64,000 bases of DNA from Cenococcum geophilum 1.58. Lineage: Eukaryota > Ascomycota > Dothideomycetes > Gloniales > Gloniaceae. Positions 1 to 64,000 of this stretch are shown here, piece after piece. Each line of letters opens with the position of its first letter. The first letter of the stretch is position 1. The position numbers and the translations under genes are program-made. The stretch covers positions 248,001 to 312,000 of the forward strand of contig KV748268.1 of assembly GCA_001692895.1 (NCBI GenBank). Reading direction: 5' to 3'. Below the pieces are notes generated by a model. The model was not told the origin of the DNA. It did no database searches and saw only the letters and a program-made list of their open reading frames with translations.

Positions 1-960
1 GACCTAGTTCTTAAATTATGTTATACTTTAGTACTATGTCTTTTATTAATAATAAAGCTAAGACTAAACCTTATATAAATGCTATTATAGTCAGTTATTA
101 ATCCTAAGCTATACTAGCTTAGTAAACTAATATTTATTAGAATATTTATAAGGAGTTTGGCGATAGTTACCCTAATACTATAGCAGTTAATAAAGNGGCG
201 CTAATAGTTATACTTACGGAAGGGGTTAGGATATTACTTTTTAGGTATAAGTCTAAACTATATAAAGCGGCTAGTATAGAGCTAGAGGCTGNGGTAAATA
301 GGTTTAAGTTAGAGTAACTCTAAGTTTACTTCTTTANATATAGGGTTAATAGTTTTAAATTGCATATAAAGGACTTCTTAAGTTAGGTATTAAAGATATC
401 CAATATTAATTTAAAATTAGTAATTAGGTTTATAGAGTAATTANATATATTATATTATAATAAAAATATCTCTATAAAGTGGAAATAAATAGTAGTATAT
501 TATAATGGATTAATATATTATATAATATAGATTAAANGAAGTTTTTAGAAAAACTTNCTAAAAATATCTATAGGTAGTATATTAGGAAATAAAATATAGT
601 ATATATTAGACTAAAGTATTCTAAAAATAGTAGTTATATTTAAAATATATAATAGGTAAGTTNTAATAGTAGGTTAGTACAATATAGTTTAGAAAATAGT
701 AGAAAATAGATTAATAGGTATAAAGTAGTAAAAAAAGAGGTATTATAGATAAGTTCTATAATATATATATTTTTATTTAGGGATTTTAAAAAAGGGTATA
801 TAGTTTAGAGAAGTATAATATAAAATATAGCGATATAGTATTATTAGTAGTAAGGTAGTTTTAAAGAATAATAATTAGATTTAAATTATATAATAGATTG
901 CTTATATAATCTAAAGTATATAAAAAAAAAAAATTCTAATTAAAATCCTAAACTTTTAAA
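1..960. repeat. AT-rich RIP-degraded repeat debris, identity not recognised
   Basis: This stretch is extremely AT-rich and dominated by TA steps, with several ambiguous bases (N) that suggest trouble resolving a repeat. A broken plus-strand frame can be followed through about the first 400 bases, but I could not match it to a family with any confidence. Further right, stops are so dense that no frame stands out. The most likely nature is an old, heavily RIP-mutated transposable element. Confidence 0.35.
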
Positions 961-1940
961 AGCTTATTATAGAATAGAACCTAAATATTAAATTTAACTC
1001 TATTCTAAGCATCCTTTATTAATTTTAATTTTGGGATGCTATAGATACTACTCTTAGCCCTACTTACTTAAAGGCCCAACCTAGCATTTCTTAATATCCT
1101 TAAATAATAACGTAATAATGTAATCTTAAAAGTAAAGCTAAACGCTAATATATGCATGGTATGCTTAATAACGGCATTTAAAGCATTTTAGGTTAATTAT
1201 ATTCCTAACTAGTGTATATTTATTAGCGTAGAAAGCTATAAATACTTTAACCTTAATCTTACTAATAGCGCTTAACTATATTACTTATACCTTTAAAATA
1301 AAAATAAATACTTTTAGGTATAAAATAGCTATATTATATGGTTCTAATATATACTAATATATATAGATGCCTAAATCGCTAGTACCGATAATAAATAGTA
1401 TTATAAGTCAATTTATAGTTAATGGAGTACTTCTTAAAGCTAAGAGCTGAATACTAGAGGAACTCGCTAAAGATAAAGCATAGGTTAGCGAAGTTAAGGA
1501 GCTGTAGAAGCAGGTAATTCTATTATTAGTATAGAGTTATAATATAATAGTAGTATACTAAGTAATATAGGGTCTTAATAGGGATATATAAAACTCTGTT
1601 TAACGTTCTATAGTATATAGGATAAGAAGTATATATTAGGGTTTATATTAAGTTCCAGTAAATTAGTTTTATAAGTNCTAAATTATAATAAANAAGTNAG
1701 AAGAACTAATATTATAAGGGTATAAGAGGTTAGTAATTAGATCTATTATTAGCAATTAGTAAAGGAGTATAGATATTACTAGCTAATAAAGACTTAGAGA
1801 AAGCTATTAGTATAGTAAAACCTNGTTATACTATTTAGCTCGGTAGTAGGGGGTTTAAATATTATNCTATATGGAAACGTTATATTGTAAGCTTACTTAT
1901 TAATCGCTATAAGGAGCTAAATTAACTCTTCTCTCTATCT
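961..1940. other. Gene-poor AT-rich stretch left of the pogo relic
   Basis: No family could be recognised here. A short plus-strand frame near 1,370-1,550 reads as a helical, Lys/Glu-rich stretch (it contains ILEELAKDKA and VSEVKEL), which may be the remnant of a coiled-coil protein, but it is too short to name. The segment carries several N bases. It may include the far end of the pogo-like element next door, but I could not define terminal inverted repeats. Confidence 0.3.
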
Positions 1941-1949
1941 ATAACTACT

Positions 1950-3570
1950 TAAAGAAGCTTATAATAGTTATCTACCTTACTTATACAGTTTAATAGCCTT
2001 AAATTACTCTCTCTGCCTTTATAAGAGCTGTAATTAGAGTCTTATTACTATCCTCTTACTGCCCCTTATAAAGCTTAAGGCGCTCTAGTATATCTAAAGC
2101 CTTATTAAGCTTAATAACTTATAGCTTAACCTCCTTATTGCTTTCTTTATTATCTAGCGCGTTATATAAAGTGATAATTAAGGCCTTAATTGCTTCCTGT
2201 AATATAGAGGCCTTAGGCTCTATTAAAGCGTCCTCCCTATTTATATTAATAAAGTCCTTAATAGGAATTAATTACCTAATTTACTTTGCCTAGCTAAGCT
2301 GCTATAAATATACCTCTAGTTCGGCCTTAAGCTAAGGCTCGCTATACCCACTTAGCGTACCCTAGGGGCCCTTATAGGGTCTAAATATCGTTAAATATAT
2401 AAAGCAATTTATTACGGTTTAAGGGCTAATTTTATACTATGCTATAATAGCCTACTAAACGGCCCTAAGTACGTTTATTATCTTAAGGGGGTTCTTATCT
2501 TATTCCACCTAATTTACTATATAGGATAGCTAGTAGCGGCGGTAATAGGCTTTAAAGGTTTAAATTATACCCTAATCTAAAGGCTAATAGAGAGAGGTAA
2601 CGTTTTTAGGTAGGAATTTAACCCTAGTATTAAGCAAGTTAGCGCACTCTAATATTATAAGTATACCCCTAGTATAGCTAAAAGCGGAATTAATAAGTAG
2701 GAGGATCTTCCTACCGCTTATTAAGCCGTTAAACTACTTAATATAATTAAGGAATATTAACACTATTATTTAGGCCTTCTTATTAAACCTTTAGGCAAAG
2801 TTAAGGCCTCTAAAGTTGCTACGTTACGTGCTAAAATATTAAGGATTCTTTACTCTTTTAATAATCTATAGGGGTATAATATAGCTGCTGTCTACGTTGC
2901 TATAGTAGACGGTTATAATACGCTCCTTCTACTTTTTAGTGCCTAATTGCCCTATAGTTACAAGTCCTATATCCGGCGTGGCCTTATAGAAAAGCCCTGC
3001 CTTATCTATATTATAGACGTCTTAATTTAGGTACGCATTTACTATAACCCTAAGCTCCTACATACGCTTTTTAGCGCCCTCTATATCTACTAACCTAGCC
3101 TCGCCGTATAGTTTCTGTCTTAATATTTAATTCCTCTTCTTAAAGTTGTTAACCCAACCGCTTAAGAAGCTAGGCTATTGTTAACCCTAATAACACGCCA
3201 TTATATTTTAAAGCTTTATTACTATAGCCCAAATAAGGTTGCCGGTAATGAGTATATTAGCGGCCTATATCCGCTGTTGCCATTTAAATAGCGCTTCTTT
3301 AAGGTTAGGATTATTAGGAGCTCTATACCTCTTAAAGCCCTCCTTGCCACGTTAAAGGACTAGTAAATTAAAGTACTTATATTTAGGCTTTAAAGAGTCT
3401 AATATAATAGACTGTCGAATAGGGTGTTAAAATTAATCGGTAAAAAAGCAAGCAGTATCTCTTTGAGGTTTTCTAGAGTTCTTACAGCAGTATACCCGGA
3501 TTTACTGCCTTTTACGCTCTAAAATACTATAGCGGCGGAGGCACTTAGGGTCGTCCTTATGCTTCGCCAT
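1950..3570 (-). mobile_element. Fot1/pogo-type DNA transposon transposase relic
   Basis: This is the remnant of a cut-and-paste transposase of the Tc1/mariner superfamily, pogo/Fot1 branch. Read on the minus strand from an ATG at 3,568-3,570 (MAKHKDDPK...), it shows a CENP-B-type helix-turn-helix region: LKEALFKWQQR, then ITGNLIWAIVIKL, ending in GWVNNFKKR at about 3,131-3,163. The first catalytic aspartate block follows as NIDKAGLFYKATPD near 2,970-3,012, corresponding to the NxDETGLF motif of the family. The later DDE part is recognisable but weak. The frame runs for about 500 codons, close to a normal pogo transposase, and is broken mainly by in-frame TAG/TAA at former Gln/Trp positions, the pattern RIP leaves. 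No TA target duplication or terminal inverted repeats were resolved. The family is clear; the subfamily is not. Confidence 0.85.
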
Positions 3571-4370
3571 TATATAGGGCAAGAGGGGTGTTAAATTAAT
3601 AAATATTAATGGCTGCCGTGCTGGTTTATAGGCTTAAGAGTAAGGGTTAATGCTTCTAAAAATAGGGTTTTTAACACTAAAATATCTTACGCTATACCGT
3701 TCTTATATAAGAGAGCTTTAAATATAACGGCGTATTAAATTTAAACGTAAGCCTTATAAACCTTATAGTAAAATCAACTGTTTATAGCTATTGACCGTTA
3801 TACCGTAGAAGAACGGTATACTAANAGAACGTTAAAACGCGGCTTTACTGTATTAGTAAGGGTATTTAGGAAGCATTAATAAAGATTAGAGGCAATTAGT
3901 AGTAGATTTTAATAAGAGGTAGAAATAGGGTAGGTAGTATACTCTATATAAGATGGAATTATAGGATAGTAGATTCTATAGTGTAATAAAGGGGTTATTA
4001 TAGAAGAGAAGGTTATAAGTAGAGGATTTCTAAAAAGGCTTCCGAAAAATCCCTCCTTATAGTACTTCTTCCCCTAGTGGATTTTATCCTAGGATTATTA
4101 ATAAGAGCTAGGTAATATATTAATAAGAGCTAAGTAATATATTAATAAGAGCTAGGTAATAGAATTAATGGGATTAAGGCTCTATAACTATATAGATAAT
4201 TTTAATTTTAGTATTTACGTATAGTCTAAGTGTTATAGGACATTAGTAGGGGAAGAGGCGGCGGCAAAAAGTAATTGGACACTAATACTTTAGGCAAAAA
4301 ATACGACAGTATTAAGAAATAATTAATTCTAGCATTAAATTGACTCTAACTCTAGTACTAATTATAGTAT
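3571..4370. other. Flank of the pogo relic with a three-copy 22-bp tandem repeat
   Basis: No gene is visible. Around 3,700-3,830 there are short inverted blocks (accgttctta near 3,700 and agaacggtat near 3,810) that might be transposon-end sequence. At 4,097-4,162 a 22-bp unit beginning ATTAATAAGAGCTA repeats three times. At about 4,030-4,050 the block AAAAAGGCTTCCGAAAAAT occurs and recurs near 5,250-5,270, so the two sites share an element of some kind. Confidence 0.4.
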
Positions 4371-4610
4371 AAAAAGTTTCGTGCTTAAAGTTAGGTCTTT
4401 ATTATTCTTCTACAAGGTTTAAAGGCTTCCTCTATAGCGACGTAATATTACTATTTCTTATAATTCTCCTTATTAAGTGTGCAAGTCTTAAAGATATCTA
4501 TAAGGTCATTAGCTAATAAAACTAAAGGTCTTTAGTTCTTCTCCTTTATAGAAACTAGATAATGGATTTTAGGAGGTAAAAGGCTAGTAGCAAGGGGCTC
4601 TTCTTAAACT
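4370..4610 (-). pseudogene. Short unidentified coding relic
   Basis: On the minus strand a frame of about 75 codons reads sensibly (PPKIHYLVSIKEKN, then PLVLLANDLIDIFKT, then VAIEEAFKPCRRI) with a few internal stops. No family was recognised. It sits in AT-rich repeat debris and may be a fragment of a transposable element. Only the protein-like composition and the continuous frame support it. Confidence 0.25.
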
Positions 4611-5350
4611 GTAAAAGATTGTTTCTATATATTAGCAGGTATTAATTTTATAAGGTTATAGAGGTTTACAGGGTCTCTTTTAGTATTCTAAAACTTACAA
4701 TAGGTTAAATATTAAGGTTTTCTAATATGGGAAGTATAAGGAGGCATTCTACTAAGTATTAAGTAAGTGGAGTAAAAGTAGAGTTAGTTTTTATAGTATA
4801 GGGGCGAAAAAAAGAGAATTTTTGGTGGGGTTAGATTATATTAATAAGTTATAATATCGAATTAGGTTTTGCTAGGGCGTTTATAATATTATATATATTA
4901 GTTATATATATTATATTATAATGTGTTTTAAATTTAGGCTTAGGTATATTCGGTTAAGATAAAGTTTCTTAATATTTTTAATATTTAATAATTATATTTT
5001 CTATAGATGTANAAGTTTTATAAGTTTATTAGGATTACTATTAATTATAAAAAGTAGGTTAGAAAAGGAGAAGTTATAAAGAAAAGAGAATATATATATA
5101 TATAGGTATTAGTTAGGGAAAGGAGAGAAAGGAGTATATAATAGGGAGTTAGTAAGTAAGTTAAGTAGGTTAATAATATAAGTTAGGTCAATAATTATAT
5201 TATATATATTAGCAGTTATAAGGAAACGGCTATAGGATAATAGGGGATATTTTTAAAAGGCTTCCGAAAAATGGGCATTATAGGTATATATTTATAGGAT
5301 GGTAGTATTTAGTAGTAATTTAAATAGTAATAGTAAGTAAAATAATATTA
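4611..5350. other. AT-rich stretch without a recognisable gene
   Basis: Long runs of TATA and purine-rich GGAGAA/AAAGAG blocks and no sustained reading frame. The only structure noticed is the second copy of the AAAAAGGCTTCCGAAAAAT block near 5,250-5,270. I see nothing else that can be named. Confidence 0.4.
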
Positions 5351-5485
5351 ACTAGGACGGGGTAACTGGGACAGGGTAACTAGGACAGGGTAATTAAAAT
5401 AAGGTAACTAAGATAGGGTAACTAGAACGAGGTAATTAGGACAAGGTAACCAGGATGGGGTAATTAGGATAGGTAACTAAGACGG
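5351..5485 (+). repeat. 14-bp minisatellite, about nine copies
   Basis: Direct tandem copies of a 14-bp unit close to GGTAACTAGGACAG. Units differ mainly by C/T and G/A exchanges, as expected of a RIP-altered or ageing array. A purine-rich low-complexity tail (GGGAGAAAGAGGG and similar) follows to about 5,640. Confidence 0.9.
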
Positions 5486-6746
5486 TAATAGTAACTAAAA
5501 CAAGGAGAGTAAAAAGGGAGAAAGAGGGAAAAAGTAGTAAATTAGGTAGTAATAGGGATAAGAATTAAAGGTATAGGATAGGGGGGTAATAGGGATAGTA
5601 ATAAGGGTAAAGGAGGGTAGGGGATTACATTAAAGGTTAAATAGTAGATAAAGGTTAGAAATAAATTTAGGAGTTTTAGGTATTTAAAGATCTAAAATAA
5701 CTTAAAACTACTACTACGCTTATCTAAATTGTAATATAGGCGTTATAGTAGAAGATATAGTTAATTAAAGATATATATTCTGGTGTGTCCTTTCTAATTT
5801 AGTAAGGCTGGTCGCAATTACAACCTATCTAAATTAGGGTTTTTTTAGAATTAAGTTTAATAAACCTCTAACACCTTTATAAGGCACTATACTAGGTATT
5901 TTTTTTATTATAGAAGTAAGTCCTAGATTATTACTATATATTACTAAGCAGCGGCCATATAATAGACCTTCTGCGCCTATTTACTGCGTACTATACTCTA
6001 AAGAGCAGCAAACTATATAACGCGATAAGCCTAGTTATAGTAAGAATGTCTTAGTAAAACACTTAATATAAGATATTATTCTTAAATAAAATCTAACGCT
6101 TTAATTAAATTTTGCTAAATTCTACTAACCTAATTAAACTCTATTGCATCTGTAGGTAGGCGACCTTAGTACGCTAACCAGTTTAGGGTTTTTTTAAAAT
6201 ACCAGTTAGGCCAGCTATGAACTACTACTATAGTACTACTATAGTAAGAACTTAACATAAGATGTTATTTTTAAATAAAATCTAACGCTTAAATTAAATT
6301 CTACCGAATTCTACTAACCTAATTAAACTCTATCGTATATGTAGGTAGGCGGCCTTATTACGCTAACCAATTTAGGGTTTTTTTAGAATACTAGTTGGGC
6401 TAGCTATAAACCACCGCTACAGTACTACTATAGTAAGAACTTAATATAAGATGTCATTCTCAGATAAAATCTAACGCTTTAATTAAATTCTGCCGAATTC
6501 TACTAACCTAATCAAACTCTATTGTATATGTAGATAGGCGGCCTCATTACGCTAACCAATTTAGGGTTTTTTTAGAATACTGGTTAGACTAGCTATAAAC
6601 TATTACTATAAACTACTACTACAAAACACTTAATATAAGATGTTATTCTCAAATAAAATCCAACGCTTTAATTAAATTCTGCTAAATTCTACTAACCCAG
6701 TCTATTAAAATATAATGCTTAATTCTACTACTAATACCTAACTACC

Positions 6747-6770
6747 TTTTAGCATGTTAACATACCAAAA
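6747..6770. repeat. Dispersed palindromic motif, copy with arms AGCAT...
   Basis: One copy of the palindrome whose ideal arms are TTTCGGCAT and ATGCCGAAA. Here the centre GCATGTTAAC is intact and the outer bases show only C/T and G/A changes. The surrounding 6,770-6,860 sequence is paralogous to 18,018-18,114. Confidence 0.6.
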
Positions 6771-6948
6771 TATTAAAATATAATGTTTTAACTTAATTTA
6801 TCTATCTAGGGAAGGCTGGTTTACCAGCCGCCTTACACTACTAGAAGATTAATTCTTAATACAATTAAACTTTATTGCATATAAATATTCAACTATAGGT
6901 AAGCAGCCTCGCTACGCTAACCTATTTAGGGTTTTTTCAAAATGCTAG

Positions 6949-7222
6949 TTATTAGTAACTCGGTTAATTAAGATATAAGTATAGCAAGAAAGATATATGC
7001 AAGCCTATATAATTGGATTATCTATAAACGAGGATCTAAAGCTATAGAAAGGAAAGGAGAAGAATAATAATACTGCTTAAAGTAGAGATTTTATATAATC
7101 TAATCGTATGTCTGCCGTAATCTGCTGTTTTTCTATTAGCCCGTAATAATTGGCTTTTTTAATATATTAATATACCAAAGTTATATAACCGCAATTTGCA
7201 GTAATCTGCTAGTACTATAACA
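6949..7222 (-). mobile_element. LTR-like fragment (LTR retrotransposon fossil)
   Basis: This segment matches, in reverse orientation, the solo LTR at 18,115-18,597 and the fragment at 18,877-19,117. It is shorter than the longest copy, so internally reduced. It lies inside the array of 185-bp units, so it entered after the array existed. No internal retroelement genes accompany it. The family cannot be named from the LTR alone; it is old and RIP-altered. Confidence 0.65.
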
Positions 7223-7989
7223 GTTCTGCCATCTATTAAGTTCTGCCACGTTCTACTAAATTCTACTAGTGCTGTAATACTAGTCGGGCTAGCTATAAAC
7301 CACTGCTATAGTGCTACTACAGCAAGAACTTAACATAAGATGTCATTCTTAGATAAAATCCGCGCTTTAATTAAATTCTACTAAATTCTACTAACCTAAA
7401 CAAACTCTATTGCATTTGCAGGTAGGCGGCCTTATTACGCTAACCAGTTTAGGGTTTTTTTAAAATACTAGTCGGGCTAGCTACAAACCACTACTATAGT
7501 AAGAACTTAACATAAGATGTTATTCTTAGATAAAATCTAACGCTTAAATTAAATTCTGCTAAATTCTACTAACCTAAACAAACTCTATTGTATCTATAGG
7601 TAGGCGGCCTCATTATACTAACTAGTTTAGGGTTTTTTTAAAATACCGGTCGGACTAGCTATAAACCACCGCTATAGTACTACTGCAAACTATTTTACAA
7701 TAAATCCCTAAAATTATTTAAAAAAGCTTAGTAGTAGGCTAAGGAAATACCTAACTTTTTAAGACGTAGCAAAAGCTAAAAAGCAGAGCAATCAACAACA
7801 ATATTAACGAAACCTCCAACCTTAGGAACTAGTAGATTTCATCGCATATAAACCTCCACTCTATTAAAATATTTTAATAGAAACCCCTTAAACCGGCCTT
7901 TAAATAAGCCTTAATATTTAAATTCCTTAAAATAGCGATACTTAACAAGGCGATACTTAATAAGGCGATATTCCCTAATCCCTATAACC

Positions 7990-10900
7990 AAACTATATAC
8001 AACTAAGCAAGAGTAAAAGTAAAAGCGAATTAGATACTAACCTTACTAGGCAAATTTAGCAGGTATAAATAAATAAGGAGAAATATAACGCTAAACGGGA
8101 AGAATATAAGGCGGAAGTTTCCTAACGGCTGAATAAAATGTATATAATAACCGCCAAAATTATACCACAACCAGATAATGTAAATAAAGCTAGTACACCT
8201 AGCAATTTAGCAATATTAGGCTTGTAGGTAATAGAAGGGTTAGGAATTACTACTAGAGCAAAAAGGGCTAGTGAAAGAGGGTCACGGCGTTCTTTTTTAA
8301 AAGCTGCTTCTATAGATAAACCAATATTATTAGATAATAACAGCATTAGTGCTTCGCGTACTTTAAATAAATTAACAAATACCTAAAAATTATAAAAAGC
8401 AAGAACCCTATCACAGACACTAAACCAGCGCAGCTTACCTTCCCTATAATTATTAAATGGAAGTCTTACTAAACAAAGTAAGTTGTTCCCAGCTTAAACT
8501 AATAATCTTTTATCCTAGATAAAATCTTTACTAGTAAGAGTACCTATATATAACACGCTAACCTTACTAGTTATCTAAAGATCTACAAGCACTACTTTAT
8601 CTTTATATCTTTATCCGGCCGAAGAAACAGTCCTATTTATACCTACCTAACCTATAAGTTAAGGAACACTACCAACGGCTTCTATCCCGCCCATAGTCTC
8701 TCCTATATAAGCTACCGCTCCGCCTATTACAGCCCCAACTCTAGTTATAACAGCACCCCTAAAACCAATAGAGCGGACGGCTTTTAAGCTTGCTAAACAA
8801 CTTTAAAGTTTTTAAAACTACACCTATAAACAGTATAAAGAGGCAGATTAATTACACTAATAGCACTACTAACGCCCTAATGTATATTCTAAGTGTTCTT
8901 CTTTACAGTAAATTACTACTATTATCCGCAGGCAGTATAATAGAGGAACGCCACTTCCAGACGTACTAAGCAGTATTAAAATAATAAAGCTAGCGGACCT
9001 CCGCAATATTAACTGCCAAAGGGCTTTTAAGGGTATAAGTTGCTTTACTGCCCCTAAAGATATTAGGACTTATAATAAGAACCTACCTAAAAACCTATAC
9101 CTATTATAATACTACTCTACCAGTAATAAGAATCGCCGTACTAAAGTAATATTTAATATTAATAGCATCTGCTGCTTTCCTAGCAGCTTAGGAATTGCTT
9201 ATTATAGAATTAATTAGTTTCCTAAAGCCCATCCTATTCTTAATATTATTGCGGATATATACTTCGGCCTAAAAGTACCTATATATAATAGTAGAGGAGT
9301 ATTATCTAAGAAGTACGTCCCACTTTATAAGATACCTTACTACTATTTCGGCACTATTATTAGTATAGAGACACTCTTTATATTTATCTTTTTTCCAGCG
9401 CTCTATTTAGAAAGTGACTATAAGCACTCCACATACCTTAGTAAAGAAGATTAACAGCTTTAGTATAATGCGGTTCTTAGTCCTACTTTAACCAAGACAA
9501 TTAAATACTTAAATATTTTGCAGTATTATCCCGCTTCCGCCTATATTGCCAATATAGATTTAGCTAAAGTAGCCGCGGAGTCTCTTACCTAAAAAGAATG
9601 TGCTAAGAACTAGCTTTTAAGACACGCACTATAGCCTTAATACCTTAATCCTCTTTGGACCTGTATACTTAAAACTATTAAGGATAATCCTAGCTTTTAG
9701 CGGTTCTAAGGTATAACCCTCTTTATAAACGGAAAAAATATAAAACTTAAATATATAGACCCTAGTTTGACGGGAGTATATATAAGATGGGAAAATCACT
9801 AGTCTAAGGCAACTGACCCCTAATTCTACAATAAGAATCGGACTTTTATAGACCTCGCAAAGCAGGTAACCTTAAAAGATAGTGCTTTACTATATAATTA
9901 AATACCAGATAGCTATAAGGCAGAAGTATATCTATAAAGAAGTTACTACCTTAAAGCGTATTTTTAGACTTAGGAAGTCCTTAATACTAATAAAAGCCAA
10001 GCTAGGGGCAATCCTAAGCGCACTAAATACTCCTAGGCAATAATATGAGATTCGATAAGCCAGACTATATTTGCTATACTACGTAAAAAGGAGAGTATGG
10101 ATAGACTAATTTATTCCCAATTTTATTTATTAATAAAGGGTCCATTTAATATATTAAAGACGTATATCTTTAATAATAAATCTCTTAAGAATCTTGCGTT
10201 GGACCCTAGGTATATTCGGTTACTATAGCAAGAAGGTAAAAGTATTACGTTTTCTAAGGCTATCTATAAGTTTAGTTACCTTTATAGAAAAAGGCGAGCT
10301 TATAGCAATCTAATTAACAATTAGTGGAAATTATATGGGATTAGGGAAGAGCACCATATTTCTCTTACGATGGTAGGTGAGATTTATAAGCAGTGGCGTA
10401 AGTGGGACTTGTATAATAATAATAAAATTAATTACAGCTAGTACGCCCTTCCTTATTATATTATCCCAACTTAAGAGACCCTTAGTTTTCTATACGCCCA
10501 GATTAACAAGTACTACTTCCTCTTTAAGCATATTCGTGTATATACCGCCATAATATATTCCTTACCGGAGATAATAGTTATAGTTATTGCCCTACGAGCA
10601 CTTCGGTTCTGCTATAGCAGCAATCTTCTATAATAGGAATCACTTTTATATAAAGATTACTGGGAGTAAAAACGTAATTATAAAATTACGGTTAAAGAAG
10701 GGCTTAGTATGCGTAATAGTATAAAGCATTATAGTCTTAGCTAGTTTCTACTAAAGTTTAATTAGGCTATATAGCGGCTAGTACCACCATATAGCGAGAA
10801 TATCTTAGTTAGAAATATACTAATATACAAAGAGTATAAGCGGAGGTGGAAAGCGGTTAAGGATCTCCGGAATATCTTTATCCGCTTTAATTAGGCTAAG

Positions 10901-11990
10901 TTATAGTATAACCGCTACAATGTTTAAAGAAATCCATTACTATTAAGAAAATAGCTTAAATACCTCCACGTCCTTAACCTTAAGCAATTTAACATTAATA
11001 TCCGGAAGGCAATGCTTAAGATTAATAAAGGCTTAGTAAAACTAGCACTAGCAGTAATATAGCAAAAGGGCGAATTTTGATTCTACTACCGAGGCATAAA
11101 GGAAATATTTTCTACTAACGGGGTAATAGAACCACCGCACTTTATAATAGGAAATAAGATACGGTTTAAGAAAGTAGCAGATCTACTTAACTTCTTATTT
11201 TTATAGAATAATAAAAAGAAGCAAATAGGCTAGGGTAGTAAACCGTATTAAGCAATTTTATAAAAAAGCTTTAAGTTAGTTAAGAGGCGACTAGGATATA
11301 GGAAAGTAGAAAGGTGGTTAGATAAATTCCTCCATCTTATCCGCCTAACGCATTAAATCCTTCCATACCCGTCTAATACTACTTTTATTTCGTCAATAAA
11401 GANAAGCCGTAGTTAAGGACTAAGGCGATAAATAATGTGGTTTTTAGCAGTATATATAAACCTAGAGAAAGTAGAGCTTTTAGTCCGTTTAATACCTTAT
11501 ACGCTTTTTAATATACTCTAGGCTACATATTAACAGACATTAGGAAACGGATAAAATTAGCAAAAATAGGGTATATATTAGCTTATTAAAGCATATAGAG
11601 AGCAAGGGCTACGGATATACGGGCTTGAGGAGAGTAAGGAGTACTAGGTAGTAGGAAAGAAGAGTATTAAACTAAAAGGATTTTCACTACTATAAGAGTG
11701 GTCGTAGCTATTAAAGCTTTTAATATTAGAGCAAATTAAGAATAAGAGCCTTAAAGAGCTAGAGGAGCTAATAGTGGAATAGAGCTAGGATAAAAGCGGC
11801 AATACTTAGAATAAGGAAGACTTTAGTAGTAAAGAAGGGAGTAGGTAAAGAAGTAATAAAGATAATAGGGTTAATAGGAACTAAGATATGCAATTAAAAT
11901 CTAATAAAAGCAGAATAGTAAGCCGTAATATAACTAGTAGTAGTAGCATTTTTATTCTATCTAATTAGATATTGTATTACGGAGTAAAAG
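7990..11990 (+). pseudogene. Long single-exon relic of an unnamed fungal multicopy-type protein
   Basis: One plus-strand frame runs for about 1,300 codons with many in-frame TAA/TAG but no obvious frame loss. The first part (to about 8,350) is charged and helical (NKEKYNAKREEYKAEV), followed by a Ser/Thr/Pro-rich linker (8,350-8,800). From about 9,050 a well-structured region follows, with blocks such as NSICCFPSSLGIA, NIIADIYFGLKVP, VPLYKIPYYYFGT, LQYYPASAYIANID and, later, IYSQFYLLIKGPF and VIALRALRFCY. The end (11,740-11,990) is again acidic and low in complexity. I have a memory of large, repeated fungal hypothetical proteins with a CCFPSSL-type block but can name no function. Stops fall at likely Gln, Arg and Trp codons, in keeping with RIP. 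A repeated tail sequence starts just downstream at 12,035, so the gene may belong to a mobile or amplified unit. Confidence 0.7.
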
Positions 11991-12034
11991 GCAAAGTCCA
12001 AAAAGGACGTAGAGGAAGTTTAGCTAAGATAGGT

Positions 12035-12175
12035 AGGGTAGAATGTTTTGTAAATAGGCTATGTTATAAAAAAGTCGGAGCGGTTTCCTTAACAACTCGC
12101 GACTTGGTTTCGGCATATTAATATACTAAACTAATTTTTTTTACTAATGCCACTTTAATTCCCTAACAATATGTC
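12035..12175 (+). repeat. Shared tail repeat, copy 1, with dispersed palindrome
   Basis: About 140 bp matching 16,985-17,160. Common blocks are AGAATGTTTT, ATAGGCTATGTTAT, then TTTCGGCATATTAA followed by an A/T-rich run and ACC(A)TCAATTCCCTA-type sequence. The palindrome lies at 12,108-12,130. This copy immediately follows the end of the long relic at 7,990-11,990, which suggests that it marks the end of a repeated unit. Confidence 0.7.
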
Positions 12176-12215
12176 AAAATATAATTATTGCGAAAATGGA
12201 TAATAATTAATATAA

Positions 12216-12298
12216 ATAAGTGTTGAGATAAGTGTTAAGATNAGTNTTNAGATAAGTNTCGAGATAAGTNTNNAGATAAGTATTAAGATAAATGCTAT
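12216..12298 (+). repeat. 12-bp minisatellite AGATAAGTGTTA, first locus
   Basis: Seven or so direct copies of a 12-bp unit; several bases are N, so the copy number is uncertain. The same unit forms a longer array at 25,263-25,512. Both arrays follow the palindrome and a shared GCGAAAATRGA-type block, so the three parts appear to travel together. Confidence 0.85.
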
Positions 12299-13100
12299 TA
12301 AAATAGACGATTAAGGGAAGTTATAAGTAAAAAGAAGCTTAATATTTAATAGAGTAGGAAGCTTGTATATCTATATATATTAGGTTAATATTTAAAAACA
12401 GGTAGAAATATTAATTAGAGAGGGAGCGGAATTTAAAAAAGTCTAGTAAGCGGCAGTAAAGGCAATTATGCGTTAAAATAGTCTAGTTGTTATTATTATA
12501 GGCATAGAAGTAAGGAAAAGTATATTATTCCTATTACCAGCATTATATTCCAGGGGCGTGTTAGTAATAATTATACTATTAGTTTCATTAAGAGGGAATA
12601 TAAAAGCGTAATATAATTTACCTACTAATAATATATAAAAGCGCTATAAAAGGTTTCTCTACAACGCTATCCCTAAGTAAAGCTTTGCTAGATATCCTGC
12701 CTTAATATTTAAAAATATTACGTCCCCTTAGCGTGGCCCTCTATATTAAACACGGCGACTACTACATTACTATAAATTTCGCGCGATACTTTATATGGTC
12801 GCATTCTATTAAAGCCGGCTAAGTTAGGTACTAAAGCCTATATATAAAAAAAGCCCTATTAGTATTTTCCTTATCTATAATTAGATAGGTAGGGTGGAAT
12901 ATATTATAAATTAAAAGATTAAGGTAGCAAGGTAGTAGTAAGGATATCCGTTTTAAATTAATAATAAGTAATTATATTGTGTATATATATATTATATATT
13001 AAGCTCGGTTATAAGCGGACCTTAAAATAGTCTAACTAAACGATTGGTTATATAATATAGTTTTAGGCTTACACTAGGTCTATCTAAGCTTCTTTAATAG
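12299..13100. other. No recognisable gene; part of a repeated unit
   Basis: No protein family was recognised in either strand. Around 12,885-12,920 the sequence GGTGGAATATATTATAAATTA resembles the start of the shared tail repeats at 12,035 and 16,985. The rest is moderately AT-rich with short Gly/Arg-like or hydrophobic frames that do not persist. Confidence 0.35.
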
Positions 13101-15300
13101 CCTCTTACTTCTTCTTATATCTTCTTATAATTACAGCACCTCTTCCTTTAGCGCCTTCTCCTTCCCCAGCGCCTCTTCCTCTAGCGCCTCTTATTCTTAG
13201 GCTATTTTTATTCCCTAGCTTTTCTTATTCGCCTAACCCCTCTTATCTACCTAATTCCTTCGGTTTTATTCTAGGAAAATCGGTCTTAAAATTCTTATAC
13301 CGAAACTTCCCTTATTTTTCCGCTTCCTTATATAACGCTTAAATCCACTTACTAATAAAGCTAATTAGAATGTTCCGTTTAAAATAATTAGGTATATTAT
13401 TTTCGTTTTTAGTATAAAGCTTTTCCTAAGCCCCTTTTGGGGATATCCACTAAAACTTTGGCAGTACTTTAAACCGGCTAAGATTTTAAGTCTATATCTT
13501 CTACTTATTAAAGAAGTTTGTTTAAAAATCTAAGTATATCTTTAGGTTTAGCGTGATCTAAATAGGATATATAAACAATTTCGGCTTAGTTTCTTCTTCT
13601 TCTTAAGTCTATTGGGGTTTTTTCCCTCCGGTCTTAACTTCTATTTCTTTAGTTTGGACTATTATCCCATTAATAGTTAGGAAATTATAACGTTGGGGTA
13701 TATATAGCACAGTTTTATCCTTAGAGGTGTTAAAAGGTAGAATCTTGTCTTTAAAAAATAACGTTTTAATTAAACTCGGACTGTGGGGTAGATAGGAGAG
13801 ACTATATATCGCAATTAATGCTAAAACAGTATGCTTAATTATAAACCCAGTAATAGATAGATTGTTAATATACTCCGGCAATGCGTTTAAGAACTCCATA
13901 TTGTAGTAATCCAATCTCTTTTTAAGTAGTACCCCACCTATAGCATTGCGGGCTATACTATATAAATAGTGCCCCACGGATTCCTCTAGTTTATCATTAT
14001 ATTCGTTATAAAAATACTAAAGGTTAATAAGTTTTAGTATATTAATTAATAGATCCTAAATAGGCTGGCTATAAATATAAGCCTTTATATAGTAATAGTG
14101 CCTAAACACGTTAGTAAAGGTATGTAAGTAGAATAAGTATATTATACGTCTCTAAATCCGGCTTAGAACTTTTATTCTAGATTTTTAACTTAAACCTTAA
14201 AGCATCTCCGCTAATAGCCTTAAAGTATAGAGAGTTTAGATTAATCTTGCCTTTTATAATATACTTATTTAAGAGCAATGGGATGTAGCTAGTGAAATCT
14301 TTAACTTTAAACCTCTTGTCGTCTTTAAACTTCTCGCCGTCTACTTATTTTACCTTTTCTTTCCGCTCCTATTAACACGCTAATTCTTTCTAAATTATAG
14401 TTAGAACTATCTCTATTACAAACAGGTTACTGCTCCTATTACTTACTTTAGTTAAGCCTCTATAGGCATATATTATTTTATAATTATCCTACCTATTTAA
14501 CCTGCTGAGAATCCTATAGTTATTCGCTAATAAACTAAGGATTCCTTTTCTTCTTAGTGACAGTAAACCATCTAACTATTAACGTAATTCTAACTTCACG
14601 CTAATAGTATCTTAGTTATTATCCTTCTCTATCTTTAGAGCGTTAAGTTAATTAATAACAAAAACGACGTTTAATATTGCTAATTGCTCTTTAAGGAATT
14701 CATCCATCGCTTTTAGGTCGTCTAGCGTTAAGATAGCCTATTACTTACTTATATCGCCCGCCTAGGCAAAAAGCATTACGGCTTTTATATATCTAACTTG
14801 CCTTTTTATTAATTCCTAATAATTAGGGATATATATAACGTATATTTTCCTAGCTACTAATAAATAGATAAGGGCAGCTAGAAGATAAGACTTTCTATAG
14901 CCTCTAGTTCTATAAACAATAAGACAAGTTTTGCTATTATCTTTATAGAGGCACTTAACCTTATATATAAGTATCCTAAATTTCTCTCGCCCCATATATA
15001 GCTAATTTCTTTTAGTATCTTTGGAACTAACACTAAATCTATCTAAATATGCCTTAATTATAAACAAAAAGGGTAATTTAGCGCTAAAGGCGGGTTTGGA
15101 AAACTGCTTAATAAAATTAGGAGGCGGAATAACGCCTTTAAAAGGTAAATCAACGGATAACTAGTAGAGCTTTTTAATTTTCTACTAAATAAGCTCCCTT
15201 TACTAACAAGCACTTTTGGCGAGCTATTAATCGCTTTTAAGACGTGGCTTCTTAGAAGCGCTATTAAACACATTCGCATCTCTAGCCTATTATATACTTC
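13100..15300 (-). pseudogene. P-loop NTPase relic, Crinkler/RHS type
   Basis: On the minus strand one frame extends from about 15,300 to 13,580 and shows a P-loop NTPase with a degenerate Walker A segment followed by KSYLLAALIYLLVAR (near 14,880-14,925), VIYIPNY, and a Walker B-like hydrophobic strand NVVFVINQLNALK (14,638-14,680). The C-terminal half carries LYSIARNAIGGVL and KTVLYIPQRYNFLTING (13,640-13,720). This layout resembles the NTPase part of fungal and oomycete Crinkler-like (CRN) proteins, related to the RHS NTPases of trypanosomes. The family assignment rests on remembered motif order, not a search. A Gly/Arg/Glu-rich basic tail follows at about 13,130-13,210. The gene is a fossil with many breaks. 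A further minus-strand frame at 15,420-15,750 may be its 5' part. Confidence 0.65.
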
Positions 15301-15419
15301 CTATAATCTTATTAGCTTATAGTATACTTAATATACTTAAATAAAGACAGTAAACTTACTTATTATACTAGCAGACCCTATAATACTATTAGCTTAATTC
15401 CTACATAGCATTAATCACA

Positions 15420-15750
15420 TAACAAGATAGTAACTTACTCTCCCCTTTTGCGGGCTCCATCGACAGTTTCGCGAGTACTATAGCTGTCCCATAAGATAGC
15501 CTATAATCCCTAAAGAAGCGCCAGTTACTATTATAGCTTAAGAAAGCAAGCCCGGTAACACGCGCCGCTCTTAGTTTCGCGCGCTCGTCCTTATTAAGTG
15601 GGATATTTTAATCCCGCTTAATCTACGCAATCAGCTTATCTACACTCTATTTTATTAGGGGCTTTATATAGCTGGCCGGCTTAGGGTTATATTCTAATAG
15701 GGTAGCTATAGCGGTTAATAGGACGGCGCGGCCAATATATGTAATAAGTA
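15420..15750 (-). pseudogene. Unidentified coding relic upstream of the NTPase relic
   Basis: A minus-strand frame of about 105 codons reads AIATLLEYNPKPASYIKPL, then IPLNKDERAKLRAARVTG, then NSNWRFFRDYRLSYGTA, with few stops. It lies in the same orientation just upstream of the NTPase relic and may be the N-terminal part of the same gene, separated by an intron or lost sequence. No domain was recognised. Confidence 0.4.
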
Positions 15751-15759
15751 AAGTAGAAA

Positions 15760-16984
15760 GAAGAGACGGAGTGTGCTTGTAGGTATATAAAGTAGGTATA
15801 GAAGTAGTAGCAAAGGGATAGGGAGTAGAAAGAGAAGGTATAAAGGTTAACTAGTAGATAATATAGGGTTAGAACTTTAATATAAGATAAAAAGTAGTAA
15901 GAAAGCTTTATTAGAGATAAAAAAAAGTAGTAAACAAAGTGTAATATTACTAGGATAATAATGTGCAGGCCGGTAAAAAGTTAGGTGGGGCTAGGCGCCT
16001 AAGCTAATTGGCGCGCTAAGGGTAGCAAATTTACGGCAGAATACCGTGCTTTACCGCCTAGCGATTACTTAATACTAAATTTTTAACATCTCTATACGGC
16101 CGCCACCACCCTAATATATACGCTATAGATATCGCGCTAGAGTTATTAAAGTTACTAAAGCCTAGAAAATAGCCTATTTATATATAAGTTACTAAAGATA
16201 TAGTGTTAATCGTAAAACGTTATCGCGCAGTCACTATAGGTTATAGGGCACTATAAGGCACTATAGATAGGAGGACTGGGCAATAAAGTAAGCAGCATAA
16301 AGATCTAGGGTAAAAGAATTATATACCCGGACTTCTGCTACGCTAACATAACGCGACGTGACTAAGTTATTGCTTTCCTACCTCTTTGCTATAGATAAGC
16401 ACCTTATACCTGTTAATAGTATGGAGTATACCTACTAGCCCGACCTTTGCCACGCCCTTAATAACTAGGCTATTAAAGAGAAGTTCTTATTCCAGACAGG
16501 GACCTACGGAGAGAATGGCCCTTAATTCCTATTTCTTAATTTCAGATTCCCGTTTTAAGCCCCTATCGGTTTAGAGCCCTAGTAAAAAACAGTTTACTAT
16601 TCTTAATTCCCATTTCCGCTATTTTAGACAAAGTAGAGGAGATATAATTTATAGTAGCTCCTATAGCGATATAGCGGGATAAAAATAGTATTGTCCTTAT
16701 TACTGCGGCGTATAGTGCCTTACGTTATTAGTTAAGCTTTTATAGTAAAGCATTCTATATCTTAGTAACTATTCTAATACATTAATACCAGTTTGTTAGG
16801 GCGCGTATTAGCGGGAGATATAGTGTAGGCAAGTTCTAAAATAGCTAGTAGGACGTAATTTCTAAGATAAGCTTAAATATATGCTATGGTTAGAAGAGGA
16901 GCGGGAGGTATATAGGCAAAAGTCTTGCGATATGATGTTTATTGCCAACGAGGTAATAATAAATATTTTAAGCAGGCTATAGTA
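15760..16984 (+). other. Unassigned stretch with weak plus-strand coding signal
   Basis: From about 16,310 to 16,520 a plus-strand frame reads LLLSYLFAIDKHLIPV, YQPDLCHALNN and FLFQTGTYGENG with few stops. From about 16,640 to 16,900 another frame reads NSIVLITAAYSALRYQLSF. These could be pieces of one degraded gene, but I recognise no family and the frames do not join. The part before 16,300 shows nothing that I can interpret. Confidence 0.3.
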
Positions 16985-17160
16985 TATGGGTAGAGTGAAA
17001 TGTTTTATAAATTAGAAGATTAATTTTTAATATAGGCTATGTTATTATAGAAAACTTAGAGTAATGTTCTTAATAACTTATAACTTAATTTCGGCATATT
17101 AACATACTAAACCCTTTTTTTTTTACCAATACCACCTCAATTCCCTATAGGGAGCAATTA
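16985..17160 (+). repeat. Shared tail repeat, copy 2, with dispersed palindrome
   Basis: Second copy of the tail found at 12,035-12,175, slightly longer, with the palindrome at 17,089-17,111. Differences between the copies are largely C/T and G/A. It lies at the right end of the unassigned stretch before the OrsD-like relic. Confidence 0.7.
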
Positions 17161-17399
17161 ATGCAAGGTTTATAGTCTAATAGTAACTATAGTGCTGTAA
17201 TTTAGTGCTCTTACCAATATTTAATATTAGTTAGTGCTGTGACGTACCTATACGGCGGGCGTGTACTACCAATAAACAATGGCGGAAGTAAGCGTAAAAG
17301 GAAAGTTTATATCTCCTAAGGCGTCACGTCTAAGACTAGAATTAATATAGCTATAGGCATTTAATTATATGGAGATAGGAGATAGCGTATTAGGGTTAT

Positions 17400-17850
17400 A
17401 ATAGAGGTTTATTAGAACCTACAGGCTAGAATACAACACGAATTAATACCAGCAGCGTCAATAACGGCAACAACAAATACTAATAGTAGTAGCACTTAAC
17501 CGGCTAACTGGTTTCTATATTATGATCTTAATTATAAAGTACTAATATATAAAGAGCATAGCTATATAGTTTAAAATCTGTAGTTGTATCTACGTAGCTA
17601 TTCCTTAATACTATAAAAGATATAAAAGGAAATCGTTAAAAAGTATAGTAAATATGCTTTTTTAGGCCTAAGGGATATACTACTGCCAGCACTACCTAGA
17701 CTATTATTTGAAATACCGTAAAACACTTTTTATGCTATAAGGAAGTATATAGGTTTATTAGCATATAATAAAGTATAGAAGTATAGCAAAAAGATATATA
17801 GATAGAAGTCAACTTAGTAAGACTTTACTCTTAAACTCTAACTTAAGAAG
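17400..17850 (+). pseudogene. OrsD-like (DUF3505 type) N-terminal relic
   Basis: The plus-strand frame reads NWFLYYDLNYKVLIYKEHSY, then a segment equivalent to a degenerate C2H2-like finger, then KEIVKKYSKYAFLGLRDI and LLPALPRLLFEIP. Many fungal OrsD-family proteins begin with such a segment: a short strand, a Cys-x-x-His type finger, then VxRYxxYxLxxPxD-like text and a Pro-rich stretch. Here Cys and His positions appear as Tyr, as RIP would produce. Only the N-terminal part is present, followed at once by the palindromic 60-bp repeats, so the gene is truncated as well as mutated. The assignment is by memory of the family and remains tentative. Confidence 0.42.
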
Positions 17851-17852
17851 AG

Positions 17853-17972
17853 GTTTAGTTTGATTTCGGTATAATAAATATACTAAAATCAAAACAACGA
17901 AACCTTTTAAAGCTTTAGTCTGATTTCGGCATAATAAACATGCCGAAATTAAAACAACGAGACCTTTTAGTA
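17853..17972 (-). repeat. 60-bp palindromic unit, two copies, inverted relative to 22 kb
   Basis: Two tandem units, each holding the palindrome (17,864-17,887 and 17,924-17,948) followed by AAAACAACGA(G/A)ACCTTTT and AAAGCTTT. They are the reverse complement of the four units at 22,012-22,256. The second copy keeps near-perfect arms, TTTCGGCAT and ATGCCGAAA. Confidence 0.88.
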
Positions 17973-18114
17973 AATTTTTTTACCTAGTTTTAATATAAAA
18001 AGCTATTCCTTTCTGTTAAAATATAATGCTTAACTTAATTTATTTAAGAAAGGCTAGTAGCTATATAATATAATATTAAAGAGGCTAGCTTTACTAACCT
18101 CCTTACGCCACTAG

Positions 18115-18597
18115 TGTTACGGCACTAGCAGTACTACGGTACCGGCAAATTGCCGCAAATTGCTATAGATAGTGGTCACGTGATATAAGGTTATATAAAA
18201 CTTTAAGCGGCACTACCTATCCTCCCCTTTCCTTTTCCTTAGCTTTTATTAACCTAAATTAGAGTTCCTTACTACTATTGTAATACTATCTAACGACTTA
18301 GATCGTCTATACAAACTATATCTCAGTTATTTCGTATCTTAAGCTTATATATCTTATTAAACGTCTTATTACCTATTTCTCTTAACTATAACCTACTAAA
18401 TAACAACGTTATTGTTATTATATTTAGACCTACCTAATATATATAGGGGGGCTTCTGGGGCCCTCTTTAATAAACAAAGTTCTTATTCCTAATCGTCCGT
18501 TTAACAGCTTTAGATCCTCGTTTATAAACAATTCAATTATATAGGCTTGCGCGTCCATCTCACCGTGCTTATACCTTAATTAACTAAGTCGTTAACA
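18115..18597 (+). mobile_element. Solo LTR with 5-bp target duplication (LTR retrotransposon fossil)
   Basis: A 483-bp segment that starts TGTTACGGCAC and ends TTAACA. It is flanked by ACTAG on the left and ACTAA on the right, a 5-bp target duplication differing by one G/A change. The unoccupied version of the site is visible in the paralogous sequence near 6,831-6,855. No internal region is present, so it is a solo LTR left by recombination. A TATATAAAA-like element and a pyrimidine-rich stretch after it, within the LTR, fit a promoter. The superfamily is not determined. Confidence 0.75.
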
Positions 18598-18876
18598 ACT
18601 AAAAGATCAATTCTTTATACTATTGGTATTACGGTACCGTAATGCGTAACCTAGACAGGGAGCCTAGTTAGGGGTTTAGCTAAAGACTTAGCGTCCTAAT
18701 GCGTATATATTATATCTCTACCTCCTATATATACCTCTTCTCTTCTCCTTAGCTTTATATCTTTATAATACAGCATTTATTTAAGCTTCGGTTTAGAGGC
18801 ATTTATTTAAGCCATAANATTCNGCATGTTAANATNCNAAAATCAGCCTTTTTTAATATATTAACATATTAAAATT
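18598..18876. other. Sequence between the two LTR copies, with palindrome remnants
   Basis: No gene. After the target site the sequence continues the paralogy to about 6,860. Near 18,820-18,845, and again at 18,850-18,870, there are degenerate copies of the palindrome (GCATGTTAA and AATATATTAACATATT), the first spoiled by N bases. Confidence 0.5.
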
Positions 18877-19117
18877 AATCTTAGCGACTTAGTTAATCAA
18901 GCTACAAGTATAGTAAGGAGGATGTATACAAGCCTGCATGATTAGATTGTCTATTAACGAAGATCTAAAGCTAGAGAAAAGGAAAGGAGAAAGATAAGTA
19001 GCGCTGTTTAAGGTTTTATACAATCTTCTGGTCACGTAGGGGTTACGTAAGCCCTATGTCTACTATAACGTCTACCATAACTATAACTAGCTACTATTTT
19101 CTACTAGTGCTATAACA
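18877..19117 (-). mobile_element. LTR-like fragment, inverted relative to the 18.1 kb solo LTR
   Basis: Reverse-orientation copy of the same LTR, internally shortened to about 240 bp and ending in the complement of the TGTTACGGCACTAG start. Together with the solo LTR it forms an inverted pair about 280 bp apart. A fossil of the same family as 6,949-7,222. Confidence 0.65.
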
Positions 19118-19600
19118 ATTAACCTCCCGTAAACGTAGAGCTTATAACTATATTAGGGCCTATATAATAGCTTATAGAGGTCTATAAAGTAAATACATTA
19201 TATATAGAGAGGGATATTTACAAAGTTATAAAGTAATGTTTATATGTCGCTAAGGTTATTTTAATTTCGGTATATTTATTATACCGAAATCAGATTAAAG
19301 CTTAATTTTTCTTCCCTTTTTAAAATTATACGCCGCCCCAGCTGCCCTAAGGGCGCTATACTAGGTCTTTTATTTTATAGAGGTAGTCCTAGGTAATCAC
19401 CCGTCTTACTTATAGTAGTAATTCCGTAAGGCTCTTATCCGCCTATCTACTATATGCTGTAGGTATATAGTGCCTAGGAGAGAAGCAAACGCCTAAAATT
19501 GCCAAATCTAAATCAAATACTAGAGCAATATAATTATAAGGATATATTTAGGCAGGGTAAGTTCCTATATAAAGGAGATGATCGAAATTAAATAATTAAA
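19118..19600. other. No gene; one palindrome unit at 19,265-19,289
   Basis: AT-rich with one clean palindrome copy (arms TTTCGGTAT and ATACCGAAA) followed by a CAGATTAAAGCTT block as in the 60-bp units. From about 19,330 GC rises slightly and the sequence probably belongs to the tail of the neighbouring LINE. No separate gene is seen. Confidence 0.5.
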
Positions 19601-21995
19601 AAGTAGTAAGTACCTAAATTACCTCCGTTCCGTACTGTATATTAGAGCTAAGCCTATTTTACGGGCCTATTTTCTTACTATAATGCTATCCGTCTTCCGC
19701 TAATATTATACATAGCGTTTACTATTAAGAGAAACTTAAGTGGTCACTTCTAGTCTATTCCTGGCCTCCAGAAACTGCCCTAGAAGGCCTTCTTATACTA
19801 TATAGATTGCTACCTTTTTTACTAACTATGTTTCGTTTAAGATCTTTTAAATACTTTAAGGTTGGCTATTATACGACCATATTTCTTTCCTCAGTTTTTT
19901 AAAATTGGGACACTTAACTAGGATATATTGTCCTATCTATTCGTCCCTACACATACACCTTAAGTTAGGCGCACGTTTAATCCTATAAAGGTAGCTCCTT
20001 AGAGCTACCTTTCCTATTTAGATCTAGGTAAGTATAGCTAAAAGGGCCTTTAGTAGGTCGTTATATATCTTAAATCTCTGCTTTAAAATCTTTAGTACTA
20101 ATCTATATAACTCCCTTCCAATTTCACCTCTCTCCCATTCCCTCTCCTAGTATACTTCTATTTAGGCTTTTATATATCTCTTTACTACCGCTAATAGGCT
20201 CTATAAGGAGGGGAAGGTAGGGGCCTTTTATCCTATCCCTTCCTTTCTCTATCCTATTACTTGCTTTGCCAAAATATCCACTTATTTATTTCCTCTAATC
20301 TCCGCGTATAAAGGGATCCAGTATATTATAACTTTTATGCTTATTATCTATACTGCTAAAAGCCTTTGCCTTATTCTATGTACTAAGTACTATCCTAATT
20401 AATTCCGAGGCTTTACTACTGCTTAAATCGCTACTTAGCTGTCCGTAAATATTGTAAGTCTTCTAATTAGTAGTAAATATTTTAGTGCTAGGTCTAGGGC
20501 TAGTTAAAGGCCTCTTAGCTCTCTGGCGTATATACTACTAACTTAGTTTATCCCTATATAATTAGTTACCTCTATTCCTAATTAAGGTATATATACTAAT
20601 ACCGACCTCCCTATTAACTTTACTTCCGTTAGTATACGCTAGGAAGTATCTTAGGTTATCTTTAGTTTCCTATACAATCTAGTTATACTCCTACTTTGCT
20701 ATTTCTTTATCCCTGGTAATATAGGTTTATAATAGTTTAACCTAGGGGTAGAGCCTCTCTAAGCGGATCTTTTCTATAGGTAGTATTCCCTTAGAAAGGC
20801 ATAGTATGGCATTATTTTCTAGTTTCTAGAGAGGGCTATGCTATTAATATTTGCTTAGGGCAGATCTTCTTAGTTATAGGATCTTATAGTATAGCGGTAA
20901 GCCTCTAATACGATTTAGGGAGGACTCTACTGCGCGGTAAAGCGCTACTTTAATAAGTGGGATGTGTATGTTAACTTCTAGTACAGCTCTAGCTGTAGTC
21001 CAAAATACTCCCGTTATAAGGCAGAGCGCTCTATATTAGACCCTTATAAGCACCTAGTAGACTTATTTAGCTTTTTTAATAAACCTACGTCCTCCTTCCG
21101 GTATATACTAGTAGGAGGCTGCGTATAGCATACGTGGTACAACTATAGTAGTATACAGCCGTCTTATATATCCGGCTGTAATGCCCTATATAGTTCCTAT
21201 AATGCTAGATAGATATATAAGCTAGCCTATTAACCGTTTAACAATATGGCCTAGGTATACCTTTCCGGATAGTTAGTTGTCTAAGATAACTCCTAAGTAT
21301 TAGGCCTTTATTATTAGTTAAATCGTCTATATCCTTCCGTTCTTTAGTTAAAGCACCAAAAAACGCTTCCTATTCTCTTCCAATATCTTCTTTCTTAGGG
21401 GGATAAAGTATATAAGCTCGTACTTCTATAGTGCGAATATTAAGGCGTACTAGTTTGCCTACTTTTCCGCCCTTTTGTGTAGCATCGCCAGCGTCTTTAT
21501 TATTTCTTTAGTAGTTCTTTTATTTACTATAATGCTTGTGTTATTAATATAGCCTATAACGAGTCCGTATCTAAGCCCGTTTTCGTTTATAGCTATATCT
21601 AGGAGGTTAACGTTGTAAAATAGGTAGAGGATTAGTAATATTAGTAAGCCTTATAGGATCCCTATTAGTATAGGGAACCTTTCTAATATGCCTTCTAGTA
21701 GCTTAATATAGGTAGACTTTTCTATAAGAAAGCTGTTAATCCAGTTAACTATTAGGGTAGGTATTCTTTGTTTCTAGAGGCAGTAGATAAGCCTACAGTA
21801 TAATACGTTGTTAAAGGCTCCGCTTACGTTAAGTATAAGTAGGCTTACTATGTCTTCTTCTCCTGTTTACTATAACGCGTATACCTTCTCCAGGAGGAGG
21901 TGCACCGCGTATTCGCAACCAGCTACTACTCTTCCACCTATATAAGTGCGTGGTAGGAGGCCATAGGCGTCCACTATAAAGAGTAGTCGTTTTAT
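19600..21995 (-). mobile_element. Tad1-like LINE relic with reverse transcriptase and RNase H
   Basis: Non-LTR retrotransposon ORF2 remnant on the minus strand. From about 21,990 the reverse transcriptase shows GGRVVAGCEYAVHLLLEKV, the motif A strand LLILNVSGAFNNV, the block equivalent to GIPQGSPLSP followed by LYLFYNVNLLDIAI (near 21,600-21,660), and a YxDD-box equivalent GYINN near 21,545. Further on are YLGVILDN and a C-terminal RNase H domain with TIFTDS (about 20,445) and YWIPLYAEIRGNK (20,288-20,320). Near 19,925-19,985 a CCHC-like segment (NLRCMCRDE ... YILVKCPNF) closes the protein. The catalytic Asp residues appear as Asn, a G-to-A effect on the coding strand. The left part of ORF2 and any ORF1 are missing, so the copy is 5'-truncated and RIP-mutated. 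It is cut at 22.0 kb by the palindromic repeat array. Confidence 0.9.
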
Positions 21996-22011
21996 AAGCA
22001 GATTAAAGCTT

Positions 22012-22260
22012 TAAAAGGTCTTATTGTTTTAATTTTAGCATGTTTATTATGCCGAAATTAAACCAAAGCTTTAAAAGATCTTATTGTTTTAATTTTGGTA
22101 TATTTGTTATACCGAAATTAAACCAAAGCTTTAAAAGGTCTCGTTGTTTTGATTTTAGTATATTTATTATACCAAAATTAAACCAAAGCTTTAAAAGGTC
22201 TTATTGTTTTAATTTCAGCATATTTATTATGCTGAAATCAGACCAAAGCTTTCTAAGGCT
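22012..22260 (+). repeat. Four tandem copies of the 60-bp palindromic unit
   Basis: Each unit reads AAAGCTTTAAAAGGTCT, then (C/T)GTTGTTTT-type sequence, then a palindrome with arms TTT(C/T)(G/A)GCAT and ATGC(C/T)GAAA around a 7-base spacer, then AAACC. Variation between units is almost entirely C/T and G/A. The periodicity opens a reading frame by chance, but nothing suggests that it is a protein. The array is the mirror image of the two units at 17,853-17,972. Confidence 0.93.
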
Positions 22261-22699
22261 ACTTTTAGTTTAACGCCTCTTGTCTAACTTATATCTGTAA
22301 TTTATTATATATTAAGATTAGCGGCTAAGATACCCCTAATCTATATCTAATATAGGAGAGCTAAATTAATATAGGTAGTTACGATCGTTTAATAGCAATA
22401 TATATAAAGGCTTAGTTAATAGAATAGGATCTATTAGTAGCTAGTAAACTAGAATTTTAAGACAAGGACTAGAAGAAAGTCGGGGAAAGGATATATCTAT
22501 ATATATAGTGCCAAGTCCCTAGCTAAGCTCCTAACTAGGGTCTGTAATAGTGCCGTAATAATATCTACAGTAGTAAAAATACTACTCTTTACTATATTAG
22601 GTTAAGTAGCAATAAGGCTAGCTTTTATTATAAGAATAAATTATAATCCCTAGCTTAATATAAAGCTAGTTCTATATAAAGTTATATACTACGTCTATA

Positions 22700-25050
22700 C
22701 TATCTTTTAGTATGCCTTTAACTAATTTAATTTATATCTCCGTATCTGTTTTATAGAATACTTACTAAATAGTCTAAGGCGTAACGGCCCTAATAGAGAA
22801 CTTCGGCACTAGCATTATTCCCGTTTTACCTCCTGGCGTTATAACTAAGTAAGCTTATCCTACTCTTCTTTAAATTATTGCTAAATTTTCCAGGCTAAAC
22901 CGTTAGGGAAAATAATAGATAGCTTTTATTTACAGCTTGCTAAACGGGTAAGCGCCTTTTATTAACCCTATATATATGTTACTCTAGAAATATATATACT
23001 AGCCAATTAAAGCCGGCGAGGCTATTACTATTAGGTAAATCAAGACAGGTATTAAACGACCTCTTTTAAAAGGGATTAACGCGGCAGTAGGGGAAGGCAA
23101 AGTGTTATATACTGGCTTGGAAAGTATATATAGTGGAGATTTATAAAGTACTACTATGACTAATTAGGTTACGTCTAATTAGGATTTTAGAGGCAGTAGG
23201 CCTCTAAATTGTAGAAGATAATTAAATAGGTAGTAATTTTAAATAGTAGTATATAATGCAACCTAATAATTAAATTTGTAATTACTATAATATTATATAT
23301 AACAGCTATACTAAAGGAGTATTTGTTAGAGTATTATACCTAAGTAGTTCTTAGTATATAAACATACTAAAACAACTATTTTCTAACTCTAGTTTTGATA
23401 AGGCTGTATACGGTTATACTTAGTATAGTAAGCTGGTCTATATTAATTACTAGCTTTTATATAAACGTATCTATTTAAATAGTAGCCTAATTAATAATTA
23501 CATCCCCGTAATCCGTATAGCTTACTATTCCACTTTTTAACGTTTATATTAGAACATATTATAAACTATATAAAATAAGGGCTATACTAAATATACCTTT
23601 AATAAGGCCGAGAACTTAACTAGCTCCTCTATAGATCCCTATAGCTAAGCTTAGTGCCGTAAACTCTATAGCCGTTTAATGTTTTAAAGTTTCGCCCCAA
23701 ACTCTTTTGCTAGATCTTTATTTGTTATCTTTAGATAATATAATTTGAGAATTAATTAACGTATAACCTATACTATATTTCTAAAATCCTAACTTATAAT
23801 ACCTAATATAAGTACGTTATTAATAGAGTATGGAGCGTAAACAATCCCTGCGGGCTATACTATATTATTACCTTACTCTAGGTATAATACGAACGGAGCT
23901 AGTTATAGCGTATCGCTATTATTATTTACCTATTCCTCCAGCTCTATTTCCTATAACTTTAGCTATATAATCTATAGCTTGCGTCCTTCTTTAGCCGTTA
24001 TAGTTATTATTACTCCATAATAGTTTATATATAGTAGTAAGAATATATCTACCTTACTGCAGATCTAAAAGGCTATATAAGAAGATAGGTCTGCTAGCTA
24101 AAACTCTATACGTTTTCCACTCTGGTCTAACTCCTTTAAGTCCCTCAATATAGTATACGCCGGTATATTCGCTAAGCATTTAAATACCTTATTCTGTTTT
24201 TATACTTTAAGATTTAAGAAGTTAACTGGACTTATATATTTATCGCGAAATATTAAAATTACTTCTTCCGAAGGAAGGAATCTAGGTTTTAGGTATTCTC
24301 CTTCCTTATCTATTAGTTAATTATAGGTATGTACGTTAATACTAGGCTTAGTTAAGAGGTACATTAAATACTCTTTAGTTAGTATTATTAGTATTTTTAG
24401 CTTTAATACAGCTGGTATAACTAGTGGCATTACAGGACTTTCGGTTTCTAGTATTTTATGTACTTTAGCAGTAGAACAAACTATATATTTTTAACGGTGC
24501 GAGTTATTATACTTGTGGTTCTTCCAGTCTATACGCATGTACTTATTATAGGATATTAGCTCTCCTAGCTTATAACGCTCCAATATCTCCTTATAGCGAG
24601 GTAGCTTATATCCTAGCCTAGACTTTATATATTATAGGCTCTCTACCTACTTACGTATATATATATATACTTCATTCTTTACTACTTTAGTTACGAGTTT
24701 ACGTGCTTCCAGTAAATTAACTACACTACTATTAAAGGTTGTGTTTTGCTGGTGGTTTATATATATATTTAAACTAAGGTATATAACTCGGCTTAGGAGG
24801 CTCCTGGTAGCTAGTATAATTATAAAGCTATAGCGTAAGTGGTTATATTGGGCTTTCTAACTTTAAGATACTAATTAGTTACACTTATTATATAAGTATT
24901 GTTCGCCCTTAATTATCTATATAATAATGCTTTTAGGGTAGAGTTTTCGCATATACCGAGCCCAATTTGCTATTATAATATCCTTTTTACAACTTTTATA
25001 GTATCTACTAACGGTAGGGGAGGCGTTTAGTATATTGTTTTTATAATAAA
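22700..25050 (-). pseudogene. Unidentified minus-strand coding relic of about 700 codons
   Basis: A frame starting around 25,010 reads SRYYKSCKKDIIIANWARY, MRKLYPKSIIIQIIKGEQYL, then from about 24,740 SSVVNLLEARKLVTKVVKN, LGYKLPRYKEILERYKLGEL, MRIDWKNHKYNN, ESPVMPLVIPAVLKLKIL, YLKPRFLPSEEVILIFRDK and VFKCLANIPAYTILRDLKEL (24,160). It then drifts; past about 23,700 a different frame (WGETLKH, AIEFTALSLAIGI) looks coding. Stops are mostly at likely Gln codons. I recognise no family. The N-terminal part is rich in Lys and Tyr and could bind nucleic acid, but that is only a guess. It ends next to sequence without visible genes at 22,270-22,700. Confidence 0.55.
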
Positions 25051-25207
25051 GAGTATAGATAACTGGAAGCCAATAACGCTAGTTATAAAGGTTAAGTCTT
25101 ATGCGGTTTTAGTATAATAATGCGCTAGAATTCTAGTTATAAATACTAAAACTAATTAATCTGGGGGATATACCGGTTAATAGGGTTACATCGCGTAGCG
25201 TGGTTTA

Positions 25208-25231
25208 TTTTGGTATAACAATATACTAAAA
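25208..25231. repeat. Dispersed palindrome preceding the 12-bp minisatellite
   Basis: Copy of the palindrome in its TTTTGGTAT / ATACTAAAA form, followed after a few bases by TTGCGAAAATAGA and then the 12-bp minisatellite, the same order as at 12,108-12,298. Confidence 0.7.
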
Positions 25232-25262
25232 TCGGATTTGCGAAAATAGAGAATAGTTAGTT

Positions 25263-25512
25263 TAAGATAAGTGTTAAGATAAGTGTTAAGATGAGTGTTA
25301 AAACGAGTGTTAAGAGTGTTAAGATAAGATGGGTGTTAAGATAAGTGTTAAGATATTAAGATAAGTGTTAAGATAAGTATTAAAATAAGTGTTAAGATAA
25401 GTATTAAGATAAGTATTAAGATAAGTGTCGAGATAAGTGTCGAGATAAGTGTTAAAATAAGTGTTAAGGTAAATATCGAGGTAAATATTAAGGTAAATAT
25501 TAGGTGTTAAGA
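25263..25512 (+). repeat. 12-bp minisatellite AGATAAGTGTTA, second locus
   Basis: About twenty direct copies of the same unit as at 12,216-12,298, including variants with TCGAG in place of TTAAG. No gene overlaps it. Confidence 0.92.
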
Positions 25513-26110
25513 TGGGTATTAGTATAGCGACCGTTAATAAGCTAAGTGTACTTATTAGATATAGGAGATAGAAGATAGGGACTTAGGTTAGGGCCCTAGG
25601 ACAAAATACCTAAATCTTTTTCTACACGTCTTGCTATCCCTTTAGGGTGGAAATTATGCTATAAGTAGGAGGCCTATAGGTGTATATATATATATAGGGC
25701 GATTAAAGGAGTAAGGATAGGCATACTATTAATTTTATGGTAATCTTAATTTAAATAAAAGTATAGTATAAGTAATAGGGCAAAATAGGTAATTAGGACA
25801 CTTCTTTATAGAAGTCTTAAAGTAATAACCTAACGGTATTTTCCTCCTATTAATGTAGTATAGGTGTTACCTGGGGGGTATATACTATATACCTCTTATA
25901 TCTCCCTTAGAGTTTTTTTATACCTAAATTAGCGGAATTAGTTTATATAGACCTAAAACGGGGACCGCATCGGACGTTAAACAAAAATCAATAATAATAA
26001 TTATTATTATTTCGCGATATCCCTAAAATTATTATATGTAGTTGCGATTGTAAATCGCGGTATTTAGAAACGGTAATTTTGTCGTAAATCGCCTAACTCC
26101 TTATTATTGC
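25513..26110. other. Intergenic stretch with a short (AAT)n/(ATT)n palindrome
   Basis: No gene recognised. A trinucleotide run AATAATAATAATTATTATTATT-like lies near 25,990-26,012 and is self-complementary. Around 26,040-26,090 GATTGTAAATCGCGGT and GTCGTAAATCGCC repeat the core GTAAATCGC. Confidence 0.4.
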
Positions 26111-26900
26111 GTACTACTACATTAAATAATAGATCTATTAACCAATATTTTTCTTTAGTCCTCCCACCTATACCAATTTAGCAAGACCTTATATCCTCTA
26201 ATAATATATATACAACGTATATCCATTTACGTATGCTTATAACCTAACCTATACCCTTAACACCGCCGTTATTACCTTTATTGCTATTAGTGCCCTTAAT
26301 ATCTAGCCTAAACTTAGAGTGTCTACTAGTTATAAGTTAAAGAGTTTTAATATACTAATTCTCGTTACTAACTACGGCTTCTTGTAATTATAGGCTGTAT
26401 CTATACTAAGTATATATCCCTTAACCGATAAAGTTATAGATCTGCCGTTATTATATACTAACCACTAAATTAGCTAAAGTAATAGTAAAAGTTCCTTAAT
26501 AAATGATAACAATGACTATTTTTAGGAGTCTTAACTATAAGAACGCAGTAATAGTAGTACTAGTTATAAATATAGCACATCTTTTACCGGGTAGCAATAC
26601 TACCACCATCTTTAACTAGGATACTTTAATAGAAATAGATTAGCCATCTTACGCGCAGCTTAAGGACTCTTAGCTAGATATAATGCTAGCCAGATATAAT
26701 ATTTTAAAGCTCTACTAGGCTAAATTAAGTGGAAACAACGTTAATTAAGCTACTAGAGCTACTTACTAGAAACTAAGCTAGGTGTTTTAAATAAGAGCAT
26801 TAAGTAATATATAACCAATATAGCGGTATAGGGCGTGTTTTTAGCGTAAATAGAGGTTTTTAAGCCTAACTGCGTCTTAAGACCACCATATCTTTACTAT
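26110..26900 (+). pseudogene. Short unidentified plus-strand coding relic
   Basis: From about 26,560 to 26,890 the plus strand reads HLLPGSNTTTIFN, DTLIEID, PSYAQLKDS, LDIMLARYNILKLY and AKLSGNNVN with stops at expected Gln/Trp sites. Composition is protein-like; the family is unknown. The upstream part (26,110-26,500) contains Pro/Leu-rich text that may belong to the same gene but does not persist in frame. Confidence 0.35.
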
Positions 26901-27039
26901 ACTTTAACGTTAATAGTAAGTACAGTGCTAAGAGGGCAGGTAGAATACCTAGATTCTATCCTCGGAAGTTTAACTAAGTAAAAAATAAGATGGAGACCAC
27001 GTATTAGGAAATGGAGGTTCCTTTACAGGTAAGGCGCGC

Positions 27040-27180
27040 TCGCTTTTTTACCCTAGTTTAGCTAAGACCCAACCTTAACCTCGACTATAAAAGGCCTTCT
27101 CCCTCGCTGCTTTTGCCCTCATGCTCCATCTCCTCTTTTCTTTCCCGCTACCGTGCCACCTCAGACTCTAGCTGTCAGCT
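27040..27180 (+). promoter_or_regulatory. Promoter-like block: TATA box followed by pyrimidine tract
   Basis: TATAAAAG at 27,086-27,093 is followed within about 10 bases by a long C/T-rich tract (CCTTCTCCCTCGCTGC and onward to about 27,160), an arrangement common at transcription starts of filamentous fungi. It lies upstream of the plus-strand relics at 27.7-30.3 kb, in a patch where RIP is mild. Inference from arrangement only. Confidence 0.35.
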
Positions 27181-27659
27181 ATAAGGTATTTTCCATCCCC
27201 TTAGCGTCTATATAGGTGCTCTGCCCGCCTTCCCCAATCTCCATATATTTTATACTAACGATCACCTAGCGCTGCAACTCTTCGGCCCTTTTTATGGGAC
27301 ACATTTATACTCTCTCCTAGTGTTAACGCATGCTTCGGTCCTACCGTATTCCTCCTTTCTTCTCTCCTCTCTCCTCTCCTCCCTACGTCCCCTACCGATT
27401 AGTGCACTGGAATAACATTTCCATTTATCCTCTTCTTTACCTCCGCCTCTAGTAGTGTCTTAGACGTGACTATAATATACGACTCAATCCTTGTCGGAAC
27501 AGCTATAAATGGCTGTGCCGAGAACCGCCTAGTAATGGATTATACGGGTTATAGCTACTGCGAGCTACAGGACGCGTTAGGTAGTGTCGTATTATAGCGT
27601 CACGATAAAGGCGAAGCCAGACGCCGAAGTGGGTCCTTAGCGAAACTATAGGCTAATGC

Positions 27660-28760
27660 TAGTTACTTAGTTTAGTTAAAGCTGCGCCGCCGGAAGCTAA
27701 AAGCCCTCGCCCTCCTTAGCGCCTTTTTAACCTAGACCTAGACCTTACCCTTCCCTAATAATTAGAGGATTGCATTACAATTGGAGAAGCTGCTAGGCTT
27801 TAGTTTAATCTAGCCCCCTATTTAGTTAAGGAGGTACGGGTTATATAGAAATATCCTTTATATAGACCTAAGACTTATAAGGCGGAATCTGGGGGTAAAC
27901 GGCCTATTTAGTAGTATAGCCTGGCTTTTAGTGGAGCTGGTGTTATAATCTTACTCTTAGCTGATGAATACTGGAGAAAAATTCGCGTATTTAACCTTTT
28001 AACGGAGACGGACTTTATATAGTGGCTGCATTAGCTAAAAGGGCGCAGTGAGATAGATACGGGTGTAATCGCCTAATCTACTCGCGCTATCTACCCCCTT
28101 ATATTGTTTGTGATATCCAGCTATAGGTAAGGGTAAAATATAACTAAGGAAGTTCCTTAAATCTAGGGGAGAGATTTAAGGATACCCTTATTACTTAGAG
28201 TGTTTTTTAATACTTAGCAGAATTACGGCACGCCCCCTACCTGTCTAACCCTAGGAACTATAGTCTCGTAGAGAATCTAGCACGGAAGATCTAGTTTGCT
28301 AGTATAATCGGGTTAGAAAAATCGGGTTGGAAAACAGATACGTTAGCGCTAGCTCTAACTCTAAGGAATAAGGGTAGAGGCACTTCGCCACCAACCTCCT
28401 TAATAAGGAGGCTTGGTGCGATGCCCCTATTAGAGGCTGAATGTGCTAGGTTAGTTGGTTGGGTCTTGATTGTAGTTTCCTAATAGGCGTTGATCTTGTG
28501 ACAGAGTTTAAGCCTATATATACCTTTATGCGTTATAAACGGTAATTGCTAACGGAGCGTAGATTACACGTTTTGATTCGCTATTAAGTTGGTAGGGTTA
28601 TTTTAGTATAGATACTGCGGATATAAGCTAGTGGCGAAGAGGGAACTAGCGTAGACTTAAAAGCCTAGCGTAACCCGTCTTTTAGGGCTATTAAAAAGGC
28701 ATAAGGCAATAATAATTCTAATAATAATGGTGGCAGTAACGGTGGTATCTTCTTAACCCC
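27660..28760 (+). pseudogene. Unidentified plus-strand coding relic, mildly RIP-affected
   Basis: From about 27,740 a frame reads LEDCITIGEAARLQFNLAPY, LVKEVRVIQKYPLYRPKTY, LAFSGAGVIILLLADEYWR and IRVFNLLTETDFI with few stops. From about 28,330 a second frame reads LLNKEAWCDAPIRG, VSWLGLDCSFLIGVDLVTEF and PIYTFMRYKR, ending in an Asn/Gly-rich run near 28,720. The two probably belong to one gene separated by an intron or indel. No family was recognised. CA and TG are noticeably commoner here than elsewhere, so this copy is younger or was less exposed to RIP. The promoter-like block at 27,086 is suitably placed upstream. Confidence 0.45.
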
Positions 28761-29320
28761 TTCGTTTTGATTTATAAATTTCACTTAATAATATTAATTT
28801 CTATACTACACCCCCTGAAAAACTAAAGGCTTCTTAGCATTATGCAATTATAGCTTCTAAGGTAAATGTAAGCAACACACTTAAAAAGAGGACGAAAAAG
28901 GGGAGAGTACCTCACTTCCCTCTAAGAGATAATTCTATAAAATATTTGGCCTAGTTGCGCTTAGGCAAGTTATTCTATATTACCTTTTTTAAATATTTCA
29001 CCTAATAAGGCACCCGTAGATCCTAAGGCTTTTAACGAGTATAAAGATATTTACGAGAATATAAGTAACAGCTAAGACGCTAGAGGAAGCAATTAAGGTA
29101 ATTTAGTAATTATCCCCTCCTTTTTTTCCTAATAACTATAAATATGTCTAACGGTTAGCAGCGAATCTAATATTTATTAAAGATAATACAGCCGACCTAG
29201 ACTTGGAACCCGAAGCCAAAGGGGATAAAACTAGTAATACTGGCAATAAAGCTAATAAAGTCGGCGATTAACTAGCACCTTATGGGTTAGGTATGCACTT
29301 CCCCCCTATATAACGGCCTT
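28761..29320. other. Link region between two plus-strand relics
   Basis: Charged, Lys/Arg-rich frames (LKKRTKKGRVPHFPLRD near 28,890) and Asp/Asn-rich text (TADLDLEPEAKGDKTSN near 29,195) suggest a disordered linker of a larger protein, but the frame changes more than once. No domain is seen. Confidence 0.35.
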
Positions 29321-30300
29321 GCTTAACAATTATTAGGTAGCGGAAATAACCGCGGCAATAAGGACAACGAGGATAAGGAGTTACCTTCTTTAGAGGAGCT
29401 GGAAGATCTCTTTAGCACATCTACGTATAACTATCTTAAACCTATAGTAGAAGACGTTAATGAAATAAATAGCCTAGCTGAGGGAATTAATATTATAACT
29501 GTCCCCTAGGCTATACAGAAGTTAGAGATCTACGTAGTAACTAACCAAGACTCCTTAATAGCCAATAATATAGATAATATTGGTAGGTTATAGATATTGA
29601 AAATATTGTTACTATAACCTAATAACTATAATATAGACAATCCGCTTATTAGGAAGGAGGGTAATTATAAAAAAGGGAATACGGAAGGCGAATTATCCTT
29701 TATGCTAAGGAAGCGGAAGCTTAAGCGGAACAATATTACTAATTATAATTCTAACAACCCTACCAAAGAGAGTAGTGGGGGTAGTGAGGATAGTGATAAT
29801 CCACGTCCCTAGAAGCAACAAAGGCCACCCACCTATCGCGAAGACTTGTCTTCTAGCCCCCTTATCCCTAACCTCAACTCTTAATACCCGCAAGTTAACC
29901 AGCAAGTAGTATCCACTCCATATCCCGCTAGCCCTTCGCTTTAAAAGCCTACCCTTCTCTATAGTATTAAACCGCCGCATAATAAGGCTAGTAATTATAC
30001 TTATAATAAGGACAAGGACGGTAATAGCGGCGGCGTCGCTAATAACTGGAGCGACGTTTTAAACCTAGAGCCTGCTATAAAGCGTCATACCCGGACTAAA
30101 AAAGATAAAATTAATAAAGTGAGCTTAGATAATAAATGGGAGATTAATAATATTCTAGGGGAAAAAATAACTAAGTTAGGGCGCAAATATAAGGTGGCTT
30201 GGAAGCCTACCTGGGTTTATAAGAGCGGGCTTTTAAATTCTAACGATGTCCTTAAGTCTTATTAAAGACGCGTTTGGTAAGCTAAAGCTAGATTATTATA
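29320..30300 (+). pseudogene. Coding relic ending in a chromo-like domain
   Basis: A frame of about 320 codons begins with acidic text (DNEDKELPSLEELEDLFST), runs through a Ser/Asn/Pro-rich disordered middle, and ends with KWEINNILGEKITKLGRKYK, VAWKPTWVYKSGLLNS and NDVLKSY (30,130-30,265). The last part resembles a chromo domain: an opening strand, the K(Y/V)xVxWxxxW core and a final helix. Chromo domains of this kind occur in chromatin proteins and at the C-terminus of many fungal mobile-element proteins; context does not decide between these. A few in-frame stops break it. It may be the 3' end of the gene that starts near 27.7 kb. Confidence 0.5.
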
Positions 30301-31130
30301 GGTGTACTTTTTTTCTAAAGTTGTAAAAGTGAAGGGCAGGGTTGCCGTGTAGAAGAGACGGGGCTAGTAGCTTAGGCGTATTTTTGTGTTTTAGTTGGTC
30401 CTGCGGAAATAGAAAGCCGGGGTTTACATTTAGTGGTCTAATTATTTAAGTGCATTTTCTTAAGGCGGTGTTGCTATATGCAGCCATTTTTATCCAAATT
30501 TCGCTGCTAACTTATCTATGTTATATATATCTAATTAAAACGGAGCCTTATAAGTTGTAAGACTTATTATATTACTGGACATTACAGCACCTATTCGTTT
30601 ATATCACGAATTCTCTCTTTCACCATTAATATACTTAAGAATTCGTCGAATTATAAACTTCTCTATACTTAAGATATGCCAATCTACTAAGATTACCGTC
30701 TAATATAAAAAGTGCTAGAAGAGACCAAGATATTCCTTAAAGATAAATCGCATCGTCCCCTGCCCTAGTGTTATTATATAAGGTGGGTAAGCGTATTTTA
30801 ACCCAATACCTGTAACATAAAGTACGGCGTAGTTTAGGAGCTTGCTAGCAACTAGAGATTGTCTAGTATGTTCTAAATAAAGGATAGTTAGTATATTATA
30901 CTGTATATAAGGATAGTAAGACTAATGGACTTATAAAGCATAAAACTTACCTTCGTTAACGCCAATAACGCCTAAGAAATAGGTAAAGTATAAATCTGGA
31001 CAGAGAAGCCTTTAGATTTTTAAGCTAAAGACGAGATTTCGTGAACGTTAAAAGGAAAGCCTTAAGAGTGTAGAGGAAATGCCGCGGCGCCGTTACTAGG
31101 GATGGATTCCGTAAACCTACGAATAAGTTT
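30301..31130. other. No recognisable gene
   Basis: Mixed-composition stretch between convergent relics: the plus-strand chromo-like relic on the left and the minus-strand kinase relic on the right. Frames are short on both strands. The part next to 31,130 may hold the C-terminal end of the kinase gene, but I cannot follow it. Confidence 0.35.
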
Positions 31131-31134
31131 AAAT

Positions 31135-31880
31135 AGTTAAAATTCCTAGTTTTATAAACATACCTTACTTATCCATTTCTTTAATAACGTCATCTATATG
31201 GTTATATTTGCCGTTCTAATAGCCTCCAATAATGACTCTAAAGGCCCCTAGGGACTTTAATTTGGGAAATATTCCTTATTTATAACGATCTTCTATATTG
31301 TCGTTGGAAAGCTTATAAAAGGCGATATGACGCATTAAGATATAATAATAAGCCAATCTAAAGGTAAAAATTTCGTCCTTTTAAGGCGTGCTTAGATATA
31401 GAGCTTGGGCTCGAACAGAGTACAAAACGAGAAGAGGAGACCTATTAATTAATAAACTAGCGAAGTTAATTAGCTTTGCGTTTAAATGTTTATCTAAGAG
31501 AATATTATGGCACGAAATATCACCGTATATAATATATCTGGAGTAAATATATTTAAGAACGTCTGCAAGCTGTAAAATCTAACGCATTTATAAAATTCGA
31601 TTAATATTATTACTTCTGTCCTAAAGAAACCCGTAGAGCTAGCCGTTTAGAGCGCGTTTTAGACGTATTACCATGCGGTTATCCTTCCAGAAAAGTTCGC
31701 TGCTATGGTATTATAAGAGTCCATTATATTAACCGAGTCTCTTATAGATCTCCTTTTCAACTTTAATAAAGTGTTGAGAATTCGCGTTATTTGGAGCTTT
31801 AATAACCTCATTTTGAAGTTTATCGCAATATATAGTGCCCGAAATTCCCCAGCCGATAAGATTCTCACAGCTATAGCCAG
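31135..31880 (-). pseudogene. Eukaryotic-type protein kinase relic
   Basis: Serine/threonine-type protein kinase fold on the minus strand. In order: a glycine-loop segment LIGWGISGTIYCDK (about 31,820-31,862), the Lys strand NEVIKAP, a helix FIKVEKEIYKRL, then ILQLADVLKYIYS, the catalytic loop YGDISCHNILLDKHLNAK (31,470-31,535) equivalent to HGDISCxNxLLD, the metal-binding segment as NFAS in place of DFAG, and a C-lobe with SLGAFRVII and NHIDDVIKEMDK. Changes such as H-to-Y and D-to-N are those RIP yields. The length of about 245 codons matches a bare kinase domain. The 5' neighbour on the same strand (32,290-32,800) might be a separate gene. It resembles the compact kinases amplified in many ascomycetes. 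Confidence 0.82.
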
Positions 31881-32289
31881 GGGGTAGCACTATAATGAGG
31901 TCTATAAGTGTTAAAGTAGTAAAGGGCTTTAAAGGGGTGGCAAAATCCTGGTGTCTGGCTGACTAATCTATTATTTACCCTAGATTTTAGACGCTATTCT
32001 CGGACAAGATTAGTCTTTATAGCAGATATACTAACCCTAGGTCCTCTATCTAAGCTATACTAAGTCTTATTTATTCTAAACTTCGTCTTAAAAATATAAC
32101 GACGAAAATGTTTTATAGGACTCTACATTCCTTAATAGTCTATATAAAATTTTCTAATTATTCCCGTGCACCTATAAAATATTCCTTTATATAATTGGAT
32201 GGTAGTATTTCCATAGCCTCTAATATATAGCACCCTTAATTTGGCAGCGAGTAAGTCGGCTTACCTACCCCTATAGCCTAAGCTTTCTA

Positions 32290-32800
32290 GCCATCTATAT
32301 AATCTATTCTTCATTCCGTTGCTCTGCTATATATTCCTTAAGTGCTTATTTAAAGGCTTCTCTTTTAAATTTCGCCTCTTACTCTATATTGCAATTAGTC
32401 TAGAAAATTATATTATTAAAGGATATATACTTAGATAGTAGCGTAGAACCGCAAGTTTATTAGGAAGCTTCTTATAGGCTTTATTAGAAATATTATACGC
32501 ACCAACTGCGTACTTAACACCTTCTTCGTAAATTATATTACGAAGGATCTCTAAACTCGATATGGTGCGGTCACTAAAAGGCATTGCGATATAAACAAGT
32601 ATAGAGTGATTGCCATCGGTTATGCAAACGCTTTTATTAAAGTTAGCGGTAAGGACTTGAAATCTTACCACTATGGGGGCGGCTTTAAGAGTTATAAGAG
32701 CGGCTATAAGAGTATCCTTAGGATCGGGAACCTCCCTAGGAAGATGTGATATAGTAAGTAACAAGAATGTCGGCTCTAGAGGTCTGGACTTAGTAGTCTA
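32290..32800 (-). pseudogene. Unidentified coding relic with a 118-codon stop-free patch
   Basis: Minus-strand text includes PREVPDPKDTLIAALITL, APIVVRFQVLTANFNKSVC, NHSILVYIAMPFSDRT, SSLEILRNIIYEEGVKYAVG and NKLAVLRYYLSIYPLII, open from 32,764 to 32,408. The stretch reads like a folded domain, and the frame goes on leftward with stops (ESLGYRGR, LRVLYIRGYG). No family was recognised. It may be the upstream part of the kinase gene, but the 400-bp interval between them gives no clear link. Confidence 0.45.
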
Positions 32801-33052
32801 TTAATGCATTAGCCGATAAAACGATAGTATACGCTATACTATATGCATGTCGAAGACCGGTTAAAGGTTAAGCATACTATACGTGGCCAATGTCTTGCTG
32901 GAACGATAAGGGCATACACAGGTCCGAACTTAGTACGCTAAATGCATTAGAAGGCGGCGTTAGCAACTTAATGCGGATATATAGTTATGCGTGGCGAAGG
33001 TCAGTAGAGGGCTAACTATAATATAGTTTAACCCCGATTGTTTAGAAGCAGT
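32801..33052. other. Intergenic; short repeated TATGC/GCGTGG blocks
   Basis: Contains the loosely repeated blocks CTAATGCATTAG-like (AATGCATTAGCCGATA near 32,800 and AATGCATTAGAAGGCG near 32,940) and CTTAGTA(G/C) preceding each, so it looks like a degenerate tandem pair of about 140 bp. No gene. Confidence 0.4.
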
Positions 33053-33325
33053 AAAAGTATATATAGGCCCAAAATTGGAGGCGTTAATTAACCTAGAAAG
33101 CAAGAACGGAATACTAATTACCTATAAAAAAAATCCATTAGTGGGCCACTGTAGATATAAAGGCGTTTTAGTAGCTAAGCTAGTAAGCCCTAGAGTGCTA
33201 AATTATACTAATATTCTCTTAACTTTAAGCTAAGTAATAGGCTTAAGGTATAGGGCTGTATATAGGGGCTTAGTTCCAGTACTAGTTAATATACAGGAGC
33301 TAGTACGTTTTAGATTGACGAGTAA
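33053..33325 (+). repeat. Dispersed 275-bp repeat, copy 1
   Basis: Matches 54,173-54,448 in direct orientation. Shared blocks are AATTACCTATAAAAAAA, GTGGGCCA(C/T)TG, GCTAAGCTAGTAAGCCC, TAATAGGCTTAA(G/A)GTATAG and TACGTTTTA. No coding potential and no clear terminal inverted repeats; it could be a small nonautonomous element. Differences are mainly RIP-type. Confidence 0.82.
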
Positions 33326-34760
33326 GAAAGCGAGTAGTATTTAGGGCTTTCTTGGATTAGTAGTTTACCCCATAGATCGCGGCTTAGACTTTAAAATGTA
33401 AAAGTCTAACTATTTAAGAGGGGTAAAGCAAATGCGCTACACTCTAGCTTGTGCTTAGGTGTATATTCCCCCAATTACCCTAGTTACCCATCTGCAATAA
33501 AACCTGTAGATATTTAGACCGTTACTTGTTAAGGCTTTATTGTATAACTGGGAGTGATTAGCTAAGTCGTAGAGCGCTAGCGTGTCCCCCGCTTCTAGCC
33601 CTTAAAAATTTGGTATACTTTTAGTATGAAAGTTTTATATAATGATAAGAGACTCTATATAAGGCCTTCCCTCCTAAAAATAAACGAAAACCATAGTCTG
33701 GTTTTATGTAATAAGGCATAGAGCTAGAGACGCGTTTAGTGGCTTTAATAGAGTGTATCTTAACCTTAGCTATATAAGGCAATTTTAGATAATACTATGT
33801 GCCTTTAAAGGAGGAGCCGTACCTTAGCCGAGTTTTTTAAGGAAGTTTAAAAGCAGTAAGAGGCTTTAAGCTTCGACAAAGTCTATATATAGCTGCTACC
33901 TAGGAAGAAAATTCCTCCTAAATAACTTAATAGTTCCTTATATATACCTCTCGCAGCCTTAGCTTTTCTACAGCCTTCCTCTCTAAGTCGCTAAGCTCTA
34001 GTATCCGGGATATAAAGTCTCCTTACTCTTGCTTAAGATATATGCGTTTAAGGCATAACTAAAGTGTATAGCGATTATCTCTAAGGAAAACCTTATCCGG
34101 CAGGAAGTTATCTATAGCTTCGATCTTCTTAGGTGGAAAGATATAATCCTACTATAGGCCATATGCCTTAGATTGAAGGCCTTTATCTAGCGGGGGATTG
34201 TCTACAGCTTTGAAATTCTTAGATAGAAAGGTCTCGCCTTCTCTCCGCGCTTTATAGGTTATGCTAACGGAACGGCTAATGTAAATTTTAAAACTACTAA
34301 GCTGGTATTAGCCTAAGAAGTAACTAAGATAACTAAGAACTAACCTATTCCTTCTACGATCAGTTTTAGTATAGGAGGATTTAGGGTTCAATATCGTGGC
34401 TTCCTCTAAGTCATTGGGGCTAATAGGTCGGTCAGGGTACTTAAGGTTTAAATATCTCCGTATAGCTTTCTCCGAGTCACTAGGGCTAATAGGTATGTTA
34501 TAAGATGTCGCGTTATGCTATTGGTATTTAATACAAAGTGACTAAGCTTATAGCAAAACAACGGCAACGTTCGTGATATATTCTATAAGAGAGTGTCCCT
34601 ATTTATATTAGTGGAGGTTACTAGAGCGTTACTATAGTAGCTTACCAAAAGGAATAGATGTGTATTAATGAATATAAAGTAAATACTAGAATATGGTATA
34701 AGAATAATTGTAGCGTATAAGAGCTATAACACTTTTAACCTTCTATGTTTTCTCACTATC
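33326..34760. other. No recognisable gene; two short tandem duplications
   Basis: I see no protein family. At about 34,090-34,250 an approximately 85-bp duplication is visible (GTTATCTATAGCTTCGAT... and GATTGTCTACAGCTTTGAA..., each followed by CTTAGRTRGAAAG). At 34,390-34,500 a second duplication carries CTAAGTCATTGGGGCTAATA and CGAGTCACTAGGGCTAATA. A degenerate palindrome (TTTGGTATACTTTTAGTATG) lies near 33,610. Confidence 0.45.
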
Positions 34761-34769
34761 TAGATAAAA

Positions 34770-34990
34770 GCAGTAAGAGTTATACCTAATAATGTATTTA
34801 TTAAGAGACCACCTAAGAAAGCTAACGAACGCCCTATTGTCTAGTGTTGTAGAAAGAATACTAGTACGAAGCCGGAAATCAGGAGTAGAAAGGCAAGTAT
34901 AGTAATGCCGGTAACGACTAGGAAATCCTTATTAAAAATAGTTTTTAGAATATTTATGTAGAATCTCCACAAGAATAGAGCCTAATTTTT
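34770..34990 (-). pseudogene. Membrane-protein relic with two or three hydrophobic segments
   Basis: The minus strand reads LFLWRFYINILKTIFNKD, FLVVTGITILAFLLLISGFV, LVFFLQHQTIGRSLAFLGG and LINTLLGITLTAF almost without stops. Two clear transmembrane helices separated by a short polar loop (QHQTIGRS) are visible, plus a third hydrophobic stretch. The protein family is unknown; only the C-terminal part seems preserved. Confidence 0.5.
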
Positions 34991-35467
34991 AGTTAGTAAT
35001 TTACTTTAAGAGGCTGCACGTATAAACCTTAATGGCTAGTCTAGTATACTAGAACAGCTCTAATAATATATATAACAACTTGGCCGAAATAGGAGAGATA
35101 TTTTTGAGCTAGTAATAAAGGGAGACTCTAAAAGTAGTTTGGAAAGGGAGGAAGTAAAAAATTATTTAAAAGCGGAGAGAACGCCGTAAGGTAGTTAGTA
35201 AACGAAGCTATAAAAGCACTACTTAACTAAGAATAAGTAAATAAATAAACTTAGCGCTAATAAATGCTATAATAGGAAGTTTATACATTGTTTTAAAAAG
35301 TAGAGGTATTCTACTAATAAAGAGGTTAACCGAAGTAAAAAAGGGCAAGAAGGCAATAAGGCGACAAGGTAACAGCGTAATAGGGTAGTAGGGTAATAGG
35401 GCGGCTATAAGGCTAGGTTATAGCCTAATTCCCTCTAACTACCTTTATAGAATATTATGCCCCTTAA
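34991..35467. other. No gene; short GGTAATAGG-type tandem stretch
   Basis: AT- and purine-rich sequence. Near 35,350-35,400 a loosely periodic run AATAAGGCGACAAGGTAA, GTAATAGGGTAGTAGGG occurs. Nothing else is interpretable. Confidence 0.4.
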
Positions 35468-35649
35468 TGGCAATCTTTTAGCGATCCTTTAGGAATCTTT
35501 TAGGACTTTTTTATAACTTCTCTGTGACTCCTCTAGGACTCCTGTGTAACTCGTATAGGACTCCTTTATAACTTTAGTGGCGCCTTAGGAAACTAGCCTC
35601 CTTAAGCTAAAAAAAGGTAGCGAGAGTGGCTAGGGTCTTAAGATTAGTT

Positions 35650-36120
35650 TTAATAGCCGTATCTATAATGCCGCCTTCTTTTATATGCGCCTTTTTAGGC
35701 CTTAATATCTCTAAGTACCTCTTTTACTAAGGCATAGGCTTGCTTAGTACGCTTTCTATTTTTAGTGCTTCCGCCCTAGCGGCTTATAATTCTCCATTTA
35801 ATAAGCTTAGCCCCTATAGCCTATACGTAACATGCTAACATAACGCGTATTACCCAGATTCTCGCTTATTATATCTCTCTTATTCTTCCTAATCTTTCCC
35901 TATTCTATAGTTTCGCCGACAATAAGCCCTAGTTTTGCCTTCCTTAGCATTTACATAACGACTCCTTTAGCATTACGATTTCTCCTAATTATAGGCAGCC
36001 TCTTTACTTAGTAACGAAGCTTAACAAAGTCCGCGACCTTAGAGATCTGCGCTGATTCCCCTACGGCACCTAGTAGCCTCCTATATAAATGACGAGTATC
36101 CGTTATTAACTGCAGTAGGG
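35650..36120 (-). pseudogene. Unidentified coding relic inside the 35.5-39 kb segment
   Basis: Minus-strand text: EEIFIVPAIQGTEGFKLSLL, LITDTRHLYRRLLGAVGES, ISKVADFVKLRY, RLPIIRRNRNAKGVV, with a few stops. It is helical and basic in its second half. No family was recognised. It is transcribed away from the zinc-finger relic at 36,389. Confidence 0.4.
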
Positions 36121-36388
36121 ACAGTTTAAAGCCTTCGGTCCCCTATATAGCAGGAACTATAAATATCTCTTCTATACTAAGTAGAACACGTATTTAAAGG
36201 TATAGGAATTATAAGTAATAGAACCTATCTAATCTCTATCTACTAAAACTTAGGAATTTAGTATAACCCTATATATTACAATACCTCTAATACAAAAACG
36301 CGGTTACTTTATAATCTCTAAACCTTACTAAAGTGAGCAAAATGCTAAGTATTATCGGACTAAGAATAATATATAAGCTACGGATTGT

Positions 36389-37195
36389 ATGTCATCTCTT
36401 AAAAAGAAGAGAGAGCCTTTAAAGAAATTTCCTTGTCTATTTTGTATCCGCCGTTTTAGTAAGTTGTGCAATATCTAGAAATATATAAGGAAGTTCTATA
36501 AAGAAAAGAGTTAACTGGATAAATACTGCTATATATGCGAACAAGAATTCTAAAGACTGTTAAGTTTTACCTGGTATATAAATATTTATAAATTTAAGGC
36601 AACGCCCTCTAGTTTTTAAGCAGAGTTTAAGTAATTGGTATTATAGCCACGCAGAGAGCTGTTCGGGCGCACATTAAGTATAGCACCCTTAAGTTCTCTA
36701 GCGGAACCAGTGCAACCGCCCAATTGGAATACGTTCAATACTACGCCCTTTAATCGCAATTGGGACACATTTAATGCTACGCCCTTTAACGATTTACCGG
36801 AGCTGATGCAGCCGCTATCCTTCTAGGGCAATTTAAGCTCGTTAAGTGCGGTAGCCACTAATTCTTTAGCGGAGCAAGTACGGTTATTTTATTGGAATAT
36901 ATTTAATACCACTCTATTTAACGATCTATAAGAGCCGATGTAGTAGCCGCCCCTATAGGATAACTAGAATACTTTAAATGTAATAGGGCAAGTGCAGTTA
37001 TTTTACTGGAATACGTTTAATGCTACGCCCTTTAACAATTTGCTAGAACTAATGCAGCCGCTATCCTCCTAAGACGATTTAAACCTGTTAAATGCGGCAC
37101 CCTCTAATTCTCTGGCAGAAGTACGGTTATTTTATTAGAACACGTTTAACGCGATACCCTTTAACCTTTTATTAAAGTTAATATAGTAGTTATTC
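36389..37195 (+). pseudogene. C2H2 zinc-finger protein relic with internal repeats
   Basis: Starting at an ATG at 36,389 (MSSLKKKREPLKKFPCLFC), the frame shows two C2H2-like fingers. CLFCIRRFSKLCNI with a following YIRKFY has Cys pair intact and His replaced by Tyr, and YCYICEQEF with INIYK is altered the same way (36,430-36,590). After a linker, a 40-60 residue module repeats about four times, marked by WNTFNATPFN and FNDLPELMQPLS, with SLAEQVRLFYWN between copies (36,680-37,170). A DNA-binding or RNA-binding role is expected from the fingers; the repeat module is unknown to me. Stops fall at Gln/Trp-like positions. Beyond 37,200 the frame continues weakly and then fades. Confidence 0.6.
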
Positions 37196-37679
37196 TCCCT
37201 GGAGGGTCCTAGTATGACAAATATATTACTCTCTAATCTAGACTTAAACATTATAGGCCTGGCGTAAGCCTTTTAAAATCCCCGCTATAGCCTAGTACTG
37301 ACTAAAGCGTATTAGTGTGACTTATAGAACCGCCTCCTAAGCTCGCTTAATCGCCCTCCTTTTAAACTAAATCTACTTTTAATTATGCGCTACTAGTTCT
37401 CGTCTAGGCTTAGAGCAATATTTAATACTTTGGTAGAGGGATATATAGGAGAATCTGTAGCTAGCTATAAGCGGTAATCTTTATTCCTTTTACGTACTAC
37501 TTAATGTAGTTACCGCTTCTAAACTATATATTTACTACTTCTAGAGTAATTATTTCCAAACTGCTCTAGAATCTTATTACCAGTTTAATTATCTAGTACT
37601 CCGCGCCTAGGATATCTGGTCCATATATATGAAACTACAATCGCGTATACTAGGGAAGGTGGTTTATTCTTAAGGAAAG

Positions 37680-38340
37680 GTCTTAACTATAATAGCTAGT
37701 GATGGTAAATAAAGCTAGAGGAAGTTTAGTAAATGCGAAAATGTTTATAGGGTTTAAGAGTACACATATATCACCTCTATTAGCCTTAATATCTACTATT
37801 TTCTTAGTAGCTACTCTACGAGAATATGCATTAACCTGGAATATCTATATAATATTTTAATCTCCTCCTAAATAATAGTATATAGCCCCTATAAGATCTT
37901 TAGCAGAAGCCATTTTTTTCTATTTATAATCGCGCCCTAACTCTTTATGGGTTAGAGTAGGTTTGGATAAAAGGCAGGCGGCAATATAAAAGCCATTATC
38001 TTAAGCCGAGAAAAGTATTGTTTTAACAGCCTAGAGGGATATTAGTCTTGCTTGTAAACTTTAGAAATAGCTTACCTTATTTAAAACAATCTCCCTTTTA
38101 ATAAAGCTTAATGACTTTAATAACTCCGCTAAAGGGGGCTTAATGCTTATAGCTCTTTTAAGAATAAGAAACCCGTCTTCTATAAAAGTTTATAAAGCCT
38201 CGCTAAGATCTTCTTTCGTAGAGAGCTTTTACCTGCTGCGTTTGACGACTTTAATATCCATATGCTTATTACTTAGTCGTTCTGCCGTTAGTTTAAAGTT
38301 ATCATCATTTTACTGCTTAAAATTTTAAGCCGCGCGGGGC
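37680..38340 (-). pseudogene. Unidentified minus-strand coding relic
   Basis: Minus-strand text: NDDNFKLTAERLSNKHMDIK, KLSTKEDLSEAL, FIEDGFLILKRAISIKPPL, AELLKSLSFIKREIVLNKV, NGFYIAACLLSKPTLTHKEL and GDICVLLNPINIFAFTKLPL. The frame is consistent for about 210 codons, with stops at probable Gln/Trp codons. No domain is recognised. It faces the zinc-finger relic and lies inside the inverted-array segment. Confidence 0.5.
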
Positions 38341-38985
38341 AGGTTCGGCGGGGTATAGCTATAATCCAAAGCCTCTAGTACATGTAATGCTTTACCTAGT
38401 AAGATTAATAAATGTTATTATATATCAACTTTAATAACTAACTATCGATATCTAATATCTCTAGCTTAAATATATATAAGCTTATTTCGTTAAACCTCTA
38501 AGTAACGCTTACTAGATTTAACTACTTTAAGCTAAGATTAAAGAAGACTTAAGCTTAAGCTTGAGCTAAAATAACATCCTTAAAGAAGTAGTCAAATTCT
38601 TACATACCGGGAAACACTAGTAGTAAAATTTAAAGGAACGTGCTAGTTATAAAGCAGGGGCTACGAAATCAGTGCCTTAATTAGACTAGGGGCAACTAGA
38701 GGTTTAGTAGGTATTAGACTCTTAGTTTGAAAATGAGGAAGATTAGGTTTAGACGGAAAATAACCTAGTTTAGGTGCTAACGTCTGTCCTTTAAAATGAT
38801 AAGTAGATTTTAAAGATAGAGGTCCTAGGGATTACCGTAGAATTATTAGGGGATTCCTATAGAAGTCTTATAGGAGTCCTATAGGAGTCCTAAAGGAGTT
38901 ATATAGAAGTTATATAAGAGTCTTATAAGGTTATCATAGGGCTATAACGGGATTGCTAAGATATTGCTAAGGAATTGCGAAAGGA

Positions 38986-39967
38986 GTTAATATAAAAGGT
39001 AAATTTCTAAAGGTTTAGACTTATAAAATATACCCCAATATAAGAATATCTAGCTGGTTTTAAACAGTTTCCTTATAATACCTTTTAGCTAAATTATATC
39101 CTCTGCTCTATCTATAATTTTAATTAATAGTTTGCTATATGTTTTAATAAGCTAACCGCCTAATCTTTTTAGCTGTTTTAAAGCTTACGGCAGTTTCTAT
39201 CTAGGTAGTTATCTTTAAATTATATTATAAGCAATAACCCTAGATTAGATTAGAAGGTCTCTATATTTATATTTTTATAACATTAGGAGGATATAATTTA
39301 CAGGTCTCTTGGTATTTTAGGCACCACGTTTTTACTCTATTAATAAAATGGCCGCATTTAAGCGCTATTTAAATATAGTCGCACATTTTATAAGGTAATA
39401 ATAACAATTTTCCGTCTAGGTAAAGTATAGGCAATATGTGGATTCTAATATTAGAGCTATTCTGGAATTTATAATATATATATACTACTTAATACGCGGC
39501 CAAAATAGGAGATAACGAAGGAGATACATTATAGGAAGGTATACTATTAGAGTCCTCACTTCTAGAACTGGGTATATAGCCCCTCATCTACCCTAGCTAT
39601 CTAAGTTTATTAATTTTCGCCCTATATATACGCTGAGACATATTTATTTTATGCCCTTATAATAGCGACTAGTAAACCTATCTTATAAACAATGTTTCCT
39701 TTCTCCCACCTAATCGGAAATTATATAACCATAGACTAATATAAAAGAATGCTTAGCTTTAATCTCCACGCTATAATTCCTAGTATAATCTAGTAATTAG
39801 TCTATAGGAGTTAAACCTTATTAGCCCGCACTAAGTATATTTACCCTCTTTTCGCTTTATAGCAATCTCTAGAGTCCTTTTAATCTTTATATACTTCCTA
39901 AAACTGTTTCTCCTACCACTCTTCTCTAAGTCACGTTCTCCCTATATAGAGAGAAAGTCAGTTAGCA
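38986..39967. other. No recognisable gene
   Basis: AT-rich and without persistent frames. It forms the upstream region of the long relic that starts at 39,968 and would hold its promoter, but no clear TATA or pyrimidine arrangement stands out; a C/T-rich stretch near 39,850-39,940 is the best candidate. Confidence 0.35.
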
Positions 39968-42960
39968 ATGTTTAAAGCGCCTGTTTTAGGGCGTCTTTAT
40001 AAGGCGGAGGTCTCTAAGGCAAAATAAATAGCACTTATTACCACTACCGTATACTTTTCCTCCCCTGTATAGAAATATTAGAGACCATACTATACCAAAT
40101 TTCTAGGAGATATACTAACGAGCTTTAAAAACCTTTTTAGACGAGAAATTTAAAATCTAGATAAAATCGTACTTGTTATAGACGATGCTTTTAAAAACGA
40201 TAAATATAAGATAGTCTACGACGCACTTAAAGGTATATATCCGCCTATTAAGAATGCCGAATCTGTAATTATTGGTGTTGCGATCTTGTCCCTACTAAAA
40301 GGTTCCAATCGGAGCGGGCAGTTTTAGCCGGAAAGTAAATATTACTAAGTGTTATGGCGATTGCAGGGCTTTATTAACACTGGCGCAAACATTAATAAAC
40401 TATAGGAGGAAGTTCTAAACCTAAAGCGAGACGAGAGTAAAGAAGCTATATTGCTCTATGCGAAATGTACTAATTTAGCTAAGTTAAAGTATAATACCTT
40501 GCCCCCTTAAATCTTAGGATTAATTCTAAACTTTTTACCTAAATAATAGGTGGCTCTATGAATCCGGGCCTTACTATATACTTTAAACGCTAGCACTACA
40601 CCTAAAATACTAAGGGCGTAGGTACGCTAAAGCCTTTACGTACTAGTTTAAAGCGATTTTAGTTCTTAACAGTATTCCGCTTAGCGTTTCTTCTACAGCA
40701 GGTAGCGAGACTTTCTATACTAAATACGGGTTCAAGATAAAGGAGGAAGTCCCTATACTAGAATATTAAGATTATCTAAAAATCTTTCTTTATATATATA
40801 TTTTCCAACCATCCGTATAGCGTATCCCAGCAAATAAAAGGGAGTTTGCTAATAATATAGGATATACGGTGGGTAGCATAGAATGGCAGAAATAATTTAA
40901 AGACTTTAAGGTAGGTTTCTCTCCTATTTAAACTGTCTCTTAGATTGACTATAAACAGGACTAAGTCCGGATTAAGCTTAGATCTTTACTACTAGGCCGC
41001 CTCTAAAATTTCCCTAAAGGATAGAATAATATTATAGAGGAAGAAATAAGGGTTGTGGAATATAGGATTATCTAAAATGGAAACCAAAATAGGCGGTATA
41101 TAAAAGGATGGTATATAGAGGATAAACGTAAGTCGCGTAATGGGATTGTTAGATTTTGCATAAAAGCTGTCTATAAGGGAACTTTAAAGGAAATCCTAGC
41201 TGGGGAATAGGCGAATATAATGTAATACTGCTAGAGTAGCATATAAGCGTTAGGATTATTATCTCTATCCCTTTTTATAATACCAAGAGAGTAGTTAGAT
41301 ATATACTCCAGTATAGTAGGATACCCTAGCTGTGTTAGAGTTAAATTCTATTATACTATAATAGGATAGTTACAGCGGAGAGTTTAGTAGAGGGTCTAGA
41401 TAGGATAACAATTTATAAATGTATTTAGCTCAAGTTTAGGACTAAGTTATTATAAAAGAGCTCTCGCTAAGTAGGCTAGCGTATACTGTTTGCTAAGCCT
41501 AGGCCTTCTATAGTACTAAGCGTTTAGTTAGTTAATCTATTTAGGGGCTTAGCTGTTAAATTTTGTTATACTAAGAACACACTATATATAATTAGGAAAT
41601 TACGTAAAAAGAACCACACTTTTTTTACTAATTTTAGTATGAAAACAGGATATTATAAAGGCGCTTAAAAATATCTATAGAAAGCAGAATATAGTGCTTA
41701 AGTATAAGAGGGTGATCTTATTCAACTTGGCCTTTTACTACTAGTTATATAAAAGGCGGTTATAGAACTAATTCTAATATAGTAGGCAAAAGTAGGTATA
41801 TAGAATTGAGCCTAGTTTTGTACGCGTGCATACATAGCATTTAGTACGCATTACGCTAGGTTAATAGACGCTATGTTAACTGCGGTAAAAGACTATATAT
41901 TAAAAAGCTTCTCTAATTCTACCGCTGCTATAATTATAAACGCCTTAATTTTTCTTCTTTACTAAACACGAAGCCGACTTTTTTTGTAAAGGCTAATGCT
42001 TATTAGTTATATAGAGTGGAGCGCAAGCTAGGCTAAGCCGACGCCGCCCGAATTATTTTTATATCAATCTCTTATCGGGTACTAATGCCTTGAGCACTTA
42101 TGCGCCTGTTAGACTTTATAACTCATTTATATTCTTAAATCCTTTTCGCTCCGCTCTATTTAAGTATATAATCCACTTCTTTTATACCTCTTTAATCTCT
42201 TCGTCGCGCAGAAGCTATATACTTACCATTACCTGCACTAGTTCTTCCTTAGTTAATAGAACAGGCTGCTAAGTCTATTGCGTAAGATATAGCCTTTATT
42301 TACTTCCTAACTAGCATATTTCCTGCCAGAACCTTTTAAGGCCCATTTTTATAACAACTTTGACGCCCTTACCTACGATCCTTAGGTCGTTATTCCCCCC
42401 TACTTTAGGTCCTTTTCAATAGCGCAAACCTGTATAGAGAACGTATACTACTCTTAGATAAAGCTTAGCTTTATCTAAATTTATACTATCTATTTACCGG
42501 CAATATATTCCCTCTTAAAGTCATACCTTTACAAAATTTATTATATCTGGAAAGGTCTGTTAAAGTTAAACCTAGTTAAATAAACTTTAAGCTAACTTGG
42601 GATTTATATATAGGTTGGGGAGGGAGAAAAGCTAGACTATATATTATTCCATATATTTAATGCGGTAGATTACAACTAAATAATAACATTTAGAGGCGTA
42701 TTAATTAGGATCTCTAATCCTAAAGTACCTAAAGGCACTAGATTACTTAAAGATATTATATAGGATAAATCGCATCCTGTTCCTGCTGGGTGTGAGGTTA
42801 AGGTAATAGATAGTTAGGTGAAGATAATACCTAAGTCCGCTGGAGCTTAAATAAGTCGTGTATTAGAACCGCCTCTTAACGACTAACCTAGAGGGTAATG
42901 GAGATATCTATGTTTTCTCCCTTAGGAATTAGCGTAGTTAAATATTCTATTATTAGAAGT
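39968..42960 (+). pseudogene. Long unidentified coding relic, about 1,000 codons
   Basis: From an ATG at 39,968 (MFKAPVLGRLYKAEVSKAK) the plus strand reads KFLGDILTSFKNLFRRE, DKIVLVIDDAFKNDKYKIV, YDALKGIYPPIKNAESVI, LQGFINTGANINKL and ESKEAILLYAKCTNLAKL. Between about 40,620 and 41,250 a neighbouring frame looks more protein-like (QIDYKQDQVRIKLRSLLLG, EEEIRVVEYRII, GIVRFCIKAVYKGTLKEI), after which the first frame resumes with ESLVEGLDRITIYK, LVNLFRGLAVKFCYTKNTL, EYSAQVQEGDLIQLGLLLL and HYARLIDAMLTAVKDYILK. Text near 42,600-42,900 (VGEGEKLDYILFHIFNAVD, KVPKGTRLLKDI) still appears coding in the first frame. I recognise no domain. Whether this is one gene with introns or two is unclear. Confidence 0.5.
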
Positions 42961-43149
42961 CTTAGTCTTCTTTCCTTTTCCTATTAATTACTGGTCTAGA
43001 CTGCCTTAGAAAGAAAGTCGCCTAAAAGGGGGATATAATTAGTAGGCGCGTTTGTAAATGCGTATTGAATTTCTACAGTATATATTATTAGCATAGCCTT
43101 TAATATAATGAAGGTAAATCCTACTTACGTCTATATATAGGCTTATTAA

Positions 43150-43950
43150 TACGCCTCCGTTTCCTTAACTAATTTAATACTATAGGTTTTTCCCTGTTTT
43201 TTGTGGCGGCTAGTAGCCGTCAGCTTTATACTTAAAAGTTCTTACTAAAGTAGACCTTGCCTTTTAGGAACTTATAATATTTTTAGGATTCTTATAACGG
43301 CTCTTTGGTTCCTAAACTATTTAGTATATAATATATATCAGATAGCCACACCTAAATATCCTTTAGGTTAATCCGCTCGACTATAAAGTTAAACGTATCC
43401 TTTAATATTAAATTTGCCGTCTACACGGTAGGGTTAAAGGCCGCTACCTAGGAAATTATCCCGTTAGGACTTAGGCTATAAATCCGCTTGTACCTTTTTT
43501 AGGTCGCCTACTTTCTTATTTAGGTTGTGTCCAAATTAATAACCAAATCCTTTAGACCGCTAAAGAAAAGTGCTATATTTTTTCCAAATATCCCTTAATT
43601 CTTTAAGTTTAATTTGGTAATAGTGTCTTTTCTATTCTCTTATACCTGATTTAACCGCTATTTGCCCTCCTTATAAGCCGACTCTATACGTCTTTTTTTA
43701 AGTGCTTTAATCTTTACTAGGAGCTTTACTATAGCCTTAAAAAGCCTTATACCTAAATCTTTAATCGTCCGATAGTTGCTTTTTATAAAATGCATACAAG
43801 AGTACGGGACACTTTTAATAACCCGTTTAAGCTTTTTAGTAAGGTCTACAAGTTATAAGATAAATTTAGTAGTTGCTATATTATAAGTTAATCTAAATGT
43901 CATAAACTAGGCTAGGAAAAGAAGTAGTTCTAAAAATCTCTCTAAGGATG
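43150..43950 (-). pseudogene. Unidentified helical coding relic
   Basis: Minus-strand text: LTKKLKRVIKSVPYSCMHFI, KSNYRTIKDLGIRLFKAIV, KLLVKIKALKKRRIESAYK, TKLNLKELRDIWKKYSTFL (43,550-43,860), then after a break IISQVAAFNPTVQTANLIL, KDTFNFIVERINLKDIQVWL and SDIYYILNSLGTKEPL (43,250-43,470). It is strongly helical and basic. It vaguely resembles the N-terminal helical region found in front of fungal NACHT or kinase modules, but that is an impression, not an identification. Confidence 0.4.
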
Positions 43951-44400
43951 ATTAGGGGTAGGGGCTATTAAGAACATTATTATTTTATATATATCTATAA
44001 GCTTTTATTATAGTTAGGTAACTAGGGTAGCCAAGAGGCAATATACCTAAGTTTTATAAGCCGGGGTGTAATATATCTGTTTACCCCTTCCTTACTATTT
44101 AGTAACCCCGAGTTAAGTTAAGACCTTTACCGATTTTCACTACCTATAGTATATAGCAGAAACTTCTTTATATATAAGAATAAAAATGTAGAGCAAGTGG
44201 CGTCTTTTTGTATTTATGCGGTCTAGTGATTTAGATTTAGGCTGCCTTTATGCGCAACTTTACATTTTATATCATTTGCAGCCCAGCTTAAGTCTATATA
44301 CGCTCTCATTACTTTAATAAGAATTATTATATAGCTCGGCCTTATAGATATACATATATAGCCTCCGCTTAGTATTTTACCGACTAATATATAAATAGAC

Positions 44401-44461
44401 TATTAAAGGCCTTTAAGGACCTCTAAAGACTTTTAAAGACCTTTAAAGACCTCTAAAGGCT
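44401..44461 (+). repeat. Short tandem repeat, unit about 11 bp (CCTTTAAAGAC)
   Basis: Five to six imperfect direct copies of CCT(T/C)TAAAGAC. Confidence 0.75.
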
Positions 44462-45290
44462 AGTAACTATAACACACCCGCTAGAGGCAAGCAGTATATA
44501 ACCTACCCCTTTTATATCATTAATAATCTAATTACTACTCTTAAATACCTATTCTTATAATAGATACGTCTAATATAGGTAAAACTTCGATCTATTGGGT
44601 TTTAATAGTAGGGGAAACTATCTTTAAGGAAGAGAAAAGAGGAAAGGTCTCCTATGTGGGATAGAAAGAAGAAAATTTAAGAGAGGTAAAGGTAAGTAAT
44701 TGCCTATATATTAGGTAAGCAGGTCCCTAACATCTTAAAGATTTATAAAATTATCGCTATTATATATATTGTGCCCAATATTCGCCGGCTTACGGTTTCT
44801 ATATATAATTTGTTTAATTGGCTTTTTTTAGGCGAACCTAGCTACTGTAGTAGTAGAGTAATTTTGGCGGAACTTAAGTATAAGGGAGTATTAATAAGGT
44901 CTAGAGCCTATTTTGGCGATATAGCGTTTATAGAAGGTGGAAAGGAAGCTTTAAAGTAATTAGAGATATATATATAGGAGCTTAATAAAGCTACCTAGGC
45001 TGCTACGCTTCCTTTCACGTTTAGATTTATGTACTGGGCTAGGCTAATGCTTATAGCAGCTGTAGTACTTCCGTATAAGTAATAGTGTCTTTTATAGTTA
45101 TAGGCCCATATTCTAATAAATATAACTAAATGACCTAAAGTGCCTACTACTCTCCTAAAACCGCAATTACGGGTAACCAGTACGTAAATGGCTTTTATTT
45201 CTATATAGGGCATAAGCCTATATACTTACTTACTCCTATAATAATAAGGCCTATATAGTAGGCTATAGCGCGGGCGAATTGCTAGTAGAT
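44462..45290. other. No convincing gene
   Basis: Short open frames exist on both strands (for instance 44,771-44,959 plus and 44,995-45,213 minus) but they overlap competing frames, show no recognisable domain and read as chance openings in a stretch with few TA-type stops. I therefore call no gene here. Confidence 0.4.
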
Positions 45291-45299
45291 TAGGGAATA

Positions 45300-45975
45300 G
45301 GAGAACGGAAGCCACAGGGTATTAGTTCCCGTAGGGGAGTAGAAGATATAAATATTAGTTCCCGTAAGGAATTAAAAGCTATAAGGTAATGAAGAAAGTG
45401 GGTATTAATCCCTATAGAGATCCGCAAGCTATAGGAGATTAGTTTCCGTAGGGGAGCGGAAGAAATCGCTATTAGTTTTTATAGGGGAGTAAAAGCCGTA
45501 CGGGAGTAGGAGCTATAGGGTATAGTTCTTATAGGGCAGTAGAAAATACGGTTACTATATACTAGATAATAATTTTAGTTTAGGATATAAGAACGGGAGC
45601 CGTAGGGGATTGGTTCCCGTAGGGGAGTAGCAGATATAGCTAATGGCTCCTATAAGGGAGTAAAAGCCATACGGGAATGTAAGCTATAGGGGATTAGTTT
45701 CTATAGGGCGGCGGAATACATAGGTATTAGCACCTATAGGGGATTTGTTAGAGTAAGGGATTTGTTAAAGTAGGGGATTTATTAGAGTAGGGAATTCGTT
45801 AGCGTAGGGGATTTATTAGCGTAGGGGATTTATTGGAGTAGGGGACTAGATCCTATAGGGGATTTGTTAAAATAGGGGACTAGTTCTTATAGGGCGGTGA
45901 AACACGTAAGCATTAGCTCCTATAGGGGATTTATTTAAGTAGGGGACTTATTTAAGTAGGGGATTGGTTAGAGGA
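45300..45975 (+). repeat. Compound minisatellite (GTTCCCGTAGGGGAGTAGAAG and 17-bp units)
   Basis: The left part (45,300-45,720) repeats a variable unit marked by AGTTCCCGTAGGGGAGTAG, with spacers of about 25-40 bases. The right part (45,749-45,850) is a tidy 17-bp unit, GGATTTGTTAGAGTAGG, in about six copies, continuing more loosely to 45,975. Purine/pyrimidine transitions account for most differences. No gene is seen inside. Confidence 0.85.
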
Positions 45976-46249
45976 AGGGATTTATTCTCTTATAGCCTCT
46001 ATTTAGGCGGCATAAGGCTACTTCTAATAGGCTAGGGAGTGGATTGCGTATTTTATAGAAATATAAAGCCTATATAGGATAGTAGGGTATAGGGACCTAA
46101 TGATCTAGCGGAAGATTGGGTTATCCACTTTCCTAGGTTTATTTAGCCCCGGCGACTTACCCTACGCTATTTTATATACGTTTTGATTAAGGCTGCTACC
46201 TAGCCTTAGCTGCCCGAATCCCCGTAAAACTTCACTTATACAGTAGAAG

Positions 46250-48500
46250 AGTAATAAAATATTATTCTATCTACTCTACTAGTACTTTTAGATCCTTCCT
46301 TACTTCCTAAAGCACCTCCTTTATTTAAGAAGAAAGTTTTTTATCCTTTCCCTTTTGCCTCCTACCGCCTAAAAATACTACCTTTTGTAATCTGTTAACC
46401 TAAGAGATTAGTAGCTAATAGTATAGTAAAAAGTTATCACCTACAGTCTTAAGAAAATCCTCTTTATCAGCTACTGCCCTTTTTTTCATTTTAGCCAGCT
46501 CTTCTATATCTACAAAATTCTACTTATTAAATCTGTTAATAACGTTGCCTTTTTTATTAGGTCTATTATAGTAAATATATATCCAGAATAGCACCTAAAA
46601 GAACGACTTAAAATCATGCCAAGCTGAGTATATCTCGCCTAGGAGCACTCCAATCGCTATAAACGCTCTTATACCAGTCTTACCCCACGCTTTTAAAGGC
46701 CCTTCCCGCTGCTCCTTAATTGCAAGATTAAAGTCAATTAAGAATGCCAGCTAAAAAAGATTGTTATCTTCCTTATTTATTATAAGGTTGCCTATTAAAA
46801 TATTATATTGGATAATACCAGCCCACGTATATAAAGACTCGTATCCTTTAATGCTACCCTCTAGTATAGTAAGCATTACAGCCTAAAAGCTTGCCTTATA
46901 AAGAGGCTTTCTATAGTCCCTAGTAATAACGCGTCAATATACTTAATTTAGGGTTATAGGGCGCCTTCTGTTTAAAGGCGGAGAGCCCGAATATATACGC
47001 TTACTAGGCGGTAATAGGGCGTTAGTATAGCTAGACGACCTCTTTCTACTAAACGACCTATTTCTACTAGAACTTCGGCCTTTCCTTATACTTATTTTCA
47101 CTCCAGCCGGTCTTAAAGGCATTATTAAGTCTTCTAGCTTATAGTTTATCGCTCTTATAATATTTAGCCCCTTATAGACGTTTTTATAAATATTATCTTC
47201 CTTACCGCCTATATAAACTATCTCGTAGTAATAGTACCTGGCTACGTTGACCACTTCTTTCCCCATTACCTTACGTAGTAGTTCGCCTTCTTCCTTACGC
47301 TATAGGTACTACTATAAGTCTTTAATGACAAGGGGTATCTTAGAGGTGTCCCCCTTACGGTATACTTTCTAGTAAGTAGTTACTTAACTAGCGATATAGC
47401 GTGCCCGCTTTATGGGTTTGTTAAAAATAAGACACTCGGTCTAATTATTGTATATAACCTTAATATATCGCTTGCCGTCCGATATTAAAATAATAGGGTT
47501 AAACCCAAGCTACTCCTTATTTATCTAGAGAAATCCTAACATTGCTGAGGTAAATTATAGTCCGTCTTTGTTAATATTAAATAATAATAATGCGATGCCT
47601 CCTACCCAGTTATACTCCTATAGCCGCATAATAGATCTATAAAGGGTAAAGCCTAAGACAAAGCGACGAGTGTTCTAAGCGGCGAAGACTTCTCTTATAT
47701 ATTTTCCTAAATTAAACTATACTTACGAGGCTATATTAGTATTTAGATTACTCTTTAGCTCTCCTAGTACAAGTATATGCGACTAATAGCATTAAGAGCT
47801 TTTGCTAGCTATTAGATTATCTATAAAACCAATATTTAGCTTTCGCTTTACTATAGACCCTTATAAGGGCTGCTTAGTATATATAATAAGCGTTTATCAT
47901 ATCTTTAGGGCGGACCTATGCTCCTCTACAAAGCCTAAAAATGATTTAATTAGGTTATTAAACCACTCTAGAATATTATTTTGCTCTGCGCTTCTAGGCC
48001 AGTTATACTAGCCGCCCTCAGCGTATAGCGGATTGTCTCCTTCCTTACATTTTTTAAAAACGGCGGCGCTTACCTCTTTAAGACCTTTTACTTCCCTAAA
48101 GAATACTTTATATAAGCCAGGAATCCCCACATAAAGAGGGCCTAGCTCCTTCTTTAGAATATAATCTACGTATTTCCTATATTCGGACGAGTTAGTAAAG
48201 CTACTTATATTACGTAGATATGGGGTTTAAACGTAGAATGGTAGCGGTTAGGAAGGAGGCGTAGACTCTATTACAGTGGCGTACGCCTTTTCCTAGATAA
48301 CCTCGTTAGGTTTAATCCAAAGGATTGTATTTAGAAGGGGTAGGAACCGCTTAATATTAAAGTCGTTAGAACTGACCGCTAAATTAAGTCTTAATAGATT
48401 AATAAGAAGGCTTTTATTGCCGCCGTTAGATAGCAATAAACGAGAAGTAAAAAGGCTCTGTAGAGCTAGTATTAGATTAAGCAAAATATTCTTTAGTTCT
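46250..48500 (-). pseudogene. FunK1-family protein kinase relic
   Basis: Fungus-specific FunK1 kinase on the minus strand. In the N-terminal part (47,500-48,050): IVKRKLNIGFIDNLIASKS, ELKSNLNTNIAS, FNLGKYIREVFAA and NTRRFVLGFTLYRSIMRL. At 46,943-47,266 a stop-free patch reads KEVVNVARYYYYEIVYIGGK, then a Ser/Arg-rich insert (SSSRNRSFSRKRSSS), typical of the family. The kinase C-lobe follows: YESLYTWAGIIQYNILIGNL (equivalent to the HRDIS catalytic loop), AFLIDFNLAIKEQREG (DxDLAIKE), GKTGIRAFIAIGVLLGE and FFQVLFWIYIYYN, ending with DNFLLYY and a Lys-rich tail at about 46,260. Length and domain order match a full-length FunK1 protein. Many TAA/TAG sit at Gln/Trp codons. FunK1 genes are commonly amplified in fungi. 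Confidence 0.88.
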
Positions 48501-48639
48501 GTAAGCGTTAGATAGAAACTTATAACGGGTATATTAGCAATTACCTTTATTACCTATCTAGTGTAATAAGTCTAAAGAGCTAGAGATGTCTAGATCCTAA
48601 TAAGCCAAGTTAAATAAATTGCGAAAGTCACTCAGCCCT

Positions 48640-49890
48640 TCCCCAATAGGCTTTGTTTTTATTATCTCTAATTTAAAGAGATTTGCTATTGTAGGCGGGC
48701 GCGCTAAGAGCTACGTTAGGAGGGCCGATGTAGTAGGCGAGTAGGTAGGCGAGGGGAGATTAAGAGGCTAGTATATAAGGACGGTATAATAGCAGAGAAG
48801 TAAATAAGTGTAGGGAGGTCAAATATATATCGGGCGCGTCTTAAAATAAGGAAATAGTGAAGGAGGAAAGGAAGTAAGGTGCGAGCGAAACGCGAGGAGG
48901 ATTTAAAGGTTAGGCGTAGAAAAGTTAAGCTAATCTAATATGGCTTAGACTAAGGCTTTACAGGGCTTAGTTAAATGCTAAGCTATAATAACCTAAAGTG
49001 GAAAGTTGCAGGCAGCATTTATTAGTAATTATAGTTATCGGCTTTTAGTTTATTCTGTGACGCGTAAGGCTTAAATAGAGTGAGGCTCTAATATAGCGAT
49101 GCTAAAAGGCGCCAGGTAAGGTACAGCTGGCGATAGCGGGTTAATTATTGGGTTGGTTATATAAGTACCTACAATTAATTACGTAGCTAATTCTAAAATA
49201 AGCTAAACCTAATATGCCAAATATAGATATAGCCAACCCTATTTTATAGCGCTTAATCGACCTATTTCCTATAACTAGGATCTAGTTCTTAGAACCGGAT
49301 CCTTTTTTAAAATCGCGCCCTTTTTACAGCAGTTAATTGGTCTACTTCGTAAACCCGAATTAGGATCCTAGTTTTAGAATTAAATTCCGTTCTTAGAATT
49401 GTAACTTAAGCTATAACTAAAAATAGCTTCTCTTTTCCAAGACTATTAAACCGCTTAGCTTAACGCTATACCTTTTTAGCCACGTTTAGTACGTTTGGCT
49501 TAAAATTGGGATAGGATACACTTTTTAGAACAAGATCCCATTTTTAGAGTTACAACTTAGGCTAATATTAAGAGAGATATCTGGTATTTATCCTTAATAT
49601 TCCTACCTTATTAATATAAAATTTAGAGTCAACCTGTACCCTAGTTACCTATAAAAACGCTAAAGACTTTAATACCTTAACTTTAATTCTTTATAGAGGA
49701 CCAAGCAAGTTATAGGGCGGCTAACTTATCACTACTAAGTATATAAAGGTAGAGGACTTATAAGCTTACTATAAGCGAGTTTTTAACTTTAATTTAACGT
49801 ATATACAAACGATAACGAGATACTCTTAACATGGAAGCAACTAGATAGAAAAACAATACTAAGCTAAAGAAATCCTAATTGGCGCCTTAA
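48640..49890. other. Upstream region of FunK1; loosely repeated GGATCC/TTAGAATT blocks
   Basis: No gene recognised. Three related blocks, GATCTAGTTCTTAGAACCGG (near 49,270), GATCCTAGTTTTAGAATTAA (49,365) and GATCCCATTTTTAGAGTTAC (49,530), form a dispersed repeat of about 130 bp. The part at 48,690-48,790 is GC-richer and would be the promoter side of the FunK1 relic. Confidence 0.45.
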
Positions 49891-49894
49891 TTCT

Positions 49895-51180
49895 CAACGC
49901 CAGAAAACAAAAACGTGATTACGAAAATCTTTTCTTATAAGAAATTTCTCATTTCTTTAGCTTCTTAGAGGCTCTATCTATAGTGTAATCTACCTTTCTT
50001 TTACATGTCCCTCTTATTAATAGATCTTCTAAATAATCATCTAGCGCCTTTTTTGGTTAGTCTCTTTGCTTAATTAGCTTAGGTAAGACTGTCTTAGTTT
50101 CGCTACGGCCTTCTAGGCTCTTAAGATAATTGGTATACATTTCTATATCCTCTTATATATTACCCTCCATATTATCGCCGATTTTATAAGAGTTAACCTC
50201 CTTAATTATATAAGTAGGTATAAAGGACATCTGCTACTGTCTTAGTTAATCTCCTTACTTATACGGTTTACCCTTCTTAGCTATCTCAATTATAATATCT
50301 TTAAGCGGTTTGTATATCTTAGCATAATAGTAGAGGTGACGAGGATTCTTAGTATAGTATAATAAAAGTTTCTTTTACGGTATAGCCACCGCTAAAACCC
50401 AGGTAGGATACTAGTATATTACTATAATAGGACCGTATAAAGATATAATTCCTCTATAACTGGGGTTTTAGAGATATATTATATCCTTTATTATATAATA
50501 AGTAGGTAACCAGGATATAAGATACTTTACTTATCTACTTAAGATCTTAGTATCAGAAATTATTAACACTTTAGATGGATATATAGGGACTAAACCATTC
50601 TCTACTTAATTATTAGTATTACTAAATAATATAGGTGTCTTATAAATATACCTCTAGGTACTAGCGAAATATATTTAGAACCTATAACTATATTTATCTA
50701 CTAGGATAAGCCTTTAATATAGTTCTCTTTTAGTTAAGGCAAGTCTATCTTAGCCTCACTATAATCCTCTATTGGCTTAGGTAAGTCTATCTTGGTTTCG
50801 CCATAGCCTTCTAATCCCCTAAGATAATTAAGGTATATTTTTTATACACCTCCCTAAACCGTATCCTCTTATATATCGCCCTTTATATTATTATTGTTTT
50901 CGTAAAAATTAGCCTTATTAGGTATTTAAGCAGGCGTACAAGGTATCTGTTTTTACATAGGGTCAAAAAGCTATAATTGTTTCTCCTCCCCACTACTAGA
51001 TACCGTATCTTTATCGTCAATGCGATTCTAGGATAATTTAAGGTTTCTAGTAGGTTAATAATTAGGTATATTATCTTTAAGGCAATAGCATATTGTGATG
51101 TTTTTATAAGCACTAATTAAGGACCTATAGGTTATATTAGTAATATATCTAAGCTTAGTTAAGGTAACATACATAATATC
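49895..51180 (-). pseudogene. Unidentified coding relic with an internal duplication
   Basis: Minus-strand text at the 3' side: EGNIQEDIEMYTNYLKSLEG, ETKTVLPKLIKQRD, ALDDYLEDLLIRGTCKRK, VDYTIDRASKKLKK. About 700 bp further upstream a second copy reads LNYLRGLEGYGETKIDLPKP. The DNA copies are 50,077-50,240 and 50,775-50,960. The final Lys/Arg-rich stretch looks like a nuclear-localisation or DNA-contact tail. The frame between the copies is poor. I recognise no family. Confidence 0.42.
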
Positions 51181-51399
51181 TAGTATTCTTATAAAGATGG
51201 TAAGGGATATATAGTCAAGAGGTTAAATTTAAAGGTGAGTTAAATTAATGGTATATAAGAACCAGGAGTATAACGTTTATATTCCATTTCTCTTTTAAGG
51301 CGGAGTTAGGACAGAAGGTAGAAGGGAAAGGCGGAGTATACTAGCCGCCCCTTTCTACTTTATATGGTGTCTGTGGTATAATATTTAGTAGCTATAATT

Positions 51400-52330
51400 A
51401 CTCTTAGCTTAGGTATTGTCTGCGCCTAAGACTATAGGTGCCTAAAGTAATCCGTAAGTAAGGTATTATTAGGAGTAGCTATTAGCTAAGCTATTACTAA
51501 ATTTAAAAGGCTAACGATCCCTAATAAACGCTATATACCTTAGTAGGGTTTAGAAGCGTTTATATAAAGTTATAAACTAGAATCGGAAGTTAATAATAAC
51601 CCCTAATAACGCCTTTCTTAGCAGAAATAGCATTATATAATCTACTTCCGACGCCAATCCTTCCTAGGGCAAGACACTGCCTAAGCAATAGGCTTATCCT
51701 AGCTAGTTAATCTTATATATTGACCCCCCATCTATAGCAAAGGAGCTATTAGTGCCTATAGGATAGTTTAATTAGCATTCTAGCTAAGCCCTTTATAAGC
51801 GCTTCGCCTTATATAGGCGGTAATTAACTCCTATTAATCTGCCTTGCGTTAAGGGAGATCTTTTACTTAAGGCGCTAAGTAGCCAGTACTTAGAGGTCTA
51901 TAGACATATTCTATATCCTAGCAGTATCAACTATAACTCCTTAAGTAGTATCCCGCAACCCTTAAGTACCTATAAGTATACTATCCCTAAATTGCTAGCT
52001 ATTAAGTAGGTATTTATAAATAAAGAAACCGACTTTAAAGATAACAACAGCGACCTAGAGGCGTAGACTAGTTACAAAAGTAACTTTAGTAATAAGGATT
52101 AAGAATAGAACGCAGAGACATTATATGGTAAAGAAAATAGTTTTAGTACTAAAGATTAAGAAATAGGGGCAGACGGTAATAAAGAGGTGTTAAGTAACAA
52201 GGCTATATAGGCAATGGTTAAATATAGTGGCCTTAACTTTATAGTCTTAAATCTATAAGTAAAGGATAAAAATGTAAAGAAAAGTTCTAATAAAAGCTAG
52301 TAAAAGGGTTAAAACTTTAGCCTCTCTTTG
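51400..52330 (+). pseudogene. Unidentified plus-strand relic, acidic Asn/Lys-rich C-terminus
   Basis: The clearest frame is at 51,930-52,310: TYKYTIPKLLAIKQVFINK, ETDFKDNNSDLEA, NFSNKD, LYGKENSFSTKD, VLSNKAIQAMVKYSGLNFIV, LNLQVKDKNVKKSSNKS. Upstream, 51,520-51,900 in another frame gives Gln-rich text (RRQSFLGQDTAQAIGLSQL). The protein seems to have been largely disordered and charged. Family unknown; one or two genes cannot be distinguished. Confidence 0.38.
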
Positions 52331-52339
52331 TTTAGCCTA

Positions 52340-52892
52340 TCGCGAAATAAAATAATATTTTACCATTTCTACTAGAGTCTCTACCCGCTTAACTTATAGC
52401 GAGCTATAAAGTATTTGCAATAATCTATGCTTTTACTTAAATGAATTTATTTACTACCTTAAAAGCAATAAGTAAGGTAAATCTATACTAATGACCTAGG
52501 ATTTTTTAAATTTTTTATAGACCTAGGACGCATACCACCTTAGTAATTATTAGTCGTGTTTAAGACTACAGTACTTATCAATTTATATCTTAAGGATATA
52601 AACATATTATTTTATAGTGTTTTCTTTTTGTTTAAATCATTTCTCTACTTATAGTATATAGCGGTTATTTACCTATCCCGGTATAGTAGGGAGGGGTAAT
52701 TAGGTTATATAAGGGGGCTTAGACTTATAGCTACGCTTATAGGGCTGTTTACATATAAACTTCTCTAAGTATGTATAAGGGGGCTTTAAGTTATTATAAA
52801 GTCTATATATATAGGAACTTCTTTAATATTTCTAAATCTGGGACTTATATATTTCTTTTTTTTATAGTTCTAGTATTTTTCTAACATTTGCT
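52340..52892. other. No recognisable gene
   Basis: AT-rich with short frames only. The phrase TATAAGGGGGCTT repeats near 52,717 and 52,775, and is otherwise unremarkable. Confidence 0.4.
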
Positions 52893-53533
52893 TCCTATTT
52901 ATATACTAGGCGTTAATAGAGGGCGCTAGGTTAGATTACCCTACTTATATAATTACCTAGTTTGTACAATTACCTAGCTTATATAATCGCCTAGCTCGTA
53001 TAATTACCTAGTTTATATAATCACCTAGCTCGCACAATTACCTAGCTTATATAATTGCCTAGCTCGCACAATTACCTAGTTTGTATAATTACCTAGCTTA
53101 TACAATTGCCTAGCTCACACGATTACCTAATTTGTACAATTACCCGGCTCGCATAATTACCCAGCTTGCATAATTACCTAGTTTATACAATTACCTAGCT
53201 CATATAATCACCTAGCTCGTAGGATCTACTAGCTCCTATAAACATCCAGCTCGTATAATTGCCTAGCTCGTACAATTACCTAGTTTGCATAATCGCCTAG
53301 CTCACATAATTACCTAGCTCATAGGATTGCCCAGCTCCTATAAGTACTATACTCATACGGTTACTTAGCTCGCACAATTACCTAGCTTATAGGATCTGCT
53401 AGCTCCTATAAGTATCTAGCTCGTATAATTACCTAGCTTACACAATTACCCAGCTCGCACAATTACCTAGCTTATAGGATCGCCTAGCTTACCTATTAAT
53501 ATCCTATTTATACGCTAGGCGTTAATTAGAGGA
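52893..53533 (+). repeat. Large 17-bp minisatellite framed by direct repeats
   Basis: From about 52,947 to 53,500 roughly thirty copies of a 17-bp unit near ACAATTACCTAGCTCGT occur, some organised as 34-bp variants with AGGATCTGCTAGCTCCT. On both sides stands nearly the same block: TTCCTATTTATATACTAGG followed by CGTTAATAGAGG (52,893-52,923), and ATCCTATTTATACGCTAGG followed by CGTTAATTAGAGG (53,501-53,533). The inter-unit differences are almost all C/T or G/A. Confidence 0.93.
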
Positions 53534-54172
53534 CGAACAAAAGTTATATTATATATTTAGCTATAATAGGGGAGATTATCTATTAAGTACCGCTGTACCA
53601 TTACTAAGTCATATCTAGGAGCTTTTTAAGGCCTGTAGTATATCTAAATTCTATATCTTAATATCTCCTATCCTTCCTACAATATTTTCTCAGTAAGTAT
53701 CTCTTATTAAGTCTTACCCCAATTAAGGTTAAGTAGCATCTCCTTTAAATATCAAACTTTCTCCAGATTATTATAAGCGTTATAATAATTAATAAGGTTT
53801 TAAAAAGCCTTATCTTCTTTATTATCCGTTATTAACCCATAGTCTTTAAAATAAGAGTAAATAATACCGCGTTGTCTTTTAAATTCCTTCTTCCAGTCAT
53901 TGCTAATTTTACTCTATTTTAGCGTTAGAAGCTAGATTAGCTGCAATATATAAAGCTATAAAAACTTACATATAAAGACTGGCAATTGTTCTATATATTA
54001 TACACGGAACATATTACTAGGGATACAATTTTATAGATATTAGAAACGCTAGGGGAGTGTTCTTAAAGCCGAGCGTATAACTATCTTTAGTTAACTGTAT
54101 ACTATATCCTTAACCTTAACTCAGACAAATTAAAAGACTAAAAATGTTAAAGAGCGAAGAGATTCGTGTGAA
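53534..54172. other. No convincing gene
   Basis: The minus strand has some coding flavour (IQNLDILQALKSS-like text near 53,640 and LYIAANLASNAK near 53,940), but frames change and stops are many. Not assignable. Confidence 0.3.
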
Positions 54173-54448
54173 AGTATACGTAGGTCTAAAATCGGGGCGT
54201 TAAACAACCTAAAAAATGAGAATAAAACGCTAATTGCCTATAAAAAAATTCATTAGCGGGCCATTGCGGGCATAGAGGCGTTTAGATAGCTAAGCTAGCA
54301 AGTACTAGAGTGCTAGATTATACTAATATCCTCTTAAGTCTAAGCTAAGTAATAGGCTTAAAGTATAGGGCTATATACCGGGGCTTAGTTTCGGTTCTAG
54401 TTATACGTAGAAGCTAGATATACGTTTTATATTAACGAATAGGAGGGA
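54173..54448 (+). repeat. Dispersed 275-bp repeat, copy 2
   Basis: Direct copy of 33,053-33,325 with the same block order. The flanks of the two copies are unrelated, which supports independent insertion or transposition of a small element. Confidence 0.82.
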
Positions 54449-56480
54449 GTTAAGTTGTAGGGCATATGCCATTTCGTCTACAACGCGTCTTACAGCCTAT
54501 ATATTAATCGCCGGTTTATATCATTTATATAGTATATAAGATAGATACTATAGGGTATATAGCAACGAAACGAGGTATATTGTCTACGTGCGTACTTTAG
54601 CTATAACCGTATATATCAATATTAGAGATTAATGTAAACGTTTTCTATTTAGCTCCTTGTCTCCCTATTAACCCTTTAAAAGCCTAATCTCTTTAATAAA
54701 GTCCGGTATAAATAAGCCTTCTTAAGTAAGAAGACTTGGAAGTAGGGGCGCTGCTAGCGTTAATATATAAACTACTTAAAAAACTAAAATAACCTTTCTA
54801 AGCAACGCCCCTCTACTTTTACGTCTTATAGGGCCTATAATATATAGGTCACCGGTCTATATCTCTTATAGGATTATATTGCTTAGTTAATGCCTAGGGT
54901 CAATTAGTCAATTTACTTACTTCCTCCCTAAACACTATATTTAATAAAGCTAAAACCTAAGTTAGTATAAGTATTCTAACTATAATATAATAAAACTAAT
55001 AATAGGCTTTCCTAACGGCTTATACCATACGCCAATTAAGGACTTTAGTAGCTACCTAGGGTATACTCTTAGCCGCTAGCAGCTCGTTTAAACGCTCTAG
55101 AAGCTCCTTTTATTTATCTATAGGAACCTTAAATTAAGTAGAGCGTATTAGATGTAATAAGTAAAGTCGTTTAGCTTCTTCCTATATAAGTATCTGCCGA
55201 TCTTTGTTACTAAAAGTCAAGGCTATACTTATATCCCTACTTACTAAAAACCGCTTCCATTAAGTTTTAGAATGTCCGGTAATAGCCTATATATTACTAG
55301 CTTTAGACCTAGCGGTAAGACTTATTATGCGTGGTGGCGTTAAAATAAGAAATTGGTGTTACTGCGCGAAGTGCCGTTTACTAGGGTAGAGCTATCAACC
55401 GCATTAACTCTATTAACCCTATTAACCCTATTAACCATATTAACTATATTAACTACGTTAACCTAATCGACCGCTAGCGATATAAAACCGGCTAACACCA
55501 CTAGTTTACACTTCTGCCTTCTCCTAATATAGCTAATAAAGTCATAGATATGACAATGGGTCGGTCTATATAACGATACTATATTGGTGCCTCTCTGGGT
55601 ACGCTGACCCTATATTTACCTCTATTCACCAGTTCTCTTTACGTTTTAATAGGCTTATCCTATAGGTAGCTCTGCATCGCTCTTTTTATTATAAGCCTAT
55701 AACAATTACCCTGTTTTATTATAAGATACTAGCCTCCTCGGCATCACGTTCCTAAAGAGTTAAATTAATTACTTAAACTAGATAGACGGGAGATTTCTAG
55801 GATAAGTTAATGCGAGCCTTAATTAAGGTTCTATACCCTAAAAGCCTTTCCTGCTAGGAACTAATCGGATTCTTTTCTATATTCCTTAGAGAATTGACTT
55901 AATCCTAAATCTAAGTAGGTGCTTTAACATTGCTTTACTAATGGCTAACTATATCAAGCCCGGGTTCCGTTTACTATTGCGAAATTCAGGGCTTACTAGC
56001 AGAGTTATAAGGCCTATAGGCTAACTAGGCTGAAATATAGTTACCTTCTTTCCTTTACCGTAATGCACGCTCCTCTACCTGCAGCCGCTGTATATATTTA
56101 TATAGTGTTTATTTATTACCTTATAATTTTCCGTACTTTCACTAGATATAGATAGTGGGGTTTTTCTAGTTATATGACTGGCTTTATCCAGGTAGAGGGG
56201 TAGCGGAAAATGCTTGGCATATATATAAGCTAAATGTTGATTTAAAACTTTAGAAGTTATATTAGTTTTTAGTTAAGCGACTAATGTTTAAAGCTCTAAC
56301 TAATTAACTAAATCTGTCGCAGATTAGATAAAGCTAATAACGACTTTTTAATATATATATAGAGGCTCTAGAGCTATATTTAATAAAGTAGAGTTCTTGT
56401 TTTTAATCGTCCTATTTGACACTAAATTACACCCTCGAATATTGTTTGAGATGTAGTTAAAACTAAAACTAGAAAAGAAA
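54449..56480. other. Gene-poor stretch with a 9-bp tandem repeat at 55,393-55,462
   Basis: About 2 kb in which I recognise no gene. At 55,393-55,462 the unit ATTAACCCT repeats about seven times with ATTAACTAT-type variants. Short Ser/Leu-rich frames elsewhere do not persist. The right end is the upstream region of the BTB relic. Confidence 0.45.
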
Positions 56481-56489
56481 ACTAATAAA

Positions 56490-57602
56490 ATATATTATCT
56501 AAAAATGTTCTGCTTAGCTTAGCGCAGCTTATAGATAGCGAGAAATATAGCGACTTAAAACTTGTATACTAGGGGCTGGAGTTTAAAGTCTATAAAGCGA
56601 TTATATGTACCTAATCTTCTGTACTTACGGCTACATATAATGAAGGCTTTTAGGTAAAAGCTAATTAAACGTTTAGTGAAATCGACCTTAACCAGGAACT
56701 AACTAACGGGTAAGAGGCGGTGACTAATATTATAAATATTAACGAGTTCGATTCTGGCACCGTTAAGAGAATAATCTAATTTATGTATAAGAGGGACTAT
56801 AATAATAGCGAGGAGGAGTAAGGATCTAATATTATAAGTGTAGAAAAGCTTGGCTAAAGTGAGGGATATATTTATACACTAATCCAATTTATCCGTACTT
56901 AAGCTTCGATCTATAGAATTAAAGGTAGCGCAACTTAACGACGCCGATGCCTTATCGCTATCTAAACTAGATAGTAGCGGTGGCGATAATGGAGACATAA
57001 TAATATGGCTAATAACGGCCTATATTATACTTCGCCACGTTTATATTAATATAATTGCCGATTATTATAATATACTATAGCTAAAAGAGCTTGTAAATAT
57101 AAAAATTTAACGTATTTTAGGAACTAGCTAGTCCGCAAACAGGTTTCCTAATATTATTAAGGATATCTTTAGCCTAATAGGCGACTTAGCATTATATAAT
57201 ATAATTACCTTAATAGCGGCCGAGTATATTAAAGAGCTTATTAAACTTAAGGACTTTATAGGGCTAGATATTATAAGCGATTTCGCCATCGGTATTATAT
57301 GGACAGTAGTTACCGCATCTAAGGATATGGAGGAAAATTTTATATAGAAACTTTAAGCTGTTTAATCTTAGCTATAATAAACAGAATCACTACTTTAATC
57401 CACCGAGGTGAGGTACGCCGCGGCTGAGCATAAAAGCGAAAATATTAATAACTGTCTTAATACCCTCTGCACGACTAGGACCTATTATAATATCGGTTAC
57501 AAAGCCAAGTTTATATATTATATTAAGGACAGCAGTTATCTATCCGACCCTAATCACCCTTATATACTTCATTGTAAAAGGTGCGAGCATTATATATAAG
57601 TA
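56490..57602 (+). pseudogene. BTB/POZ-domain protein relic
   Basis: The BTB/POZ fold, a dimerisation and Cullin-3 adaptor module, is clear from 56,504: LLSLAQLIDSEKYSDLKLV, YQGLEFKVYKAIICTQSSVL, then after an insert INEFDSGTVKRIIQFMYKRD, YNNSEEE. A shift of frame follows near 56,820-56,900 (an intron or an indel), and the C-terminal part reads HVYVNIIADYYNIL, LKELVNIKI, PNIIKDIFSLIGDLALYNI, AAEYIKELIKLKDFIGLDI and VTASKDMEENFI. The last patch (57,408-57,599) is stop-free and ends KRCEHYI followed by TAA, with Cys residues suggesting a small zinc-binding tail (LHCKRCEHY). This is the usual layout of short fungal BTB proteins. Stops lie at Gln/Trp codons. Confidence 0.85.
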
Positions 57603-58060
57603 AAGATGTATAGCTTAGGAGATCGGCTTAGGTAGGAAGTCATTATATAATACTTCTCTTCCTTTCTCCGTTTGGGTTAATCTAAGAAATTTAAATGTAT
57701 ATCTCGTCTATAGTCGGTCCGTTAGATATTATATAGCAACTATATTATCTATCTCCTATTAGCCTCCCCTTACCTTACCCTTTACCCTACTATTTATCTT
57801 ATTCTTTACCTTATCCTTACCCTTACCTTACCTATTACCCCTTACCCCCCTAGACGAATTATAAAATCCTAGTTATTGCATCTATTCTACTAAATACTAA
57901 AATAGAATTAGATGATAATAGACTAAAATGAAATAAAAAGTGGTAAAGAATAATAAGATAAACGCGAAATAACTAGGAAAAGGTCCTATATATACTAAGC
58001 GCATAGTTTTAAAGATGTATTTTGTGCTTAAGGGTCACTTCGTAAACGTTACATTCAATC
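57603..58060. other. Intergenic; C/T-rich CCTTACC low-complexity run
   Basis: Between the convergent BTB and DUF3435 relics. At 57,765-57,855 an irregular run of CCTTACC and CTTTACC occurs, and nothing else is recognisable. Confidence 0.6.
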
Positions 58061-60436
58061 TCACCCTACTATAGGAGTTTAGAGAGATGCGCTTATTAGA
58101 AATGCTTTGTAAAAGCAGTTAGAGTGTAAAACCTATATATACGCTTACTAATTGGTAGCTTTTAGTTCCTAAGGCAGATAAAGCATATCTTTAGTCTTTT
58201 CTCCTTATATAAGGATAACTTTACACTCTTTAGCGCTTTAGCCGCTTCTAAAATCTTAGCATCTTCTTTAATCTTAACTTAACTAAGGGCGATACCTACC
58301 CTAAACTGTCTCTGGCGATAACTTGGCCGATACGCTCTACCTTCCTTAATATTACAGTAATCTACAACTGCATTAATAGCATTATTACGTCTACGTATCT
58401 TATCTTCTAGTGACGTGCTAGGTAGCGTTATAATCACTTTAATAAGGTGTTTGTGTTCGGCCGATCTATTATTATTAGATTCTAAGGTTGCTTTAATATC
58501 CTCACTAAATATAACTCCGGAAAGTTGCCGCTTAATGTTAATTACAGCTTGTTCGTTATCCCAATTCTTTTTAATATTTTCCAATAGCGCATTTCTCTAA
58601 CGTTGCCTTTTATTTATAATTTTTTGGCTAAGCTTTTAGTATTCTGTGCTTTCTGTGGTTTTGCGCTTAAGGCTAAGCTTTAGCTTATTTTAAACTTTAA
58701 TTAAGGAACAAATACGCGGGTTCTCATTTACCGATGAGGATTGTTCTATTATTAGGTGCTATAGCCGCCGCGGGTTAATTGATCGGCTTATTTAGCATAC
58801 TGCTTTTATTAACTTTTCTTAAGGCTCTAAGCCTTAAACAATTGCTTATATATCTACGTCAACACGCCGTAAAAGGTAGTGCTTTAGAAACGTTTAAGTG
58901 TCGGCGTGCTGCATTATTAGGTTCTGGAGGGCATCAGTTACATTACCTAAGTAGTAAAGATATTAGAAATGTCTTAGTAGAACCGGCTCTATATAATAAA
59001 ACTTACTATTTTTATTAAATACCTTGCCTGCGCCGTAATAAAGACTATATAGGCGCGCAACCTGCTAAAATCCCGTAATTATACTAAGGTCCTTAATCTA
59101 CGGTAAAAGAGTTAAGTACTATAAAGGTTGGTTAGGTGAGACCTCATAGCTATAAAAAGCTTTAATTGATTGCCAAAATATGGGGATATTATCTAGGTCC
59201 GGATAGAGTAATAGTAATAACTAGTTACGCCTAGGCTTAATATATAGCTTAGTAAGCTATTTTGTAGACGTTAGGTTAGGGGCTCTAAAAGCTTAGTCGG
59301 TAAAAAAAAGGCCTAAGAGAAAGACGTAAGGGCTAAGAATAAGTAAAGGGTTAAAGATAATCTTAGGAATTGGGAAAGTATTACTAGTTCTCTATAAGTA
59401 TAAGGTAAGAGGAATAGGGTAGAAAGATAACACACGCTTCCTTTATACTAAGATATTCCTTAGTGAATTTAAATATAAACTTAAGCACGATATTATAGGG
59501 ACCGCCCTTTGGGTCCTAAATAAGTATAACCATTATATATTAGTAGCATAGGTTTAGAAGAGCTTTAGGTCGGCTCGCAGTATAAAGACCTAGTTATATT
59601 AAGAAATGCACTTATATCCGATGTCGTCTAACTATATATCGCTTCCTTATTATAACTAAGTTAGTTTTAAGGACTAGGGCGAGATCCTCCGCGTCCATAA
59701 TAGTCTTTTCTTACTTTTTCTCACTTAGACTATATTTCTCCGCCAGTTTCCAAAGTACCTAAGAAAGATATCTTAGCTTTACCTTACCTTACTAGGTTAA
59801 AGGATTAACTAAAAATGTAATCACCTTATATATCTAGCGGTTTAGTTCACTAGCAATTTTCCCTCCGGTCGCTCTCTCATATATAAGGCGATAGTACTTC
59901 TAGTATAGGCCAAGCGAGCTAAAAACCTTTATCCCGCACTATTTTCTACTACTTTTTCTTCGTTTCTAGTTTAGGGACCAGTTAAAGAAGCTATAAAGGA
60001 GCCGAAGTGAGAGGACTTAGTACATTTTCTTGGGGTCTTTCCCTATATAGGTGCAGTATTTAGAAATTGTTAGCTCTCTACCAAGTTAGGCCTAAGAGAA
60101 AGCCGTTAAATAGGTTATTACTTACTAATCCTAGTATTCTTCAATGCGGTTAAGGAGAGCTATAGTGGTATTAGCGTAGTCCTATGTCGTAAAATTAGAT
60201 TCCTTAAACTCTTTTAACTATTTAAGGTAATATTTTAGTAAATAGTCTTAATCCTTATAAAGCTATACTTAAGCGGACGCTTCGTAAGCATTTTTAGATT
60301 TAGTAGTGCTATCGGTATCACTATTAGGGACGGTCGGTTCTGTCCAGTAGCTGTTACCGTCGCTGTCTATATCTATATACTTATCGTCGGTAACGCTAGA
60401 TAATAAGCTACGATTTAATAATCGAGCGCGCCGCAT
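58060..60436 (-). pseudogene. DUF3435 tyrosine recombinase relic (Starship captain type)
   Basis: DUF3435 proteins are the tyrosine recombinases that move Starship giant transposons. Read from an ATG at 60,436 (MRRARLLNRSLLSSVTDDK) the minus strand shows an acidic N-terminus, then NTTIALLNRIEEY, FLRPNLVES and APIQGKTPRK, with weaker core text to about 59,250. The catalytic C-terminal part is unmistakable: TGFQQVARLYSLYYGAGK with Arg lost from the YSLR position (Gln here inferred at a stop), then GNVTDALQNLIMQHADT, FLKHYLLRRVDVD carrying the presumed nucleophile Tyr, and IVxGLEP (58,850-59,060). Next come INPRRL, SSSVNENPRICSLIKVQNK and a stop-free patch 58,279-58,584 (WDNEQAVINIKRQLSGVIF, AEHKHLIKVIITLPSTSLED). 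The zinc-type KICFICLRN closes it near 58,180, and the rest of the tail is missing. RIP stops are frequent. The gene is divergent from the GNAT relic. Confidence 0.9.
58947..59006 (-). other. 60-nt spliceosomal intron inside the DUF3435 relic
   Basis: On the minus strand the conserved text YGAGKVFNKN is interrupted by 60 nt that start GTAAGT and end TACTTAG, with a branch-like TACTAAG inside; removing them restores the reading into NVTDALQNL, which is contiguous in relatives I remember. Length, splice sites and branch motif fit a typical ascomycete intron. This shows that the relic came from a genomic gene copy, not from a processed transcript. Confidence 0.75.
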
Positions 60437-61120
60437 TTTAGGGAGCTAAAAAAGAACTTAGGGTAGTGACGGCAAAAAGGATATAGAGAGTAATATAGGG
60501 TTAAGGAGATAGGAGGGTAAAGAATAAGAGAAACGGGGCCTAGGTTAAACGGATTAGAGGTAGGAGCTATAGAGTATATATAGGTTTAGCGCCAGGCGCG
60601 TAAAAGGGTCATACTTTTAGATAAACTGGTCTGCCCGTAAAAAACGGGGCACAGGCTAGGTAAGCGAGAGGCTTAACGTTAGACCGGTAAGCAAGAGGCT
60701 TAGGGCGACAAAGAGTTTTAGTGACGCGACCTCTAAAAACGGCGACAGAACCCTCTAAAACCGGCAGTCAAATCTCCATTTTCTTTTTTAATGGAGTAAA
60801 GAAAGATATTAAAACAGTATAGTATAAATGTAGTTATATCTAAGCCAAGTTTGTTATAAGCTATTTAGTAAATAGCCTAAGCCCAAAATAGTTAGCGTAA
60901 CGCGTTAATATTACCATTTTGGTATATCTATATACTAAAAGGTCCAACTCGCTCTAATTATCTACCTTCTCCCCTAACCTATTAACTAATTCTCTATACG
61001 ATTATACACAAAATTCTTCGTTAAGTCTATTATATTATACTGCCTATTAATAAGCCCTAAGACGTAAGCGCTAGAGAATTCGTAAAGACTTTAAGATAGC
61101 GTTAAAAAACGTCCCTTTAT
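60437..61120. other. Divergent intergenic gap with a palindrome at 60,917-60,940
   Basis: About 690 bp upstream of both the DUF3435 relic (leftward) and the GNAT relic (rightward). Features: paired blocks GCGAGAGGCTTAACG / GCAAGAGGCTTAGGG near 60,665-60,705, paired CTCTAAAAACGGCGACAG / CTCTAAAACCGGCAGTC near 60,730-60,770, and a copy of the dispersed palindrome, TTTTGGTAT ... ATACTAAAA form. If the recombinase was a captain, the element's 5' end would be expected in this gap. Confidence 0.55.
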
Positions 61121-61129
61121 ACCTTCGCG

Positions 61130-62910
61130 AAGGCTATAAATATAACCCGCCTCCTATTCCAGTTTCTATAGATAAAGTAGCTATAGTGGCTTCTAATTAT
61201 ACCTATCTAGCCTTAAGATATTTCTTAACTAATTATGGCCTATTAAAAGTTAAGTAACGCTTATAGTAAGTGTTTAATATATTATCTCACTTCTACGCCT
61301 CGCGTTTTCTTTCCATTCTTTCTAGCTAGTATTTATAATTGTATAGATATAAAGTAAAGCAAGTATTCCTAACCGCTGCCCTATAGCTATTATTACAAAA
61401 TCTCCCTAAGTTACCCTAAATTCCCAACTAGTAATAGTATCCGCTTAATAAAGTTTAAGAGACTAGCACTAAGCTTATAAAGTAAGCAACTAGCATTACT
61501 ATTAAGATTGGTAATAATACGCCGGTATTATCTTCTCCTTACTATAACGCTAAGAAGTATACTATTATAAAGAACGCGGAGTTCTAGGTAATAACCGAAC
61601 CTATAGCGTCTAAAAGCTATAAATAGCCAAAAAAACGGGATATGAGAACTTCTATAAAGGGTAGTAATAACAATAGTAGCGTGTTATTAAAGTTGAATAG
61701 TAACTAGGACCCTACCTATTATATTAAAAAGATTACTAATTAGGGGGGAAACTAGCTCCTAGCTCCGGTAGAATAGGAAGGCCGTAGAGAATTTTTAGGC
61801 CGCAATTTCTATAACCGTATTAAGGCTTAGATAAATAAGTTGGAAAAGGTAAGTAAGGAAAATATAGATATTAGCAATCCTACTTTCGTTGCTAAAACTA
61901 ATAGTAAGGTTGTACTATGCTTTTAGATCCTATCTACCCTTAATATAAAGTTACTATAATTATTTTGGCGAATATACTAAGGATAAGCGCCAGCTCCGTT
62001 ATCTAATTATAATCCTACTAAGCAGCCATAGTGGGAGACCTATATATTAGCTACCTCCGCCCTTCTTTTACTAATTAACATCCCTAAAGCAAAGCTTAAT
62101 ACTATTAAATTTACCTACACCTTGGCGATTAAAGACTTTAAAAGTAATGGCGCTATAAAGAAATATGAAGAGGCTAAGAATGCGAAAAAGCTTAGCGCCG
62201 CTAAGAAAAAACAGCTTAAGCTCTAGAGGAAGCATAACTACCCAGAAATTACTAAAACTTTTATACCTATTAACAGGAGCCTAAAGCCTAAGGCGAACGT
62301 ATATCTTCGCCCTACCTATTCTAAAGATATTGTCCAGATAACTAATCTCTATAACTATTACGTTACTAATACTATATACTATCCTAAGTTTAATCCGCGT
62401 ATAATATAGAATCTTGTTAACCGCCTTACCAATATCCTAACGAATAAACTGCTATAGATTGTTGTGGTTAATCGGTCTAAAGATACTGGTTTTTATAGCT
62501 CGTAGGTAACCTATATCCCTAAAAAAATAGTAGGTTTTATATACGCCGATAATTTCTATTACCCTAGAAGTATATACCGCTATACAGTTAAGTTAGATAT
62601 CTTCACCTACTTGGATTACTGTAATAAAGGAATTGGTAGCTGCTTAATAGACAAGATATTAAATCTTATAGATATTAAGTATTAGGCTAGGGCCGGATAT
62701 AAGTAAATAGCTAAAGTAGACGTATCTAGGTCTATAGGTAGCTAAATTATTAAAACCGTAATCTGCTAGGTGCTGTATAGTATAGGTAATAGCACTAATA
62801 TTCTCTAAACCGCTAAATTTCTCCAACGCTTCGGCTTTAAAAAAGCGGGTAATATTTAGTGCATAGGTTTTAAGTGCGATAAGATATAAACGGTGCCTTT
62901 TAGTTAAAAC
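61130..62910 (+). pseudogene. GNAT-family acetyltransferase relic
   Basis: One plus-strand frame of about 590 codons. The first 380 or so residues are variable and contain YNPPPIPVSIDKVAIVASN and a basic Ala/Lys-rich helix (YEEAKNAKKLSAAKKKQL, 62,160-62,220). The C-terminal third is a GNAT fold: KANVYLRPTYSKDIVQITNL, YNYYVTNTIYY, a strand KKIVGFIYADNFYY, then VKLDIFTYLDY and the acetyl-CoA pyrophosphate-binding motif NKGIGSCLIDKIL (62,618-62,665), fitting (R/Q)xxGxG/A, and a last part TAKFLQRFGFKKAGNI. I recall a similar long ascomycete protein with a disordered N-terminus and C-terminal GNAT domain. In-frame stops are of RIP type. Upstream it is divergent from the DUF3435 relic. Confidence 0.75.
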
Positions 62911-64000
62911 TAATACTAAACAAGCTAACTATACCCAGAGTTAATATGGCTATGTTTCAGTATATAACCGGTAAGGATATTAACGTGGGATTTGGTCCTA
63001 TAAACCCGCTTTAGTTAATTATAGTTACCTTTCCGCTTAACATCGCTTCGCTTTATAAGTCGCTATATCCATATTATCTACCTACTCCTTAATTATCTAA
63101 AAGAAGCAGTCTATCTTATAAAGCTTCTACAGTTCCCTGCTAACGATATTACGGAAAGCGTCACTTATATAGACCTTACTTATACTAAAATGCCTACAAG
63201 CTTTTATATAGAGATTAGTTAAAGATAAATATATAGTATTATGGTTCTAGGCTATTTCTTTTACTAGCCTTTTTTATTTTATAAAATTAAGCTCTAAATC
63301 TTACCTATAGTATATATCCCCTAATCTCATTTTCTAAACAGCCTTATACTTATTAATCCTGTCCTTTAGGATTGACATAAAAATGCTTACTATAAATATT
63401 TAGTAAGTATTTTAGTATTGAAGATAAGGATTACGTTAATGACTTTCTTTTAAAGGCGAGATTATAGATACTTCAATTTACTACTCTGGCTTAGTCTTTC
63501 TTTTACTTATAAAATAGATATAAGATAACTAAGTTCCTTACTCTAATATATTAAATATACTTAAAAATATATCTTATTTAATAACTCTATCTAAAATAGT
63601 ACTAAACGACTACGCTTAAGCACGCCTAGAGTAATCGCGTCCTTTTAAACCGTCACTATGCCAAAATTCCTATTCTATATCTATCTTACATTATATTTAA
63701 GAGCTTTATTAATAATATCTATAATACTTTATAGTATTTAAACCTATTACTTTCTAACTACCTTCCTAACTTTAAGGGTGTCCAATCCGGTAGATACCTT
63801 AGGATTTCTTCTTTTACTTCTAGTCACTTTTTAAGGGATTTTAAGACTTAAAAGGGAGAGTAATAATTGCTACTATTTACGCTTGGGTACTTCTACGCTT
63901 TTTAATAAGACTGACCTAACCTTAGCGTTTTTATATTTGGTTTTACTATATTCTAGCTCTTAATTCTACCTACGCATTATAGTATATTAAGCAACCTTGT
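62911..64000. other. No recognisable gene to the window end
   Basis: A short plus-strand stretch at 63,095-63,215 reads LKEAVYLIKLLQFPAND and ESVTYIDLTYTKMP without stops but is too short to assign. The remainder is AT-rich with leucine-rich chance frames. Confidence 0.4.

Follow-up and report, generated by a model that had tools for sequence, protein, structure and literature searches.

A RIP-degraded 33.8-kb Starship with a DUF3435 captain at one end, inserted at a TTAC site and carrying a FunK1 kinase fossil

Near the right end of the 64,000-nucleotide stretch of DNA analysed here (the window), an earlier note had recognised a captain-type recombinase (DUF3435) surviving almost whole as a RIP fossil, had proposed a profile search through its stops as the check, and had asked whether a dead Starship occupies part of the window. 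The answer that we reach is yes: 26978–60799, a little over half of the window, is very probably a complete 33.8-kb Starship silenced by RIP, with its captain at one end, inserted at a TTAC site. This reading is built on the gene and its introns, the ends of the element with their direct repeats, an empty site, a target motif, copies elsewhere in the genome, a FunK1 cargo gene and a divergence among copies that consists almost only of transitions.

The captain and its two introns were placed as follows.

57973–60436, minus strand: captain gene, DUF3435 tyrosine recombinase, dead (Pfam, whole-genome profile search, copy alignment, 45 in-frame stops)
59384–59435, minus strand: intron A, 52 nt, phase 2 (copy alignment, and an intron-like interruption at the matching place in a relative on contig C49)
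58947–59006, minus strand: intron B, 60 nt, the intron of the earlier note (alignment of 21 captains)

With stops read as X, the minus strand matched DUF3435 (PF11917) over profile positions 2–418, which bears out both the identity and the near-completeness claimed for the gene. One frame carried profile positions 2–93 (E 4.9e-16), and the next held two DUF3435 stretches with a whole-frame E of 1.4e-79, the stronger stretch covering positions 212–418. The whole-genome profile search placed positions 86–211 at window 59008–59385 (E 4.0e-29) and positions 212–418 at 58357–58947 (E 1.2e-46). Neither a better match nor any other Pfam family was found in the six frames of 57998–60800 at E ≤ 0.01, and the DUF3435 profile matched in none of 14 control genomes. 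The start codon at 60436 agrees with the extent first proposed (58060–60436), whereas the end lies 87 bp further on, at 57973, which corresponds to the stop of the intact C49 relative. The three exon frames as drawn contain 45 in-frame stops (23 in the first, 6 in the middle and 16 in the last), comprising 23 TAA, 22 TAG and no TGA. Frame changes in the intact relative suggest that the first exon frame may contain further introns. Read on the minus strand, 60436–57973 is the fossil of a DUF3435 captain killed by RIP.

Alignment of the window captain with 20 other copies (n = 21), each taken with 10 kb around it, upheld the 60-nt intron with good splice signals: intron B is gap-free in all 21 captains, every one of which has the acceptor TAG, and 20 of them have a CTAAY branch site. 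Its donor is GTAAGT in 12 captains, GTGAGT in 3 and ATAAGT in 6, the last being expected from RIP of the G. GTATTT was rejected as the window donor because GCATTT stands at that place in most other copies; the GTAAGT that follows serves as donor. Intron A had been overlooked, so the captain has at least two introns; it measures 52 nt in 16 captains, 50 nt in 4 and 49 nt in 1, with GT and AG conserved in all 21, and the frame jump near 59400 arises because this intron joins the two frames. A 2-nt indel near 59400 (16/21 copies) had been considered as a captain frameshift, which would have implied movement in trans; this reading was dropped because the indel falls inside the 49–52-nt GT-AG segment present in 21/21 copies and the C49 relative has its intron-like interruption.

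The element, its ends and the older repeat into which it inserted have the following coordinates.

26978–60799, minus strand: complete RIP-degraded Starship (very probable reading), 33,822 bp, captain end on the right (sharp ends common to many copies, empty sites, one of 43 pairs)
26978–26981: left direct repeat GTAA, TTAC on the captain strand (TTAC at 39/40 left ends, TTAT at 1/40)
26982–27011: opposite terminus, AAAATAAGATGGAGACCACGTATTAGGAAA (72 pattern matches genome-wide)
60773–60795: captain-end terminus, TCTCCATTTTCTTTTTTAATGGA, with an internal inverted repeat TCCATT...AATGGA (68 pattern matches genome-wide)
60796–60799: right direct repeat GTAA (at captain ends, GTAA in 18/21, GTAT in 2/21, GTTA in 1/21)
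21600–26977: left part of the older repeat hit by the Starship (repeat copies)
60800–62700: right part of the same repeat (14 other copies, 89–92%)

The captain occupies the first position, its ATG at 60436 lying 363 bp inside the element end at 60799, and is transcribed inward. A search with window 26950–28700 gave matches starting at window 26966–26978 in all 39 other scored loci (40 of 179 candidates scored), and reading these 39 left ends placed the boundary at the GTAA of 26978–26981. From the other side, all five scored copies of the left-flank repeat end at window 26982–26985 (5 of 1,067 candidates scored), and the right flank from 60787 matched 14 copies of the same older repeat, these five included (40 of 85 candidates scored). 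By coordinates, the host-repeat site is uninterrupted in 5/5 scored copies, with one GTAA versus two in the window. One such empty site was read (L082), and the window flanks, joined at a single GTAA, match it gap-free across 164 nt. Terminal inverted repeats are frequent in Starships though not universal; a perfect one was not found here, and just ATGGAGA is common to the vicinity of both ends. Short direct repeats with a precise empty site, as expected of a Starship, are present, as are the size and cargo expected of one, its 33,822 bp lying above the lower bound of 15 kb given in PMC12134995. The older flanking repeat (21979–26977 and 60800–63999, six frames) gave no Pfam match at E ≤ 0.01. 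At least 14 other copies of it exist, six of them 44–52 kb from a contig start, and it is possibly subtelomeric.

The genome containing the window comprises 177 Mb in 162 contigs. The captain end was present in 20/20 sampled loci with 1–4 mismatches per 36 bases, while the 60 bases beyond it were unrelated among these loci, save in the pairs L021/L030 and L027/L034. Collinearity extended to the limit of the sampled stretch (about window 52600–52960) in 6/20 loci and broke earlier in the rest, e.g., near 57815 or 56243. Window 36500–38500 gave 20 full-length copies including the window itself (29/29 candidates scored), and with coordinate-only searches from 47600–49600 (40 of 207 candidates scored) and 28500–30500 (40 of 200 scored), interior pieces of the element were found to recur in the same loci. 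RIP-tolerant patterns with up to 2 mismatches matched 68 captain ends and 72 opposite ends genome-wide, and the reversed patterns matched none; both patterns were built from copies already known, so more diverged relatives are missed.

Pairing ends on the same contig, in the same orientation and within 120 kb yielded 43 reciprocal pairs of about 28–95 kb (28.2–95.4), ~2.1 Mb in total, of which 11 measure 33.2–34.0 kb; the window pair measures 33,822 bp. A correctly placed partner was found for 45 of the 68 captain ends, compared with 3 whose partner lay on the wrong side and 6 whose partner was wrongly oriented. The unit occupies different sites, with 35 non-redundant flanks among 40 left ends. 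The interiors of paired elements were sampled by few pieces, and pairing by ends does not prove every long pair to be a single element; C52:652813-716534, one of the long pairs, is in doubt, its two flanks mismatching the expectation for a single insertion.

Several copies differ in structure. Head-to-tail junctions at C52:608638 and C3:4543561 each have a single common GTAA, as if one Starship had inserted at the direct repeat of another. Three copies (C66:386500-426376, C5:1201565-1241523 and C25:2183705-2223243) are ~6 kb longer (39.5–40.0 kb) and otherwise collinear where sampled; by hand arithmetic the extra ~6 kb falls in the segment equivalent to window 49.3–54.6 kb, and reflects either an insertion shared by these three copies or a loss in the 33.8-kb group. 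Window 52935–53489 produced many overlapping matches to one stretch in collinear copies, which suggests a tandem repeat inside the element. Two further loci share an internal junction.

56137–56142, plus strand: internal TTTCAC (TTTTAC in L034 and L027), the junction in both loci (copy comparison)

At L034 (C66:379700-389699), the captain-end segment (window 56137–60800) is inverted and adjoins the left end of a complete copy, with breaks at the internal TTTTAC (window 56137–56143) and at the element's own end (60799); this arrangement reads best as an inversion made by the recombinase at two TTAC sites. At L027 (C52:650800-660799), a captain end from another subfamily adjoins the internal TTTTAC (equivalent to window 56137–56142), and its far end was not found. 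A simple nested insertion was rejected for L027, since the paired left end at C52:716501-716534 lacks the expected flanking sequence.

Cargo was scanned with Pfam, reading X at stops, in six frames of 28000–60800 and in the plus frames only of 26978–28100.

46580–47833, minus strand: FunK1 kinase fossil (Pkinase_fungal, PF17667), cargo (E 9.9e-72; E 2.8e-72 in the genome search, 20 stops)
31462–31767, minus strand: second, partial protein-kinase fossil (PF07714 with E 3.7e-5 and 23.6 bits, over its 23.1-bit cut-off; PF00069 with 23.7 bits, short of its 31.7-bit cut-off)
56525–56821, plus strand: possible, weak BTB/POZ fragment (E 0.0026 and 18.3 bits, short of the 20.5-bit cut-off)

DUF3723, ferric reductase, patatin-like and NLR genes gave no match at E ≤ 0.01 in six frames of 28000–60800 and the plus frames of 26978–28100; these are common but not obligatory accessory cargo of Starships (a list drawn partly from PMC9594970 and partly from general knowledge). 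Genome-wide, the FunK1 profile gave 107 matches (107 of 226 candidates scored). The profile also matched in 4 of 14 control genomes, above the cut-off in 2, so a weak FunK1 match might represent another kinase; those relied on here are strong. FunK1 occurs in 36 of the 43 paired elements, against ~1.3 hits expected by chance, and is lacking from 7; in 35 of the 36 carriers it lies on the captain's strand. Its distance from the captain end is 4,276 bp in four elements and 12.8–13.5 kb in 9 of the 11 elements of 33.2–34.0 kb. A literature search by term returned no report naming both FunK1 and Starships, nor, among the best-ranked papers, any naming FunK1 together with DUF3435 in fungi.

These data allow the other readings of the region to be weighed. 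Cryptons are elements of a few kilobases that hold a recombinase only, unlike the 33.8-kb, cargo-bearing element here. PMC12134995 states that DUF3435 genes more often lack cargo than carry it, which would suit a small Crypton-type tyrosine-recombinase element with its captain-like gene caught by chance inside a bigger segmental duplication, but we regard this as very unlikely for a bounded 33.8-kb unit whose two ends move together, whose interior pieces recur in the same loci and with which FunK1 travels; the equal-length end pairs in 11/43 elements and the empty site likewise disfavour it. It is scarcely credible that 26978–60799 is just a module within a bigger or composite Starship, in which case the GTAA at 26978 would be internal. 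Other paired elements do reach 95 kb, the two head-to-tail junctions share one GTAA, and the L027 and L034 junctions lie at an internal TTTTAC; however, in the empty site 26981 and 60800 meet exactly, around a single GTAA, which contradicts such a reading for the window copy, and 11/43 pairs are equal in length within 1 kb. An ordinary old pseudogene of a non-mobile host DUF3435 gene would fit a dead captain with 45 in-frame stops, yet can practically be dismissed, given 68 captain ends genome-wide with mostly different flanks among the 20 sampled, and the precise insertion; the empty site refutes it. A complete Starship remains our reading of the region.

To define where this Starship inserts, we compared 40 left-end sites, the window included, on the captain strand; they comprise L070, which abuts the captain end of another copy, and L048, which abuts the inverted segment of L034. 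The consensus was TTTACTNNNTAAA. Positions 1–4 are TTAC in 39/40 sites and TTAT in 1/40, followed by T at position 5 (35/40), T at 9 (32/40), A at 10 (34/40), A at 11 (33/40) and A at 12 (29/40; 26/35 among non-redundant sites, P 9e-6). After removal of near-identical flanks (35 sites), positions 5, 9, 10, 11 and 12 were all enriched, with P from 4e-10 to 9e-6. The base preceding TTAC is T in 20/21 captain ends, and the position counts at left and captain ends therefore give the target TTTAC T NNN TAAA. In its architecture, a 5-base spacer separates two inverted arms of 4 bases each (TTTA...TAAA), an arrangement well suited to a tyrosine recombinase.

Each of the window's 32 two-kb bins gave strong RIP indices, with a composite index of 0.73–1.43, and the host is presumably a RIP-competent filamentous ascomycete. 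Compared with the window captain, the six closest of the 20 copies differ by 227–271 transitions and 0–4 transversions in ~2.8 kb, whereas the next three have 17 transversions each and the remaining eleven have 31–51. In most of the closest copies, transitions are commonest at CpA, followed by CpG. The near-absence of transversions means that divergence among the closest copies is nearly all RIP-like. That the captain is a fossil does not make it old, because its nearest copies differ almost solely by RIP-type transitions. As far as these comparisons of sequence go, amplification would have been recent relative to ordinary mutation, with killing by RIP afterwards.

A relative that probably escaped RIP was found among the at least 165 DUF3435 matches in the genome (100 of 347 candidates scored). 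Two stop-free DUF3435 stretches are present among the matches listed, on contigs C49 and C33, and neither belongs to the 20 compared copies. The C49 gene (C49:751326-753905; locus L042, 751000–754500) has a single stop, inside an apparent intron, in the first of its matched stretches and none in the second. GC content rises from 0.24–0.29 to 0.43–0.56 at a TTTAC ~500 bp before the ATG, which is how an unRIPed element lying in AT-rich DNA would appear at its captain end. Two FunK1 genes (C49:799048-818552), with one stop and none, start ~48 and 66 kb downstream on the captain's strand. The region probably represents a Starship of this lineage that RIP has spared, and gene and kinases would then belong to a single element. 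The last exon of the intact C49 relative matched no solved structure at E ≤ 1.

A simple sequence of events can be proposed for the window. The captain would have recombined at TTAC, bringing the element into TTTACTNNNTAAA-like sites and leaving one TTAC at each end; catalysis by the captain itself is what we infer. Amplification may have taken place during growth without RIP, in an asexual phase, and later sexual cycles would have silenced the copies by RIP.

With dozens of bounded, RIP-killed Starships of one lineage in one genome, target choice, amplification and silencing become readable statistically, from many insertions instead of one or two. The recurrence of FunK1 invites a broader and more tentative suggestion, to which we give rather less than even credence: FunK1 may belong to the core cargo of this Starship lineage, perhaps with a function for the element itself, and Starship carriage may be the engine of lineage-specific FunK1 expansions in several ascomycetes. 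In the accounts cited here, such expansions are described in non-syntenic regions of Paracoccidioides (PMC3203195) and on accessory chromosomes of Fusarium (PMC6001611) with no mobile-element explanation attached; if the suggestion is true, both would gain a simple vehicle.

Among known systems, one of the closest likenesses is to the Hephaestus Starships, including Nebuchadnezzar of Aspergillus fumigatus, which as described in PMC12153272 likewise have a DUF3435 captain at one end, a TTAC target and the canonical motif TTAC(N7)A. This published target is included in TTTACTNNNTAAA, with its A at the same place, and is sharpened by it. The target given for Janus of the Phoenix family in a table of the same source, TTACTA(N2)A, fits less well, its A being found at that place in 5/40 sites here. 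Unlike Hephaestus and Nebuchadnezzar as presented there, our element shows FunK1 in place of any metal-resistance cargo, is present in high copy number and has been killed by RIP. We take the likeness as a hint from target-site sequence and claim no Starship family.

Multi-copy Starships (in other species; PMC12153272) and RIP-killed ones (PMC11623301, PMC11905480) are already published; what is new here is the link to FunK1 and the resolution of the target. According to PMC11623301, heavy RIP of a duplicated Hephaestus Starship can occur in experiment. The derelict Prometheus copies (PMC11623301) and the GtA elements (PMC11905480) also bear a RIP signature over the whole element and are reported as immobile or gene-poor; these cases concern one or few elements, with a composite index of 0.2–0.3 for GtA, whereas here there are 43 pairs and the index is 0.73–1.43. 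For the Limos Starship of Fusarium falciforme, RIP was likewise recognised by transition-dominated divergence, with counts of 813 transitions and 26 transversions, and of 511 and 45 (PMC12257634). Limos was compared between species in that source, whereas the copies compared here belong to one genome and the nearest differ by 0–4 transversions.
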